DNA from: Mesostigma viride
Taxonomy: Eukaryota > Streptophyta > Mesostigmatophyceae > Mesostigmatales > Mesostigmataceae
Reading direction: 5' to 3'
DNA: 64,000 nt
NCBI GenBank assembly: GCA_009746045.1
Contig: RPFO01000310.1
Coordinates: 1,579,263 to 1,643,262 of the forward strand
Part shown: one piece after another, positions 1 through 64,000 of the stretch
Position numbering within the stretch: the stretch's first letter is position 1
How the letters are laid out: every line of letters begins with the position of its first letter
The notes under the pieces: model-generated
What the model was told of the DNA's origin: nothing
The model's input: only the letters and a program-made list of their open reading frames with translations
Database searches by the model: none
Program-made: the position numbers and the translations under genes

Positions 1-1
1 C

Positions 2-1530
2 CTGCCCGCGTGCGGCCACACATTCCATCAAGCGTGCATCGCGCGCAGCTTGCTCCACTCCGCGCCGCGCTGCCCGTTGTGCCGGGCTGTTGTGCCGCCC
101 CCTGGGACTGCGCTTCCTCTCGGCCCGCCCCCGGTCTCGCTGGGTCCCCTGCCGGGTCCCCACCGGGCCCCGGGGCCAGCTGCCTCCCCGACCCCTCGGC
201 CGCGCCCCCGGCCTCGTTGCCGGGGCCTGGGGTGGTCGCGGGCGCGCTGGCGAGTCCCCCTGGGAGGGGCGCCGGCGTTCTCGATCCCCCTCCGCTGGGG
301 GTCTCCCCGGTGGGCACTGCCTCCTCCGTGGCCCCGGCGGGCATGCCGGGCGCTGGTCGGGTCGTGGTGCGCGCGCCTGCCGGCCCGGCTGGGGAGACGC
401 CGCAGGCCCCACGTCCTGCCTTTGCTGGCGCCGCTCCCCGCCACTCAGCGCCCGCCGACGGCCTTCACCGGTGTGCCGTGCTGCTTCCCACGGGGTCCCC
501 GTGTGCTGGTGTGTTCCACAACCGTAACCTCCTCTGCCAGCACCTTCGCGCTGTGCACCCCGATCTCGGCGCGGCGGATCTGCAGGCCATGAGCTGTTAC
601 CGGTGCCCGGAAGCTCACTGCCAGCGGGTGTACTCCATTCACGGGCGCGCTCAGCACGCGCGCGCCTGTGTTGCTCAACGGCCCCTCAACCGGCCAGCAG
701 TCCCGGCCCCCTCCCCCCCTCCCGCCTCGGCTCCCACCGGCTCCCAGCCCCCGCCGCCCGACTACTCGGCCAGTTGGCGTTGGCTTGACACGGTTCCCTG
801 GGATGCATGCGCCATCAACCCGACGTCTACCCTGACCGACCTCCCCCACCGCGCGCGTAGCCTTTTCGCGCAATGTGCAATCGTTTCTCTCCGGCGCATG
901 CACGCCGCTCCGGACGACCCGCTGGGCTTTAAACTGCACATGGTGACCCCCCGCCTGCTCCTCACCCCTCTCGGGCGTGGTGTGCGCGGCCTCCAGGGTG
1001 CGGTTATTGCCCGTTGCCGACGCTTTCTGCAGGGGGACTGGGAGGGGCTGTTTGGCGTGCCGCCCCCGCGCACGGCCCGGCTGTCGGGGGAGGTCAACTT
1101 CGAGCGGGTGGCCGCCGACGTCATCCGCCTCGTCCGCGAGGGGCAGCTCAGCCGGGCCATGACCCGCTTGGAAATGGCCAAGCTGGCCCCCGCCAATGCG
1201 GCTACCCTGGCGGCCTTGGAGGCTCTTCACCCTGCGGAGCCCGGATTCCAGCTGCCCGTGCCGGACCCCCTGCCGGCCCCCCTCCGGCTGGACCGCGACT
1301 GCTTCCTGGAGGTGATGCGTGCGGTCCCGCGGGCTTCCTCTACCGGGCCGTCGGGCTGGCGCTACGAGCACTTGGAGGTCCTGGTGGGGCATGGGGGCGA
1401 GGACATTCTCTTTGACACCCTCATTGACCTGGCGGCTGGTCGCGTTCCTCCCGCTGCGCGCGAGTGGTTAGCGGGCGCTCGCCTCCTCGCTCTGCTCAAG
1501 GGTGTCTTGCCCCCCCCGAGGGCAAGGTGC
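2..1530 (+). pseudogene. LINE N-terminal region: RING and zinc fingers
   Basis: Frame 2 from base 2 reads a RING-H2 second half (CGHTFHQAC, then CPLCR), typical of E3 ubiquitin ligases. The reading then moves to frame 1, a Pro/Ala-rich linker. Around bases 466-560 there is a C2H2 finger (Cys-x9-Cys ... HLRAVH), and near 595-675 a C2HC finger, like the DNA-binding fingers at the N-terminus of R2-type proteins. The upstream part of the RT domain follows. Frame 1 breaks at an eight-C run near 1509-1516, after which the RT continues in frame 3. The first half of the RING lies outside the window. A ubiquitin-ligase role is inferred from the motif only. Confidence 0.7.
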
Positions 1531-3674
1531 GCCCGATCGCCTGCGGTGAGGTGCTCCGCAAGCTCGTGGGCAAAGTGATCTGCCGCCAAAAGGCGCCCGA
1601 GCTCCGTGCCTTTTTCTGCCCGCCCCTCGCAGCGGGTGAGACCTCGGTGGCGGCCCAGCTGGGGGTGACGACTCCAGGCGGGGCGGATATCCTCATCCAT
1701 TCGGTGCAGGCCTACCTCGAGGCCCACCCCACCCACGCTGTCGTCAAGGTCGACTGCCACAACGCGTTCAACAGTCTGTCCCGCGCCAGCATGTTTGCGG
1801 CCGTCATGGAGTCCTTCGAGGACTTGTACGCTTGGACAGCCGTGTGCTACGGCCAGCCCGGCCAACTGGTTCACATCATGGAGGACGGCACTCGCGGCGG
1901 CCTGCTGTCGCGGTCGGGCACCCAGCAAGGGGACCCCCTGGGACCCCTGTACTTTGCCGCCCCCCTCCAGGGTTGCCTCCAAGCGGTCCATGCTGCCCAC
2001 CCGGCGGTCGCTATTCAGGCCTACTTGGATGATATCTACCTTCTGGGCCCTGTGCCGGACACCACCGCGGCTCTGCTGGCACTGCAGACCGCGGTGGCCG
2101 ACATCAACCTCCAGTTGACCCTGGCCAAGTGCGCGGTGTACTCGCCCCAAGGTGATTGCTCCGGCTTTCCGCCCCAGCTCTTGGGCCGGGACGAGCGCCT
2201 CCATGGGTTGGATGTCCTCGGCGTTCCGGTTGGCGACCCCGCGTTTGTCATCGATGCTCTGCGGGCCGCCCTCGAGGCACGCACTGAGGTACTGCCCTTG
2301 ATTGCGCGCCTTCATGATTCGCAGACCAAGGGTCTGCTTCTGTGGTTTTGCGCTCACCCTCGCGTCGTTCACTGGCTCCGGGGCGCTCTTCCGGCTCAGG
2401 TCCGGCTGGCCGCCGAGGGCCACGACGAACGCATCCAGTCGGCCTTGGCGCAGCTGGTCCCGGGCCCCGACCTCCCGCCACATGCTATTCGCATTGCCTC
2501 CCTGCCTGCACGGATGGGTGGCTGCGGTCTGACTCGTGCCGCCCGGCTGGCCCCAGCAGCATTTTTGGGCTCCGTCGCTCAGTCGTGGGCGGAAAGCTGC
2601 CGGCTCCTGCCCCTTTTGGCAACGGCAGCGCCTGACCTCCTGGACCCCAGCAGCCCTTTGCCCTTCGTCACCGCCATCCAGGAGGCCTATGCTGAGATCC
2701 AGCAGGCCTGTTCTCCCGTCCGTGCCGCTCAGGCGGTACAGCGCCACCTCCCTCGCGGCACTCCCTCGGTCGCCTCCGTTCAATCTCCCGCCGCATTCCC
2801 TGCTCGCGTCATCGATAAACACCAGAAAACCTACGCGGGTATTCTGCACACGGCTGATTGGATTGCTCTTTTCGCGGACCTCAACGCCCAGGGACGTGCG
2901 TGGCTGTTCTCGCTTTCCTTGCGGAGTGTGGGCTCGGCGTACCTTCGTGCTCTTCCCATGGCCCCCCCATTCGCCTTGGCTCCCAGCCACTACTCGGTGG
3001 CGCTCCGGCACCAGCTATTTGCCCCGCAGCCTCTTGTTCCGGCCGGGCGGCCTTGTGGTAGCTGTGGGCAGCCGCTGGATCCCACGGGGACTCACTACCT
3101 TGCCTGCATGGGGGGCCAACAGAATCAGAATTGGTATTTGTATTTGCACACTGTCCTCCTGACGGTGGTGCTCGCCATGATTCGGTCGGTTTTCCCCCAC
3201 GCGAACATCCGGTCCGAGGATGCGGATGGCGCTGCCTTCTATTCCCCCAACCACCGGCCTGACATCGTGGTGCTGGACTTTGAGGGGGGTGGCCGGCATC
3301 TGCTTATTGACGTTTCGGTGGCGCGGCCCTTGGCTCTTAGCCACGTGGCTGGGGCCTCCCTCACGGCAGGTTACACGGCGGACCGGGCGGAGCGGGCCAA
3401 GCTCCTGGCCTACGGCGACGTCGGGCACCATCGTGTGGTGCCCTTTGTCCTGGAGGAGTTTGGGGCCATGGGGCCCCTGACCTCCGCCTTCTTCGAGGAG
3501 TGTTGCTGGCTCCGGGAGGACCGGCTGGACCTGGAGGGCCAGCGGGCCCCCTGGTCGGCGCGGACCTGGACGTCATATTGGCGTCAGCGCTTGTCGGTGG
3601 CGCTGACTCGGGCCATGGCTGACATCATGCTCCGCCGTACGCGGGCTGATTTTGCGGTGCAGCAGGGCTATTAG
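1464..3674 (+). CDS. LINE reverse transcriptase and restriction-like endonuclease
   Basis: Long frame-3 ORF, numbered from base 1464; authentic homology begins near 1517, after the C-run frameshift. The RT shows KVDCHNAFNS, the SGTQQGDPLGP block and the catalytic YLDD (Y187, D189, D190). The C-terminal part has CGSCG...H...C (from C531), then RPD (598-600) and LIDVSVA (D616), the knuckle plus PD-(D/E)XK nuclease signature of RLE-type LINEs. Such proteins nick the target and prime cDNA synthesis from the nick. The ORF ends at TAG 3672-3674. It has no credible start of its own and would be translated together with the upstream zinc-finger region. Confidence 0.85.
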   Translation: MVSGRSPPRSAQGCLAPPEGKVRPIACGEVLRKLVGKVICRQKAPELRAFFCPPLAAGETSVAAQLGVTTPGGADILIHSVQAYLEAHPTHAVVKVDCHNAFNSLSRASMFAAVMESFEDLYAWTAVCYGQPGQLVHIMEDGTRGGLLSRSGTQQGDPLGPLYFAAPLQGCLQAVHAAHPAVAIQAYLDDIYLLGPVPDTTAALLALQTAVADINLQLTLAKCAVYSPQGDCSGFPPQLLGRDERLHGLDVLGVPVGDPAFVIDALRAALEARTEVLPLIARLHDSQTKGLLLWFCAHPRVVHWLRGALPAQVRLAAEGHDERIQSALAQLVPGPDLPPHAIRIASLPARMGGCGLTRAARLAPAAFLGSVAQSWAESCRLLPLLATAAPDLLDPSSPLPFVTAIQEAYAEIQQACSPVRAAQAVQRHLPRGTPSVASVQSPAAFPARVIDKHQKTYAGILHTADWIALFADLNAQGRAWLFSLSLRSVGSAYLRALPMAPPFALAPSHYSVALRHQLFAPQPLVPAGRPCGSCGQPLDPTGTHYLACMGGQQNQNWYLYLHTVLLTVVLAMIRSVFPHANIRSEDADGAAFYSPNHRPDIVVLDFEGGGRHLLIDVSVARPLALSHVAGASLTAGYTADRAERAKLLAYGDVGHHRVVPFVLEEFGAMGPLTSAFFEECCWLREDRLDLEGQRAPWSARTWTSYWRQRLSVALTRAMADIMLRRTRADFAVQQGY

Positions 3675-3830
3675 GTTCCTCCCGTTAGGGGTTTCCATCA
3701 ATTGGTCTTATCGTAGTATAGAGCTTTGACATGGCTCTGTATATAGGTTTATAGCTGGGCGTTTGCTTTGGTTTGAGTGATTTCACTCTGCTGTAAGTAA
3801 TTATATATTTTTTTAATATATATCACATGA

Positions 3831-4143
3831 ATTGGCGGCAGCGCCTGTCACTCGCCCTCACTCGCACCGTGGCTGATGTGTTATTCCGCCGCACCCGAGC
3901 CGACTTTGTCGCGACCCATGCGGTCTATAGATCCCTTCCAGGCCTGCATGGTGGGCCGGCAGCGCTGTTGCTGCGTGTAGTTTTGTGATGTATAGTTAGT
4001 TGTACCTTGTGCAGCTGGCGTGATCCTTGGATGTCCGTGTCAGATTTCTTCAGGGTTATTCTCCCAGTTATCGGGTTTTTCCTTATATGTTGCATGCCTA
4101 TCTCACCTCCGTAATCTATCATTCTCAATGAATATATATCACA
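3831..4143 (+). mobile_element. 5'-truncated LINE copy (3' end only)
   Basis: Starts at ATTGGCGGCAGCGCC, equivalent to the last ~95 coding bases of the copy at 4144-5580, and runs through the same 3' UTR to AATATATATCACA. It abuts the end of the preceding LINE at 3828 and is itself followed directly by another copy. A 5'-truncated insertion by target-primed reverse transcription is the likely origin. Confidence 0.85.
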
Positions 4144-5354
4144 CTCCATGCGCTTGGCCACCCTCCCCTGCATGCCGCATGGGCGGGTGTGGGCTCATCC
4201 GCGCCGCCCGCCTCGCCCCCGCCGCCTTCCTTGGCTCTGTTGCGCAGGCCTGGGCGGAGATCCGCCGGTTGGTCCCCAGCGCCGTCAGCGCCATTCCCGA
4301 CTTGGTCACTCCATCCCCCTTCCCCTTTGTGCAGGCTGTGCAGGATTCTTACCTCGGGATCCAGCAGGCTTGCGACCTCGTCCGCCCCGCTCAGGCCGTC
4401 CACCGTCACCTGCCCCGGGGCACGCCTGGCGTGTCCACTGTCGTCAGTCCTAGTGTCTTCCCTGCCTGCGTTCATGAAAAACAACAAAAGACCTACGCGG
4501 GTATACTACACTGTGCCAACTGGATGGGTCTGCATGCGAGCTTGAGCGATCAGGGGAAGTCTTGGCTTCACTCCGTTTCCCTTGAGGGGAGCGTGGGGTC
4601 CGCATTCCTGTGCGCCCTCCCCATGAGCCCTCTCAGTGTTCACGCTGGCGGCTGGTTGCGGCTCTTTACGCCATCGCTCTCCGCCACCAGCTCTTTGCCC
4701 GGCAACATCTCAGCACGGCGGGTGCGTCCTGCGGCAGCTGCGGGCTTGCTCTGGATACTACTGGGACGCACTACATCGCGTGCATGGGTGGCCAGCAGAA
4801 CCAGAACTGGTTCCTCTATCTCCATACCGCTCTCCTCCGGGTGGTGTGTGCCATGGTTCGGTCGGTCTTTTCCCACTCCACCATCAAGCTAGTGCGAGGA
4901 CGCGGATGGGGCCGCCCTCTACTCATCCAACCACCGCTCCGACATTACCGTGCTTGACTACGACGGGCAGGGTTGCCACCTGCTCATCGATGTCTCCGTG
5001 GCTCGGCCGCTCTTCGGTCGCCACATCCTCCGGGCGGCTGTGGAGGCCGGCGCTGCTGCCGCTGTGGCTGAGCGCGACAAGTTTGCCTCCTACAGCAATG
5101 TGGGGCCCCACCGGGTCATCCCCTTTGTCCTTGAGGAGTTCGGGGCCATGGGCCCCACGACCGCGGAGTTTTTCCACCAGTGCTGCCAGCGCCGTGAAGA
5201 CCGCCTCGACCTCGAGGGTCAGACCGCCCCGTGGTCTGCCCGCACGTGGTCCTCGTATTGGCGGCAGCGCCTGTCCCTCGCCCTCACTCGCACCGTGGCT
5301 GATGTGTTATTCCGCCGCACCCGGGCCGACTTTGTCGCGACCCATGCGGTCTAG
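4144..5354 (+). pseudogene. LINE C-terminal endonuclease region, frameshifted
   Basis: Coding remnant in three frames: about 4150-4650 in frame 3, about 4650-4890 in frame 2 (CGSCG knuckle, MGGQQNQNW), and about 4950-5354 in frame 3 (LLIDVSVARP, WRQRLSLALTR). The RPD-type segment near 4925-4950 is broken by a frame change, so the nuclease would be dead. The stop at 5352-5354 corresponds to the end of the first LINE protein. Similarity to the first copy is clear but far from identical, so this is a different subfamily or an older copy. Confidence 0.8.
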
Positions 5355-5580
5355 ATCCCTTCCAGGCCTGCATGGTGGGCTGGCAGCGCTGTTGCTGCGT
5401 GTAGTTTTGTGATGTAATAATAGTTAGTTGTACCTTGTGCAGCTGGCGTGATCCTTGGATGTCCGTGTCAGATTACTATTAATTTCTTCAGGGTTATTCT
5501 CCCAGCTATCGGGTTTTTCCTTATGTTGCATGCCCATCTCACCTCCGTAATCTATCATTCTCAATGAATATATATCACAT
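4144..5580 (+). mobile_element. 5'-truncated RLE-type LINE copy
   Basis: A diverged relative of the first LINE, starting at the segment after the RT (MGGCGL region) and running through the endonuclease and a 3' UTR that ends in GAATATATATCACAT at 5580. It has lost the RT and N-terminus. It sits head-to-tail between two other truncated copies with no spacer. Confidence 0.85.
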
Positions 5581-5695
5581 CCGTGTCAGATTACTATTAA
5601 TGTCTTCAGGGTTCTTCTTCTTTTCGGGGTTTTCCTTATGTTGCATGCCAATCTCACCTCCGTAATTTATCATTCTCAATGAATACATATCACAT
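5581..5695 (+). mobile_element. LINE 3' UTR remnant
   Basis: About 115 bp matching the final part of the 3' UTR at 5464-5580, ending in GAATACATATCACAT. It begins exactly where the preceding copy ends. It is the fourth consecutive 3' end of this LINE family in the window. Confidence 0.75.
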
Positions 5696-6134
5696 GTTGA
5701 TCCATTATCTACTTTAATAAGATGGCAGGCACTAGATCAGCTCCAGCACGTTGCGCAAATATGGGACGACCGCCATACCTAAACGTTAACCAGCCATACT
5801 TTTAATGTACTGGACTACACATTCCAACGTCGTTGCATATCCATCCTGAGATATCTGACGTAGGCTGCCATTAACTACGTGGGGTCTCCTTGGGTCGAGC
5901 CACGGATGTGTCAAGTTGCCTATGCTCTTCTAACGGGACTCTTCTGTTGGGCAGGGCCCAGATTCACACAATTGCGGCCATTGTGGATGACATGTGCCTT
6001 CCCTAGGTATCAGGGGAAGCTTGTTGGCCTCCACTACCTGATGCCATGCCAGAGCTCTGGTCTTGCATCTTTTTCCATATCACTGAAAGGGCTAGGGCCA
6101 CCATTAAAATTTTTTTAAAAAAACGTTTAAATTA
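5696..6134. other. No gene recognised
   Basis: Unique-looking, moderately AT-rich sequence. A 79-codon ORF at 5879-6118 has no recognisable features. Confidence 0.5.
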
Positions 6135-6312
6135 TAACATGACTCCGTTGGGAGATCAGTGTAGCACATATTCCCTTGCTGGATGGATGGAGGTGGGCGG
6201 AGCCTAGAAACCGATCGAACTAATCTAACTCTAAAGCTAATCTAATCTAGAAAACCCTCACTATTCTACTCAGCAAAGCGCCCCTTCCTCTTGGGGGGGG
6301 GGCTTGCCCACA
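6135..6312 (+). repeat. Dispersed repeat, copy 1
   Basis: Starts TTATAACATGACTCCGTTGG and contains GGATGGATGGAGG, CTCAGCAAAGCGCCCCTTCC and a G-run. A close second copy lies at 7722-7880 in the same orientation. The CTCCGTTGGGAG core is the reverse complement of the tail of the ORF1-bearing elements at 11.1 and 14.1 kb, so this is probably the end of a minus-strand insertion. Confidence 0.6.
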
Positions 6313-6472
6313 GGGGCTGGCGTGTGAGCCTGGACAATCGTCTTCCACCTCTTCTTGTTCGGCATAGCAGTCCAAGCAAGAGAGAGGGAGTGAATTCGAT
6401 GTTCAAACGGGGCTGGGACCAGTCTAGGTCGGCCAGCAACTGCTGTAGGTCATGGCATGTTTACCTATCTTT

Positions 6473-7018
6473 TTAGGTATGTCGTTGGGGCCAGGCCAGG
6501 TCAGGATATGCCCGGCCCCCTGGCTGGCCAAGCCGCTGGGGGGCGGCCAGACCGAGGTCGGTGTCTACCTGACTGGTGCGAGCAAGATGTCCTACGAATG
6601 CTATCCTACGCTGTCTAATCTCGTCCGAAATGCGAGGCATACCCTGGTACAAAGATTCTAAAGACCTATGTGTGGAAAACCATATCTCAGGGCCTGGCGT
6701 CCGGAGCATCCTGGTTACCGTGCCGTTCAGTCGTGTGGCCAGCGTATCCGTGAGCGTCCATGCCTCGGCGCCATAGGTGAGCGCCGTGACTCGTGAGGAC
6801 CAGGACCTTGAGGAGCATGCGCTTGCGGTGCTCGCCGAGGTCCTTCGAGTGCCAGTAGGTTTTGAGCGAACGATGCCTAGCCCAGGCCTGAGGCCAATGC
6901 GGATGTCCACATCGTCGGCGGTGTCAGGGAGCATGCTCCCCAGCAGTTTGAATGCTCCCCTGGGGCCACAAGCACCCTGGGGCCACCAGCACTTTGAATG
7001 CTCCCCTGGGGCCACCAT
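6473..7018 (-). pseudogene. LINE ORF2 C-terminal fragment
   Basis: Minus-strand ORF showing the region that follows the RT catalytic domain in LINEs with YADD-type RT: LGSMLPDTADD, LTYGAEAWTL, a leucine-rich RMLRTPG segment and FVGHLAR. It is related to the fragments at 7.9-8.7, 13.4-14.0 and 15.3-16.2 kb but belongs to a different subfamily. No RT core or endonuclease remains, so it is a dead 5'-truncated or partly deleted copy. Confidence 0.75.
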
Positions 7019-7056
7019 TCATTTAAAAAAATATAATAATAACGCAGACAAACCAG

Positions 7057-7300
7057 TCCTGAGGCTGCCGGGGTGTGAGCCCGTCATGTCTAGTGTAGCA
7101 TGCATGTCCATGCCGAGTCTATCACGAAAAGTCCACGGGTGGCGGCCCTGCCGCGCGCGGCCTGGGGCACGCAAGGTGAGGACATATCGCCCAGGCTGGG
7201 CGGGCTTGGTGCCAGCTAGTCTATCTGATGTATCTACCTGAGCTGTGCGGGCCAGGTGCCCGGCTAGGCCCAGGAGCCTGTGCCTAATAATGGGCCACCA
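7057..7300 (-). pseudogene. LINE ORF2 3' fragment
   Basis: Closely matches the minus-strand LINE at about 15,474-15,700 (GTCCACGGGTGGCGGCCCTG, CAGGCTGGGCGGGCTTGGTG). It encodes only the last part of ORF2 and is degraded. Confidence 0.7.
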
Positions 7301-7721
7301 TGTCTCCTACTAACTAATTGGGCTAGGAAGGGGCGGGGAACGCGCCGCGGCGTTCGGCCTTGGCCGGGCCACTCCACGTTAGGAGGTTGAGCCGGCTGCC
7401 ATGCCGGTCCAGGAATATAGTAGTCTCGAGCTGACCAACGCGATTACGTGAATAAGATAAAGGCTGGCCCATGCTACCACGGTCGGGATTCTCCAGATTT
7501 CCGGCCTGCGCTCAGTGATTAAATGTCTCATTGATTGATGAGACTGTGCGGTAAAGCACAACTGCGTGACTAACTGCTAACTAACCTGCGCATCTCTAGA
7601 TTTCTTTGCTGCACTGATACGTACGTTGTCTGTTTGATCTTATTTATCCCGGCCCATTAATTAATTAATAGGCACGTGAGTGCGTCTAATCCCCATTTAA
7701 AAACTTAAAATTATATTATAA
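7301..7721. other. No gene recognised
   Basis: Contains a phrase, CTCCAGATTTCCGGCCTGCG, that recurs with changes near 17,650 and 47,786, so part of it is repeat-derived. No coding signal. Confidence 0.4.
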
Positions 7722-7880
7722 CATGACTCCGTTGGGAGATCAGGTAGCACGTATTCCCTTCCTGGATGGATGGAGGTGGACGAAGCCGCGAAAACCGAAG
7801 TAGAAAGCTAATCTAGAAAACCCTAACTACTCTACTCAGCAAAGCGCCCCTTCCTCCTGGGGGGAGGGGGCTTATCCTCA
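7722..7880 (+). repeat. Dispersed repeat, copy 2
   Basis: Near-copy of 6135-6312 (same order of motifs, TTATAACATGACTCCGTTGG to the G-rich end), 1.59 kb downstream in the same orientation. Confidence 0.6.
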
Positions 7881-7918
7881 TGCGTACTGCAAAACCTAAA
7901 CATGGTGGGATGTCCCCC

Positions 7919-8790
7919 CACCCACACTCCGCCTCTTAGACGACACCGAGGTCAACTACCCTCCTTCAGGCCGCTTCAAGCTGCTCGCCAGTTGGCTTCC
8001 CAACTGCGAGGACGACATGACGAGACGGATCGGCATGGCGTGGGCGCAACTCCATGACCACCGCCGCTGGTGGAGCAACCCCGCCCTATGTACCCCGAAT
8101 CGTCAAGCGTGACCTCTTCAAGGTGGTCATTCTGACGATCCTGACCTACGGCGCCGAGACCTGGACACTGACGCAGGAGCTGGAGCAACGACTCGACGGC
8201 AACGTCACCAAGATGCTGCGCAAGGCCCCTTTGGTTGGTTTGCACATTACATTATATGGTTTGAGGATTTGTACGCTGATTTGCCCTATGTTTCCCACAT
8301 TATTAGGCACAGGCGCCTGGGCCTAGCCGGGCACCTGGCCCGCACAGATCAGGTAGATACATCAGATGGACTAGCTGGCACCAAGCCCGCCCAGCCTGGG
8401 CGATATGTCCTCACCTGGCGTGCCCCCGGCCGCGCGCGGCAGGGCCGCCACCCGTGGACTTTTCGTGATAGACTTGGCATGGACATGTGCTACATTAGAC
8501 GTGACGGGCTCACACTCGGGCAGCCTCCTGGTTTGTCTGTAATATGGAGGCAGATGATGGTGCGCAAGGATAGATGGCAAGTAGTGATGAAGGAGACCAC
8601 CCCCAAGTCTGTGGGGGCTCCGCGTGTGACCGCGTACATGGCATTCATAGCGATTCATGCAGGCCGCGGTGCCCACACCCCTGTAACTAGGACCTAGATA
8701 GCTTACACCATCCATTCCATCCCATGTTCCCCTCCCACTGAGGACTCATGCTCACGTGACGCAGTCACGTGTCTATTAATTAATTTTGTT
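7919..8790 (+). pseudogene. LINE ORF2 C-terminal fragment with 3' tail
   Basis: Plus-strand remnant equivalent to the 3' part of the LINE at 15.2-17.3 kb. Recognisable pieces in different frames are LDDTEVNYPPSGRFKLL-like, ILTYGAETWTLTQELEQ, YADLPYVSHIIRHRRLGLAG and a C-terminal basic stretch to about 8697. The 3' UTR contains CTCACGTGACGCAGTCACGTG and a TTAATTAA tail. The frame changes and missing RT make it inactive. Confidence 0.8.
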
Positions 8791-8799
8791 AATTAATAC

Positions 8800-9010
8800 A
8801 CACAAACACGAAGGGGCTAAAGGTAAAAGTAAGCAGAAGTATACATTACAAAGAGAAAAAGAAAAAAGAAAAAGAAAGAAAGAAAGAAAAAAGAAAAGAA
8901 TGTGTTTCAAAAAACAATAATAATAACAATAATAAATAGAGACAAAATAATTAATTAAATTATCATCACGTGAGCAGAAGTCCTCAGTGGGAGGGGAACA
9001 TGGGATGGAA
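8800..9010. repeat. A-rich low-complexity tract and inverted LINE tail
   Basis: An AAAG-rich tract around 8850-8900 is followed by 8945-9010, which reads as the reverse complement of the LINE tail at 8720-8765 (CACGTGAGCAGAAGTCCTCA). Two LINE tails therefore face each other across an A-rich spacer. Confidence 0.6.
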
Positions 9011-9363
9011 AAAATTAAATTAAATTAGATCATATCATCTCCGTGATGTCTCCTTGATATCTCCACTATCGGATGCACCCGAGCCACGAGCCACGAGGTA
9101 GCCATGGCTGACGGCGGCGCTCATAACTTTCAAGTTTGGGCACCGAATTCGGCTGTGAATATCACAATCGCTTCGTCTTTCTAAGACGCACACGCTGAGA
9201 TATTTTTCCGAAATTAAAACGCAATATTATGGCGATCAAACGCTCGACTATACGCAACGCAGACTGGCGGCCGCGATGAGCCAAGAAAATTCGCCTAGCT
9301 GCAGCTCCGGCTGCAATTCCGCCCGGCCTCCCAGGCAGCGGTGACACTACTCAAGCATTAGTA
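9011..9363. other. No gene recognised
   Basis: Only short ORFs without recognisable features. Confidence 0.4.
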
Positions 9364-10680
9364 GTGCACTCGGCTCCTGCGGCCTCGCCTTCAGCATCAC
9401 CTGATCCCAAACGCAGCAGCCAAGCATCACGCCCATGGACAGAACCGCGCTTCCGGCCTCAACCTTTCAAAGTCGACGATTACGAAATTATGGACCAACA
9501 TGTCCCCGAGCGATTCACTCTGCATTGCATCTTCTACGGGGACTACGCCTCGCTTTACCGGACCTGTGCCTCCATCTCCACAGCATCGACCGTCTCATCT
9601 TCGAGGATGGCAAATGGTGCCCCCTCGCCTATGTGACGGAACACCCCCAACCACGCCCCGGCCTCAGTTCAGCACCTTATTATCCTCTGCTCCCTTCCGG
9701 CATGCGCTCTGAGGGCGAGATCTGGGCTGCATCCATCTCCGCATCCACACTCTGTTCCATCCTTACGGAAGCCCTCCAGCCGCACGTGACCCCCCTCGCT
9801 GCAGATGTGGCAGCAATGGGAGGCACGCTGGCTACTGTCAGAGCTCCCTCACCTTTCCACCACCGTCGCCTCAGTCCACCTCCACCCTCCTCGCCTCCAC
9901 CTCCACTTCCGCCTCCACCTCCACCTCCGACATCAAAGCCCATGCAGCTCATCGACATCGACAATTAACCCCTCCACGACAACGCCATCGCCATTGAGTG
10001 CCTGCAAAACACCGCAGGCCTCACCGCCCAGGCGGTGAAGGACATCGCTGCCCAGCCGGCATCTGCACTGGCCCAGCTAGCCAGCGATGCTCCTTCCACC
10101 CAGACCTGGGCGGACTTGCTTAAGCACCACACCACCTCCACCACCTCCACCATCGCGGCACAGCTCAAGCAATTAACAAGCGCTCGACCTCCGGGAGGAG
10201 GCCGACCTCACCAAGCGCAGGGCTCCATAATGTCATCGTCAAGCACTTCGACCAGCCGGCAGATGAGACCTCGGAGACGTTTCTCACGGCATTTAGACGC
10301 GACATTCTTGCCCCCATGCAACTCACTGGTGAGCTGTGGATGTCTGTTGTCCGCCTTCCCGGCGCGCGGGATAAGGCGGGGTAAGGCTGGCCCGGCTCCC
10401 GTGCTCCTCACCTTAATTTAAGTACATGGCGGATGAGCTGTCGTTCCTTAAATACCGCAAGAAGCTCTTGAGGACTTGCTACACGCTCAGGATGACGACT
10501 TGACCCTGGCCCAGCAAACACGGGGACGCGAGCTATGGCCGACCTACCTTCAGCTCCGGCAGAGCTCAGGGGGGAATTAACAGATATACAGTACTGGAGG
10601 GGGGCGGTCATATCCACGTCGACCACAAGCCCTGGCAGGCGCCCCCTGCCACCCCAGCGGCCAGCAATTACCCCAGTCTA
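9364..10680 (+). pseudogene. LINE ORF1-like protein, frameshifted
   Basis: The first part (about 9435-9968) reads a Pro-rich protein with SPPPPSSPPPP. Downstream, in shifted frames, come QTWADLLKHHT, a VKHFDQPADETSETFLTAFR-like stretch, then PAPVLLTL, MADELSFLKYRKKL and LTLAQQ...RELWPTYLQL. The last block resembles the C-terminal half of L1-type ORF1 proteins (PRPL...F...K..L...R..L..T...DLT..Q..RR), which bind RNA. The minus-strand copy at 14,520-14,861 keeps this block in one frame. Confidence 0.6.
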
Positions 10681-11099
10681 GGGAATATAGCAGTAGTGTA
10701 GCTTAGTAAGGCTTAGCCTAGCATGTGGCCTACGCGCATGTGCGCCCATAATGGCCCCCCATGGAGTTTAGCCAAGCTCTGCCTATAATGGGACTCTCCA
10801 TGGATGCTGCATTAAGAATTTAGCCAAGCTCTGCCCATGTATGCAGAGAGTTACTCTCTGATGAGACGCCATGCCCTAGCTTTTGTATAGCCATGATGAT
10901 CTTCCACCCCATGCATGGCGGGCCCCAAGCGCTCCGATAGATCAATGGTGGTGCAGGTGCCGGCACTTGGTGCACCCGGAGCAGGTGTAGGTTACATCCT
11001 ATACCCTTGCAGGAAGTATAGCCCAGAATGTATTACATAAAGGCCATATGCCCCTTCTCAGGGATATGTGCCACACGTACTCCCAACGGAGTCATGTTC
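9364..11099 (+). mobile_element. ORF1-only LINE-like element, plus-strand copy
   Basis: Contains a frameshifted ORF1 (about 9364-10,680) followed by a ~400-bp tail that ends CGTACTCCCAACGGAGTCATG near 11,099. The same ORF1-plus-tail combination occurs on the minus strand at 14,050-15,075, and the tail alone lies at 49,661-50,103. No RT is attached in either ORF1 copy, so the family looks non-autonomous or recurrently deleted. Confidence 0.6.
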
Positions 11100-11250
11100 C
11101 TAATTAACTATCTCCGTTGGGAGTACGTACATGTATAGCACATATCCCTGAGAAGGGGCGGCATACGGCTTTTAATACATTCTGGGCTACTACTTGCAAG
11201 GGTAGGGTGTAAACTACACCTGCTCTGCGGGGTGCACAAAGGGCTGCCAC
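10975..11250. repeat. Large inverted repeat of two element tails
   Basis: Arms of roughly 125 bp (10,975-11,099 and 11,112-11,245) are near reverse complements around a 12-bp AT-rich centre. Both contain CTCCCAACGGAG, the CATATGCC..CTTCTCAGGG segment and CACCTGCTC. This is a tail-to-tail junction of two copies of the ORF1 element, the second truncated. Confidence 0.8.
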
Positions 11251-11329
11251 CTGCACCACCATGATGTAAATGTTATTCCAGGCAACGCTTCGCCTGATGT
11301 ACGAGACTCGAATGGGATTAATTCCATCA

Positions 11330-11610
11330 CGCTCGATCATCAAGAAGCCGGAGTCTGCTCAACTTTGGTCTTTGGCTGGACTACCTGCATGGCGCTCGAG
11401 GCTCGGGCGGATTGGTCTACTAGATCTCAGCCCCAAAACGGAGGCCCCGGCTCTCGATCGGCATGGCCGGGCCGGGCCGGGCCCCCGCCCACACTCCGCC
11501 TCTTAGACGACACCGAGGTCAACTACCCTACTTCAGGCCGCTTCAAGCTGCTCGCCAGTTGGCTTCCCGACTGTGAGGACGACCTGACGACACGGATCGG
11601 CATGGCGTGG
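11330..11610 (+). pseudogene. LINE ORF2 fragment, 5' part of a split copy
   Basis: Encodes KKPESAQL (just after the YADD block of the RT) and the segment down to the ATGGCGTGG phrase. It continues at 13,381 after a 1,770-bp insertion. Equivalent to 15,990-16,230 on the minus strand. Frameshifted. Confidence 0.75.
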
Positions 11611-13380
11611 TGTCCAAAAGCCTGCAAAAAGTCCTAAATTTAGGACGCTGGGGAATGCGTATTTAATCATGTAAACAGTAATATTTGACCCTGGCATTTG
11701 TGCCACTGAGAAATAATATAGTTTTTAAATTTCTATCAAAGACCTAGGTTCAAATAACGACGTTTAGTACCAAAACTGGCCCTGCCCCATGGCAGACCTC
11801 GAACGAAAAAAATGGCCCAAAATTGAAATTAGGACTTTTTAGGACCACCATGTATATCACCCATCACCACGCCACCCATACAGTCCCATTAGCTTCTTAC
11901 CAATCCTCAGGGCCCCACGGGACCCTACGCGGCCTTGGGGAGGTGGGGCAGCGTATAACAAGGCCATACCGTGCTGTGGCTGCACGTATATATACGCGTG
12001 CCTAACGGTGTCACAGATGGGGCAGATCATGCAATATAAGGTTGTATGGTTGCCGAGGTTGCCTGGCTTGAACATGACCCACCCCTTACGGCAAACTCTC
12101 TCTAAGCATATACCATAGCTTGTTTAATGTCACGGGCATGCTGGCCACCACCCAGGAAGGAGAGGACACCACATTTGTATGGCAACTTACACAGGTAGCA
12201 GCCAGATGAAGTTGTTAAAGGGCACTATCCAACATGCCACACTTTGCATGCATTCTAGGGGGGGGGAGAGCTGTAAAAGCATCACATATAAGCAGCACAA
12301 GAACAGCTAGAACAACTGCAAGCAATGGGCCCATGGCTGATAATGAACGCAACCGTAACATAGCTGGGAAGCATGCGTAACTTAGCAGCAGCGAACAAGG
12401 AAGATTGCGACGATAGAAGGTACATGCCGTAAACCAACTACGTAAGCCATGTACATGCACAGAAACTGTCCTGTCTTTCAGGCATAGCCGGCTGGCACTT
12501 ACTGCTACGACTACGCTACCCCTTACACCTAACCACAGAGAGAACCCGGCACACACCTGCTTGTTACGTCGCCACGTCCAGGTGGATGCATTAAGAATCG
12601 CGGATATCCGCAGCCAGCCAGCTTACCGGCACAAGAACGCAGCCAAACTTACAAAATGGTTCGAAAGTAACGTAAGACACGCCGGAGCATTGTTCTAGGC
12701 CCAAGAGATATCGAAAGACAAGTCCTGTCACGTGCGCTCGCTACCCAGCCTTGACGTTCTGTAAAATGGTCGACAGTAAACTTCGGGCAAGAACACCCAG
12801 GCCCGGGCGCTCCCTTGTCAGATATACCGTTTCCAAACTCTATACTACGATTAAAATCAAGCGCAAAAACTGCCTGGCCTGGTGCGGGCAACGTTTCCTC
12901 ACGCACTGACATGTTTGTGCTCAAAATCGACCGTCCGGGCGCAGGCGATCTGTGACCTACTCATGTTGAGCAGCCGTGCTACACATGCAAACGCAAATAA
13001 TTTCGTAACCAAATTCAGACCCTTTAAGCATAAGTACCAAGCTTTCGTTCTTGCTACTGGGCGCCCAAAACGATAAGCTCACGTGAAAATGCCGCCCATA
13101 TTTGTCAGGTCGCCATATCCGCCGCACATCATTCCCGCACCCACTTTTTTGGCCCAAAATCTCTGTATTTTTGGTCGAGGTACGTACATTCCCGCGCATC
13201 TACCCGGTACCCGGTACGGAATCCGGGTACGATGTACCGGTATCACGGGTAGAGTACATCTTGGAGGTCACGGTCCACTAGGGGTATGGACCATATAGTG
13301 ACCCCCCCTGCCCGGTACCTCGGTTATAGTGACCTTAGGACTTTTTAGGACCAAGTCCTAAATTTAGGACGGCCGGCTGA
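11611..13380. mobile_element. 1.77-kb insertion in a LINE, unclassified
   Basis: Interrupts a LINE copy at GGCGTGG|...|GTGGGCGCAAC; the uninterrupted sequence is present at 8033-8050. GTGG is duplicated at 11,607-11,610 and 13,381-13,384. Both ends carry the 16-bp palindrome GTCCTAAATTTAGGAC (11,631-11,646 and 13,355-13,370) and nearby GGACTTTTTAGGACC phrases (11,83x and 13,34x). No transposase was recognised. It contains only short ORFs and a palindrome-rich stretch near 13,200-13,330, so it is probably a non-autonomous DNA transposon. Confidence 0.7.
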
Positions 13381-14045
13381 GTGGGCGCAACTCCATGACC
13401 ACCGCCGCTGGTGGAGCAACCCCGCCCTATGTACCCCGGATCGTCAAGCGTGACCTCTTCAAGGTCGTCATTCTGACGATCCTGACCTACGGCGCCGAGA
13501 CCTGGACACTGACGCAGGAGCTGGAGCAACACCTCGACGGCAATTTCACCAAGATGCAGCACAAGGCCCTTAACATCCCCTTTGGTTTGCACATTATAGT
13601 AATGAGGATTTGTACGCTGATTTGCCCTGTGCTTCCATATTCTTAGGCACAGGCGCCTGGGCCTAGCCGGGCACCTGGCTCGCAGAGATCAGGTAGACAC
13701 ATCAGATAGACTAGCTGGCACCAAGCCCGCCCACTGCCTGGGCGTTATGTCCTCACCTGGCGTGCCCAAGGCCGCGTGCGGCAGGGCTGCCACCCGTGGA
13801 CTTTTCGGGATAGACTCGGCATGGACATGTGCTACATTAGACGTGACGGGCTCACACCCGGGCAGCCTCCTGGTTTAATTGTCTGTATAATAATCTGGAG
13901 GCAGATGGTGCGCAAGGATAGATGGCAAGGACGGTGATGAAGGAGACCACCCCCAAGTCTGTGGGGGCTCCGCGTGTGACCGCGTATGGCATTCGTAGCG
14001 ATTCGGGCCGTGGTGCCCACAACCCTATAACTAGGACCTAGATAG
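13381..14045 (+). pseudogene. LINE ORF2 fragment, 3' part of a split copy
   Basis: Resumes exactly where 11,610 stops: VKRDLFKVVILTILTYGAET, ELEQHLDG, then the C-terminal region in other frames. It stops near 14,045, where a minus-strand ORF1 element begins, so its own 3' tail is missing. Multiple indels. Confidence 0.75.
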
Positions 14046-14049
14046 CTTA

Positions 14050-15075
14050 CATTTAAAAAAAATTAGTTGTAACATAACTCCGTTGGGAGTACATGTAGCA
14101 CATATCCTTCCTGAGAGGGGGCATATGGCACATTCTTGGCTACTTCAGGACTGCAAGGGTATGTAAGGTGTAAACTACACCTGCTCTGGGTGCACAAAGT
14201 GCACCTGCACACCGCTATGTATTCCAGCACCTAGGGCGGGACATAGGCCTGGACATAGGGGGGAAGATTGATCATCATGGCTATACAATGGCTAGGGCAT
14301 GTGCACATGGCTTCTCAGAAGAGAGTGACTCTCTGCATGGGCAGACTGGCTTGGCTAAATCAGCATCATCCATGGGGAGTCCCATTATAGGCAGAGCTTG
14401 GCTAAATTCTGAAGGCATCATCCATGGGGCCACTGATTATGGGCGAACATGCAATGATGCGCGTAGGCTTGTGCCACGTGCCAGCTAAGCCTGACTAATC
14501 TACACTACTGCTATATTCCCTAGGCTGGGGTTGCTGGCCGCTGGGGTGGCAGGGGGCGCCTGCCAGGGCTTGTGGTCGACGTGGATGACCGCCCCTCTCC
14601 AGTGTACCGGTTTTCCCCCTGCTCTCTGCAGTGCCGGAGCTGGAGGTAGGTCGGCCATAGCTCCCGTCGCCGCTGTTGCTGTGCCAGGGTCAAGTTGTCG
14701 TCCAGCGTGTAGGAAGTCCCCGAGAGCTTCTTCCGGCATTTAAGAAACGACAGCTTATTCGCCATGTACTTAAAGGTAAGGAGCAGGGGAGCCGGGCCAG
14801 CCTTACCCCGCGCGCGGGTAAGGCGGACAGCCGACATCCGCAGCTCACCAGTGAGTTGCATGGGGGTAACTGAATGTCGCGCTTGAATGCCATGAGAAGA
14901 GACTCCGAGTTCTCACCTGCAGGCTGATTGAAGTGCTTGACGATGACATTGTGGCTGCGCTTGGTGAGGTCGGCCTCCTCGCGGAGGTCGAGCGTGTGTT
15001 GCCTGAGGCTGCTGTGCCGCGCTGGTGGAGGTGGTGGAGGTGGTGTGGTGCTTCAGCATGTCCGCCTAGGTCTGG
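14050..15075 (-). mobile_element. ORF1-only LINE-like element, minus-strand copy
   Basis: Reads on the minus strand from about 15,075 to a tail ending ACTCCCAACGGAGTTATG near 14,070. It matches the plus-strand element at 9.4-11.1 kb in ORF1 and in the tail (AGTTACTCTCTGATGAG-like phrase, GCCAAGCTCTGCC phrase). No RT is attached. Confidence 0.6.
14520..14861 (-). CDS. LINE ORF1-like C-terminal segment
   Basis: An uninterrupted 113-codon stretch: MQLTGELRMSAVRL, KAGPAPLLLTFKYMANKLSF, KCRKKLSGTSYTLDDNLTLA, then RRRELWPTYLQLR. The order basic-PAPLL-F, KxxKxL, DxLTxAQ, RRRELW is what L1-type ORF1 proteins show in their RNA-binding C-terminal half. The frame upstream is broken, so it is part of a longer original ORF1. 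The assignment is by motif pattern only. Confidence 0.5.
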   Translation of the reverse strand: MQLTGELRMSAVRLTRARGKAGPAPLLLTFKYMANKLSFLKCRKKLSGTSYTLDDNLTLAQQQRRRELWPTYLQLRHCREQGENRYTGEGRSSTSTTSPGRRPLPPQRPATPA

Positions 15076-15214
15076 GTGGGAGGAGCATCATGTAGCTGAT
15101 GCATATATATAACATATATTATAACTCTCTCATCATATATTGTGCTGAGGTGATATATATTAAAAATTTTAATTACTTGCATCAGAGTAAAGGCACCCAC
15201 GTAAAAATAAACAA
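15076..15214. other. AT-rich spacer
   Basis: ATATAT-rich sequence between two minus-strand elements; no gene seen. Confidence 0.5.
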
Positions 15215-15315
15215 TTAATTAATTAATTAATAGACACGTGACTGCGTCACGTGAGCATAAGTCCTCAGTGGGAGGGGAACATGGGATGGAATGGATGGTG
15301 TAAGCTATCTAGGTC

Positions 15316-15793
15316 CTAGTTACAGGGGTGTGGGCACCGCGGCCTGCATGAATCGCTATGAATGCCATACGCGGTCACACGCGGAGCCCCCACAGGCTTG
15401 GGGGTGGTCTCCTTCATCACTACTTGCCATCTATCCTTGCGCACCATCTGCCTCCATATTACAGACAAACCAGGAGGCTGCCCGAGTGTGAGGGCTCCCG
15501 TCACGTCTAATGTAGCACATGTCCATGCCGAGTCTATCACGAAAAGTCCACGGGTGGCGGCCCTGCCGCGCGCGGCCTGGGGCACGCCAGGTGAGGACAT
15601 ATCGCCCAGGCTGGGCGGGCTTGGTGCCAGCTAGTCCATCTGATGTATCTACCTGATCTGTGCGGGCCAGGCGCCCGGCCCAGGCGCCTGTGCCTAATAA
15701 TGTGGGAAACATAGGGCAAATCAGCGTACAAATCCTCAAACCATATAATGTAATGTGCAAACCAAAGGGGATGTTAAGGGCCTTGCGCAGCAT
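15316..15793 (-). pseudogene. LINE ORF2 C-terminal region
   Basis: Overlapping broken frames: LRKALNIPFGLHITL, YADLPYVSHIIRHRRLG, TDQVDTSDGLAGTKPAQPG and TFRDRLGMDMCYIRRDG. This is the 3' end of the LINE ORF2 whose RT lies at 16.1-17.0 kb. The function of this conserved C-terminus is unknown. Confidence 0.7.
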
Positions 15794-16067
15794 CTTGGTG
15801 ACGTTGCCGTCGAGTCGTTGCTCCAGCTCCTGCGTCAGTGTCCAGGTCTTGGCGCCGTAGGTCAGGATCGTCAGAATGACGACCTTGAAGAGGTCACGCT
15901 TGACGAGGCCGGGGTAGGGCGGGGTTGCTCCACCAGCGGCGGTGCATGGTCATGGAGGTGCGCCCACGCCATGCCGATCCGTGTCGTCATGTCGTCCTCG
16001 CAGTCGGGAAGCCAACTGCCGAGCAGCTTGAAGCGGCCTGAAGGAGGATAGTTGACCTCGGTGTCGT

Positions 16068-16955
16068 CTACATAAGAGGCGGAGCGTGGGTGGGGGCCTT
16101 GCCATGCAGCCGAGGGCCAGGGCCTCCGTTTTGGGGCTGATTTCTAGACCAACCGCCCGAGCCTCGAGCGCCAGGTGAGTCCAGCCAAAGTTGGGCAGAC
16201 TCCGGCTTCTCGATGAGCGTGATGTCGTCGGCATAAATGAGGTCAGCTAGTAAATTCTGCTTGTTAGTCGGCCCCCCTTCTCCAAGCTCGTTCGTGATCG
16301 CTAGGCCAGGGGCACGGCCTGCAATGCTAGCAAAGCGAGCACGTGCCTGGCGCATAACATAATCCACTACAATAATAAACAGGTACGGCAACAGGACGCA
16401 ACCCTGCCAGACGCCGGTCTGCAGTGGGCATGGCGGGGTAATGCCGTGTTGAGTGCGCACCGAAGTGGTCGACCCCTCATACAGCGTGCGGATGACGGTA
16501 ATCAGGGGAGTGGGGACGCGAGCGCGAGCAAGTACAGCCCATAGAGCGTCCCAGAGGACAGAATCAAAAGCCTTGATGAAGTCGACGAAGATCAGGATGG
16601 CGGGAAACTCACCAGGTTGCAGGAGAGCGATTTCCTCGAAGAGGCGACGCGCGACGAAGATGGCCATGACGGTGTTGCGCCCAGGACGGAAGCCCGTTTG
16701 ACTTTCCCCAAGGTGACAGTCGAGAGCAGAACGAAGGCCGATCAAGGGGTTGAGGATCATGCGCATGAACAACTTGAGTGCGGCGCTCTGGATGCAGACT
16801 CCTCTGTAGTTGGCGGGGTCGTCAGGGGAACCTTTGTTTTTGTACAGCATAATACGGTAGCTGTGCTGCCACTCAGGAATCGGCGGCGCGTCGGCAAGCA
16901 GGATCCGGCTGCAGACGTCAAGCAGGAACCCCGTGAGCGCCGTCAGCTTAATCAC
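16068..16955 (-). CDS. LINE reverse transcriptase domain
   Basis: A 295-codon ORF holding the RT fingers and palm: YRIMLYKNKGSPDDPANYRG, GESQTGFRPGRNT, FVDFIKAFDSVLW, TGVWQGCVL..YLFIIVVDYV and the catalytic LIYADDITLIEK (YADD at about 16,224-16,235). This is the RT layout of APE-type LINEs. After KPESAQ the reading moves to another frame (about 16,234-15,950, LEISPKTEALALG), so this copy is frameshifted. The ORF is open upstream of its first Met, and PFTELELS...AAVGPDQLPAPV-like coding is visible to about 17,045. Confidence 0.85.
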   Translation of the reverse strand: MIKLTALTGFLLDVCSRILLADAPPIPEWQHSYRIMLYKNKGSPDDPANYRGVCIQSAALKLFMRMILNPLIGLRSALDCHLGESQTGFRPGRNTVMAIFVARRLFEEIALLQPGEFPAILIFVDFIKAFDSVLWDALWAVLARARVPTPLITVIRTLYEGSTTSVRTQHGITPPCPLQTGVWQGCVLLPYLFIIVVDYVMRQARARFASIAGRAPGLAITNELGEGGPTNKQNLLADLIYADDITLIEKPESAQLWLDSPGARGSGGWSRNQPQNGGPGPRLHGKAPTHAPPLM

Positions 16956-17345
16956 CGGGGCTGGGAGCTGGTCAGGTCCAACAGCGGCGTAGAAGCGGAG
17001 TTGCTTGGCGGCGGTGCTCAGCTCGAGCTCGGTGAACGGCGGTAGCTCGTTGGGGTCGGCCAGGGGTTCCGTCAGGGCTGGTTACGTGTAGTCCTGCTCA
17101 GCGGCGGGCGGCGTGGGCGGCGCAGGGACGTCCGCAGGCGCTACTGCCAGGCGTGCGGCCGCCAGAGGGCCAAGCGGCGGAGGCGGCGGGGGGGCGCCGA
17201 GCAGCCGGGACTGGTAGGAACACCACTGGTCGAGCTGCTGCTGCGGTGAGCCAGAGAGCGTCCGCGGCGCCGGCTGCGCGCCGCCGGCGGGCCATTGGGC
17301 GTGACGCAGGCGGGTCCAGGCGTACTTGAGGATAGCCGCTACACT

Positions 17346-20338
17346 ACCGCCTCGTCTGCCATTACAGTAGAGGACAGCTCGGATGAGGATTACATCCCCA
17401 TCTAGTGCTTAACGGTTGGGGGATGATGCAGACGATATTTGTTTAAACTTTTGTGTAATTATTTTCTAATGAGATTAGCATCGTACTCCGTGGCATGCCT
17501 TTGCGCATGACACGCAAGTACTTACTTACTTACTTACTTAGGCGTACTTGCCGTGCTGGTCCTTGAGGTGGGCGAAGTACCCTCAACAAGTGCATGGACA
17601 ACTCACCAAAAATGTTATTTCGGCAGGCTCGAGCTACCATGGTCCGGATTCTCCCGATTTCTGGCCTGCGCTGGTTGTCTCCTTGATGTTATTTCATGCC
17701 CCCAATCATTGCTGAGCATAGTGGAAATGAATACAGGTTTATACTAGCATGTGTCAGTTTTGGGTGGTTTTGTGGCACACCTCCCCTTAATAGACACGTG
17801 ACTGCGTCACGGTGAGCATAAGTCCTCAGTGGAAGGGGAACATGCCCTGGAACTGATTTGGGGCGGTTATCCTTATTGACTACCTGCCACCTAATTGTAC
17901 GTGTCATGTGCCTCCATATTACAGAGAAAGCATTGATCTTGGGACAATCTTGGGGCAATCTTTAGTAATTAATTCATTAATGTACACGTGACTGCGATGT
18001 TTAGTAAATATCACGAAATATTGTACTGTAATGAAAGAGTTCAACTCCCATATGGGACGACAGAGGCCTTGAACTCAAACAGCAAACACCATGATATATA
18101 CATGTGCTGTAGTTGTGCTACCTAACCAGTGGGTTTGGATGCCGCATCCACTTACCTACCAAATCAAACTGTACAATATGACCAGTCCGCCATAGATCTA
18201 CTCCACAAACAATACATGTTGACCTACTCCATACCCCTTCAATTTCCACACACGAGTAATGCCCTCAAGTTGGTGGCGGATGTGTTAAGAACAAAACATC
18301 TCCACAATCAAGGGCCTCTAAACAGAAGATTATTGCGGCAAATTGTGCGTGCTGGGACCGAATGGGGTGCCCGCCACACACTCGATATCCAAGGTGCTTC
18401 CACCTGAAAAAATGGAGCAGGAAGCTTTCAGTGGAAACGACGCTCTCTCTCCACACACTCGAGCTGATATAAAAGATCTCTACTATCAGTGAGGCAACCA
18501 GCGAAAGCCGAAAGTCCAGCCCATGGAAGTTCAGGCCTGCCGTAATCCCTACTGTACCTGACACAATAAATGTTTGTCGCAATTAATTACAAAGGAAGCA
18601 TAGAAAGTGCGGTAGGGGGGCAAAAGTAGAACACCTTGCCCGCACCCACAGCACCAACTGCCTCCAAGTACAACTCTGGGCGACCCCGAGGACAAGAGCT
18701 CGCACTGGATCACATCGTTTGCTTCGTGTGGTCCACCATGGCCCTCAGTCCTCACGAATAGGCTTCACGAGGGCGACCCCTTGTCATTAAAGTGACCATG
18801 ATAGTGACCATGACCAGTATACTGGTTGAGGCTTCACGAGGGCGACCCCATCGTCATAATAAAGGGGTCGCGCTTCCCCAAGTTCCCACCGCTTCCAAGA
18901 CCACGTCACCTGCTTCCAACCACGTCACCCACTTCCGACCACGGCACCCGCTTCCGACCACGTAACCTGTGTTTGAAGAATACCCCGCTTTGAAAGCGTG
19001 ACCGTCTGGTTCAAGGCATAGACCCGTGCTGGTCACAACGTCACGCGCCGCGCTGCTCCAGTGCCATGAAATGGGAACCGACGGGTCAACTCGCTGCATG
19101 CCCACATCAGCACGGCCAGGGACCCACTCAGATTCTCACCAGCAGCACCTCCGCGAGACACCCAGCAACGGCTGGATGGGAGGGTGTCATGTATACACAG
19201 TCACCGGTTCTGACGCGGAGCGATGCTGGGGTCACACAATCAGATAACATTTTGTAGGGCCGCATCTGCCAGGAGTGCCCATCTCAGGACCAGATGAACA
19301 CTCGAGTGACCGGCTGGTTCCGTCCAGCCAGGCAGGCTCCACCCGGCCAAAACATGGCGTCATGCTCAAAGCAGCCAAAACAGGTTATGTGGCCGGCAAG
19401 TGCTGCGATAACGCCGTGGAGGAGATGGCTCCTGCATGTGCTTGCGCCCCCGCCGCCGTCCCCCCACTCCTCAATGGACCCTGGCAGGGTCCAGAGGCCC
19501 CAGCGTGGACCCGACACAGCCCCACATGGCAAGAGCAGCGGACAAGCACCAGAGGCCTGAATTATGGAAGATTTGGACCATGGCGCTCAAGCCTGCCTTT
19601 ACCTTATTTGTGTTTGTCGCCTCGTTCAGGATCGATGTATACAGGTCCACACCTAAATGATTGTACAACTATATCATAGATGAATACTACGATGGGTTGG
19701 ATGAGATCTATCTCTCGAGGGAGAAGAGGACGAGAGAATGGCCCCACCCCCCCACACACCAGACAGTTATAAACAATAAGGCCCCAGCTGCGCCCACCCC
19801 TTGGGGAAGGAATCAAGACAGCGCGTGGAGAATCGTAGCCCGTGCGAGTCCCCCGCGTGGTTGAAAATAGCCCGTGGCGCCACACCAGGCGCCGAATGGC
19901 GCTGCCGCGAAAGGGAAAACATACCCAGGAGGGAGACCTGCCGGCCACATCCATGTGAGAGTAACAGGTCTAATTCATTCTTGCGCAAGTAGGGCATGTC
20001 TTGCAAGCAGAGCAAAGCCCGCGGACCATTCTTGCAAGGCAAGGATGAATCTGCCGATTGTGGAAAGGAGATAAGAATGCACCTACTTGACAGAACATAG
20101 CTGTCACACCACAACGGCGCGCCCGTCTGGGCAGGACGTCAAAAGGCCCACTAAAGGCAAAATGTCTGCCGGACCCTTGCTCTTCACGAATGCTCCAGGA
20201 GCAGGCAATCCATCCGCCCATGTGACCCTTAGTATAATTAGAACAGCCATCAAGTGTTTAATTACAGCAGCCACCTAGCGTCATCACGCCCACTGTCCAA
20301 GGAGGGGCACTGACTGACCGGCCCCTCGCTGAAAATAG
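17346..20338. other. Gene-poor region with small repeats
   Basis: No gene recognised. Holds a short TTAC repeat (about 17,519-17,541), a minus-strand LINE tail remnant (17,787-17,840, ACACGTGACTGCGTCACGGTG), and a ~19-bp direct repeat, GAGGCTTCACGAGGGCGACC, at about 18,765 and 18,830. ORFs of 60-134 codons here show no recognisable features. Confidence 0.5.
18888..18972 (+). repeat. Short tandem repeat (~20 bp, four units)
   Basis: Imperfect units of the type CCACGTCACCTGCTTCCAA repeated about four times. Confidence 0.6.
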
Positions 20339-21217
20339 CTAGTTGAACCCCGTGGCCATCATGAACGGCTGCATGGGCATGTGGGCGTGGTCTTCCACCT
20401 GGTCACCCGCCACGGTGGTGCAGCGCGAGAACAGGAAGGCTGGGCGGAAGGAGAAGAACCGGTGGGCCCTGGAAGAGGGCGTGGGGGTTCGGGAGCTGGA
20501 GGCGGGCGAGACAGGCGCTGACTTCACCGAGGCCTGGGCGTGGCTTCCAGGCTCGACCAGGACCGATAACACGCTGCCACCAGGACTTGTCTTGCTGGGG
20601 CTGCAGCACAGGTCGTCCTGGGGCTCCTGGTCCGTCCATGAGGTGTAACCGTCACAAAGGCTCGGGGACGGTTCGGCCAGGACGCCGGTCTTACTGAGGA
20701 GGTCCAGGAGAAGCAGGCTATTCGCAGAGGTCATGGGATCCAGGGTAGCGGGTGGGCTGGACGGGCAAGGACCCTTGATGGCGTTCGTGCCGGCGCTATC
20801 GAGGGACAGCCGAAGCCTGCTGGACCATTTGAACATTCGCGACAGGGGTTTGCTCTCACTGGCGCCAGGATCGAGAGATTGGGGAACCGAGTGGACATCA
20901 CCGTCGCCGTGGGCGTGTTCGAGGGATGTCGCATGCGATCGCCTAACGTCATAGAGGCTCAGGCATGCGATGCGCTTTTCCGCGAGCCCTGCCGAGTCTG
21001 CGCGTACGGTTTTGGACGAAAGACTGCGGAACAAAGGAGAACTGGCCACAGTGTCCGCTGATTTCGTGCGTTGTAAATCACCCGGCACTCCGAACGATGG
21101 TGATGGCGGCGGAAGCGTCCTCGGACTCACTGCTGACTTTGCCCCAAACAGGACGCCAGATGATTGCCGCACTATGTCAACTTTGGGGCGGAAAATTTGT
21201 TCACAAGAACCAGACAT
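20339..21217 (-). CDS. Hypothetical Ser/Pro-rich protein
   Basis: A 292-codon ORF from ATG at 21,217 to TAG at 20,339. The sequence is rich in Ser, Pro and Arg, with several basic-x-Ser/Thr-Pro stretches (SPRTLPPPSP, SRTPTPSSR) that look like kinase sites. It has no transmembrane segment or recognised domain, and no similarity to the surrounding transposons is evident. Balanced composition and length make it a fair candidate for a host gene or exon, possibly regulatory and phosphorylated, but no function can be assigned. Confidence 0.45.
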   Translation of the reverse strand: MSGSCEQIFRPKVDIVRQSSGVLFGAKSAVSPRTLPPPSPSFGVPGDLQRTKSADTVASSPLFRSLSSKTVRADSAGLAEKRIACLSLYDVRRSHATSLEHAHGDGDVHSVPQSLDPGASESKPLSRMFKWSSRLRLSLDSAGTNAIKGPCPSSPPATLDPMTSANSLLLLDLLSKTGVLAEPSPSLCDGYTSWTDQEPQDDLCCSPSKTSPGGSVLSVLVEPGSHAQASVKSAPVSPASSSRTPTPSSRAHRFFSFRPAFLFSRCTTVAGDQVEDHAHMPMQPFMMATGFN

Positions 21218-21985
21218 TTGAACCGGGAAACCTTCCAGAGATAATCGCCCTGGCCAAGCCGATAAAAGAGTTTGTTCGCCTAAGGTGAGGTGTCCGATCT
21301 GATGACGGACGCCTCCCGGACGTGGTCCCCTAAACGGACCGGGAGCCTTGAATTGGACAGACTGGAATCGGCAACAACGAAAAACCTAAGGCTAACAATT
21401 GTTAGGGGGCGACAAGTCATTGAAGTCAAAGGCTCAAACGACCGCAGCAGTCAAAGGCCGACTACCTAAATATTCGAAGCCGTAACCCGCGCGCTTAGGT
21501 GTGACCCTTGGTGTAAGCCGGGGCTAAACTCCGTCAGATTTCATCACTTCACTGCACTGCACCGCTTCGTGTTGCAATCATTTTCTGCGTGGCGACACCG
21601 CATCAGATTCAAGTGCGCGGAATGCCATGCATCCATCCACCTGTCAGCGCTTGTGGTCGTTGCAGGTCGTTGCTGTACCATCGTTGCTGTACCCTATAAC
21701 TAGGTACATGCAAACCGATGCCCGGAGAAAGCGGTTACGGGTCCTAGATGAGAGCAGGCGAAGTCAGCCGTCATCTCTCGCATCTGGGGCAAGATCTTGG
21801 GGGAACTCTGGGTTCTGCTCAAAACGCGAACTCGACAGTCCTGAGAAGGAGCGGTGGACGTCTCACCCACGTGGCACCTGGCGGATTCCCGGTGGGCTTT
21901 GAGTTTTGTGGTTGAGTTTTGTGGTGCGATACAGTAAGTATCTACACATATGAAAAACCATCGGGCATCCTGAATGTTGTTGAAT
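21218..21985. other. No gene recognised
   Basis: Upstream of the minus-strand ORF; it may include that gene's promoter, but no motif is clear. Ends at the Harbinger target site. Confidence 0.4.
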
Positions 21986-22057
21986 AGACCCCTTCTGAAG
22001 ACCGCCAACCCCGACTATTTACCCCGACTAAATTCCTGGCGCGGCGCGTTTTTGGGA

Positions 22058-22148
22058 AATTAGTCGGACCCCGACTAATCTACCCCGACTATTTTCGCGT
22101 TAGTCGGAAAATAGTCGGGGTAGTAGGTTAGTCGGGGTCCGACTAATT
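22058..22148. repeat. Subterminal hairpin of Harbinger element
   Basis: Inverted repeat with arms of about 38 bp built from GTCGGGGTC and TAGTCGGGGTAG units. A related pair of units sits at the right end (37,195-37,240). Probably transposase or Myb-protein binding sites. Confidence 0.65.
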
Positions 22149-22302
22149 TAGTTGGGGTGCACCTCGGGGCCTCCTGGCACCTGTACCGGGTTGCAAACCA
22201 ACCAAAAATGCGTGGAACGACGTAACTTTTAAGAGGCGCACCATCGCTGCCGCCAACACGCATCGTTGTATAGTGTTTTAGCCTTGGTTCGCGTAGTAAA
22301 AG

Positions 22303-23422
22303 TTGCACGCCATGGCGGGTAATTTCTTCGGGCACAAGCATAAGTGCCGTGGCGATGTCATCGAGCAGATATATAGCCGCCAGTTCGTTTATTTCGGGCT
22401 GTATGGTATGGCTGTCGGCAGCACTGCCGAGGATAGGTGGACCGGCACCCTGAATACTATGTTAGGGGTTGTCTACTTTCTTGCCTCGTTCGCAGGCACG
22501 ACCGGGGGTGCTTAGTCATCCCTTCACTGTCGTCGGTGACCCCCGCAGTGCCGCCGAATTGGAAGCTATATACAGGTTTGACCATGAAGATATCGCCCCG
22601 CTCACGCAAGAGCTAGGGTTCAATACGCAGTCGGGGTATCCCGATGGGCTGTGGCGCACGGCGTCGGCAGGATACCCGGTGAGGAGGCCCGGCCCTGTTG
22701 ACTGTGCTCCACATATTGGCCCAGCCTGGCAACTTCACCTTAATGAACCACGAGATCACACGACGAACCTCTGCCACTAGCGAGATATTCACAATGGCGA
22801 TTGACTACCTGGATAGAGAGTTCGCTGTGCCCCTTTTCGACATCGCAAACTTCACGGATTACATGCCCATGTACCGGGAGGCTATTGCACGGAAGGTGGA
22901 GGGGTACGACATCCACTGTGTCGGGTTTATAGACGGTAATTTATTCGAGACTTGTCGTCCCGGTGATGAACCATACGGACTACGGTCGAGTGCAGCGAGC
23001 TGTGTGGAATGGTAACCATGGCGACCATGGTTTGCTATTCCAGGCCGTGCATGCACCGGATGGGATGTTTATGGACATTGTCGGACCAACGCCGGGTAGG
23101 CATCACGATGCTTGGATGGTGCATCGGTCGGGTACGTCTCGTGCAGAGGCTGGCGGGCATTCATCAAGCCCTAGGCACTCCGTATGTTATTTACGGGGAT
23201 AAGGCCTACCATGGCTTCCCTCCATACATACGGCACGGTTGGAGGGACATTCCCGGCATGACCGCTGCCCAACGGTTCGAGAGTGCAACAATGAACCCCC
23301 GGCTAGAATTTGCATGGAACGGGGCTTCGGGGATATCGTGAGGTATTGGCGGTACATAGAGTACAGCGCCAAGCATGAGATTCTTTTGAGCCCTGTTGCC
23401 AAGTATTATAGAGTGGCAACCC
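22303..23422 (+). pseudogene. Harbinger DDE transposase, 5' part
   Basis: Resembles HARBI1/DDE_4 transposases but is spread over all three frames with several frame changes. Seen in order: VIEQIYSRQFVYFGLY; LEAIYRFDHEDIAPLTQEL; GLLTVLHILAQPG-like; HCVGFIDGNLFETCRPG (first Asp); YTDYGRVQRAVWNG-like; DIVGPTPGRHHDAWM (second Asp); VIYGDKAYHG; ICMERGFGDIVRYW (the Glu); and KYYRVATL. At TL it is cut by the gypsy retrotransposon. The frame changes show the gene was already dead or is error-laden. The family cuts and pastes at TWA-like sites with its Myb partner. Confidence 0.8.
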
Positions 23423-24559
23423 TGTCACGGACGCGCGCTATGTCATCCGGGCGCCCACTATGCACAAGACCGGTGACGTGCGCAAGGAATTTGTCTTCTA
23501 CGCATTTTCGACAAAGGCTAGTGACCGGGGGGGGACACTAGCACTTGCAGCATAAGAGCGGACGAAAGTGTACGTGCACGCGCGCCGGGCCAGGCACAGC
23601 TGGGCGCGCAGCACTGACTTGAGCGGACGGCAGCACAAGTGTGCAGCGTCGAGAGGATCATACGCGTGTTAGTGGACAGCTGGAGCTGAAGCTGGACTGC
23701 TGGACTTCAACAGCGCCGAGGCTATTGACAGGCCAGGTGTCTTTGTGGTGTAGAATAGCGGGTCAACGTTATGAGGACTGGACAGAAAATGGAAAAGGAC
23801 AATTTGCGGTGCGGAGCCAGATCGCTGGAATGAATGCGAAATCGCTGGCAGCCCTAAAAAGGGATTTCTTCTAGAAAGGAACGATTAGACGCAATGTTTG
23901 CTGGGCCACTCACACGCAAGGTGTGAGCGTGCAGATTGTCTGAAGGATATTATGCTTCGACCTTGCTGGACGTGACTCAATGTCGGACATTCCCAGGGAC
24001 AGAAATGCCGGAGCCTCTAGGAGATGAGATCGGCAACAGGGTAGCAATTTAGATTTGTCGGGATGCCTTCCTGCTTTTGTTGGCATGTGTGGTAGAAAGC
24101 CAGGACGGCAACTGGAATGCGGTTTCTATTTGCATGGTTCAGGCAGCAAGATAGTTTGGCATTCCTGGCTGGACTGACAAGTGTGGCGTGTGTCATGCGT
24201 GTGGCATGACGAATGGTTTGGTTCATAGTCGAAGAGGACTCTCACGCAGCGTGTAGTCTCTTCGAGTCTCTCGTTAGTGGCCTTCGTGTTTCTCCCTTTC
24301 CTTGGGAGCAAGGCCGGTAGCATGTCATGGAGCGCTGCCTAACTGCGGGCTCGTGAGCATGGAGTGCATCGATATTGAGACTATCAACGTGTTGTAATTG
24401 TATTAACTTTCTCAATAAATTCCGCATGTGCGGCTTCATCATCAGACTGTGCAAATTGTGTGTTTTGAAAGCATTATTCTATAGCAGGGGAGGCAATAAG
24501 GTGGTTATCAGGCACGAGGGACAGTTCCTTGTCCTCGGCTGAGAGCCCTCCTTTCTTTA
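23423..24559 (+). repeat. Repeat B, 5' copy (LTR portion)
   Basis: 1,137 bp beginning TGTCACGGACG and ending CTTTCTTTA. It is directly followed by the internal region, without the 143-bp A segment that follows the 3' copy. It should contain the promoter and transcription start; an AATAAA-like CAATAAA lies near 24,413 (TCTCAATAAATTCC). Confidence 0.9.
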
Positions 24560-24562
24560 CTC

Positions 24563-24588
24563 GAAGAGACTACCCGGTAGTCTGCTTC
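24563..24588 (+). promoter_or_regulatory. Hairpin just after repeat B (candidate priming site)
   Basis: GAAGAGACTACC pairs with GGTAGTCT(G)CTTC with one bulged base, starting 3 nt after the B repeat. This is where a primer-binding site is expected, but no match to a tRNA 3' end was recognised. A self-priming fold, as known for Tf1-type elements, is possible. Confidence 0.5.
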
Positions 24589-24936
24589 CTTCTGTTTGAA
24601 GCCAAGACGTTGGCTTTAGTGTTTATCAACCATCAGCAGTACAGGGAACGGCCTGGCTGACAGTTTGTAAAGGAAGTGTCTTGAGACAGATTTTAAGAAA
24701 ATAGAACTAGCCAGAATTTGCTGGCTCTTGTCTTTTTCTGGCAGGCTAACCTAGGCTTGTTGGTTCTTGTTTTGCCCATCGGTCAGCTGGTGCATGCCAC
24801 TGACGCGAGCGCAGACTCGAGCCATGGCGGATGCAAATAGAGCAGATGCCAACACGTCCGCTCCGGGGTCGAATGGCGGATTCCTCCCGCCGTACCCGCA
24901 GTGGGTGAGAGTCGCGACCAAGAAGCGCCGCTGAGT

Positions 24937-26601
24937 ATGGTGGCGCTGTTCGCGCAGATGCAAGCGCAGATGCAGCAACAGTCGCAACAGTTGCAGCAGC
25001 AATTGGCGCTGCAGATGCGGGAAGTGACCGACAGATTGGTGGCCGTAGAGGGTCGTCATCTGCAGTCCACACCATGGGACGGGCAGGCATCGATGCCGGG
25101 CCCCAGTGGTGTTGCCGCGGAGCCGAGGGAGCGGGACCAGCCGCCAACCTCAGGTAATGCGGCGGGAAGGGCTTCGATGGAACCGGGGGTTTTGGCTGGG
25201 TCGCTAACCCAACACGACTTGCTTGGTGAGGCGGATGGTCAGCCACGGGGCGAGTATACGCTGGCGCCCAGGCGCCTGCCTTTCGATCAAGCGCGAGACG
25301 GATTGCACGAGGAGAACGGGGCAGGGCTGGCGCGCGCGATGGACCCACACAGGGGTGCACCAGGACGCATGCTGCCAGGCGGGGCCTCAATTCCGTTTGG
25401 GCGAGGCGGTGGGGCGCTGACCGGCGGGTCGACTGCACGGTGGTCAAGTGTGCCAATCGGGCGCATTCCGCCCATGGAGGACATAACCACGCCGCTGGCT
25501 TTCCGAGTACGGGAGGCAGCACGACCAAGCACGCTGGCGCAGGGACGCGCAGCTCAGCGACCGCCGGAGGATGCCGATGGGGTGCAGTACCCGCAAAGGG
25601 TGCGCCTCATACCGGAAGGCGCGAAGATGCCCACCCTACCACGGGTGGACATGCGCGAGAAGTTCTCCACAACCGGCAATCTGGCCACGCTGGCGCAGGC
25701 CTACAACGCGTACAAGTCATGGATTGATCTGCAATACATGACTACGCAAGGCGCTGTAATGCATGAGTTTGTGATGAACAACATGCATTTTTTCTTTCAC
25801 GGCCTTACGCTGAGGCGAGTGGCTAGGCTGGTGGAGCAGTGGAGAGAGGTCTCGCTGTACACGCGTCACACGGACGTGTGGTTCGGCTTCGACGGGCGTG
25901 GCCAGCCCGACTATGACAACATCATGTATGGTGTCGACCCTGCCGAGGAACTGTGGGGCCTCCTTCGCCAGGAATACCCGGTGGAGACCATCAAGGCAGA
26001 GCGTGAGTGGCGCAGTTTCAAGATAGCCGAGGGTGAAACCCCGGAGCAATCTTACGAGCGCCTCATGGAGTTCGCCGGCGAAGTGGAGGACTGGTCCGAA
26101 AAGCTGGCGTGTCAGAAATGGCTGCAAGCGCTAGGCTCCAAGGAGATGGAGCTGCCCACGCCGCCCAACGGCCAGCCGTGGCGATTGCGGTCACTGTGCA
26201 TTGAGGTCAGGGCCATGATGCGACGACACGCGCAAGGCCGGATCTCGGTAAGCACGGTGGTGGCCGAGCTGCAGGCCAAGGTCGACGCGCTGACCAAGGC
26301 CAAGTCGGGTGAGTCGTCTGCCACAAGACAAGCGCGCCCGCAAGGCGGCCACGGTGCTAGCAGGAACCAAGGGGGGTCTCGCAACGCCTCATCGCATGAT
26401 GCAACCCAGGGTAACGCCGCTGGCGGCAACAAAGACGCTGCCGCCCCGACGCGAGCTGGGGGGGCACGTCCTCACAGACGGGTACTAGGACGGATGCGCG
26501 CAAATCGGGCTGCTTCCTTTGCGACAAGGATGGGCACCTTAGTCGCGAGTGTCCAAGCCGCTGCACGAAGCCGCATGGGGCAGACACGAAGTGGCACCTG
26601 A
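24937..26601 (+). CDS. Gag-like protein of gypsy element
   Basis: The first in-frame ATG is at 24,937 (MVALFAQMQAQM); the frame is open from 24,901. An alternative ATG at 24,824 (MADANRAD) lies in frame 2. The N-terminus is Gln-rich (a likely coiled coil), then comes a Pro/Gly-rich segment. The conserved part at about residues 270-440 (YKSWIDLQYM, DPAEELWGLLRQEYP, REWRSFKIAEGETPEQSYER) resembles the capsid region of retrotransposon Gag. The zinc knuckle is not in this frame but in the next one (-1), so full Gag-Pol needs a shift near a seven-G run at 26,458-26,464. The last ~35 residues of this frame are probably not the functional end. Confidence 0.75.
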   Translation: MVALFAQMQAQMQQQSQQLQQQLALQMREVTDRLVAVEGRHLQSTPWDGQASMPGPSGVAAEPRERDQPPTSGNAAGRASMEPGVLAGSLTQHDLLGEADGQPRGEYTLAPRRLPFDQARDGLHEENGAGLARAMDPHRGAPGRMLPGGASIPFGRGGGALTGGSTARWSSVPIGRIPPMEDITTPLAFRVREAARPSTLAQGRAAQRPPEDADGVQYPQRVRLIPEGAKMPTLPRVDMREKFSTTGNLATLAQAYNAYKSWIDLQYMTTQGAVMHEFVMNNMHFFFHGLTLRRVARLVEQWREVSLYTRHTDVWFGFDGRGQPDYDNIMYGVDPAEELWGLLRQEYPVETIKAEREWRSFKIAEGETPEQSYERLMEFAGEVEDWSEKLACQKWLQALGSKEMELPTPPNGQPWRLRSLCIEVRAMMRRHAQGRISVSTVVAELQAKVDALTKAKSGESSATRQARPQGGHGASRNQGGSRNASSHDATQGNAAGGNKDAAAPTRAGGARPHRRVLGRMRANRAASFATRMGTLVASVQAAARSRMGQTRSGT

Positions 26602-29543
26602 TGAACAAGTGTCCAGCCGCGGGCATCAAGACGGTCCACTTCGCCGAGATGGCGGGCAAGACCGACTCGATGGAAGCCCAGGTGGCTGCCATCAAGCATG
26701 GTGAGGAGGCGACGGCGCCCCCCAACCAATTCGAGACGGTGTACCGGGAGGACCCATTCTGGGCGCCCATGCCGGGTGACGTCGAGATCAACGCTGCGGA
26801 GGCTACCAAAGGCAAGCAGGCACGCAGCCCGCTTTCTTTTCAGCAGGCACCCATGTTGCCTGCCGGGCAGTTGCCCGCGTCCTTTTCCATGCCGCTGGCT
26901 GGGGTGCAATCTGCTTTTGAGCATGCGAACCCTGCTGGGCTGGAGCAGCGTAGGCGATTGGCGCCTGTGTACCCAATGCCGTTCATTGTGGACGTACCCA
27001 TGTTTTCAGCACGGCAGGTGGTCGACACCTTCGGGCAGAAGGGGGTTGAGTGGCTGGGGTCGGTTGTGTCCGAGATCCAGTTGTTCGCAGATGGGCATGA
27101 TGTGCGCACCTTGCGCAATTCTGAGTCCGTCACCTACGGGCGCCAGCCGGTAGAAGCCGCAGTGCCCGTGGTGCAAGCGGGAGTGGTCAGCACAAGTAGC
27201 CAGCAGCGCACTAGTGCAGTCCCCCAGGTTCCCACGGTGGTTCCATACCCCAATGGTGAGCCGTCCATGGCGTTCCAAGCAGTTGGAGCCTGTGGAGATG
27301 TATGGAGCGACATGGTGACATGTCCGTTGGTTGGCGCAGTCAAGCTTGATAGCGGTGCTCAGCCGCTAGTCATCAGCACGGACTTGGCCACCATGCTGAA
27401 CCTGACCTACGAGAACGGTGGCTTAGTGGAAAGCCCCGTGTCTGTGTCAGGTTGGCAGGGTCCGGCTAGTAAGCCGTACGCTATGACGGCGGTTAAAGTC
27501 AACGTGATTTTCAATCCGTTGCGCGCCTCTAGCATGACCACCGTGTCCGCGTATGCGCTGGTGGTCAACAAGTGTGGATATTCCGCACTACTCGGGGTGG
27601 ATGTCCTTGCTCGCGCCATGGTTCAGGTGGACTATAGGGCGGAGGAGGCATCTTACATCCCTGATTGGGATGGGGCTGGCCTGAAGCGGGCCAGCGTGCC
27701 GGTCTCATGCTTCAGTTCTTCAGCCGGGGCTGCACGCCTCAACCCTTCCGCGGCTGCGGGCGTGGTGGAGGTCAGCATGGTGGAGGTACGGGCGGCGGGC
27801 TCATCGGCGTGGGACAAGCATCGGACGGTGCTGCCCCAGCCAACGGCGAGCATTGCCAAGATGCGCACGCAGTGGTCGCTGGATGCTGTGACGTCCACGC
27901 GGCAGCTGGCTATGCGCAAGCGGGTAACTGAAGCCGTCATCACCATTCCTCAGATGGCCAGCCATGGCCTCACTTTGCTGCAACCGGGTGTCTCGGAGGC
28001 CCAAGGTAATTTTTCTGCTGCAATCTTACCGCAGGCCCCTGATTTTGCCAAGGGTGCGGTAGTGTTGGAACTGTTTGCGGGGATCGGAGGGGGCATTGCA
28101 GGCTTTTTGGCCGCAGGCGGCGTGTGCCGTAAACTCATCGCGGTAGAGCCATCGCACAAGGCGCGTCAGGTGTACTTCAGTCACTGTGGCGTGTTGTCGC
28201 GAGAGTATCCCGCGCAGTTTCCGCCATCAGCATGGCGTGACCCGTTTGGGGAATGTCCTCAAGATATCCGAGCCATCGGTGAGGTGCAGGTGCAGCAGTT
28301 GTTGCGCAGGCATCATGCCATCGACTTGGTAATTGCGGGTTGGGAGTGCCAGGGCCTGAGCCAGGCAGGGCAAGGGCGGGGGCTAGCCGATCCGCGTAGC
28401 GCGCTGTTCTGGGAACTGTTGCGTGTGGTGGGACTGTTGCAGTCGCGTCAGCCCCATCCGCCTGCGTATCTGTTTGAGAACGTTGTGGCGGGTGACAGCC
28501 CACATCAGGCGGTGCGGGAGGACTGGGCTACAATCGTGGCACTCCTGGGGGAGCCCATCGTGTGTGACAACGCAGGGCTGGGTGGGCTCACGCATCGTTT
28601 GCGTGCCTATTGGACCAACGTGGCGTGTGCGACCGATGTGCAGGCGGTCTTGGGGGCCGTAGCAAGGCAGCATCCGAGTGTGTCTGCGGAGGTAGCATTG
28701 CCTTCCCACCTAGTCACGCAGAAGGTGGATAGCGAGGATCGCCCACCGTATGCACGCGTCAACCGGGTCGGGAGCCCCATGTGTGCACTGCCGACCCTGG
28801 TCAGTTACCAAGGGTCGACAGCATACCGTGATCGGGGTAAGGGTCTCGTTTGGGACACTACCACCGGTCTGTTGGTGCAGCCACCCGCAGAATTTCGTGA
28901 GGCCAGCATGGGTTTTCATGTCGGGGCCTCGGCGCTGCCGGGCGTGCTCGAGAGTGAGCGCTGGTCTTTGATAGGCCAGGCTATGTCGGTGTTGCAGGTC
29001 GGGTATGTGCTGCTTGCATCGGTTGCCGTGCGCCAGTCTGGGGGGGCGTCCCCAGCCAATCCGCCTCAGCAGGTTGAGGCGCGCGCAGCCAAACTGAAGC
29101 GCCCTGCAGCGACGGGGACTTCATCAGCATGGGGGTGGCGTCTGCGACAGGTGTGGACTATCATTCTCATGACCGCCCTGCTGACCAGCACCGTGCTGGC
29201 CGGCGAGCCCACGCTGCATCGGGTAATACACCGTGCGGCACGCGAGGCTCCGGCGGTGGGTGTCACACCAGGCGTGGCAGCCTTTTCCTTGTTCCACGAC
29301 GATGCGGCTAGGGCGCCGCATCTTGAGGCACATGCGGTAGCTGTGGGTGATCCCGCGGATACGCACCCCTGGGCTATTGGCGAACACCTTTCTGATGCGC
29401 AGCGCTCAGCCATGCTAAAGTGGCTAGGCACTGCAAGGGGGGCCTTCGCTTTCACAAGTGATGAACTGGGGTGTTTCAATGGTGGGACCATGCGTGTTCC
29501 ATTGGACACTGACACCCTTTGTTCCGACGCCAGCATCGCCTGA
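26415..29543 (+). CDS. Zinc knuckle, aspartic protease and C5 cytosine methyltransferase
   Basis: Frame 3, open from 26,415; first ATG 26,601 (residue numbers from there). Upstream of that ATG is a CCHC knuckle, CFLCDKDGHLSREC (about 26,508-26,549). Protease: LDSGAQ (D250) with ALLGVDVL further on. Methyltransferase, about residues 485-805: motif I LELFAGIGGG (491 on), motif IV GWECQG with the catalytic Cys583, motif VI FENV (625-628), motif VIII-like HRLRAYW, and a GMVWDT-like/EASMGF/GQAMS end (792 on), the order of DNMT/M.HhaI-type enzymes. Pro of the usual PCQ is Glu here. It is predicted to methylate cytosine in DNA using SAM. A hydrophobic stretch (IILMTALLTSTVLA) follows before the RT frame. 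Methyltransferases captured by retrotransposons are known from some algae and dinoflagellates. Confidence 0.85.
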   Translation, partial: RRWRQQRRCRPDASWGGTSSQTGTRTDARKSGCFLCDKDGHLSRECPSRCTKPHGADTKWHLMNKCPAAGIKTVHFAEMAGKTDSMEAQVAAIKHGEEATAPPNQFETVYREDPFWAPMPGDVEINAAEATKGKQARSPLSFQQAPMLPAGQLPASFSMPLAGVQSAFEHANPAGLEQRRRLAPVYPMPFIVDVPMFSARQVVDTFGQKGVEWLGSVVSEIQLFADGHDVRTLRNSESVTYGRQPVEAAVPVVQAGVVSTSSQQRTSAVPQVPTVVPYPNGEPSMAFQAVGACGDVWSDMVTCPLVGAVKLDSGAQPLVISTDLATMLNLTYENGGLVESPVSVSGWQGPASKPYAMTAVKVNVIFNPLRASSMTTVSAYALVVNKCGYSALLGVDVLARAMVQVDYRAEEASYIPDWDGAGLKRASVPVSCFSSSAGAARLNPSAAAGVVEVSMVEVRAAGSSAWDKHRTVLPQPTASIAKMRTQWSLDAVTSTRQLAMRKRVTEAVITIPQMASHGLTLLQPGVSEAQGNFSAAILPQAPDFAKGAVVLELFAGIGGGIAGFLAAGGVCRKLIAVEPSHKARQVYFSHCGVLSREYPAQFPPSAWRDPFGECPQDIRAIGEVQVQQLLRRHHAIDLVIAGWECQGLSQAGQGRGLADPRSALFWELLRVVGLLQSRQPHPPAYLFENVVAGDSPHQAVREDWATIVALLGEPIVCDNAGLGGLTHRLRAYWTNVACATDVQAVLGAVARQHPSVSAEVALPSHLVTQKVDSEDRPPYARVNRVGSPMCALPTLVSYQGSTAYRDRGKGLVWDTTTGLLVQPPAEFREASMGFHVGASALPGVLESERWSLIGQAMSVLQVGYVLLASVAVRQSGGASPANPPQQVEARAAKLKRPAATGTSSAWGWRLRQVWTIILMTALLTSTVLAGEPTLHRVIHRAAREAPAVGVTPGVAAFSLFHDDAARAPHLEAHAVAVGDPADTHPWAIGEHLSDAQRSAMLKWLGTARGAFAFTSDELGCFNGGTMRVPLDTDTLCSDASIA

Positions 29544-32500
29544 GTCAGGCCGAGTTGGATTTTGTAGCCGAGCAATGCAAGGAGTTAGAGGATGCCGGTA
29601 TCATCAGGCAATCTTCCTCCAGCTATGCCGCTGCCGTTGTCGTTGCGCCCAAGAAGGACGCTATCACCGGGGCATGGACGGGTATGCGCATGGCCACCGA
29701 TCTGCGGTTGCTGAATGCACACACACCCGTGGACCGTTACCCCATGCCACGTGTGGATGATGTCCTGGATAAGATATCTCCTCATGTGAAGTTTGTGTCC
29801 TCGCTGGACCTGCGTAGCGGCTTTCATCAGATCGCAGTTGCGCCGGAGGATCAGCGGAAGCTTGCATTCTGGGGGGGCGGCAATTTGTATGAGTGGGTGC
29901 GCATGCCCTTTGGGCACCGCAACGCTAGTGCTGTTTTCCAACGAGCTATGGACAAAGTGCTTGCAGGTCTTCCTTTCGCCGCTTGTTACATTGATGATGT
30001 AATCGTCTTTAGCGCGACATTTGAGGAGCACCTGGCGCACTTGGAGCAGGTTCGCTTGGCTCTCGAGGAGCATAATATGCGGCTGCACCCTGAGAAGTGC
30101 AAGTTCGCCCAGCGGACCCTCTCATTCCTTGGTCATCAGATTGTGCCGGGTGGCCGGACGCCTGATGCCGCCAAGGTCGAATCCATTGTGCAGGCCGCCG
30201 TACCCACGGATGTCTCAGGGGTGCGGGCGTATTTGGGTTTGGCTGGCTATTACCGAGGTTACATTGAGAACTTCAGCAGCAAGGTGAAGCCCTTGACCGA
30301 GTTACTCAAGAAGGGGTGCGTGTGGGCGTGGGGTCCCGCACAGCAACGCGCCATCGAGACAATCAAGCAGGAGCTCACGTCGGCCCCGATTCTGCGCGCC
30401 CCTGACTATGCTTTGCCGTTTGTGTTATATACCGACTGGTCCAAGGTAGGACTGGGTGCGGTCTTGGCGCAAAAGGATGGTGATGGGCGCGAGCACGTTA
30501 TTGCTTATGCTAGTCGCAGCAACAACCCAGCGGAGAGCCGGTATTCTTCCTATGAGGGGGAGGCACTGGCTGTGGTGTGGGCCATCAAGCACTTTCGCCC
30601 GTATTTAGTTGGGCGCGTGTTTACTCTGGTGACAGACCACCAGCCGCTTCAGTGGCTAATGACCAACACCAACCTGACGGGTAAGCTCGCCCGATGGGCC
30701 ATGATTATCCAGGAGTACCACATGACCATTGTGCATCGGGCCGGCAAGGACCATGTCAACGCCGATGTGCTATCCCGATACGCCATGCCTACCACTGTTG
30801 ACCACACTGGAGCCCGGGCCATGGGTGCCGAGGGCTCGTCGGGTTCTGTGGTCTTTGTGAACGCTGCTGGGTATGCGGCCGACGATGAGGAGGAGGCGTG
30901 GTGGCGCAGTGTCGAGTACTCTGTGGCGGACTTCGGCATCAGCGACGACCCGGTGCGGCCGTCGCCATTCACGCCATCCAAAGCTGTGTGCGCTATGGAA
31001 GAGGGTAGGTCTCTGTCCTTTGACATTGATCCTTCTCTGCAGCAGCTGATCGCTGTGCAGGCTCTCTTAGCGCGTAGCTCTCTTGCTGATTGCTACACCG
31101 CTGATATCTGGCTAGATGGTCGAGTTTTGGAGCAAGTGCAGGGTGCTGTCTTGACTCCTACTCCAGTCGATTGGACTCCTGCTCAGAAGGCGACGGAGTT
31201 GAACAGGGTGCAGCACAGGGCTGCAACCTATGGTTGGGAAGATGGGGTTTTGTACAAGCTGTTGGGCAAGCGTAGGGTGGTCGTCCCACCGCCTGACAAG
31301 CGCGTTGCTATAGTGCAGGCGTACCACGAGCGGTATGGTCACTTGGGTGGCAATCGCACGCTCAGCCTCGTACGGACCAGCTATTGGTGGAATAACATGC
31401 GACACACAGTGGCCCAGGTAGTGGCCAGCTGTGTCCCGTGTGCTCGAACCAAGGCTAACTTTAGCGCAGATCATGGTGCCAAGGAGCTGATGTCGCTTCC
31501 CATCAAGGGCTTGTTTTATCGCTGGCACGTCGATCTGTGCGGGCCGTTTCAGGAGAGCCCTGACGGCAACCTCTATGTCATGGTATGCGTGGAGAGCTTT
31601 AGCAAATGGGTTGAGTTGATCCCCATTGCTGACAAGCATGCCGCTACCACAGCGAAGCATTTTGCAGACATCATCACCAGGTTTGGGGCTCCCGCGGAGG
31701 TAGTCACGGACCAGGGTGGTGAGTTCAGGGGTGAGTTCCAGGAGTTGCTGGATGGATGTCTTATTGATCACCGTCGCACTTCTCGGGAGCATCCTCAGGC
31801 CAATGGTTTGGCTGAGAGATTGGTGCAGACCGTCAAGCAGGCGCTGCGCAAGTGGAGCCTGCAGGTGCCGGAGTCGGCCAGGTGGGATCGCGAGTTGGCA
31901 TGGATTGCCATGGGTTATCGCATGTCTCCCCAGGAGTCTCTCGCTACCTTCTCCCCGTATTTCCTTCTGTTCGGGCGTAATCCTCTTTTGCCTACGGAGG
32001 CACAGGTTGCGCACCCCGAACCCATGGCCTTCGACAACGCTCAGCAATTTTTGGTTGAGGTGCTGGCCAGGGCAGAGACTTTTAAGAAGGTCATGCCCAT
32101 CGCGATGAACAACTTGTTCATTGCTCAGCACAGGGACTCCCTGCGTTACGCTCAGCGCCGGGGGGGCGCATACATGGCTCGCCAGCTGCGGTTTAGGCCA
32201 GGGCAGTATGTTTTCCTGCGCACTCAGCTGAAGCACACTTTGGATGTGGAGGCGGGGCCCACCATTTTGCGCATTGTGGCTATCAAACCATCGGGAGTGG
32301 CAATTTTGGAGGGCGCCGACGGGAGCCGTACGACAGACAACCTCAGCAATCTCAGTCCCTGCTCACTGCCCAATTTGGTCCACGACCTCCAACCGCACAC
32401 ATCTCGCCGAGTCAAGGACGCCCAGTGTCAGGTTTGTCACCGGGTCGATCAGGCGGAGTCCATGTTATTGTGTGATCAGTGTAACTGTGGTTGGCACATG

Positions 32501-32638
32501 CAGTGCTTGCAGCCCGTGGTCACCAGCATTCCGGAGGGGGATTGGTTTTGTCCAGTGTGCACCGCTGCGCAGTTTACCTCCCGCAGCTTGACTGCGGTCA
32601 CCGCTGCCCTTGTCTTGGTACGATCGCTGTCTTCGTGA
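29513..32638 (+). CDS. RT-RNase H-integrase-PHD polyprotein
   Basis: Frame 2, open from 29,513 and overlapping the methyltransferase frame by 31 nt, so a -1 shift or separate initiation is needed. Residues are counted from 29,519. RT: DLRSGFHQI, MPFG..NA and the catalytic YIDD (157-160). RNase H: LYTDWSKVGLGAVL, the Glu in YEGEALAVVWA, and TDHQPL. Integrase: HHCC finger (about 601-645), DDE triad in WHVDLCGPF (~671), VTDQGGEF (~729) and NGLAERLVQ (~765). The C-terminal tail has a C4HC3 PHD finger (about 969-1016: CQVC, CDQC, WHMQC, WFCPVC) where chromoviruses carry a chromodomain. PHD fingers read histone H3 tails, so it may steer integration. All catalytic residues are present. Confidence 0.9.
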   Translation, partial: HPLFRRQHRLSQAELDFVAEQCKELEDAGIIRQSSSSYAAAVVVAPKKDAITGAWTGMRMATDLRLLNAHTPVDRYPMPRVDDVLDKISPHVKFVSSLDLRSGFHQIAVAPEDQRKLAFWGGGNLYEWVRMPFGHRNASAVFQRAMDKVLAGLPFAACYIDDVIVFSATFEEHLAHLEQVRLALEEHNMRLHPEKCKFAQRTLSFLGHQIVPGGRTPDAAKVESIVQAAVPTDVSGVRAYLGLAGYYRGYIENFSSKVKPLTELLKKGCVWAWGPAQQRAIETIKQELTSAPILRAPDYALPFVLYTDWSKVGLGAVLAQKDGDGREHVIAYASRSNNPAESRYSSYEGEALAVVWAIKHFRPYLVGRVFTLVTDHQPLQWLMTNTNLTGKLARWAMIIQEYHMTIVHRAGKDHVNADVLSRYAMPTTVDHTGARAMGAEGSSGSVVFVNAAGYAADDEEEAWWRSVEYSVADFGISDDPVRPSPFTPSKAVCAMEEGRSLSFDIDPSLQQLIAVQALLARSSLADCYTADIWLDGRVLEQVQGAVLTPTPVDWTPAQKATELNRVQHRAATYGWEDGVLYKLLGKRRVVVPPPDKRVAIVQAYHERYGHLGGNRTLSLVRTSYWWNNMRHTVAQVVASCVPCARTKANFSADHGAKELMSLPIKGLFYRWHVDLCGPFQESPDGNLYVMVCVESFSKWVELIPIADKHAATTAKHFADIITRFGAPAEVVTDQGGEFRGEFQELLDGCLIDHRRTSREHPQANGLAERLVQTVKQALRKWSLQVPESARWDRELAWIAMGYRMSPQESLATFSPYFLLFGRNPLLPTEAQVAHPEPMAFDNAQQFLVEVLARAETFKKVMPIAMNNLFIAQHRDSLRYAQRRGGAYMARQLRFRPGQYVFLRTQLKHTLDVEAGPTILRIVAIKPSGVAILEGADGSRTTDNLSNLSPCSLPNLVHDLQPHTSRRVKDAQCQVCHRVDQAESMLLCDQCNCGWHMQCLQPVVTSIPEGDWFCPVCTAAQFTSRSLTAVTAALVLVRSLSS

Positions 32639-32655
32639 TGGGGCCGGTCGCCAGC

Positions 32656-32664
32656 GAGGGGGGG
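32656..32664 (+). promoter_or_regulatory. Polypurine tract
   Basis: GAGGGGGGG immediately before repeat A, 18 nt after the pol stop. This is the expected plus-strand primer and marks the start of the reverse-transcribed LTR as A, not B. Confidence 0.7.
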
Positions 32665-32807
32665 AATCATGGGACAGGTCCTCGCCCACCCCACAGGGCA
32701 TGCAGTTAAGGCAGGCACATCAGCTCAGCTCATTTGGGTTTTACCAAATTAAGCTGAGTGGCCAGCCGCCATGGTGGCGCCGGAGATTGTGGCACGCAGA
32801 CGCGACA
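32665..32807 (+). repeat. Repeat A, internal copy
   Basis: 143 bp from AATCATGGGACAGG to GACGCGACA. The same 143 bp closes the element at 33,946-34,088. It contains a strong hairpin at 32,724-32,758 (CTCAGCT..ATTTGG / CCAAAT..AGCTGAG). It is joined to the following repeat B through GC, giving the perfect 10-bp palindrome GACAGCTGTC at 32,803-32,812. Confidence 0.9.
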
Positions 32808-32809
32808 GC

Positions 32810-33946
32810 TGTCACGGACGCGCGCTATGTCATCCGGGCGCCCACTATGCACAAGACCGGTGACGTGCGCAAGGAATTTGTCTTCTACGCATTTTCGACA
32901 AAGGCTAGTGACCGGGGGGGACACTAGCACTTGCAGCATAAGAGCGGACGAAAGTGTACGTGCACGCGCGCCGGGCCAGGCACAGCTGGGCGCGCAGCAC
33001 TGACTTGAGCGGACGGCAGCACAAGTGTGCAGCGTCGAGAGGATCATACGCGTGTTAGTGGACAGCTGGAGCTGAAGCTGGACTGCTGGACTTCAACAGC
33101 GCCGAGGCTATTGACAGGCCAGGTGTCTTTGTGGTGTAGAATAGCGGGTCAACGTTATGAGGACTGGACAGAAAATGGAAAAGGACAATTTGCGGTGCGG
33201 AGCCAGATCGCTGGAATGAATGCGAAATCGCTGGCAGCCCTAAAAAGGGATTTCTTCTAGAAAGGAACGATTAGACGCAATGTTTGCTGGGCCACTCACA
33301 CGCAAGGTGTGAGCGTGCAGATTGTCTGAAGGATATTATGCTTCGACCTTGCTGGACGTGACTCAATGTCGGACATTCCCAGGGACAGAAATGCCGGAGC
33401 CTCTAGGAGATGAGATCGGCAACAGGGTAGCAATTTAGATTTGTCGGGATGCCTTCCTGCTTTTGTTGGCATGTGTGGTAGAAAGCCAGGACGGCAACTG
33501 GAATGCGGTTTCTATTCGCATGGTTCAGGCAGCAAGATAGTTTTGGCATTCCTGGCTGGACTGACAAGTGTGGCGTGTGTCATGCGTGTGGCATGACGAA
33601 TGGTTTGGTTCATAGTCGAAGAGGACTCTCACGCAGCGTGTAGTCTCTTCGAGTCTCTCGTTAGTGGCCTTCGTGTTTCTCCCTTTCCTTGGGAGCAAGG
33701 CCGGTAGCATGTCATGGAGCGCTGCCTAACTGCGGGCTCGTGAGCATGGAGTGCATCGATATTGAGACTATCAACGTGTTGTAATTGTATTAACTTTCTC
33801 AATAAATTCCGCATGTGCGGCTTCATCATCAGACTGTGCAAATTGTGTGTTTTGAAAGCATTATTCTATAGCAGGGGAGGCAATAAGGTGGTTATCAGGC
33901 ACGAGGGACAGTTCCTTGTCCTCGGCTGAGAGCCCTCCTTTCTTTA
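32810..33946 (+). repeat. Repeat B, 3' copy
   Basis: Same length as the 5' copy. It differs by a T/C change in TCTATTTGCATGG, one extra T in the AGTTTTGGC run and one fewer G in the ACCGGGG run. It is continuous with repeat A at its end. Confidence 0.9.
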
Positions 33947-34088
33947 ATCATGGGACAGGTCCTCGCCCACCCCACAGGGCATGCAGTTAAGGCAGGCACA
34001 TCAGCTCAGCTCATTTGGGTTTTACCAAATTAAGCTGAGTGGCCAGCCGCCATGGTGGCGCCGGAGATTGTGGCACGCAGACGCGACA
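33946..34088 (+). repeat. Repeat A, terminal copy
   Basis: Closes the element with ...GCGACA, which forms TGTC...GACA terminal inverted repeats with the start of repeat B at 23,423. The ACCC target duplication follows. Confidence 0.9.
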
Positions 34089-34215
34089 ACCCTGTTGACC
34101 AACATTCGCACCGTCCTACACATGTGGCAATCCAACCAGTGCTTATTATGGCCTAACAACGTTGGGGTCAACTGGTGGCGTAGCCGCCCTTCGTGAGTAC
34201 TTGCAGCTTAGGTAA
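34089..34215 (+). pseudogene. Harbinger transposase, 3' part after insertion
   Basis: Directly after the retrotransposon the reading resumes as LLTNIRTVLH, exactly completing VAT-LLTN of the 5' part. A frame change then gives GNPTSAYYGL..ALREYLQLR and a stop near 34,213. The C-terminal (V)A(T)LLTN and LREYL features are typical of HARBI1-like proteins. Confidence 0.75.
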
Positions 34216-35930
34216 ACGGCCACGTGCATGCCTACATTTGTAATACCTAGATTAGGATGTAGTCTAATCATCTAACATATTATCGTACATGCTTGTAGCA
34301 TGTGTTGTCCTTACATGTTGTGTAAGAATAAATGTGGGTCCAGCACAAAAACACACACACATGTGGAGCACCTTGCTTGGTTGTAGGTCTTGTGATTCCA
34401 ATATCTGACCTAATAAACATGTATAATTAATTAATTTGCAATGAGGGTCTCAATTGATTTCTATGCTACTTGCATACATGTCGTGTCACAAAATTGGCGT
34501 GCACGTGTAAGGAGTGCTAGTGGGTTGGTTGCAGGCCACCCATCAAATGATCTTGGATTTGGCTGAAACTTGGAAGGTGGGTTTTGGGATAGCTACCCAA
34601 GGGTTCTACCAAGTTTCAGTTCCAAAGGATGGGTGGGTCAAGGGTAGCCAATTCCAGGCTGGGGTGGGTAGCTACGGTGCACGCGTGTACGTGTAAGGAG
34701 TGCTAGTGGGTTGGTTGCAGGCCACCCATCAAATGATCTTGGATTTGGCTGAGACTTGGAAGGTGGGTTTTGGGATAGCTACCCAAGGGTTCTACCAAGT
34801 TTCAGCTCCAAAGGATGGGTGGGTCAAGGGTAGCCAATTCCAGGCTGCATGGGGTGGGTAGCTACGTGCACGCGTGTACGTGTAAGGAGTGCTAGTGGGT
34901 TGGTTGCAGGCCACCCATCAAATGATCTTGGATTTGGCTGAGACTTGGAAGGTGGGTTCACTACAATACGCTTCCGCGGAGACCTTTTTCAGCGGGGAAA
35001 GTGCCCCCGGGCTTCCGGGGCAAATTCAGCAAGCGCTGCGGAACTTACTATACAAAAATTTCGTTTTTGGTTCGTACCGTACAGCCAATCATTTTGCGCC
35101 CGGATCAAATTGTGATCTGGGCACTGAACACGAAAATTTCAGCGGAACGCACGAAACACCAACGCAACTACAGAAAATTTTCAGTGACGAAACTGTAGTA
35201 CCGTGTACCCAAGCAAAATGTAGTAGGACTTCGCTAAATTCACGTTCGGAATTTTTCCCCGCAAGATTCCCCCGCAAGATTCCACCGCATGATCCCCCCC
35301 GCTAGGTTCAGGCTCCAGTCGATGCTCGCCAAATGGCGCAAAAAAAGAAACATATGTTAAAATCAACGGTGCGAATCCTCGTTACCGCTCGGGTAACATT
35401 CTCACTCATTTCGCGTCTCCTAAGAACCGTATTGTAGTGTTTTGGGATAGCTACCCAAGGGTTCTACCAAGTTTCAGCTCCAAAGGATGGGTGGGTCAAG
35501 GGTAGCCAATTCCAGGCTGGGGTAGTTAACTACGTGCACGCATGTACGTGTAAGGAGTGCTAGTGGGTTGGTTGCAGGCCACCCATCAAATGATCTTGGA
35601 TTTGGCTGAAACTTGGAAGACCTCTTGGTTAGCTCACCCAAAATCACGTTCCAAGTTTAAGCCAAATCCAAGGTCATTTGATGGGTGGCCTGCAACCAAC
35701 CCACTATACTCACTCCTTACATGTGCACGCCAATTTTGTGTCACAACATGTATGCAAGTAGCATAGAAATGAATTGAGACCCTCATTGCAAATGAATTAT
35801 TTATACATATTGATTAGGTCAAATATTGGAATCACAAGACCTAGAACCAATAAGGGGCTACACATGTGTGCCATGTTCTAGTCGGTGATGGACACAACAT
35901 TATTATCCCATCCACGTGGGAAATGGGTCA
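34216..35930. repeat. Inverted-repeat block with ~187-bp tandem units
   Basis: The left arm (about 34,300-34,577) and right arm (about 35,651-35,900) are near reverse complements (CAATGAGGGTCTCAATTGAT, GCTACTTGCATACATGT, GTAAGGAGTGCTAGTGGG). Between and partly within them are tandem units starting GTGTAAGGAGTGCTAG at 34,505, 34,691, 34,880 and 35,548. It lies between the two Harbinger genes and is either a nested foldback element or the transposon's own intergenic region. Confidence 0.75.
34959..35439. mobile_element. 481-bp MITE with CACTA-type ends
   Basis: Interrupts the third tandem unit. The ends CACTACAATACG / CGTATTGTAGTG are a perfect 12-bp inverted repeat. Comparison with the intact units (GGTGGGTTTTGGG) shows a TT duplication, ambiguous within the T-run. 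There is no transposase, so it is non-autonomous. CACTA superfamily by terminal sequence. Confidence 0.75.
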
Positions 35931-35980
35931 TTCAATAATAACCCTAGACCCTGCACTACCACACTTGGTTGCATTCCTAT

Positions 35981-36883
35981 CTACTTGTCCAACTTCTCGA
36001 AGATTTGAAGGAACATGGTCTGCATGCCAGATACCATGACCATCATGTTGTCCATTGTCTTAACCTGTAACTCAAGTGCCTTATCATCACGTGCGTCCTT
36101 GGCCGCGCGAGCAGCCTTCCTCTCCTCCAGCTCTTCTCGCTGCAGTCCCTCTCGCGCTTGTGAAGCCCTCTTGGCCTCGGCCAGGGTCTCGGCATGGATG
36201 TTGTAATCCTCCGTCCAGCGCTTCTCCTCGATTGCCGCCCTCTCCTCGCGCTCTTGCCTCGTTACCGCATGTTCAGCTTGGTACTGGGCGAGTTGCTGCA
36301 GCTTGTAAGTGAACGCGGATGCTCCCCCGCCTCTGCGACGCTTGCCGCCCGAGGATGAGTCCCCGCCTGATGCATCGTCCTGCTCCAGCTCCTGGCCGGG
36401 AATGGGCTCAGTCGGCACGAAGGAGCTGCATCCGGCGGCTGCTTCTGCTGCAGTCCGTTTCTTGGGGCGAGTCCCGTTGGCGGATTGAGTGATCATGTCT
36501 TCGACGGCCTGGGCGTGGGCTGCCCTTTGTTCCATCTCGGCCGTCTGTGCATTGAAAGACTCCCGCCTGCGACTAATTTCCAGGAGCAGCTTCTCGCTTT
36601 CAGTCAGGTTGACGGGCTGCCCCGTCCGGCCACCGTCCCCACTGCCTTTCAGGGGTCTCAGGCGGTCGGCATATTCACGTTGGAACTGCAGCAGGCGTTC
36701 GTTGAATGGCACTGAAAGTTTTTCGGGCTTGCCGACTATGTCAAACCCTGCAAAAAGCGGCACAGAAGCCAAAATTCCACAGATTTGTGTCCAAAAGCCT
36801 TTGCCTTTTCCATTGTCCAACGCATGGACATGACCAATCAACAGGTCCATATGCGAGCTTGGCCACCATTCTCGCCCACCCAT
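35981..36883 (-). CDS. Harbinger Myb/SANT-like accessory protein
   Basis: A 300-codon minus-strand ORF. The N-terminus (REWWPSSHMDLLIGHVHAL, then GFWTQICGILA) looks like the second half of a trihelix/Myb-like domain. The NRLTW start of that domain lies just upstream in another frame (about 36,960-36,880), so either a frameshift separates them or a shorter form is made. Then come a basic nuclear-signal-like stretch (RPKKR, GGKRRRGGG) and a long Glu/Arg-rich coiled coil (about residues 195-270). Such proteins bind the transposon ends and import the transposase. It lies convergent to the transposase, as usual in this superfamily. Confidence 0.75.
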   Translation of the reverse strand: MGGREWWPSSHMDLLIGHVHALDNGKGKGFWTQICGILASVPLFAGFDIVGKPEKLSVPFNERLLQFQREYADRLRPLKGSGDGGRTGQPVNLTESEKLLLEISRRRESFNAQTAEMEQRAAHAQAVEDMITQSANGTRPKKRTAAEAAAGCSSFVPTEPIPGQELEQDDASGGDSSSGGKRRRGGGASAFTYKLQQLAQYQAEHAVTRQEREERAAIEEKRWTEDYNIHAETLAEAKRASQAREGLQREELEERKAARAAKDARDDKALELQVKTMDNMMVMVSGMQTMFLQIFEKLDK

Positions 36884-37256
36884 GTGAGCCTATTCTGCCT
36901 CCTGTCTGCGTTTTGCTCCGGCGATTCCGCCGCAGGCGCATTCCCGGCATCCGCCATGTCTTCCGACGACTTCCGAACGTCTTCGGTCGTGAATTGTAGT
37001 GCAACATGCAATATTGCCCGCGCGCGAAAAATTTTAAATCGTAACCGCGTAAGTCAGTGGCGCCAGTGGCGCCACCAGCGTAACAGGCCCCTTACGCGGT
37101 CTCAGAGTGCAAGCGGTGCTACCTGCTGCCGTCCGACCCCTGTCCGTGTTTTCAGAAGGGGTGAAACGTGCCGTTTTGACCGGTGGACCCCGACAAAAGT
37201 CCCGACTAATTTAGTCGGGGTAGTTTAGTCGGGGTAGTTTTTTTCAGAAGGGGTCT

Positions 37257-37880
37257 AATATACGATGACTCCACCCCACCATCCCCTGCCAGCCGTTAAG
37301 AATGTACTCCAGCACAAGTACATTTTGAGTTTTTCCAAGTTTCTTGTTTTTTGCTTGTTTCAAGTTCAGTTTTGCATAAAAAGTGTCCCCATAGCCCCTG
37401 GATCTCATCTGGAGGTAGTTGAACTAGTATATGCTACAATATACTAGGTTGTACTATTTTCTACTACATTTATACTATAATGTACTAAATTGAACTACAT
37501 CTGAACTAAATGTAACTGTGATTGATGCCCCTGTAACGTCTCCCAATGCTCAATAACAGGTCTGGCCACCATTGGTGACCTCCTAGAGCCATTCACAGCT
37601 GCATTTCGGGGATCACCGCACAAAAAAAAAATGTTTTACTTAGCCTTATCAACATGGGAATGAGGGCTTTGGTGTGCAAACATGCATGTGTGCTAAAAAT
37701 TGGACATTCTGACACTGCGCGAGAGTCTGGTAATACTTAAGCACTTCAGGTCATGATCGAAGTATAGAATGAACTGATGCAAGCAATCAAGCATTATGCA
37801 AGGAATGGAATGCTGCAATGAATTTTAGCAGTAATACTTGCAACTAGGGAACACACGATAAAGTCACGAATCTGACATGC
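37257..37880. other. No gene recognised
   Basis: AT-rich sequence with a TACTA-rich stretch near 37,425-37,500; no coding signal. Confidence 0.5.
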
Positions 37881-37959
37881 ATTGTGCCGTCATGGCACAT
37901 GCATGAACATGTACACGAACAGAGGATCACGCGGACGCCCACGTGCACGCGCATGGCAA

Positions 37960-39540
37960 TCCCCATGCCCCCCCCCCCACACACACACACAAGCCCCAAC
38001 TCCAAACATTGCACCAATGACCCACCCACCCAAACCCAACCCCAGCCCCCCTGACCCCCCAACGCCCATGCACACGCCCATGCCCCGCCCCCGCCCCGCC
38101 CCCGCCCCCGCCCCCGCCCCGCCCCGCCCCCGCCCCGCCCCGCCCCCGCCCCGCCCCCGCCCATGCCCATGCCCCCGCCCGCCCCCGCCCCCGCCCCCGC
38201 CCGCCCCCGCCCCCGCCCCCGCCCCGCCCATGCCCATGCCCCTGCCCCCGCACCCGCCCATTCTCACCCACGCCCACGCCCACGCCCACGCCCACGCCCA
38301 CGCCCATGCCCACGCCCACGCCCACGCCCACGCCCACGCCCACGCCCACGCCCACGCCCACGCCCACGCCCACGCCCACGCCCACGCCCACGCCCACGCC
38401 CACGCCCACGCCCACGCCCACGCCCACGCCCACGCCCACGCCCACGCCCACGCCCACGCCCACGCCCACGCCCACCCTAGCCTCACCCCTACTCCAAGCC
38501 ACAATTATACCCAAAGCCACAGCCAGAAGTAGAGCGCAGCTGCAACAATAGCAGACGTAGCTGAGACACACACCTACCCACGCCAACGCCCACGCCCACG
38601 CTCACGCCCACGCCCACGCCCACGCCCACGCCCACGCCCACGCCCACGCCCACGCCCACGCCCACGCCCACGCCCACGCCCACGCCCACGCCCACGCCCA
38701 CGCCCACGCCCACGCCCACGCCCACGCCCACGCCCACGCCCACGCCCACGCCCACGCCCACGCCCACGCCCACGCTCACGCCCACGCCCACGCCCACTCC
38801 AACGCCCACTCCCACGCCCACGCCCACGCGCACGCGCACGCCCACGCCCACGCCCACGCCCATGCCCATGCCCACGCCCACGCCCACGCCCACACCCACG
38901 CCCACGCCCACGCCCACGCCCACGCCCACGCCCACGCCCACGCCCACGCCCACGCCCACGCCCACGCCCACGCCCACGCCCACGCCCACGCCCACGCCCA
39001 CGCCCACGCCCACGCCCACGCCCACGCCCACGCCCACGCCCACGCCCATGCCCACGCCCACACCCACGCCCACGCCCACGCCCACACCCACACCCACGCC
39101 CACGCCCACGCCCACGCCCACGCCCACGCCCACGCCCACGCCCACGCCCACGCCCACGCCCACGCCCACGCCCACGCCCACGCCCACGCCCACTCCCACG
39201 CCTACGCCCACGCCCACGCCCACGCCCACGCCCACGCCCACGCCCATGCCAACGCCCACGCCCACGCCCACGCCCACGCCCACGCCCACGCCCACGCCCA
39301 CGCCCACGCCCACGCCCACACCCACGCCCACGCCCACGCCCACGCCCACGCCCACGCCCGCGCCCATGCCCACGCTCACGCCCACGCCCACGCCCACGCC
39401 CGCGCCTGCGCCCACCCTAGCCTCACCCCTACTCCAAGCCGCAAATGCACCGTAAGCCACAGCCAGAAGTACAGCACAGCAGCGACAATTGCAGACTTAG
39501 CCCAGACACACACCTACCCACGTCAATGCCCCTGCCCAGA
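37960..39540. repeat. C-rich hexanucleotide arrays with repeated linker
   Basis: A CCCCGC-rich stretch (38,080-38,250) is followed by arrays of CCCACG (about 38,271-38,475 and 38,577-39,412). Each array ends in a related ~110-bp linker starting ACCCTAGCCTCACCCCTACT (38,476 and 39,413), which carries the next start TACCCACGCCAA / TACCCACGTCAA. This is a higher-order repeat. The long ORFs on both strands are products of the repeat. Confidence 0.9.
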
Positions 39541-39683
39541 GACTCGCGGCCTCATCCCACCCCCCTGCACGAACAGTTCCCAAACAAAAGAAAAGGCAAA
39601 CAAAAGGAACAAGAGTAGCAAGCTGCATTGCGAGCACATATGCCATTTCTGGTGCACATGCCAGGCCGAAAGCAACTCATGAT

Positions 39684-39890
39684 TGCCCCTGCCCCTGCCC
39701 CTGCCCCTACCCCTGCCCCTGCCCCTGCCCCTGCCCCTGCCCTGCCCCTGCCCCTGCCCCTGCCCCTGCCCCTGCCCCTGCCCCTGCCCCTGCCCCTGCC
39801 CCTGCTCCTGCCCCTGCCCCTGCCCCTGCCCCTTCCCCTGCCCCTGCCCCTGCCCCTGCCCCTGCCCCTGCTCCTGCCCCTGCCATCACC
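39684..39890. repeat. CCCCTG hexanucleotide array
   Basis: About 34 units of CCCCTG with a few variants (CTCCTG, CCCTTC). It is followed by AAT/AAG-rich low complexity to about 39,980. Confidence 0.9.
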
Positions 39891-39979
39891 ATTCTAACCA
39901 CCACACATTGCGAAAAGCAAGAAGAAATTATAATAATAATAAGAAGAAATTATAAGAAGAAGAAATAATAATAATAAAC

Positions 39980-40980
39980 AAGCACAAAGTTGACTGCACA
40001 TGCGACTGTACCAGTAGGCACGTAGCAAATTTTAGCTGCAGCTTCAATTTCAACTTCATTGCAATTGCAAGTGTGACTGCATGTGTAATTGCACTACCAA
40101 TGCCTAATGCCCACTGCATGTGCCCAGTGCGAATGCAATTCAAAAGCAACATGCAATCGAAATTACAGCTGAAGCCGGCTATTAACAAAGATATTTAAAG
40201 CAGTTGTTAACTACAGAGACCCAATGAAAATGCAAATGCAATGAAAAAGCAACAGAAGTTGAAGCCACTGCCACTCTACCTGCCGACAGTAACACCACCG
40301 CCAGCACCCACTCATATCCCAACGACAAGGAAATAGAATTGCCCAAAGCCAGACATACATTGGGACGCATAAGCAAACGGCAACGCAAGCGCACATGCAA
40401 ATGTATACGCAAAGGCAAAGGCAAACGCAAACGCAAACGCAAACGCAAACGCAAACGCAAGCTTGTCATGTACCTACGCTTAACTGCAAACGCAAACTGT
40501 GCACGAAGCAAAAAGATTGGATGGCCAAGATCATGGCAAATACGAGGGCCGAAAACAATCCAACTTCATCTAAATGTCCGAAATCCTCACGACGTTTCGA
40601 TGCGCGCTTGAATGTCGAAGGCCTGCGCCGATTATCGATCATAAGTCGAATGTGTAATTGTCGGCTTATGAGAACTGCTTTGCGACAGTATCACGTCAGG
40701 CCGTTCCTGTGCAGCCATTTTCCCTGTGCAGCGGGTGGACAACGTTCACTTTCCGCATTATTCATGGCTATCGAAGTTAATTCTTACCGACCCCGGCTGC
40801 CATGGCCACTGGCCACGCATATCAAGTTCAGGTATTCCCGACCTGTAGCGCAGCAGATTTCTGTCGGAAGGCATCCTAAGCATCCTGATAAAAGAAATCC
40901 GAACAATAGACATTCATGCTGCATCTAAGGACATTATGGCATTTGTATATACTGCAAGTACATGTATCGACATTGCCGTG
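39980..40980. other. Low-complexity flank, no gene
   Basis: CTGCAAT-like degenerate repeats at 40,000-40,200 and an AAACGC array at about 40,405-40,460. Nothing recognised in 40,470-40,980. Confidence 0.5.
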
Positions 40981-41087
40981 ATTGCTAACCCCGACTCACC
41001 ATGAACAGGAACTTTCCCTCTGCCTCCATGAAATGTACTTCGTGAAATGTACTGTAATACATATGATGTACTACGATGATAATCATC

Positions 41088-41690
41088 CCAGCAAAGCCAT
41101 AGCACACCTTCCGTTTCGACCGCCATGTCGGCCACTAGTCCGGATAGCTCAATGTGCACCTGACCTTGACACTAATCGCACAAACAGCCACAATTTTGCA
41201 AGCAAGAAGACATGGCTACCTCGGCATTTCATGAAATGTACTTCGTGAAATGCATTTCGTGAAATGTACTAAGGAACGTGATTGGCCGGCGTTCGCTCGC
41301 CAAATCTCGCAAAATGTACTAAGGCACGTGATTGGTCCCGCAAAATGTACTAAGGAACGTGATTGGCCGGCGAAGATTCTGTTTGCTGCAATTAAAATTC
41401 CCTACAGAATCTTCGCCGGCCAATCACGTTCCTTAGTACATTTTGCGGGACCAATCACGTGCCTTAGTACATTTTGCGAGATTTGGCGAGCGAACGCCGG
41501 CCAATCACGTTCCTTAGTACATTTCACGAAAGAGTTTTTGTAAACATCAGACACTGATTTCTTCAGACGATGCACAAGGCTGGGCGCGGCGCAGCGTGCG
41601 CAAGGCTGGCGTGCGCAAGGCTGGGGAGTGCGCGAGGCTGGGAGTGCGCAAGGCTGGGCGCGGCGCGACTTGACAGCTACCCACTGGTGC
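41088..41690 (-). pseudogene. Inverted duplicate of the 5' end of the gene at 51 kb
   Basis: Minus-strand 41,690-41,555 (GCGCAAGGCTGGG-type repeats and the following leader) and 41,245-41,088 (leader and first codons MAVETEGVLWLCWD) match plus-strand 50,955-51,283 almost exactly. Homology stops just after CWD. A palindromic element is inserted within the leader. This is a truncated copy lacking the rest of the gene. Confidence 0.8.
41254..41530. mobile_element. Palindromic MITE-like insertion
   Basis: Near-perfect inverted repeat with ~123-bp arms (41,258-41,380 and 41,405-41,528) around a 24-bp centre, starting TTTCGTGAAATGTACTAAGG. The paralogous leader at 51,110-51,135 lacks it, giving a natural empty site. 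Confidence 0.8.
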
Positions 41691-41868
41691 GGCGTAAAAC
41701 TCCAACCGACGTAAAAGTGTGGCTTGCAAAAGGCGCCAAATTTTGAGCAAGCAGGACTTGGGTCAAATTCGCCGATGCGACCTCTGGTGATCATGGCCGC
41801 AACTAGCCGACTGCAATCCTCGTGAAGAACGTCGCGGCTTGCGATTTCATTTCATAGGCACTATCATC

Positions 41869-45615
<3,747 letters not shown>

Positions 45616-45759
45616 TGAAAGGCAGTGATGGCTCGGTTTTTTATGGATTTGACCAAGCAAATTTTTTTCGCATTACTATGAGCCTAACTCCTGAACCTCG
45701 TGCTAGTGTAAAGGTGTTACGCGACTCGATCATTCTGTCTGCGGCACTGCGAGCTCTCT

Positions 45760-46665
45760 TATGCGGATCAAACCTGCGTCATTTGCCTGCGCCGCGCCAT
45801 CCCTGCTCAACAGCGGCGGCTTTGCGAGCTGCCCCGGTCCCAACAGCGGGGTTGGCGTCGTGCCCGCGCCTGGGCTCAGCCCCCCCCCAACGGCCGCCTT
45901 ACCGACTGCCCCGTGCGCAAGGTAATTGCTTGTTAGAAGAGACAGCCCCCTTGGGCCACGCGGCATGCCAACCTGACATCATTATGTTCATCGTGTGATG
46001 ATGCGTGGCGTTAGGTATGGAGTAAGGCACTTGGCTTTCGGACTAAGGCACCCATGTGGACCAAACCTGCGTCGTTTGCGTGCCTTTGCCTGCAGCGCAC
46101 TGTCCCCGCTCAGCAGCGAGCCTGGCACATCCGTGCCCGGCGCTGACAATCGCATCCCTGGCAGCCGCACCACCGGCAGCGGCTTTGCGAGCTGCCCCGG
46201 TCCCAACAGCGGGGCTGGCGTCGCGCCCGCGCCTGGGCTCAGCCCCCCCCAACGGCCGCCTTACCGACTGTCCCGTGCGCAAGGTAATTGCTTGTTAGAA
46301 GAGACAGCCCCCTTGGGCCACGCGGCATGCCAACCTGACATCATTATGTTCATCGTGTGATGATGCGTGGCGTTAGGTATGGAGTAAAGCACTTGGCTTT
46401 CGGACTAAGGCACCCATGTGGACCAAACCTGCGTCGTTTGCGTGCCTTTGCCTGCAGCGCACTGTCCCCGCTCAGCAGCGAGCCTGGCACATCCGTGCCC
46501 GGCGCTGACAATCGCATCCCTGGCAGCCGCACCAGCGGCAGCGGCTTTGCGAGCTGCCCCGGTCCCAACAGCGGGGCTGGCGTCGCGCCCGCGCCGGGGC
46601 TCAGCCCCCCCCAACGGCCGCCTTACTGACTGCCCCGTGCGCAAGGTAATTGCTTGTTAGAAGAA
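45760..46665 (+). repeat. 362-bp tandem repeat, about 2.5 units
   Basis: Units start TGATGATGCGTGGCGTTAGG at about 45,997 and 46,359 and are nearly identical. A shorter, more diverged unit precedes them (from about 45,760) and the last is truncated at about 46,662. The Pro/Ala-rich ORFs here derive from the repeat. Confidence 0.85.
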
Positions 46666-46960
46666 TGCGCGCATCATGTGTTGATGCGCCTCTCGATTAC
46701 ATGACCCCATGAAATTAGTTTGGTGTATAAATATACATATAATTTAATGTTGTATGCATCAAATAAGGGGTTAGTTAGCCTCTCACCGTCTCAAGTAACC
46801 CAGTGGGTGAACGGTTAATGGGTCGGCTACGGTTATTGGGTTGTTTTATAGGGTCCCGAGGTTAAGGTTGATAAACGTTGCTCGAACTCATTCCATGTTG
46901 TTTGCTGTCTCACTTAGTCTTGTTCACACACTACACTTGCTATTGTGTCTCATTGCACAG

Positions 46961-47492
46961 GGACGCTCCACGGGACATAGGAGGGGATTGCGATCTTGCC
47001 AAGAATATGCCGACGGGGCCTTGGGAATCCTGGGTCGCCGCTCGTGCCGCAATTCAATCATGGGCTGATCATGGTGAGCATGGAGCCTTCGCGTTATGCG
47101 CCCGCTACGTGGCTCAGAGCAGAACAGAGCGCCGGGAATTCTGGTGCGATGGTTGCGGTGTAGCTAATCATCAAGGCAAAAAACAGACAACATCCAAGAA
47201 GACGAATTGTGAGTGGCGAGTTGTGATTGCAAAGCGGAAGGATGGGATGTTTTATGTCACAAAATACCCATTGCCCGTGACAAGCCTAAAGCCAGGGCAC
47301 CTTCCCACTGGCCACAATCATGAGCTAAGACGTCCCGGGACCATTGCTGCTCTCTTGGACCCCATGCTTCGAAAGCTGCCTGATGAGGTGAAGGCAAGGA
47401 TATTGTTGTGCAGGAAGAGCGGGGTCGACCTGCCAACAATCCTGACAATGATCGATAAGGAATTTGGGGAAAACCGCACGAGCATGAATTAA
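46961..47492 (+). CDS. FAR1/MULE-type DNA-binding domain exon
   Basis: The open frame follows a TTGCACAG acceptor; the first ATG in it is at 47,007. Features: WESWVAARAAIQSWADHGEH, FWCDGCGVANHQGKK, TSKKTNCEWRVVIAKR, a MFYVTKYPL strand and GHNHEL. The C..C...C...H-x-H arrangement ending in HNHEL is the FAR1/WRKY-GCM1 zinc domain found at the N-terminus of Mutator-like transposases and their domesticated relatives. It stops at 47,492 without a transposase core, so it is a truncated MULE, a domesticated fragment, or one exon of a longer gene (possibly of the gene ending at 45,615). Confidence 0.65.
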
Positions 47493-47935
47493 TGGATTAA
47501 AATATTTACTCATATAATTTTAACACCTAAAAAGTGATTTCAGTCGTCGCATGCAATGTTGGGCTACCACCTCTTTTGTTTTGGAATTTTGGCACAGTAT
47601 CGAGAAAGAGGTAATTCCAAAGTTTGCCAATGACTGCATGGTCTCGGAGCTAAACCAAGAGTTGTGTGTACGACCCTCATTTGTCGTGGCATGATCCACG
47701 TAGGGTCTGAGTACAAGGCTAACCAGGACAGTCATAATGCGTACACTCTATGCTCCTAGTACTTGTTGATATTGACATATTCTCCAGATTTCTGGCCTGC
47801 GCCGGTAGTCGCTTTGATATTGCATTCATTATGCTCACGTGATGCATGTCACGATAATATTATACTGTCTAACGTATTAGTTGCATTGAATTGAAACGTT
47901 ACTCCGTTGGGAGATCACGTAACACATGTCCGGTA
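47493..47935. other. No gene recognised
   Basis: Includes CTCCAGATTTCTGGCCTGCG (47,786), a dispersed phrase also seen near 7,490 and 17,650, and CTCCGTTGGGAG near 47,901. Confidence 0.4.
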
Positions 47936-47939
47936 GTCT

Positions 47940-48185
47940 GTAATATTAAGGCAGATGGTGCGCAAGGATAGATGGCAAGTAGTGATGAAGGAGACCACCC
48001 CCAAGTCTGTGGGGGCTCCGCGTGTGACCAAGTATGGCATTCATAGCGATTCGGGCCGCGGTGCCCACACCCCTGTAACTAGGACCTAGATAGCTTATAC
48101 CATCCATTCCATCCCATGTTCCCCTCCCACTGAGGACTTATGCTCACGTGACGCAGTCACGTGTCTATTAATTAATTAATTAATG
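47940..48185 (+). mobile_element. LINE 3' end fragment
   Basis: Matches 8545-8790 and the minus-strand LINE at 15.2-15.5 kb: AGATGGTGCGCAAGGATAGA to CTCACGTGACGCAGTCACGTG and a (TTAA)n tail at about 48,167-48,184. 5'-truncated. A second, decayed tail follows to about 48,350. Confidence 0.75.
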
Positions 48186-48189
48186 TCCG

Positions 48190-48845
48190 GTAGGGGCACC
48201 TCGGGTAACCCGCTACGGTCGGCACAGTGCCACCGGCCGCGGGGCCCACAATCCTGCTACCCGTGCTTAGATAGTTTCTTTCGCATGTCATCCATTCCCT
48301 TCATGAGGATACTGCTCACGCAGTCACGTGGTATTAATTAATTAATTAAATGTCCGTGAGAGGGGGTACATGGTCTATAAGCGTGCTAAGCAACAACCTG
48401 CAAATGATGTAAACTTAATAATGCTCACGTGATGTTTGTTAATTATAATATTGATAATTGTCTCTTGTTCACGTGGTGCAGTCACGTTCTTATCGCACGC
48501 AATTGATAGCACTGTTACGAGTTAACCCACCTCTATGTGAGAACCTGTACGTCTCCACCGTTGGCACTCGAATGGTACCTATCACCACTAAAGATGATTT
48601 AGAGGAATCGTTCGCGACAGCTAGATTGCAATGAAGCTTGATACATGTTCAGCTGCAATAAAACACATTTCCCAATTAACACAAGCAACAGCTATTGTGT
48701 GGGTCGACAACAACCAACTAACTATGAGCCCAACTCGAACGTATCGACGTTGGCTAGACTGCCATTATTGTTCTCACGACAGACCATACATTGAGGTGCT
48801 CACAGAACGCTGGCACCAAGGGCAGAGGACATACAGGTAAAAACC
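48190..48845. other. No confident gene
   Basis: Decayed LINE tails (CACGTGGTATTAATTAATTA near 48,325) and a 69-codon ORF (48,631-48,840) without recognisable features. Confidence 0.4.
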
Positions 48846-49660
48846 ATGACATGAGTAGGAACGGGCATGGCATGACTAGGAACGTGTACAGCATGACTAG
48901 GAACGGGTATGGCATGACTAGGAAGTAGGAACAGGTATGGCATGACTAGGAAAGAGCATGGCATGACTAGGAACGGGCATGGCATGACTAGGAACGGGTG
49001 TGGCATGACTAGGAACGTGTACAACATGACTAGGAACGGGTATGGCATGACTAGGAATGAGTATGTCATGACTCGGAACGGGTATGGCATGACTCGGAAC
49101 GACCATGGCATGACTAGGAACGGGTACAGCATGACTAGGAACGGGTATGGCATGACTAGGAATGAGTATGTCATGACTCGGAACGGGTATGGCATGACTC
49201 GGAACGACCATGGCATGACTAGGAACGGGTATGGCATGACTAGGAACGGGTGTGGCATGACTAGGAGCGTGTACAGCATGACTAGGAACGGGTATGGCAT
49301 GACTAGGAACGGGTATGGCATGACTAGGAACGGGTATGGCATGACTAGGAACGGGCATGGCATGACTAGGAACGGGTGTGGCATGACTAGGAACGGGCAT
49401 GGCATGACTAGGAACGGCCATGGCATGACTAGGAACGGGCATGGCATGACTAGGAACGGGTATGGCATGACTAGGAACGGGTATGGCATGACTAGGAACG
49501 GGTATGGCATGACTAGGAACGGGCATGGCATGACTAGTAACGAGTATGGCATGACTAGGAACGGGCATGGCATGACTAGGAACGGGTATGGCATGACTCG
49601 GAACGACCATGGCATGACTAGGAACGGCCATGGCATGACTAGGAACGGGTATGGCATGAC
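48846..49660 (+). repeat. 21-bp minisatellite, about 39 units
   Basis: Unit ATGACTAGGAACGGGTATGGC with variation at a few positions (GGGCATGG, GGGTGTGG, GACCATGG, GAGTATGT). Because 21 is a multiple of three, all plus and minus frames without a stop stay open, giving repeats of MTRNGYG and HAIPVPS. Confidence 0.95.
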
Positions 49661-50103
49661 GTGGCCCACGCGCATGTGCGCCCATAATGGCCCCCATGGA
49701 TGATGCTTTCAGTATTTAGCCGCGCCCAGCCTACAATGGGACCTCCCATGGATGATGCATTAAGAATTTAGCCATGCGATGCCTATGCAGGGAGTTACTC
49801 TCTGCTGAGATGCCATGTGTACACCAGCTATAGCCTAGCCACATACCCTCCACCCCATATGTCATGCAGGCCTTCTAGGCCCTCTCCTCAAGCCCCCCCT
49901 GGGTGCCTGTGCTTGTTAAGGAGGCATGAACCATCATGGCGGTGCAGGTGCACCTTGTGCACCCAGAGCAGGTGACAGTTGTACATCCTCCACCTGCAGG
50001 TTGTAGCCCTGATTGTATTACAAACCCATAGATGCCCCTTTCTCAGGGCTATGTGTTACATATGCTCCCAACGGAGCTATCATTTTAATTAATTAATTAA
50101 TTA
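49661..50103 (+). mobile_element. 5'-truncated LINE-like tail inserted in the minisatellite
   Basis: 443 bp related to the tails at 10.7-11.1 and 14.05-14.5 kb (GTGGCCCACGCGCATGTGCG to CTCCCAACGGAGC), ending in (TTAA)n. It is flanked by a 10-bp duplication ATGGCATGAC (49,651-49,660 and 50,104-50,113), consistent with target-primed reverse transcription. Confidence 0.85.
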
Positions 50104-50212
50104 ATGGCATGACTAGGAACGGGAGTGACATGACTAGGAACGACCATGGCATGACTCGGAACGACCATGGCATGACTAGGAAGGAGCATGGCATGACTAG
50201 GAACGGGTATGG
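50104..50212 (+). repeat. 21-bp minisatellite, distal part
   Basis: Five further units continuing the array interrupted by the LINE tail. Confidence 0.9.
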
Positions 50213-50954
50213 CGGCCAAGCACGTGGGCGGGTTCGTGCTATTCGTACCGTTGATGCTGAAGAGTCACAGGTATCGTTGGAACGGAACGGTCCAGGGGTC
50301 GCAGGCGGTTCTTCCCGGGACTGATCTTCCAGCGCTGCAAGAAAATCACGAACATGTCCCTGGTTGGGTAAAGAAAGCAGGCAAACCCCGACCGGCCGAC
50401 CGCGTCCCCACCGTGCATGTACCTTGGTAAGACGTACGTAAGGTTCTGTGGGCTGAACTGACCGCGCTTCAAGAATATGACGATTTGAAGCCACTATGAA
50501 GGTATATGCAAACCATGTCGGCGTCATCCGCTCGACCCCTCTTACTCAGATATAGTTGGATATGCAGCATAAAAAGCAACGGGGAGAAATTGTCAATGAC
50601 TATGATCCCCCAACTGTGGGTGTTAGGAAATAGAAAAAGCATGGCAGGCATAGCTTGCGTGCAACATTGGGGGTCGGAAATTCTAGTCGGGGGGGTCAGT
50701 GGACTCCAACGTGGACTCGAGACTCAGATTGATTGATTATTGAGGGTAAACTGCACGACTACAGGCTCTTTGCGCGCGCCACATGTTAAGTAATCATGCC
50801 ATCAGCTGCCATTTTGAACGCATCATAAGGAAACCCGTCGGGTTAAAAACTAAGATCTAAACGGCCATCACCACTCGCATCGACGACGAAATTCGGCTAA
50901 GTCCAAAGGCAGCCGATACGATTTACGTCGTTTGCAGTTTTACGCGCCAGCCTT
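50213..50954. other. No gene recognised
   Basis: Short ORFs only. Nothing else supported. Confidence 0.4.
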
Positions 50955-51240
50955 GCGCACGCTGCCGCGCCGCGCCCAGCCACGATGCACTCCCAGCCTT
51001 GCGCACTCCCAGCCTCGCGCACTCCCCAGCCTTGCGCACGCCAGCCTTGCGCACGCTGCGCCGCGCCCAGCCTTGTGCATCGTCTGAAGAAATCAGTGTC
51101 TGATGTTTACAAAAAACAGTGCGAAGTACATTTCATGAAATGCCGAGGTAGCCATGTCTTCTTGCTTGCAAAATTGTGGCTGTTTGTGCGATTAGTGTCA
51201 AGGTCAGGTGCACATTGAGCTATCCGGACTAGTGGCCGAC
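50955..51240 (+). promoter_or_regulatory. Upstream region with GCGCAAGGCTGGG-type repeats
   Basis: Several CCAGCCTTGCGCAC units, then a leader containing CTGAAGAAATCAGTGTCTGA and ending at the ATG at 51,241. It is preserved in the inverted copy at 41.1-41.7 kb. Probably promoter and 5' UTR. Confidence 0.5.
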
Positions 51241-51865
51241 ATGGCGGTCGAAACGGAAGGTGTGCTATGGCTTTGCTGGGACATAATCGTGGCTATCTGC
51301 TTCCTGGCTTTCGCTATCATGGTGATGGGACACCATGGGAAGCGCAAGTTCGCAGCCATAGTGCTAAGCGGCAGCACCCATGCCGGCAGCCTAGTGACCG
51401 ACGAGACGTTCGACTGTAAGTGCGGCCACGAGTGCATGAAGCCCATTAGATTATCACATCTCCAGGCATTGCGAAGCGCCTGGTTTTCGCCCGGGCGGAA
51501 GCAAGAGGACAGGAAGGCGGCGATAAAGCAGCAGCTGCACCAGGGGGGGTACGACGCCATAACCACGATGTCGTCATCTACTCGTCACAAGTTCGTTCAT
51601 GGCGCTGGTTTTCGGTTCGTTCTCGACGGGGGAGTCAAGGATATGAACATAGGGTTTGTGACCCCTTTTCACTTTCGCGTTTCACTTTCGAGGCGGCCTT
51701 CAGGCACTGCCTGAAAATTAGCAACCACGTTTGGAACTCTTCGGACCACCTGTGAAACTAATCACATTTGATGATGTGCTGGCGGGCCTGGGCATCGCAT
51801 TTGAGCATTACTTCGAGCAGGGCTCAACAAGCTCGATTCGCCAACTCAACCCGAAGAAGCCCTAA
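51241..51865 (+). CDS. Probable spliced gene, transmembrane N-terminus
   Basis: ATG 51,241 opens MAVETEGVLWLCWD followed by IIVAICFLAFAIMVMGHHGKRK, a likely single membrane span with a basic flank. A Cys-rich part follows (FDCKCGHECMKPIRLSHLQA), then RSAWFSPGRKQEDRKAAIKQ and FVHGAGFRFVLDGG. Frame 1 ends at 51,714. A second coding-like stretch in frame 2 (LELFGPPVKLITFDDVLAGL, IAFEHYFEQGSTSSIRQLN) stops at 51,865, so at least one intron or frameshift lies near 51,650-51,730. Its 5' end is duplicated at 41.1 kb. No family recognised. Confidence 0.5.
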
Positions 51866-52239
51866 GCTGCGGTAAGACATATATTTGTGTGGATGGCTCT
51901 TGATATCATGCTGAATTTCTAGTCTTCTCTAGGTGGACAGTTCATGTGCAGCCATACAGGTCATCCATGTGTGTTTTAACCATGTTGCATGTGCCACAGA
52001 TATTATGAGCAGTATTTACTAAGTGTGCTGGAGTCGTTGTTGCATGCTTGTTGTATTTCACAGTTCACGCCTGCATGAACGCATCGTTGATACTAATGAT
52101 TATTCATATTGCATGACTGTTCTATTGGGGACGCCGCGCTTGATGTCACAACGTGGCCGAAAGGGTGCATCCACCGCTGACGGCCGGTGGGTGAAATCGA
52201 TGGACGCATTTCCGAAGAAGCCAGCCGCGGGCCACACCC

Positions 52240-52480
52240 ATGGCGCGGGCGGGGCGCGGGCGGGGGCGGGGGCGGGGGAGAAGGCGCGGGTGCGGGCGCG
52301 GGCGCCACCCAAGACGCGGGCGCGGGCGCGGGCCCGGGCGGGGGCGGGGGCGGGGGCGCAGGCGCCGGCGCGGGTGCGGGCGCGGGCGCCACCCAAGGCG
52401 CGCGCGCGGGCGCGGGCGGGGGTGGGGGCGCAGGCGCCGGCGCGGGTGCGGGCGCGGGCGCCACCGCCGACTTGGATGAT
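52240..52480 (+). repeat. GCGGGC-rich coding-like microsatellite
   Basis: GGGGGC/GCGGGC-type repeats encoding Gly-Ala, Arg-Gly or Arg-Ala runs depending on frame. It separates three short coding-like stretches that each lie in a different frame. Confidence 0.85.
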
Positions 52481-52557
52481 GAGCCAGCAACCGAAGCCGA
52501 GAGGGAGAGGCACCGCTCTTCGAAGGTGTTCGATCTCGAAGTGTTTTGGGGCCGGAT

Positions 52558-53901
52558 ATGACCGTGTATGTCCGCTGGCGCCTAGCCGCATCGGAGACGT
52601 TGGTAAATGCACCGGTGAACAAGTGGCAGCCCACAGGGCCTAATGGCGAGGCTTGTGACGGGGTCACGCCCATTGGGTACACCCCGCAGGGAGATCCTGT
52701 CTATGGGTGCCTCCTCATAGAGCGTGGCAAGGCCCCCAAAGGAAGTCCTGGTCTAGTGCCGCTTTTTGAATGGGACGAGGGCGGTGCCAGGAGATGTACC
52801 TGCGCTAGCCTTCACAGCCTTTTTCCTGACATCGTCGCCGCTGAGAAGCAGCAGTTGCTGGACGGATGGATTGAGCAGGTGCCAAAGTCCGTGGAGGATG
52901 TGCGTGCCAACAACGAGAATCTGTTCGACATCATGGAGCAAAAGCTCAAAGAGAAGCGTGAACTGCAAGCGAACAAGGCGGTACCCTTACCGCTGCGATC
53001 TGCAGGCGACCAGTCGGTTGCGCGGGCAACACGAGCACTGAGGCTGCCCATAAAACAAGTAATCTCACACGTCGCTTGCCCTGCCCGCGAGATTCAAGCG
53101 CAGATCAACCGCGCATGTGCGCCCGCTGCGCGAGGGAGCACATCAACGGCAACGCCCGCTTTGCGCACACTGATTTCCGGCAGGCACACCTTCAAGGTGA
53201 ATGGAAGCCTCATACGACGCAGCGACCTACTCGTTGTTAAGCGGCCAGCCGTCACCTGCGGGCAGGGAATGCCGTGGGCACCACACATGCTGGTGAAGGT
53301 CCTTGATCTGGAAGGCGATCGCACGGAGCGTGACAGCATTGTCGCCTCTCCTTACTACGCACCGTCGTGGACGGGCCAGTTTTCTAGAGTGACATTAGGT
53401 GGCGGCAGCGCAGGGATGACGGTCCCCATTTCTGATGTACACCTGCAGCACTGGACAGTGGGCGGTACGGCAGAGGTGCACCAGCCTGAGCTGATCAGTA
53501 CCGGCAAACTGTCAGCTGCCACGGTGGCGGCGTTGAAAGAGCACCCGCAGATTGACTTTGAGCATTACAAGACTGCCACCGCCGCCAGGGCAGCAGCAAA
53601 GGATGACTGCAATGCCTACTTTGCCGAGCATGGAGCACGTGCGCTTATCGGGATGCGCCTGTGTGCCCTGTTTCCGGGGATAGCGAGGAAGAGGGAGCGC
53701 TTCCATGGCTGGGTCACTAAGGTTCAGGAAAGGGGAGGTCACCTGCTCATCAAGGCGATGTGGGCTGATGGGCAGTATGAGGACTATCATGCCCTGGCGG
53801 AGGTGACGCAGTTCGTGTGCGGCTGCCCACACCCAGTCGAGGCATTTGGCCGCGCTCGCTTCTTTCCACAGGAGCTAGGCTGGCACCGTGAACGCAGGTG
53901 A
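52558..53901 (+). CDS. Hypothetical protein, ~448 aa
   Basis: First ATG 52,558; the frame is open slightly upstream. An adjoining frame-2 stretch (DDEPATEAERERHRSSKVFD) ends at the same point across a TTTTGGGG run, so the true protein may start further upstream. Features: GYTPQGDPVYGCLLIERGKA, a Lys/Glu-rich helix (NLFDIMEQKLKEKRELQANK), a basic segment, and a C-terminal GWVTKVQERGGHLLIKAMWA-DGQYEDY stretch that could be a small beta-barrel. An acidic Glu/Gly tail follows in another frame (53,940-54,130). No family recognised. Its composition differs from the nearby retroelements, and it may be one gene with the exons at 51.2 kb. Confidence 0.5.
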   Translation: MTVYVRWRLAASETLVNAPVNKWQPTGPNGEACDGVTPIGYTPQGDPVYGCLLIERGKAPKGSPGLVPLFEWDEGGARRCTCASLHSLFPDIVAAEKQQLLDGWIEQVPKSVEDVRANNENLFDIMEQKLKEKRELQANKAVPLPLRSAGDQSVARATRALRLPIKQVISHVACPAREIQAQINRACAPAARGSTSTATPALRTLISGRHTFKVNGSLIRRSDLLVVKRPAVTCGQGMPWAPHMLVKVLDLEGDRTERDSIVASPYYAPSWTGQFSRVTLGGGSAGMTVPISDVHLQHWTVGGTAEVHQPELISTGKLSAATVAALKEHPQIDFEHYKTATAARAAAKDDCNAYFAEHGARALIGMRLCALFPGIARKRERFHGWVTKVQERGGHLLIKAMWADGQYEDYHALAEVTQFVCGCPHPVEAFGRARFFPQELGWHRERR

Positions 53902-53939
53902 TGGCACCCACATAGACGATGCCGTCCCTGCTGTGCACA

Positions 53940-54110
53940 GTGACAGTGAAGGCGGGGAGGAGGAGGAAGAGGGAGAGAAAGAGGGGGAGAAAGAGGGGGA
54001 GGAGGAGGGGGAGGAGGAGGGAGAGGGGGAGGGAGAGGGGGAGGGAGAATGGGAGGGGGAGGGGGAGGAGGAAGAGGGAGAGGGAGAGGGAGAGGAGGAT
54101 GCGGAATGGG
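53940..54110 (+). repeat. GAGGGG-type purine-rich repeat
   Basis: GGGGGAGGAGGAG-type repeats. Frame 2 (53,888-54,133) encodes an acidic Glu/Gly stretch ending EPGMTGR and a stop, possibly the C-terminus of the preceding gene after splicing. Confidence 0.8.
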
Positions 54111-54133
54111 AGCCGGGGATGACTGGTAGATGA

Positions 54134-54554
54134 GACGGTGCCATCTACCGGCGCATGGAATGAAGTGGTAGACAAGTTTACTCATGGTTGTCGGCAAGTA
54201 GAGCATGCACGCCTGGCCTAGCTGAATTTAAATCAATGAGTTGAGTTTGGAGAGGCTGCATTTTGCTTGGATGAAGAATGTGTTAGCATGGCCAAACTTT
54301 TATGGCTTGTAGCCAAATCCTCTTGGGGTATGTGCACAGTGTACTAGCGGTGTTGTGCAATTGCGAGGATTCCTGTCTTGTAGCGATGTGGCCTCTCACC
54401 CTGCAGCCTGGTAGATGTGTTGGCATGCAGCCACCCATCATTGGTCATCCGATCTGGTGTGATTTGCATTTGCACACCTTGTATTAAGGCCATGATATGA
54501 TGATGTCTTGTTATTTTTAATGTGTATATGCGAAAAGAGGCATAATATGCTTGT
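54134..54554. other. Downstream flank, no gene recognised
   Basis: Possible 3' UTR of the preceding gene; no other signal. Confidence 0.4.
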
Positions 54555-55265
54555 ATATAGTGCTAGCAAATGTCACTACCTTTACCTATGCCTGACCTTA
54601 CAAGTTGAGGATGGTCTAATGTAGTGGCAAACAGGTTATTTACAACAATTCACAGTTTTCTGACATAGTTTGAGGCAACTATACTTACCAAAATGCTTGA
54701 AAAAGGCAAAAATTGCACCATTTATGCTAGCAAACGTCACTATTTTGAGATCAAACTGGGCCCAAACTTGGCCCATGGTCTAATCTAGTGGTGTTTAGGT
54801 TGCTTCCAACATTTCATAGCTTTCTGACATAGTTTGATATTGTTTAGTAGCTTACACTGAGCAAAATGCTTGAAAATGGCAACAAATGCACCATTTATGC
54901 TAGCAAACGTCACTATTTTGACGTCAGACTGAGCCCAAACTTGGCCCATGGTCTAATCTAGTGGTGTTTAGGTTGCTTCCAATATTTCATAGCTTTATGA
55001 CGTAGTTTGATATTGTTTAGTAGCTTACACTGAGCAAAATGCTTGAAAATGGCAAAAAATGCAGTATTTATGCTAGCAAACGTCACTATTTTGAGTTCAG
55101 ATTGACCCCAAACTTTGTGCATGGTCTATTCTAGTGGTAATTAGGTTGCTTGCAAATATCCATGATGGTTTGACGTGATTTAGTACTGTTTCCTATTTAT
55201 TACTATTTAATTTAACAAAAAATGACAAAAATGTACCTTTATTGCTAGCAAATGTCACCAAGATG
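54555..55265 (+). repeat. ~175-bp satellite, four to five units
   Basis: Units share TTTATGCTAGCAAACGTCAC (about 54,562, 54,724, 54,896, 55,071 and 55,240), GGCCCATGGTCTAATCTAGT and GAGCAAAATGCTTGAAAA. The middle units are most alike and the outer ones more diverged, as expected for an array maintained by unequal exchange. Confidence 0.9.
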
Positions 55266-56456
55266 ACGTCCGATCGATACCAAACTTTGTACGAGGTCTA
55301 TTTTGGTTGCAAACATCATGCATGACAATTTTCAGCATAAAAAGACAAACTTCGGTACGAAGTACATTTTGCGTGCTGGAGTACATTCTTAAAGGCTGGT
55401 AGGGATCCACGTGAACCATAACCAACGCCGCCCACCCCGGCATCCGGGGCAACCAACCATTTGTCCACTCAACCATAACTGACACTGTTGCACCGACCAC
55501 CGACAAGCCCGCCTACGTACCAGGCATAGGCAAGCCACCAACGCAACCCAAGCATCCCCACCCCTCACACGAACCTGTGACCTACATGTACGCACGAGCT
55601 ACCCACATTGACAACTACGTCCCACAACTCTACGTCTCCATGTCCCAGTGCCCCGATAGTACCACCGATACTAACTATATCCGGCCCTCGGCCACTATAG
55701 ATTCTCTGCTGCCCTTGGGCGGCGTGGGACACAACAACAACAACAACAACAACGTCCCACAACTACTTCATATTCAACCCCTAACAAGGTCCCCCAATAA
55801 TTAATTAATTAACACGTGACTGCGTCCACCATGACAAGGTCCCCCATGACACCCGCCAAAGGGGGGGGGGGGGTCCCCTCCCAGTTATTCTAGGGCTTCA
55901 GGCCTAGACTATCAGTACACGTGGCGTTGACCCCGTCTCCCAAGTGGGATACGGACATGGACGGTGGTGTAGTACACTGGACATATCTCTACTAGGGTTT
56001 AGATCCGCACGTGCCATATTGGGCACGTGGGTGCTAGATATTATAGCACTGAGATATGTAGGGCACACGCACGTGGGTATTCACGTGGTAGGGTTTATGA
56101 GCTGTGATGCAGACCACAAGGTGGCTGCAGTGCTAGTCCTGTACGGAGGTCCTAGGGGAGGTCCAGGACCGTCCACGTAGTGCTGCTACTAGGCAGTCGT
56201 TGCCTGTGGGCATCGTATCAGTCCTAGCTGGAGTAGATCTAGCTGGACGGAGTCAGCACCTCATTGGTTAGCACTAGTGCAGGATAGCCAGGTTACCCTA
56301 ACCTACGTGCCCATGCAATCCAGCTTGGCAAGCTTGCATGGATTGATATTATGCCAGCCATTGCATAATCCAACACACGTTCGCTTTCATCGCACAAGTG
56401 CATTAACTTGCATTAATAAAAACTCTCACGTTTTTATACTTCACTATCATCCTACA
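55266..56456. other. Flank and possible 5' LTR of Copia element
   Basis: Contains an (AAC)8-type run (about 55,731-55,754), a LINE tail remnant (TTAATTAATTAACACGTGAC at about 55,801) and a 12-G run (about 55,861). A 5' LTR should lie in the last ~600 bp, but it cannot be delimited because the 3' LTR is not fully in the window. Confidence 0.4.
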
Positions 56457-58121
56457 ATGTCGAACGTTTCCGATCACGATGGCTCTTCTGAGTCGAGCCT
56501 TTCGCCGTCGTCCGAGGATTTGGATTACCGGGCTGCAGTGAGGGGCCGACAGGGAAGGGGCGACCACGCTGGCAGTGATGCCGGCAGTGGTCGCTCGTCC
56601 TCGGACGAGGATCCGAGGTACATTGATCAACTGGCGTCGAGACCGCCGGTATACAATGTCTGGCGACCCAGTGCGCCACCGGCAGAAGGGCAGCCCACGG
56701 CACCAGAGTTGGTAACGGGGCCGGGGAGGGTGGTGCCGATCTTGGGGGACATTCCGTTGGATGGGTATGACGAGGATGAAGACCTCGTTGATCTCGAGCT
56801 TCCCGAGGACAAGGCGAAGCGTCGGAGAGGAGATGCTACGCCGGGAGGCAGAACGCCTTCGGCAGGAGGCTCAGTTGCGCCGGGAGCTGGAACAGCAGCG
56901 CGAGCTGGAGGCTCAGCGCGAGGCGCAGCTGCGTGCCGAGAACGAGATGGACAGGATCGCCCGGGAGCTCGCGGAGAGGCAACGGGAGCGGGATCGGGTG
57001 GTTCGGGCTGGCTTGCGCGCGGGTCCGGCAGGTGCGCGCGAGGCACCCCCCTACGTGCTGCGCAAGAAAAATGAGCTCTTTACCTTTGCTCACCGGCGCA
57101 CCGCGCGCAACTTTCGGCGCATGGCAGGGGATGTCTTGCAGGAAACAGACTCCTCGGTCGAGATGCAGCCAGCTAGGGAGCGGGGTGAGGAACTGGTCCT
57201 GATGGACCCGGCCATGGTCGAGGCGGAGAGACTGGCCAAGATTGACTACGCCCGGCATTGCCAGCGTAAGGCAAAGCGGGCCATGGCTAGGTCCATGGCA
57301 GAGAATAGCTTGGCTCGGAAGCGTGCGGCCAGGGAGGCACAGCATCGGGAACTGCGCCGACTTCGGGCGAAGGCGCACGACGCCATGGAGAAGACCCGGC
57401 GTCATCAGGCGCGCTTGGACGCAGCCATGAAGCGGTCGGAGGCGGCACTGGCGGCCATGGTGGGCCCGGCTAGGAGGGAGCAGGAGGCCAGGCTGGCGCG
57501 GAAGAGCAGGCGGAACGCACGCGCCCTGGACAGGCGCATGTGTAAGGAGGAGAGGGCACTCCGCCGGTATCAGGAGGCGGCCAGGACCTGGGCGTTGCAG
57601 GGCGAGTTTGGCGACGCCATCCGCTTTGAGCGCGGTCTGGCGCCCCATGAGCCGGTGCCCGAAGACGCGGTACTGGACTTCATGCGCACACCGCAGCCAG
57701 CCCGAGCACGGCGAGGAGCGGCTTTGTTACACGCGCGTGAGCGCGTACGTGCTGGCGCAGACACACCCCACCCCCCACCCCCCACACCCACAACCACTTT
57801 GCAGACCGACACGGACCTAGAGCTGGACCGCATCGCTGCACTACTTCACCAGGAGCTGGATGCAGCGGGGGCCAACCCGGCCAAGCGAGTGCGGGCAGCA
57901 GAAGCAGTAGAGCAACTGCTGAGGGCCGCCAAGAGGGTTCGCCAAGGAAAGTGGCAGGCGGGGTGTGGACCATCGTGTACGCCCCAGCGGTCGCATCCAA
58001 AGGAGGATGGCGACGAGGGGAAGGACGGGGGAGCACCAGGGGGAGGGGCACCCTCCAGCACCGGGGGTATGGCGGGCGGCACCAACGCTGGAGCGACAAC
58101 CCAGCAGCCGCAGCAGCCACA

Positions 58122-58157
<36 letters not shown>

Positions 58158-58524
58158 GCAGCACCAGCAACAGCAACCGCAGCAGCAGCAGCAGCAGCAG
58201 CAACCCCAACCACAAGTGGCTGTCGCTGTACCACAGCGACCCAGGTTTGATGCATCACGTAGGGAGGATAGGATTACCTTCCCAGGTCTAGCTGAAGGGT
58301 TTGTGCAGGAGGATGCACTTGAGTTCCTTTTCAAAATAGAACATTCCTGGTCCCATGATAACATCCGTGATTGGTTTCCTGCTCTTAGGGTGTCTAACAC
58401 GATTCACCAATCTGCACCTAGCATAAAGCAAATGGTACAGATGTATGAGAGGAAAGCCAGCACACCTGGGGCAGAGGAGGTGCAAGTCTTCACAGAAATT
58501 CTCCCTGCTATGAATTATTCATAG
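56457..58524 (+). pseudogene. Copia-like Gag, long coiled-coil form
   Basis: ATG 56,457 begins MSNVSDHDGSSESS, a Ser/acidic N-terminus (SSSDEDPRYIDQL). After a frame change near 56,830 the reading continues in frame 1: a long Arg/Glu/Ala coiled coil (LRREAERLRQEAQLRRELEQ onward, about 57,470 to 57,650 included), a Pro-rich hinge, then a Gly-rich and poly-Gln tract (58,105-58,215, CAG repeats). Next is a capsid-like segment (ITFPGLAEGFVQEDALEFLF, FPALRVSNTIHQSAPSIKQM). The frame ends at 58,524 and resumes in frame 3 as ELFIADLKGLLTKGEH. Unusually long for Copia Gag. Confidence 0.7.
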
Positions 58525-58538
58525 CAGACCTGAAAGGG

Positions 58539-58927
58539 TTGTTGACTAAGGGGGAACACCTGCAGGCTATCAAGGGGTTCAACTGGTTGGCATCGTACAA
58601 AGTCAACAAGTCTGATTACGTACGTGACAACAAGCAGTATGTCCTTTATATAGACAGGGACGAGGAGTTGAAGAAGTTAAACTCCAAGTTCCTAGTCCAT
58701 ACCTGGCTCACCAAAGCTGAACTGGACAAGAACACCAATGCAGTCCTGCTGGCTGGCCTTAAAGATAAGTGGGATGACTTTAGGGGGGCAATGTTGTTTA
58801 TACAGCAGAGCTTATTAGAACCCTTCTCCACTGTCAAGGAAGCCAAGGTCAACAAGGTGCAAGGGGGGGGAAATCAGGAAGGTGCAGGTCCTAGCAGGAA
58901 GAAGTTAATCAAGGAGGTGGTGGCTCA
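58539..58927 (+). pseudogene. Copia-like Gag, C-terminal part before hAT insertion
   Basis: Reads GEHLQAIKGFNWLASYKVNK, LVHTWLTKAELDKNT, GLKDKWDDFRGAMLF and KKLIKEVVA, then is cut by the hAT element. The next codons (QVKAVFKG) are found at 60,249 onward. Confidence 0.75.
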
Positions 58928-60242
58928 CCGGGTTGGTCTGTACGCCGCACTTTTGCGATAAAATGCGGGATAAAGCATATTATGGGCCTCGACGTATTTT
59001 ACGCGTATTTTACGTCTGACCACGCGGTTTGGACTTAGAATTTTTCGGGGGTACCAGCGGGCAGCGGGCACTGGCGCGGTGCCCAGGTTCTGGGCGCGGC
59101 GCGCTCACTGCACATTTGAGATTTTTACTACTAGAAGTAGATGCGTACAGTTCTTTTCATACAGCGCAAGCCTTGCAAAATGTTTGGCCGGTAGGAGACA
59201 GCTAGGACTAGGTACATAACGCATAAATAACAGTGTGCCAGCAAATGCCAGCTGTGCTACTGACGGTGTAATGCAATATAGCGACGACGAGGCCAGTGCG
59301 ACTGTGCGACAGTGTGCAGCCATTTTCGATTTGCAGCCATGAAGAAGAAAGGGCCTGAATGGGATTTCGTTCTCGAGAAGAAAGAAGCAGTCACAGATGC
59401 TGTTAGTAACAAAACGCAGTTTGTGTCGAATAAGTTCTGCTCATTTTGCAACAAGAAGTTCTCATATAACGGGGCGGGGGCAATCAGCGTATTCCGAGTC
59501 CGTGCACACTTTGCCGGAATCGCAGGGGAAGGGATGTTACCCTGCGACAAAATTCCACCGAATATCCGGAGCAGGTTTCTCAGGATGTATAACAACAAGT
59601 CGCAGCAGTCAGACGCCAAGAAGCAGCACAATTTGAACAGGGCAATGGCGGAGATGGGAGGGGCAGCTGCGCCGGCTGACTTGTCGTCGGTTCCCAGCAA
59701 AGGCCAGCTGAGCATCACCAAATGGCTGGTTCCCGTCGACGAGAAAGGTGTCCAGCTGCTGGCTGCCGAATTTTTTATCGAGAACGGCATTGCTTCAATG
59801 CGGCTGAGAGCGCCTCTTTCAAGCAGATGGTGGCCGGCATGATCCATGCAGTACAAAGGAGGGCACGTCACCCCTCCTTCTCGGAAGTTGTGTCTTATGT
59901 CCTCTCATGCATTATATAGTGGATGGCTTTCCTTACAATCAATTAATTAATTGAATCCTTACTATTCCCGTTGCAGCATGCTCCCCCCTGCATTTAACAA
60001 ATCATAATCAGATAGGATTGCAGGGCATAAATGGAAGATGCTAATAAATAAGCATATACACCAAATTTCAGTTGTAATAACTCATGAATGACCATCATCA
60101 AGGAGCGTGCTAATTGGGTGACTGACAATTGGACCACAAAAACTGTCGCGCATTTTACCACCGCGTATTTTATACCCCCCACGTATAATACGCGTATTTT
60201 AAGTCCACGTATTATACCCCGCACACGTATTTTCCAACCTGG
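58928..60242 (+). mobile_element. hAT transposon, internally deleted
   Basis: Flanked by the 8-bp duplication GTGGCTCA (58,920-58,927 and 60,243-60,250). The imperfect terminal inverted repeats are CCGGGTTGG / CCAGGTTGG (right end read as reverse complement). Subterminal CGCGTATTTTA-type repeats occur near both ends (58,995-59,025 and 60,145-60,235). At 1,315 bp, with only the N-terminal part of a transposase, it is non-autonomous. Confidence 0.85.
59339..59842 (+). pseudogene. hAT transposase N-terminus (BED-type zinc finger)
   Basis: ATG 59,339 begins MKKKGPEWDFVLEKKEAVTD. A BED-like finger follows: FCSFCNKKFSYNGAG, RVRAHFAGI and LPCDKIPP. Then come QLSITKWLVPVDEKGVQLLA and AEFFIENG, after which the expected hAT sequence moves to another frame (FNAAESASFKQMVAGM) and stops by 59,919. 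The RNase H-like catalytic core and hATC dimerisation region are absent. Confidence 0.75.
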
Positions 60243-60929
60243 GTGGCTCAGGTCAAGGCAGTGTTCAAGGGTCCCCAGCACGGTAAAAAGGGAGGGGGGG
60301 CATCCAAGCAGGGTAAGTCAGACAAGGGGGGGAAGGGGAACCCAGGCAATAAGGCAGGGTCCTCCCAGGGGCCTAGCCAGACAGGTAAGCCTCATGACTC
60401 CACCTTGTACTGCACCAGATGCTCATGCAAGGGGCATGAAAGGGATGATTGCTGGAAGGGCAAACCCGAACATGGATCTGATGTTGATGTGTGCCCAGGT
60501 TGCTGGGAGCCACGCCACCCGTTACCTGCAGGGGGACGCTGCAACAAGCCCAGGAAGGGAGCCACAACGGGGCGCCCCTCTAAGCAAGCCAGCACTCAGG
60601 ACGACTGTAAGTCTCCTGTACCCTGGTTTCTCAATGGCCGTGTACCTTCAATTTGCTCTGTGTTGCCTGACAGTGAGGAAGTGGACTGGGACCTGGCTTA
60701 TGACATGACGTTAGCTCAGGTGGCCCAGGATCCCACTATAGCCTCCTTAGACGCTGCAGCAGATAAGGTTATATCCTATGCCAGGTTAGCACAACAGCTA
60801 CACAAGGCAATGGGGCATGAGGCAGTGGCAGAAAGGCTGGCCAACAAAATTGAGGGCCGTGACCTGGAACAGATGTGCAGGCATGTCAGGAAGCACTGTG
60901 AAGCGTGCCAACTGCATGCATGCACCTAA
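60243..60929 (+). pseudogene. Copia-like zinc knuckle and integrase N-terminal finger
   Basis: Continues Gag after the hAT element: QVKAVFKGPQHG, a basic Gly-rich stretch, then a CCHC knuckle YCTRCSCKGHERDDC. After a linker comes LAQQLHKAMGHEAVAERLAN with HVRKHCEAC, the HHCC zinc finger that starts integrase. There is no protease between the knuckle and the integrase, where Copia elements normally have it. The frame ends at 60,929 and the integrase continues in frame 1. Confidence 0.75.
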
Positions 60930-61422
60930 ACCCAAGAGATGGCATGTGGCCACCCCACCACTGGCTAGAGGAAAGCTAGTAGGGGATGTGATACACGTGG
61001 TGAAGGACACGGTGTATTACTTGGTCCTAAAAGATGCCTGGTCTAGGTTTGTGGTGATAGAACCCTTGCCAGGCATGGCCAATGAACAACTGCACAGAGC
61101 CCTGCTGATTGCACTAGCACGGTATCATCCTCAGGAAAAATTAATGCTGGATCAGCAGTTCACGTGGATACAAGATTATCCTGATCTGCCCAAGATAGAC
61201 ATTGCTGGGGCTCAAGATCATGAACGCCAGGGGATGATTGAACGTACCATGCGTGCTATCAGGGACCTAATAAAGAAAAATGAGTCCAGGACAGCAGAGT
61301 CTGGGAGCTATGCTGATAGGACAGCGTGGGCAGCTGAGGTGTGCAGAACTCTGAACACCAAGCCCCTCATGTCTTCTCCTTTTGGTGAAATCACATCAAT
61401 TGGCCTGCAATCAGCTAGGTAG
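60900..61422 (+). pseudogene. Copia-like integrase core
   Basis: In frame 1: PLARGKLVGDVIHVVKDTVY (first Asp region), VLKDAWSRFVVIEPLPGM, LMLDQQFTWIQDYPDLPKID (second Asp region) and AGAQDHERQGMIERTMRAIR (Glu), then DRTAWAAEVCRTLNTKP. The DDE triad is arguably present. The frame stops at 61,422. Confidence 0.7.
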
Positions 61423-61981
61423 CTACTCTCAGGAGGTACTAGACCACTACAACACGCAAAGGCAACACTTGGCCAAGTTGCTGGCAAAAAAGGATAAAAG
61501 TAATGCCAGGCCTGTGTTTGAAGTGGGGGATCAGGTACTCTACTATAGGGAGGGGGAAGGGAACAAAGCCCACTCTGGTAGATGGCATGGTCCAGCTGAA
61601 ATCATCAGGTTGTCAGAAACAGGTGACACGGTGACTATTCAGCATCACAGAGAGCGAATGGTTGGCAAGCATAGACTGAAGCTTTATTACCCTCCTTTGG
61701 CAGACGTGTCAGGGGTAGAATTCTTGGACATGGATTCAGAGCCTCAGTCTGGTGGGTTGGTCTCACCCAGTGAACTGGCCAGGGACATAGCTGATGCAAG
61801 CAACACAACCATAGACGCTCCTGTGTTCCTCAGTGGTGCAGCCCCACCACAGCCCACTGGTCCACTGGGCAGGAGGAACGTGCACTGGATGAGCAGCAGG
61901 TCGCTCCTCCCTCATCTCAGGAACAGCCACACGAAGCAGCAGATCCTGTTGTCCCCAGGAATAAATTTGCTGAGGCTCTAA
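61423..61981 (+). pseudogene. Copia-like integrase C-terminal region
   Basis: Frame 2: YSQEVLDHYNTQRQHLAKLL, ARPVFEVGDQVLYYREGEGN, SGRWHGPAEIIRLSETGDTV and MVGKHRLKLYYPPL. This GD-V-YY..W.GPA..I barrel looks more like the C-terminal domain of gypsy/retroviral integrases than that of typical Copia. The linker then continues in frame 1 (DEQQVAPPSSQ). Confidence 0.65.
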
Positions 61982-61989
61982 AAGCTCTA

Positions 61990-62310
61990 CATAGAGCACA
62001 CACTGCCAAGGCACAAATGGCAGCAGGTGCAGCACAAGTCAATGCTGTGGGTGAATCTAACCAGGATCCCAGTATTCTGGCAGTAGACACACAGGCACAG
62101 GTGAGCATCATCAGTGCACAAGCTGTATCTGGCCTAAGTCTGCAACGCTCGCCCTGGGCTAGAGTGTCAGATTTTTCAGGCAAAACAAAAATGGCAGTCA
62201 AAGGCCAAGTGCTAATTCCCATTCTGGGTGTGCCCACTCCCTTCCAGGTAGTAGAGGGCTACAAGGGGAATGCACTGCTGGGGAACCATTTGTCTCATAC
62301 CCTGGAGTAG
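61990..62310 (+). pseudogene. Aspartic protease domain downstream of integrase
   Basis: Frame 1: SILAVDTQAQVSIISAQAV carries the D-T/S-x-A active-site pattern (DTQA instead of DTGA), then MAVKGQVLIPILGVPTPFQV and GNALLGNHLSHTL matching the ALLG strand of retropepsins. It lies between integrase and RT. Ends at TAG 62,310. Confidence 0.7.
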
Positions 62311-62527
62311 TCATCTCAGCTGGGAGGTTGAGTGTGACTGGGGTGGGGCAGGTCACCCTGGACCATTTCAAAATTCCTTTAACACAGATCAGTGATGGCT
62401 GGAAGCAGCCATCAATGCTGTCAACATAAAATACCTCCCAGGTCAGGAACCCTGTGTTGATTCCCTCATTCATTCTCAGAAGCTACACCCCTCTGCGTTT
62501 GGGCTTGGTAGATGGGACATTGCGTCC

Positions 62528-63350
62528 ATGTCTCCCTTGTCCTATGATGATGTGGTCAAAGACTGTCAAACGCAGATTGGTTTTCTGAAATGGATGGAAG
62601 CCTTTAACAGGGCTAGAGAGGAATGGGTTTGTCCTGATCCACGTAGTAAGTCCCAGGTACCACCTGTAACACCGATTGAGGCACTGCCACAAGGGGCCAG
62701 AAAGCTCAGACTGAAGTTTGTCTGCAAGCGTAAACCCCAGGCAGATGGGACACCTCCCATTTTTCATGCCAGACCTTGTGTCACGGAGTTCAGGGGCTCC
62801 ACTGAGCTAACAGAGGCTGAACTGTATACCCCTGGTATTCAGCAGACGTCTCTTAAGGTCCTGTTGGCCACTTTCCTTCACCATCTGAATGCTGGCAAGG
62901 ACTACGTGTGTAAAGCCACTGACATTAAACGAGCCTTTCTCAAAGGCAACCCTGACATAGCCCAAAAAGTGTGGAGGGGTCAAGTCTATGTGGTCAACAC
63001 TCCCAAAGTCTGGTCTGGGGACATCAAGGAACCTCACCTAACTAAGGCCTAACTTGGGGGTAGAAGGGCTTCAGTCAGCACCTAAAATTTTTAGGCTGTC
63101 TGCCCAAGAGGTCTTCCTGAAGCTGGGGGCCCAGTATGATGATATTGACCCTTGTTTATTCACCATCCCTCATCCTGCTGGTATGATGATGTTTGTGTGG
63201 CATGGGGATGATCAGCTCATTACTGGTCCCAGGGCAGCTGTGGAGGATTTCATTGCTCAAGTGTCTGCTAGCTTTGAATTAGGCAAGCAGCTGGAGCTGG
63301 GGAAAGATCCTGTCAAGTTCTGTGGCATCGATCATTCTGAACCTGTTTAA
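62528..63350 (+). pseudogene. Copia-like reverse transcriptase (RVT_2)
   Basis: Starts near LKWMEAFNRAREEWV and continues LRLKFVCKRKPQADGTPP, CKATDIKRAFLKGNPD and GQVYVV. After a frame change at 63,050 come GVEGLQSAPKIFRLSAQEVF and MMFVWHGDDQLITG, where YVDD of Copia is replaced by HGDD. The two catalytic Asp remain. It is broken by the frame change and by missing palm sequence around 63,040-63,060. Confidence 0.75.
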
Positions 63351-63873
63351 GGAGCAGAAGGAGTGGGTGTGTTCTCTCAAAGCATCCCCTGAATATGTCA
63401 TGTCTTGCAAAGATGTTCTTCCCTCTGACATCACTCCTGATCTCTGTCCCACTATTAGGGGTAAGCTAGGTTGGCTGTGTGCCACGTGTGCTCCTCATCT
63501 GGCAGTGGTCAGCAGAGTGGATGATGATGTCCTCATGGAGGTGGGGTCTAGGGCTATTAAACAGGTGTTGCATGATGGCCCACCCCTTATTCTTCATGCC
63601 TTGGATCTGTTCCAACCCATCCACATCACATGCATGATGGACAGTTCCATGGAGTCACGGGTAGTCACTAAGGTACAAGCCAGAGAGGCAGGCCTATTTA
63701 TGTTGTCTAACCCCACTGGCAAGCAATCTTTGGTTTCCTGGTTCAGCAGACTCCACAAGCGCAAGGCAGTCAGCAGCAATGTAGCAGAATGCCGTGCTGT
63801 GGTCTCATCTGTGTTACATGCCAGGTACTTGAACCATCTGTTGGTGTGGGGAAGTGAGCACGAGTCTAATTAA
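63351..63873 (+). pseudogene. Copia-like RNase H region
   Basis: Reads EQKEWVCSLKASPEYVMSCK, RGKLGWLCATCAPHLAVV (the connection region), ITCMMDSSMESR (catalytic Asp region), SNPTGKQSLVSWFSRLHKRK and AVSSNVAECRAVVSSVLHAR (the Ser-Ser..E pattern of Copia RNase H). Stops at TAA 63,873. Confidence 0.75.
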
Positions 63874-63887
63874 GGGGACATGACACC

Positions 63888-64000
63888 CCGGACTTTTTTG
63901 GCGCCAAAAAAGTCCGGACGGTACCGGGGCACTCCGGACCACAAAAATTCACGTGCGGTGTGCGAGCGTGTGTGTGACATGAAAATGGCGACCGATTATA
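63888..64000 (+). other. Possible start of a 3' LTR
   Basis: Begins TGACACCCCGG and holds overlapping palindromes (ACTTTTTTGGCGCCAAAAAAGT; TCCGGAC repeats). Cut by the window end. Confidence 0.35.

Follow-up and report, generated by a model that had tools for sequence, protein, structure and literature searches.

Organization of the element and of its ends

The window, that is, the whole 64-kb stretch of DNA analysed, harbors one copy of a 10.67-kb Ty3/Gypsy element (23423-34088), in which two repeats, A and B, surround and follow an internal region (int) in the order B-int-A-GC-B-A. The features of the locus are as follows:

23419-23422, no strand: left target duplication, ACCC
23423-24559, + strand: B1, beginning with TGTC (integrase end); putatively the U3 promoter side, then R and U5
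24253-24267, + strand: predicted RNA 5' end and self-primer, a perfect reverse complement of the primer binding site (PBS)
24414-24419, + strand: AATAAA, a possible poly(A) signal inside B
24559-24573, + strand: PBS, ACTCGAAGAGACTAC, directly after B and not of the tRNA 3'-end type
24901-26601, + strand: ORF1, presumed Gag, in a frame open from 24841
26415-29543, + strand: ORF2 (stop to stop), with CCHC knuckle, protease-like motif and C5-DNA methyltransferase
29513-32638, + strand: ORF3, with reverse transcriptase (RT), RNase H, integrase and PHD finger (Pfam), in a frame different from that of ORF2
32656-32664, + strand: putative polypurine tract (PPT), GAGGGGGGG, directly before A1 (by eye)
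32665-32807, + strand: A1, ending with GACA
32804-32813, no strand: palindrome GACA-GC-TGTC, with its GC spacer at 32808-32809, a built-in site at which the integrase is proposed to cleave
32810-33945, + strand: B2, beginning with TGTC
33938-33953, + strand: B2/A2 junction, CTTTCTTT followed by AATCATGG, matching the joined PBS- and PPT-defined cDNA ends
33946-34088, + strand: A2, identical to A1, ending with GACA (integrase end)
34089-34092, no strand: right target duplication, ACCC

An earlier note on this DNA had read the order of the repeats, their lengths (B 1,137 bp, A 143 bp), the TGTC and GACA ends flanked by ACCC and the palindromic internal junction from the letters, and all of these hold once the repeats are aligned. 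B1 and B2 (the latter reaching 33946 if a shared A is counted) are 99.7% identical in the alignment, the three differences being a substitution and, in runs of G and T, two indels of a single base, and A1 and A2 are identical across their 143 nt. The shared base is a single A common to the B/A edges, the end of B reading CTTTCTTT(A) and the start of A reading (A)ATCATGG. The low divergence between the repeats suggests that the insertion is young. No further piece of the element was found in the window by nucleotide self-BLAST.

The 4-bp duplication is flush on both sides, one ACCC lying directly 5' of the TGTC at 23423 and the other directly 3' of the GACA ending at 34088. The element has in this respect the TG...CA ends and the short target duplication of the Ty3/Gypsy group; the two full identical LTRs that are also typical of this group are absent from its ends, the left one consisting of B only and the right one of BA. 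The split direct repeats are those of DIRS, PAT and Ngaro elements; the lack of a target duplication, which is likewise a trait of these elements, is not shared, ACCC being present at both sides. In the target region, 23389-23407 and 34088-34106 form, by eye, an imperfect direct repeat (AGCCCTGTTGCCAAGTATT and AACCCTGTTGACCAACATT), and the bases around ACCC look like element ends (CA-ACCC-TGT).

The internal A1-GC-B2 junction reads GACA-GC-TGTC, a 10-bp palindrome with a 2-bp spacer, and the genomic ends TGTC and GACA are the two sides of this very sequence. The word GACAGCTGTC, which spans the junction, occurs once in the window. As a word it is not rare in 64 kb, being present in 12 of 100 shuffles; its weight lies in its exact placement at the junction and not in its rarity.

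Coding content

The internal region embeds three open reading frames in three frames, the passages from ORF1 to ORF2 and from ORF2 to ORF3 each being a -1 step. ORF1 gave no Pfam match at E 1e-3. ORF2 encodes a CCHC knuckle (about 26508-26558; 19.8 bits in Pfam, just below the cut-off of 20.8), a DSGA protease-like motif recognized by eye and a C5-cytosine methyltransferase (about 28062-28484; Pfam, E 2e-11), the nearest PDB chains of which are plant DRM (E 4.3e-5). Its motif order was read by eye, as was motif IV, which is GWEC, the usual form of this motif being PC. The methyltransferase is placed between the protease-like motif and the RT.

In ORF3 the RT (motif YIDD), RNase H and integrase follow one another in the order typical of Ty3/Gypsy pol, and the best PDB match of the protein is Ty3; the best-scoring integrase-only PDB match is the integrase of PFV (E 2.8e-19). 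The integrase (about 31286-31816) carries HHCC and D-x58-D-x34-E, which bears out the DDE integrase of the earlier note. No tyrosine recombinase was matched by Pfam in the three ORFs, rve and H2C2 being present instead. Chromoviruses have a chromodomain after the integrase; here Pfam matched no chromodomain, and it is a PHD finger (about 32426-32560) that lies 3' of the integrase, in the place that the chromodomain has in chromoviruses.

Programmed frameshifts at the two ORF overlaps were considered and rejected, as neither overlap contains a slippery heptamer in the frame required; three sequences of slippery type (26458, 26459 and 29515) are in the wrong frame. Because of the three frames and of the lack of a heptamer in the needed one, this copy may be incompletely coding. 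The frame steps might represent either regulation or damage in this copy.

Primers and ends defined by reverse transcription

The 15 nt directly 3' of B1 (24559-24573) are the perfect reverse complement of 24253-24267, within B. This degree of complementarity was reached in neither control: among 511 other window stretches of 1137 nt the maximum was 9, and among 800 internal 24-mers it was 12, seen in 2 of the 800. When the 388-nt leader was folded, 13 self-primer/PBS pairs appeared in the minimum-energy structure (z -2.2; equal or better folding in one of 100 shuffles); the ensemble probability of the pairing, computed on the isolated RNA, is only about 0.26 and falls to 0.13 at the inner end. 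Priming by a tRNA was rejected, since TGG is absent from 24550-24600 and the PBS is not of the tRNA 3'-end type.

Tf1/sushi elements have ordinary LTRs. According to the portions of PMC7175516 and PMC6317226 available to us, they share with the present element a complementarity between the RNA 5' end and the PBS that immediately follows the LTR (over 15 nt here, given the predicted RNA start) and the lack of a tRNA-type PBS, and they differ from it in that no chromodomain match, but a PHD finger, is found here. The putative self-primer is in this sense Tf1-like, and as a feature it is new here. Just 5' of the predicted RNA start, AGTCGAAGAGGACT (24227-24240) is by eye a near copy of the PBS; within 24227-24267 it could oppose the self-primer as a hairpin and is possibly regulatory.

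Since the PPT adjoins A1, as the earlier note had also observed, plus-strand DNA should start at AATCATGG. The minus strand should begin opposite 24558, giving a cDNA end ...CTTTCTTT, because the 3' end of the primer pairs with 24559. Thus, two independent primer landmarks, the PPT, which places the start of U3 at A, and the self-primer/PBS, which places the end of U5 at that of B, indicate that the LTR made by reverse transcription should be A-GC-B, and the B2/A2 junction corresponds to the predicted cDNA ends joined together with nothing gained or lost. The presumed integrase ends and the ends defined by reverse transcription would lie about 145 nt apart. An ancestor with an LTR of the form BA (TGTC...GACA) was rejected: the PBS lies directly after B and the PPT directly before A, so that A would have had to move precisely between two places.

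Related elements and precedent

A Gypsy element with such repeats has been described in Klebsormidium nitens: the legend of Fig. 4 of PMC5890265 reports that the repeat structure of KnitGypsy-Dnmt3, which encodes a DNA methyltransferase, is "the same as that of a DIRS retrotransposon" and that its domains are those of Gypsy, and section 9 of the same paper places the methyltransferase in the Pol ORF and reports purifying selection across copies. This is the only description that we found in the open-licence PMC literature, as far as its accessible text goes. The accessible parts of that paper gave no account of the ends, target duplication, priming or integration route of KnitGypsy-Dnmt3, and the word "circular" is absent from its main text. 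Compared by description, the two elements share the Gypsy domain set (RT, RNase H and DDE integrase), a cytosine methyltransferase in the Pol ORF and split direct repeats of DIRS type; as to the Dnmt3-type trait, the methyltransferase has the C5 methylase match (2e-11), the plant DRM chains as nearest in the PDB (4.3e-5) and a motif order read by eye. On the strength of this description, the present element looks like KnitGypsy-Dnmt3 or a relative of it. Going by the same legend, in which the number of copies is not stated, the split-repeat layout is taken to characterize the family in at least one alga, and it is because of this precedent that an inherited layout is favored over a one-off event. 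The odd repeat layout has a published precedent in one alga; what the present analysis adds is the self-primer and the end-by-end account. The earlier note had proposed that the LTR made by reverse transcription is A-GC-B, that the integrated ends lie within it and that a circle is cut at GACAGCTGTC: the PPT and the self-primer/PBS lend support to this idea, and the layout itself, in view of the legend in PMC5890265, is no novelty.

Two further kinds of elements invite comparison. SymbioDIRS-Dnmt3 of Symbiodinium, which the same source (in the part accessible to us) calls unrelated to the Gypsy one, also has split repeats (A-coding-B-A-B) and a C5-methyltransferase in Pol, but it possesses an ORF for a tyrosine recombinase and is a genuine DIRS element (PMC5890265). 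The PAT-like DIRS and Ngaro elements, as far as described in the passages at hand of PMC4157794 and PMC2685390, have split direct repeats (A1-B1-A2-B2) and, in DIRS, a methyltransferase domain; they differ in having a tyrosine recombinase and no target duplication, whereas the present element has a DDE integrase and a 4-bp one. The pattern searches revealed no relatives of ORF3 in viral contigs (4 stretches matched the pattern) or in genome contigs (8 stretches), and none of ORF2 in viral contigs (one stretch), in collections that may not include the genome to which the window belongs.

Other features of the window

Two more RT reading frames, at 1428-3674 (+ strand) and 16068-17081 (- strand), have RVT_1 matches and are, by eye, apparently of the non-LTR type. 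Two copies of a sequence lie in inverted orientation at 41246-41534 and 50992-51281, with flanking segments of 160 and 124 bp that are 100% identical; one of them contains an inverted palindrome of roughly 290 bp (95.7% over 280 columns), where the other has about 6 bases, and this palindrome looks like a recent foldback-type insertion. Tandem arrays occupy 38062-39415 (6-bp unit, 228.3 copies), 44435-44799 (6-bp unit, 60.8 copies), 45816-46664 (362-bp unit, 2.3 copies) and 48846-49660 (21-bp unit, 38.5 copies). Neither tRNA genes (bacterial-code search) nor Rfam matches were found in the window.

Discussion

In ordinary LTR elements and in retroviruses, the ends used by the integrase are those made by reverse transcription, and circles with two LTRs are for the most part considered dead ends. 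On balance, we consider it probable that the element described here is an integrase-type Ty3/Gypsy element for which B-int-A-GC-B-A is the normal, inherited integrated form, produced via a two-LTR circle that the integrase reopens. According to this model, the RNA would start inside B1 (about 24253) and end inside B2; its first 15 nt or so would fold back onto the PBS and prime the minus strand, in a Tf1-like manner, and the tract before A1 would prime plus-strand DNA, the linear product being A-GC-B-int-A-GC-B. The joining of its ends without loss would give a two-LTR circle, in which the DDE integrase would make staggered cuts at one GACA^GC^TGTC, leaving CA-3'OH ends and 2-nt 5' overhangs. 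Strand transfer with a 4-bp stagger would then yield B-int-A-GC-B-A and the ACCC duplication, and a B1-to-B2 transcript of the inserted copy would remake the same cDNA, closing the cycle. In a symbolic check, a two-LTR circle opened at the first palindrome gave the observed order. A circle opened at the other palindrome should yield BA-GC-B-int-A, and one with a single LTR should yield B-int-A; by reasoning, both are predicted to be sterile by-products, from which no full template could be transcribed.

What is known about retroviral integrases bears on this model in both directions. In the portions of the papers accessible to us, PFV integrase is reported to cut both strands of the palindrome at its two-LTR junction directly 3' of CA, which leaves a 2-nt 5' overhang, as 3' processing does (PMC1180852), and HIV-1 integrase also cuts its own two-LTR junction, the catalytic residue tested (E152) being needed (PMC1905944). 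GACA-GC-TGTC shares with the PFV junction the form CA-NN-TG, the PFV form being deduced from the cut described in that source; the difference is that the PFV palindrome arises when LTR ends are joined, and the present one is encoded inside the LTR defined by reverse transcription, about 145 nt from its edge. On the other side, the PFV junction is reported not to be cut by HIV-1 integrase, and a palindrome alone to be insufficient (PMC1905944), and two-LTR circles are regarded as dead ends in HIV (PMC5314604); these three points, in our analysis, speak against the circle model, as do the low ensemble probability of the self-primer pairing and the fact that a single copy was seen. The similarity of the ends themselves is not decisive: the proposed integrase ends show a modest inverted similarity (17/30, P 4e-4; 13/26 when the first 4 nt are excluded, P 0.007), and those defined by reverse transcription are somewhat alike too (15/30, P 0.004).

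Different routes might lead to the same layout. The family could have A-GC-B as its LTR and integrate by those very ends, and this one copy would then derive from a two-LTR circle that was opened at a look-alike internal site and integrated by accident. The same circle geometry would account for the order of the repeats, the accidental integration of a circle requires no new biology and a single copy was seen; this reading is nonetheless rather unlikely, as the ends defined by reverse transcription (AATC.../...CTTT) are not of the TG...CA type, those used (TGTC...GACA) flank a 10-bp palindrome as if it were a built integrase site, and DIRS-type repeats have been published for a Gypsy family of equal composition, according to the accessible part of PMC5890265. 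The integrase might also cut GACA-GC-TGTC in linear head-to-tail cDNA multimers, or in products of template switching, with no covalently closed circle involved; by reasoning, a concatemer cut at successive sites would give the same product, but longer intermediates would be required and nucleotide self-BLAST detected nothing more of the element in the window, so that we regard this route as improbable.

It is still harder to credit that a tyrosine recombinase acting in trans inserted the circle, as in PAT and Ngaro, with the Gypsy integrase as a passenger. Split direct repeats do mark PAT and Ngaro elements, but tyrosine recombinase elements insert without a target duplication (both points from the part of PMC4157794 at hand), and here a 4-bp one is flush with the ends; moreover, the three ORFs gave a DDE integrase with HHCC, D, D and E and no tyrosine recombinase match, and the GC spacer and the ACCC target are unequal in length, so that a simple crossover does not yield the ends. 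Least plausible of all is an assembly artefact due to collapsed or swapped repeats: repeats longer than 1 kb are hard to assemble, and two of the three differences between B1 and B2 are homopolymer indels, yet a target duplication flush with TG/CA ends, together with an exact primer-defined junction, would not result from a misassembly, and the same kind of layout appears in another study (PMC5890265, as far as its accessible text goes).

Returning to the reopened two-LTR circle as the normal route, the palindromic TG/CA ends, set against the plain ends defined by reverse transcription, also speak for an evolved site. We are inclined, with somewhat less assurance, to think that in this lineage the attachment sites of the integrase may have shifted away from the termini that reverse transcription produces, to a palindrome lying within the LTR, that circularization and reopening would have become obligatory and that the DIRS-type layout would be convergent. 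If this is true, the opening of a circle would be a required step of the cycle, the two kinds of ends being about 145 nt apart, and the element would lend itself as a natural test case for the use of circles by integrases in vivo. It would also follow that split repeats of DIRS type do not need a tyrosine recombinase in order to arise, and therefore that the layout of the repeats should not by itself serve as a basis for classification.
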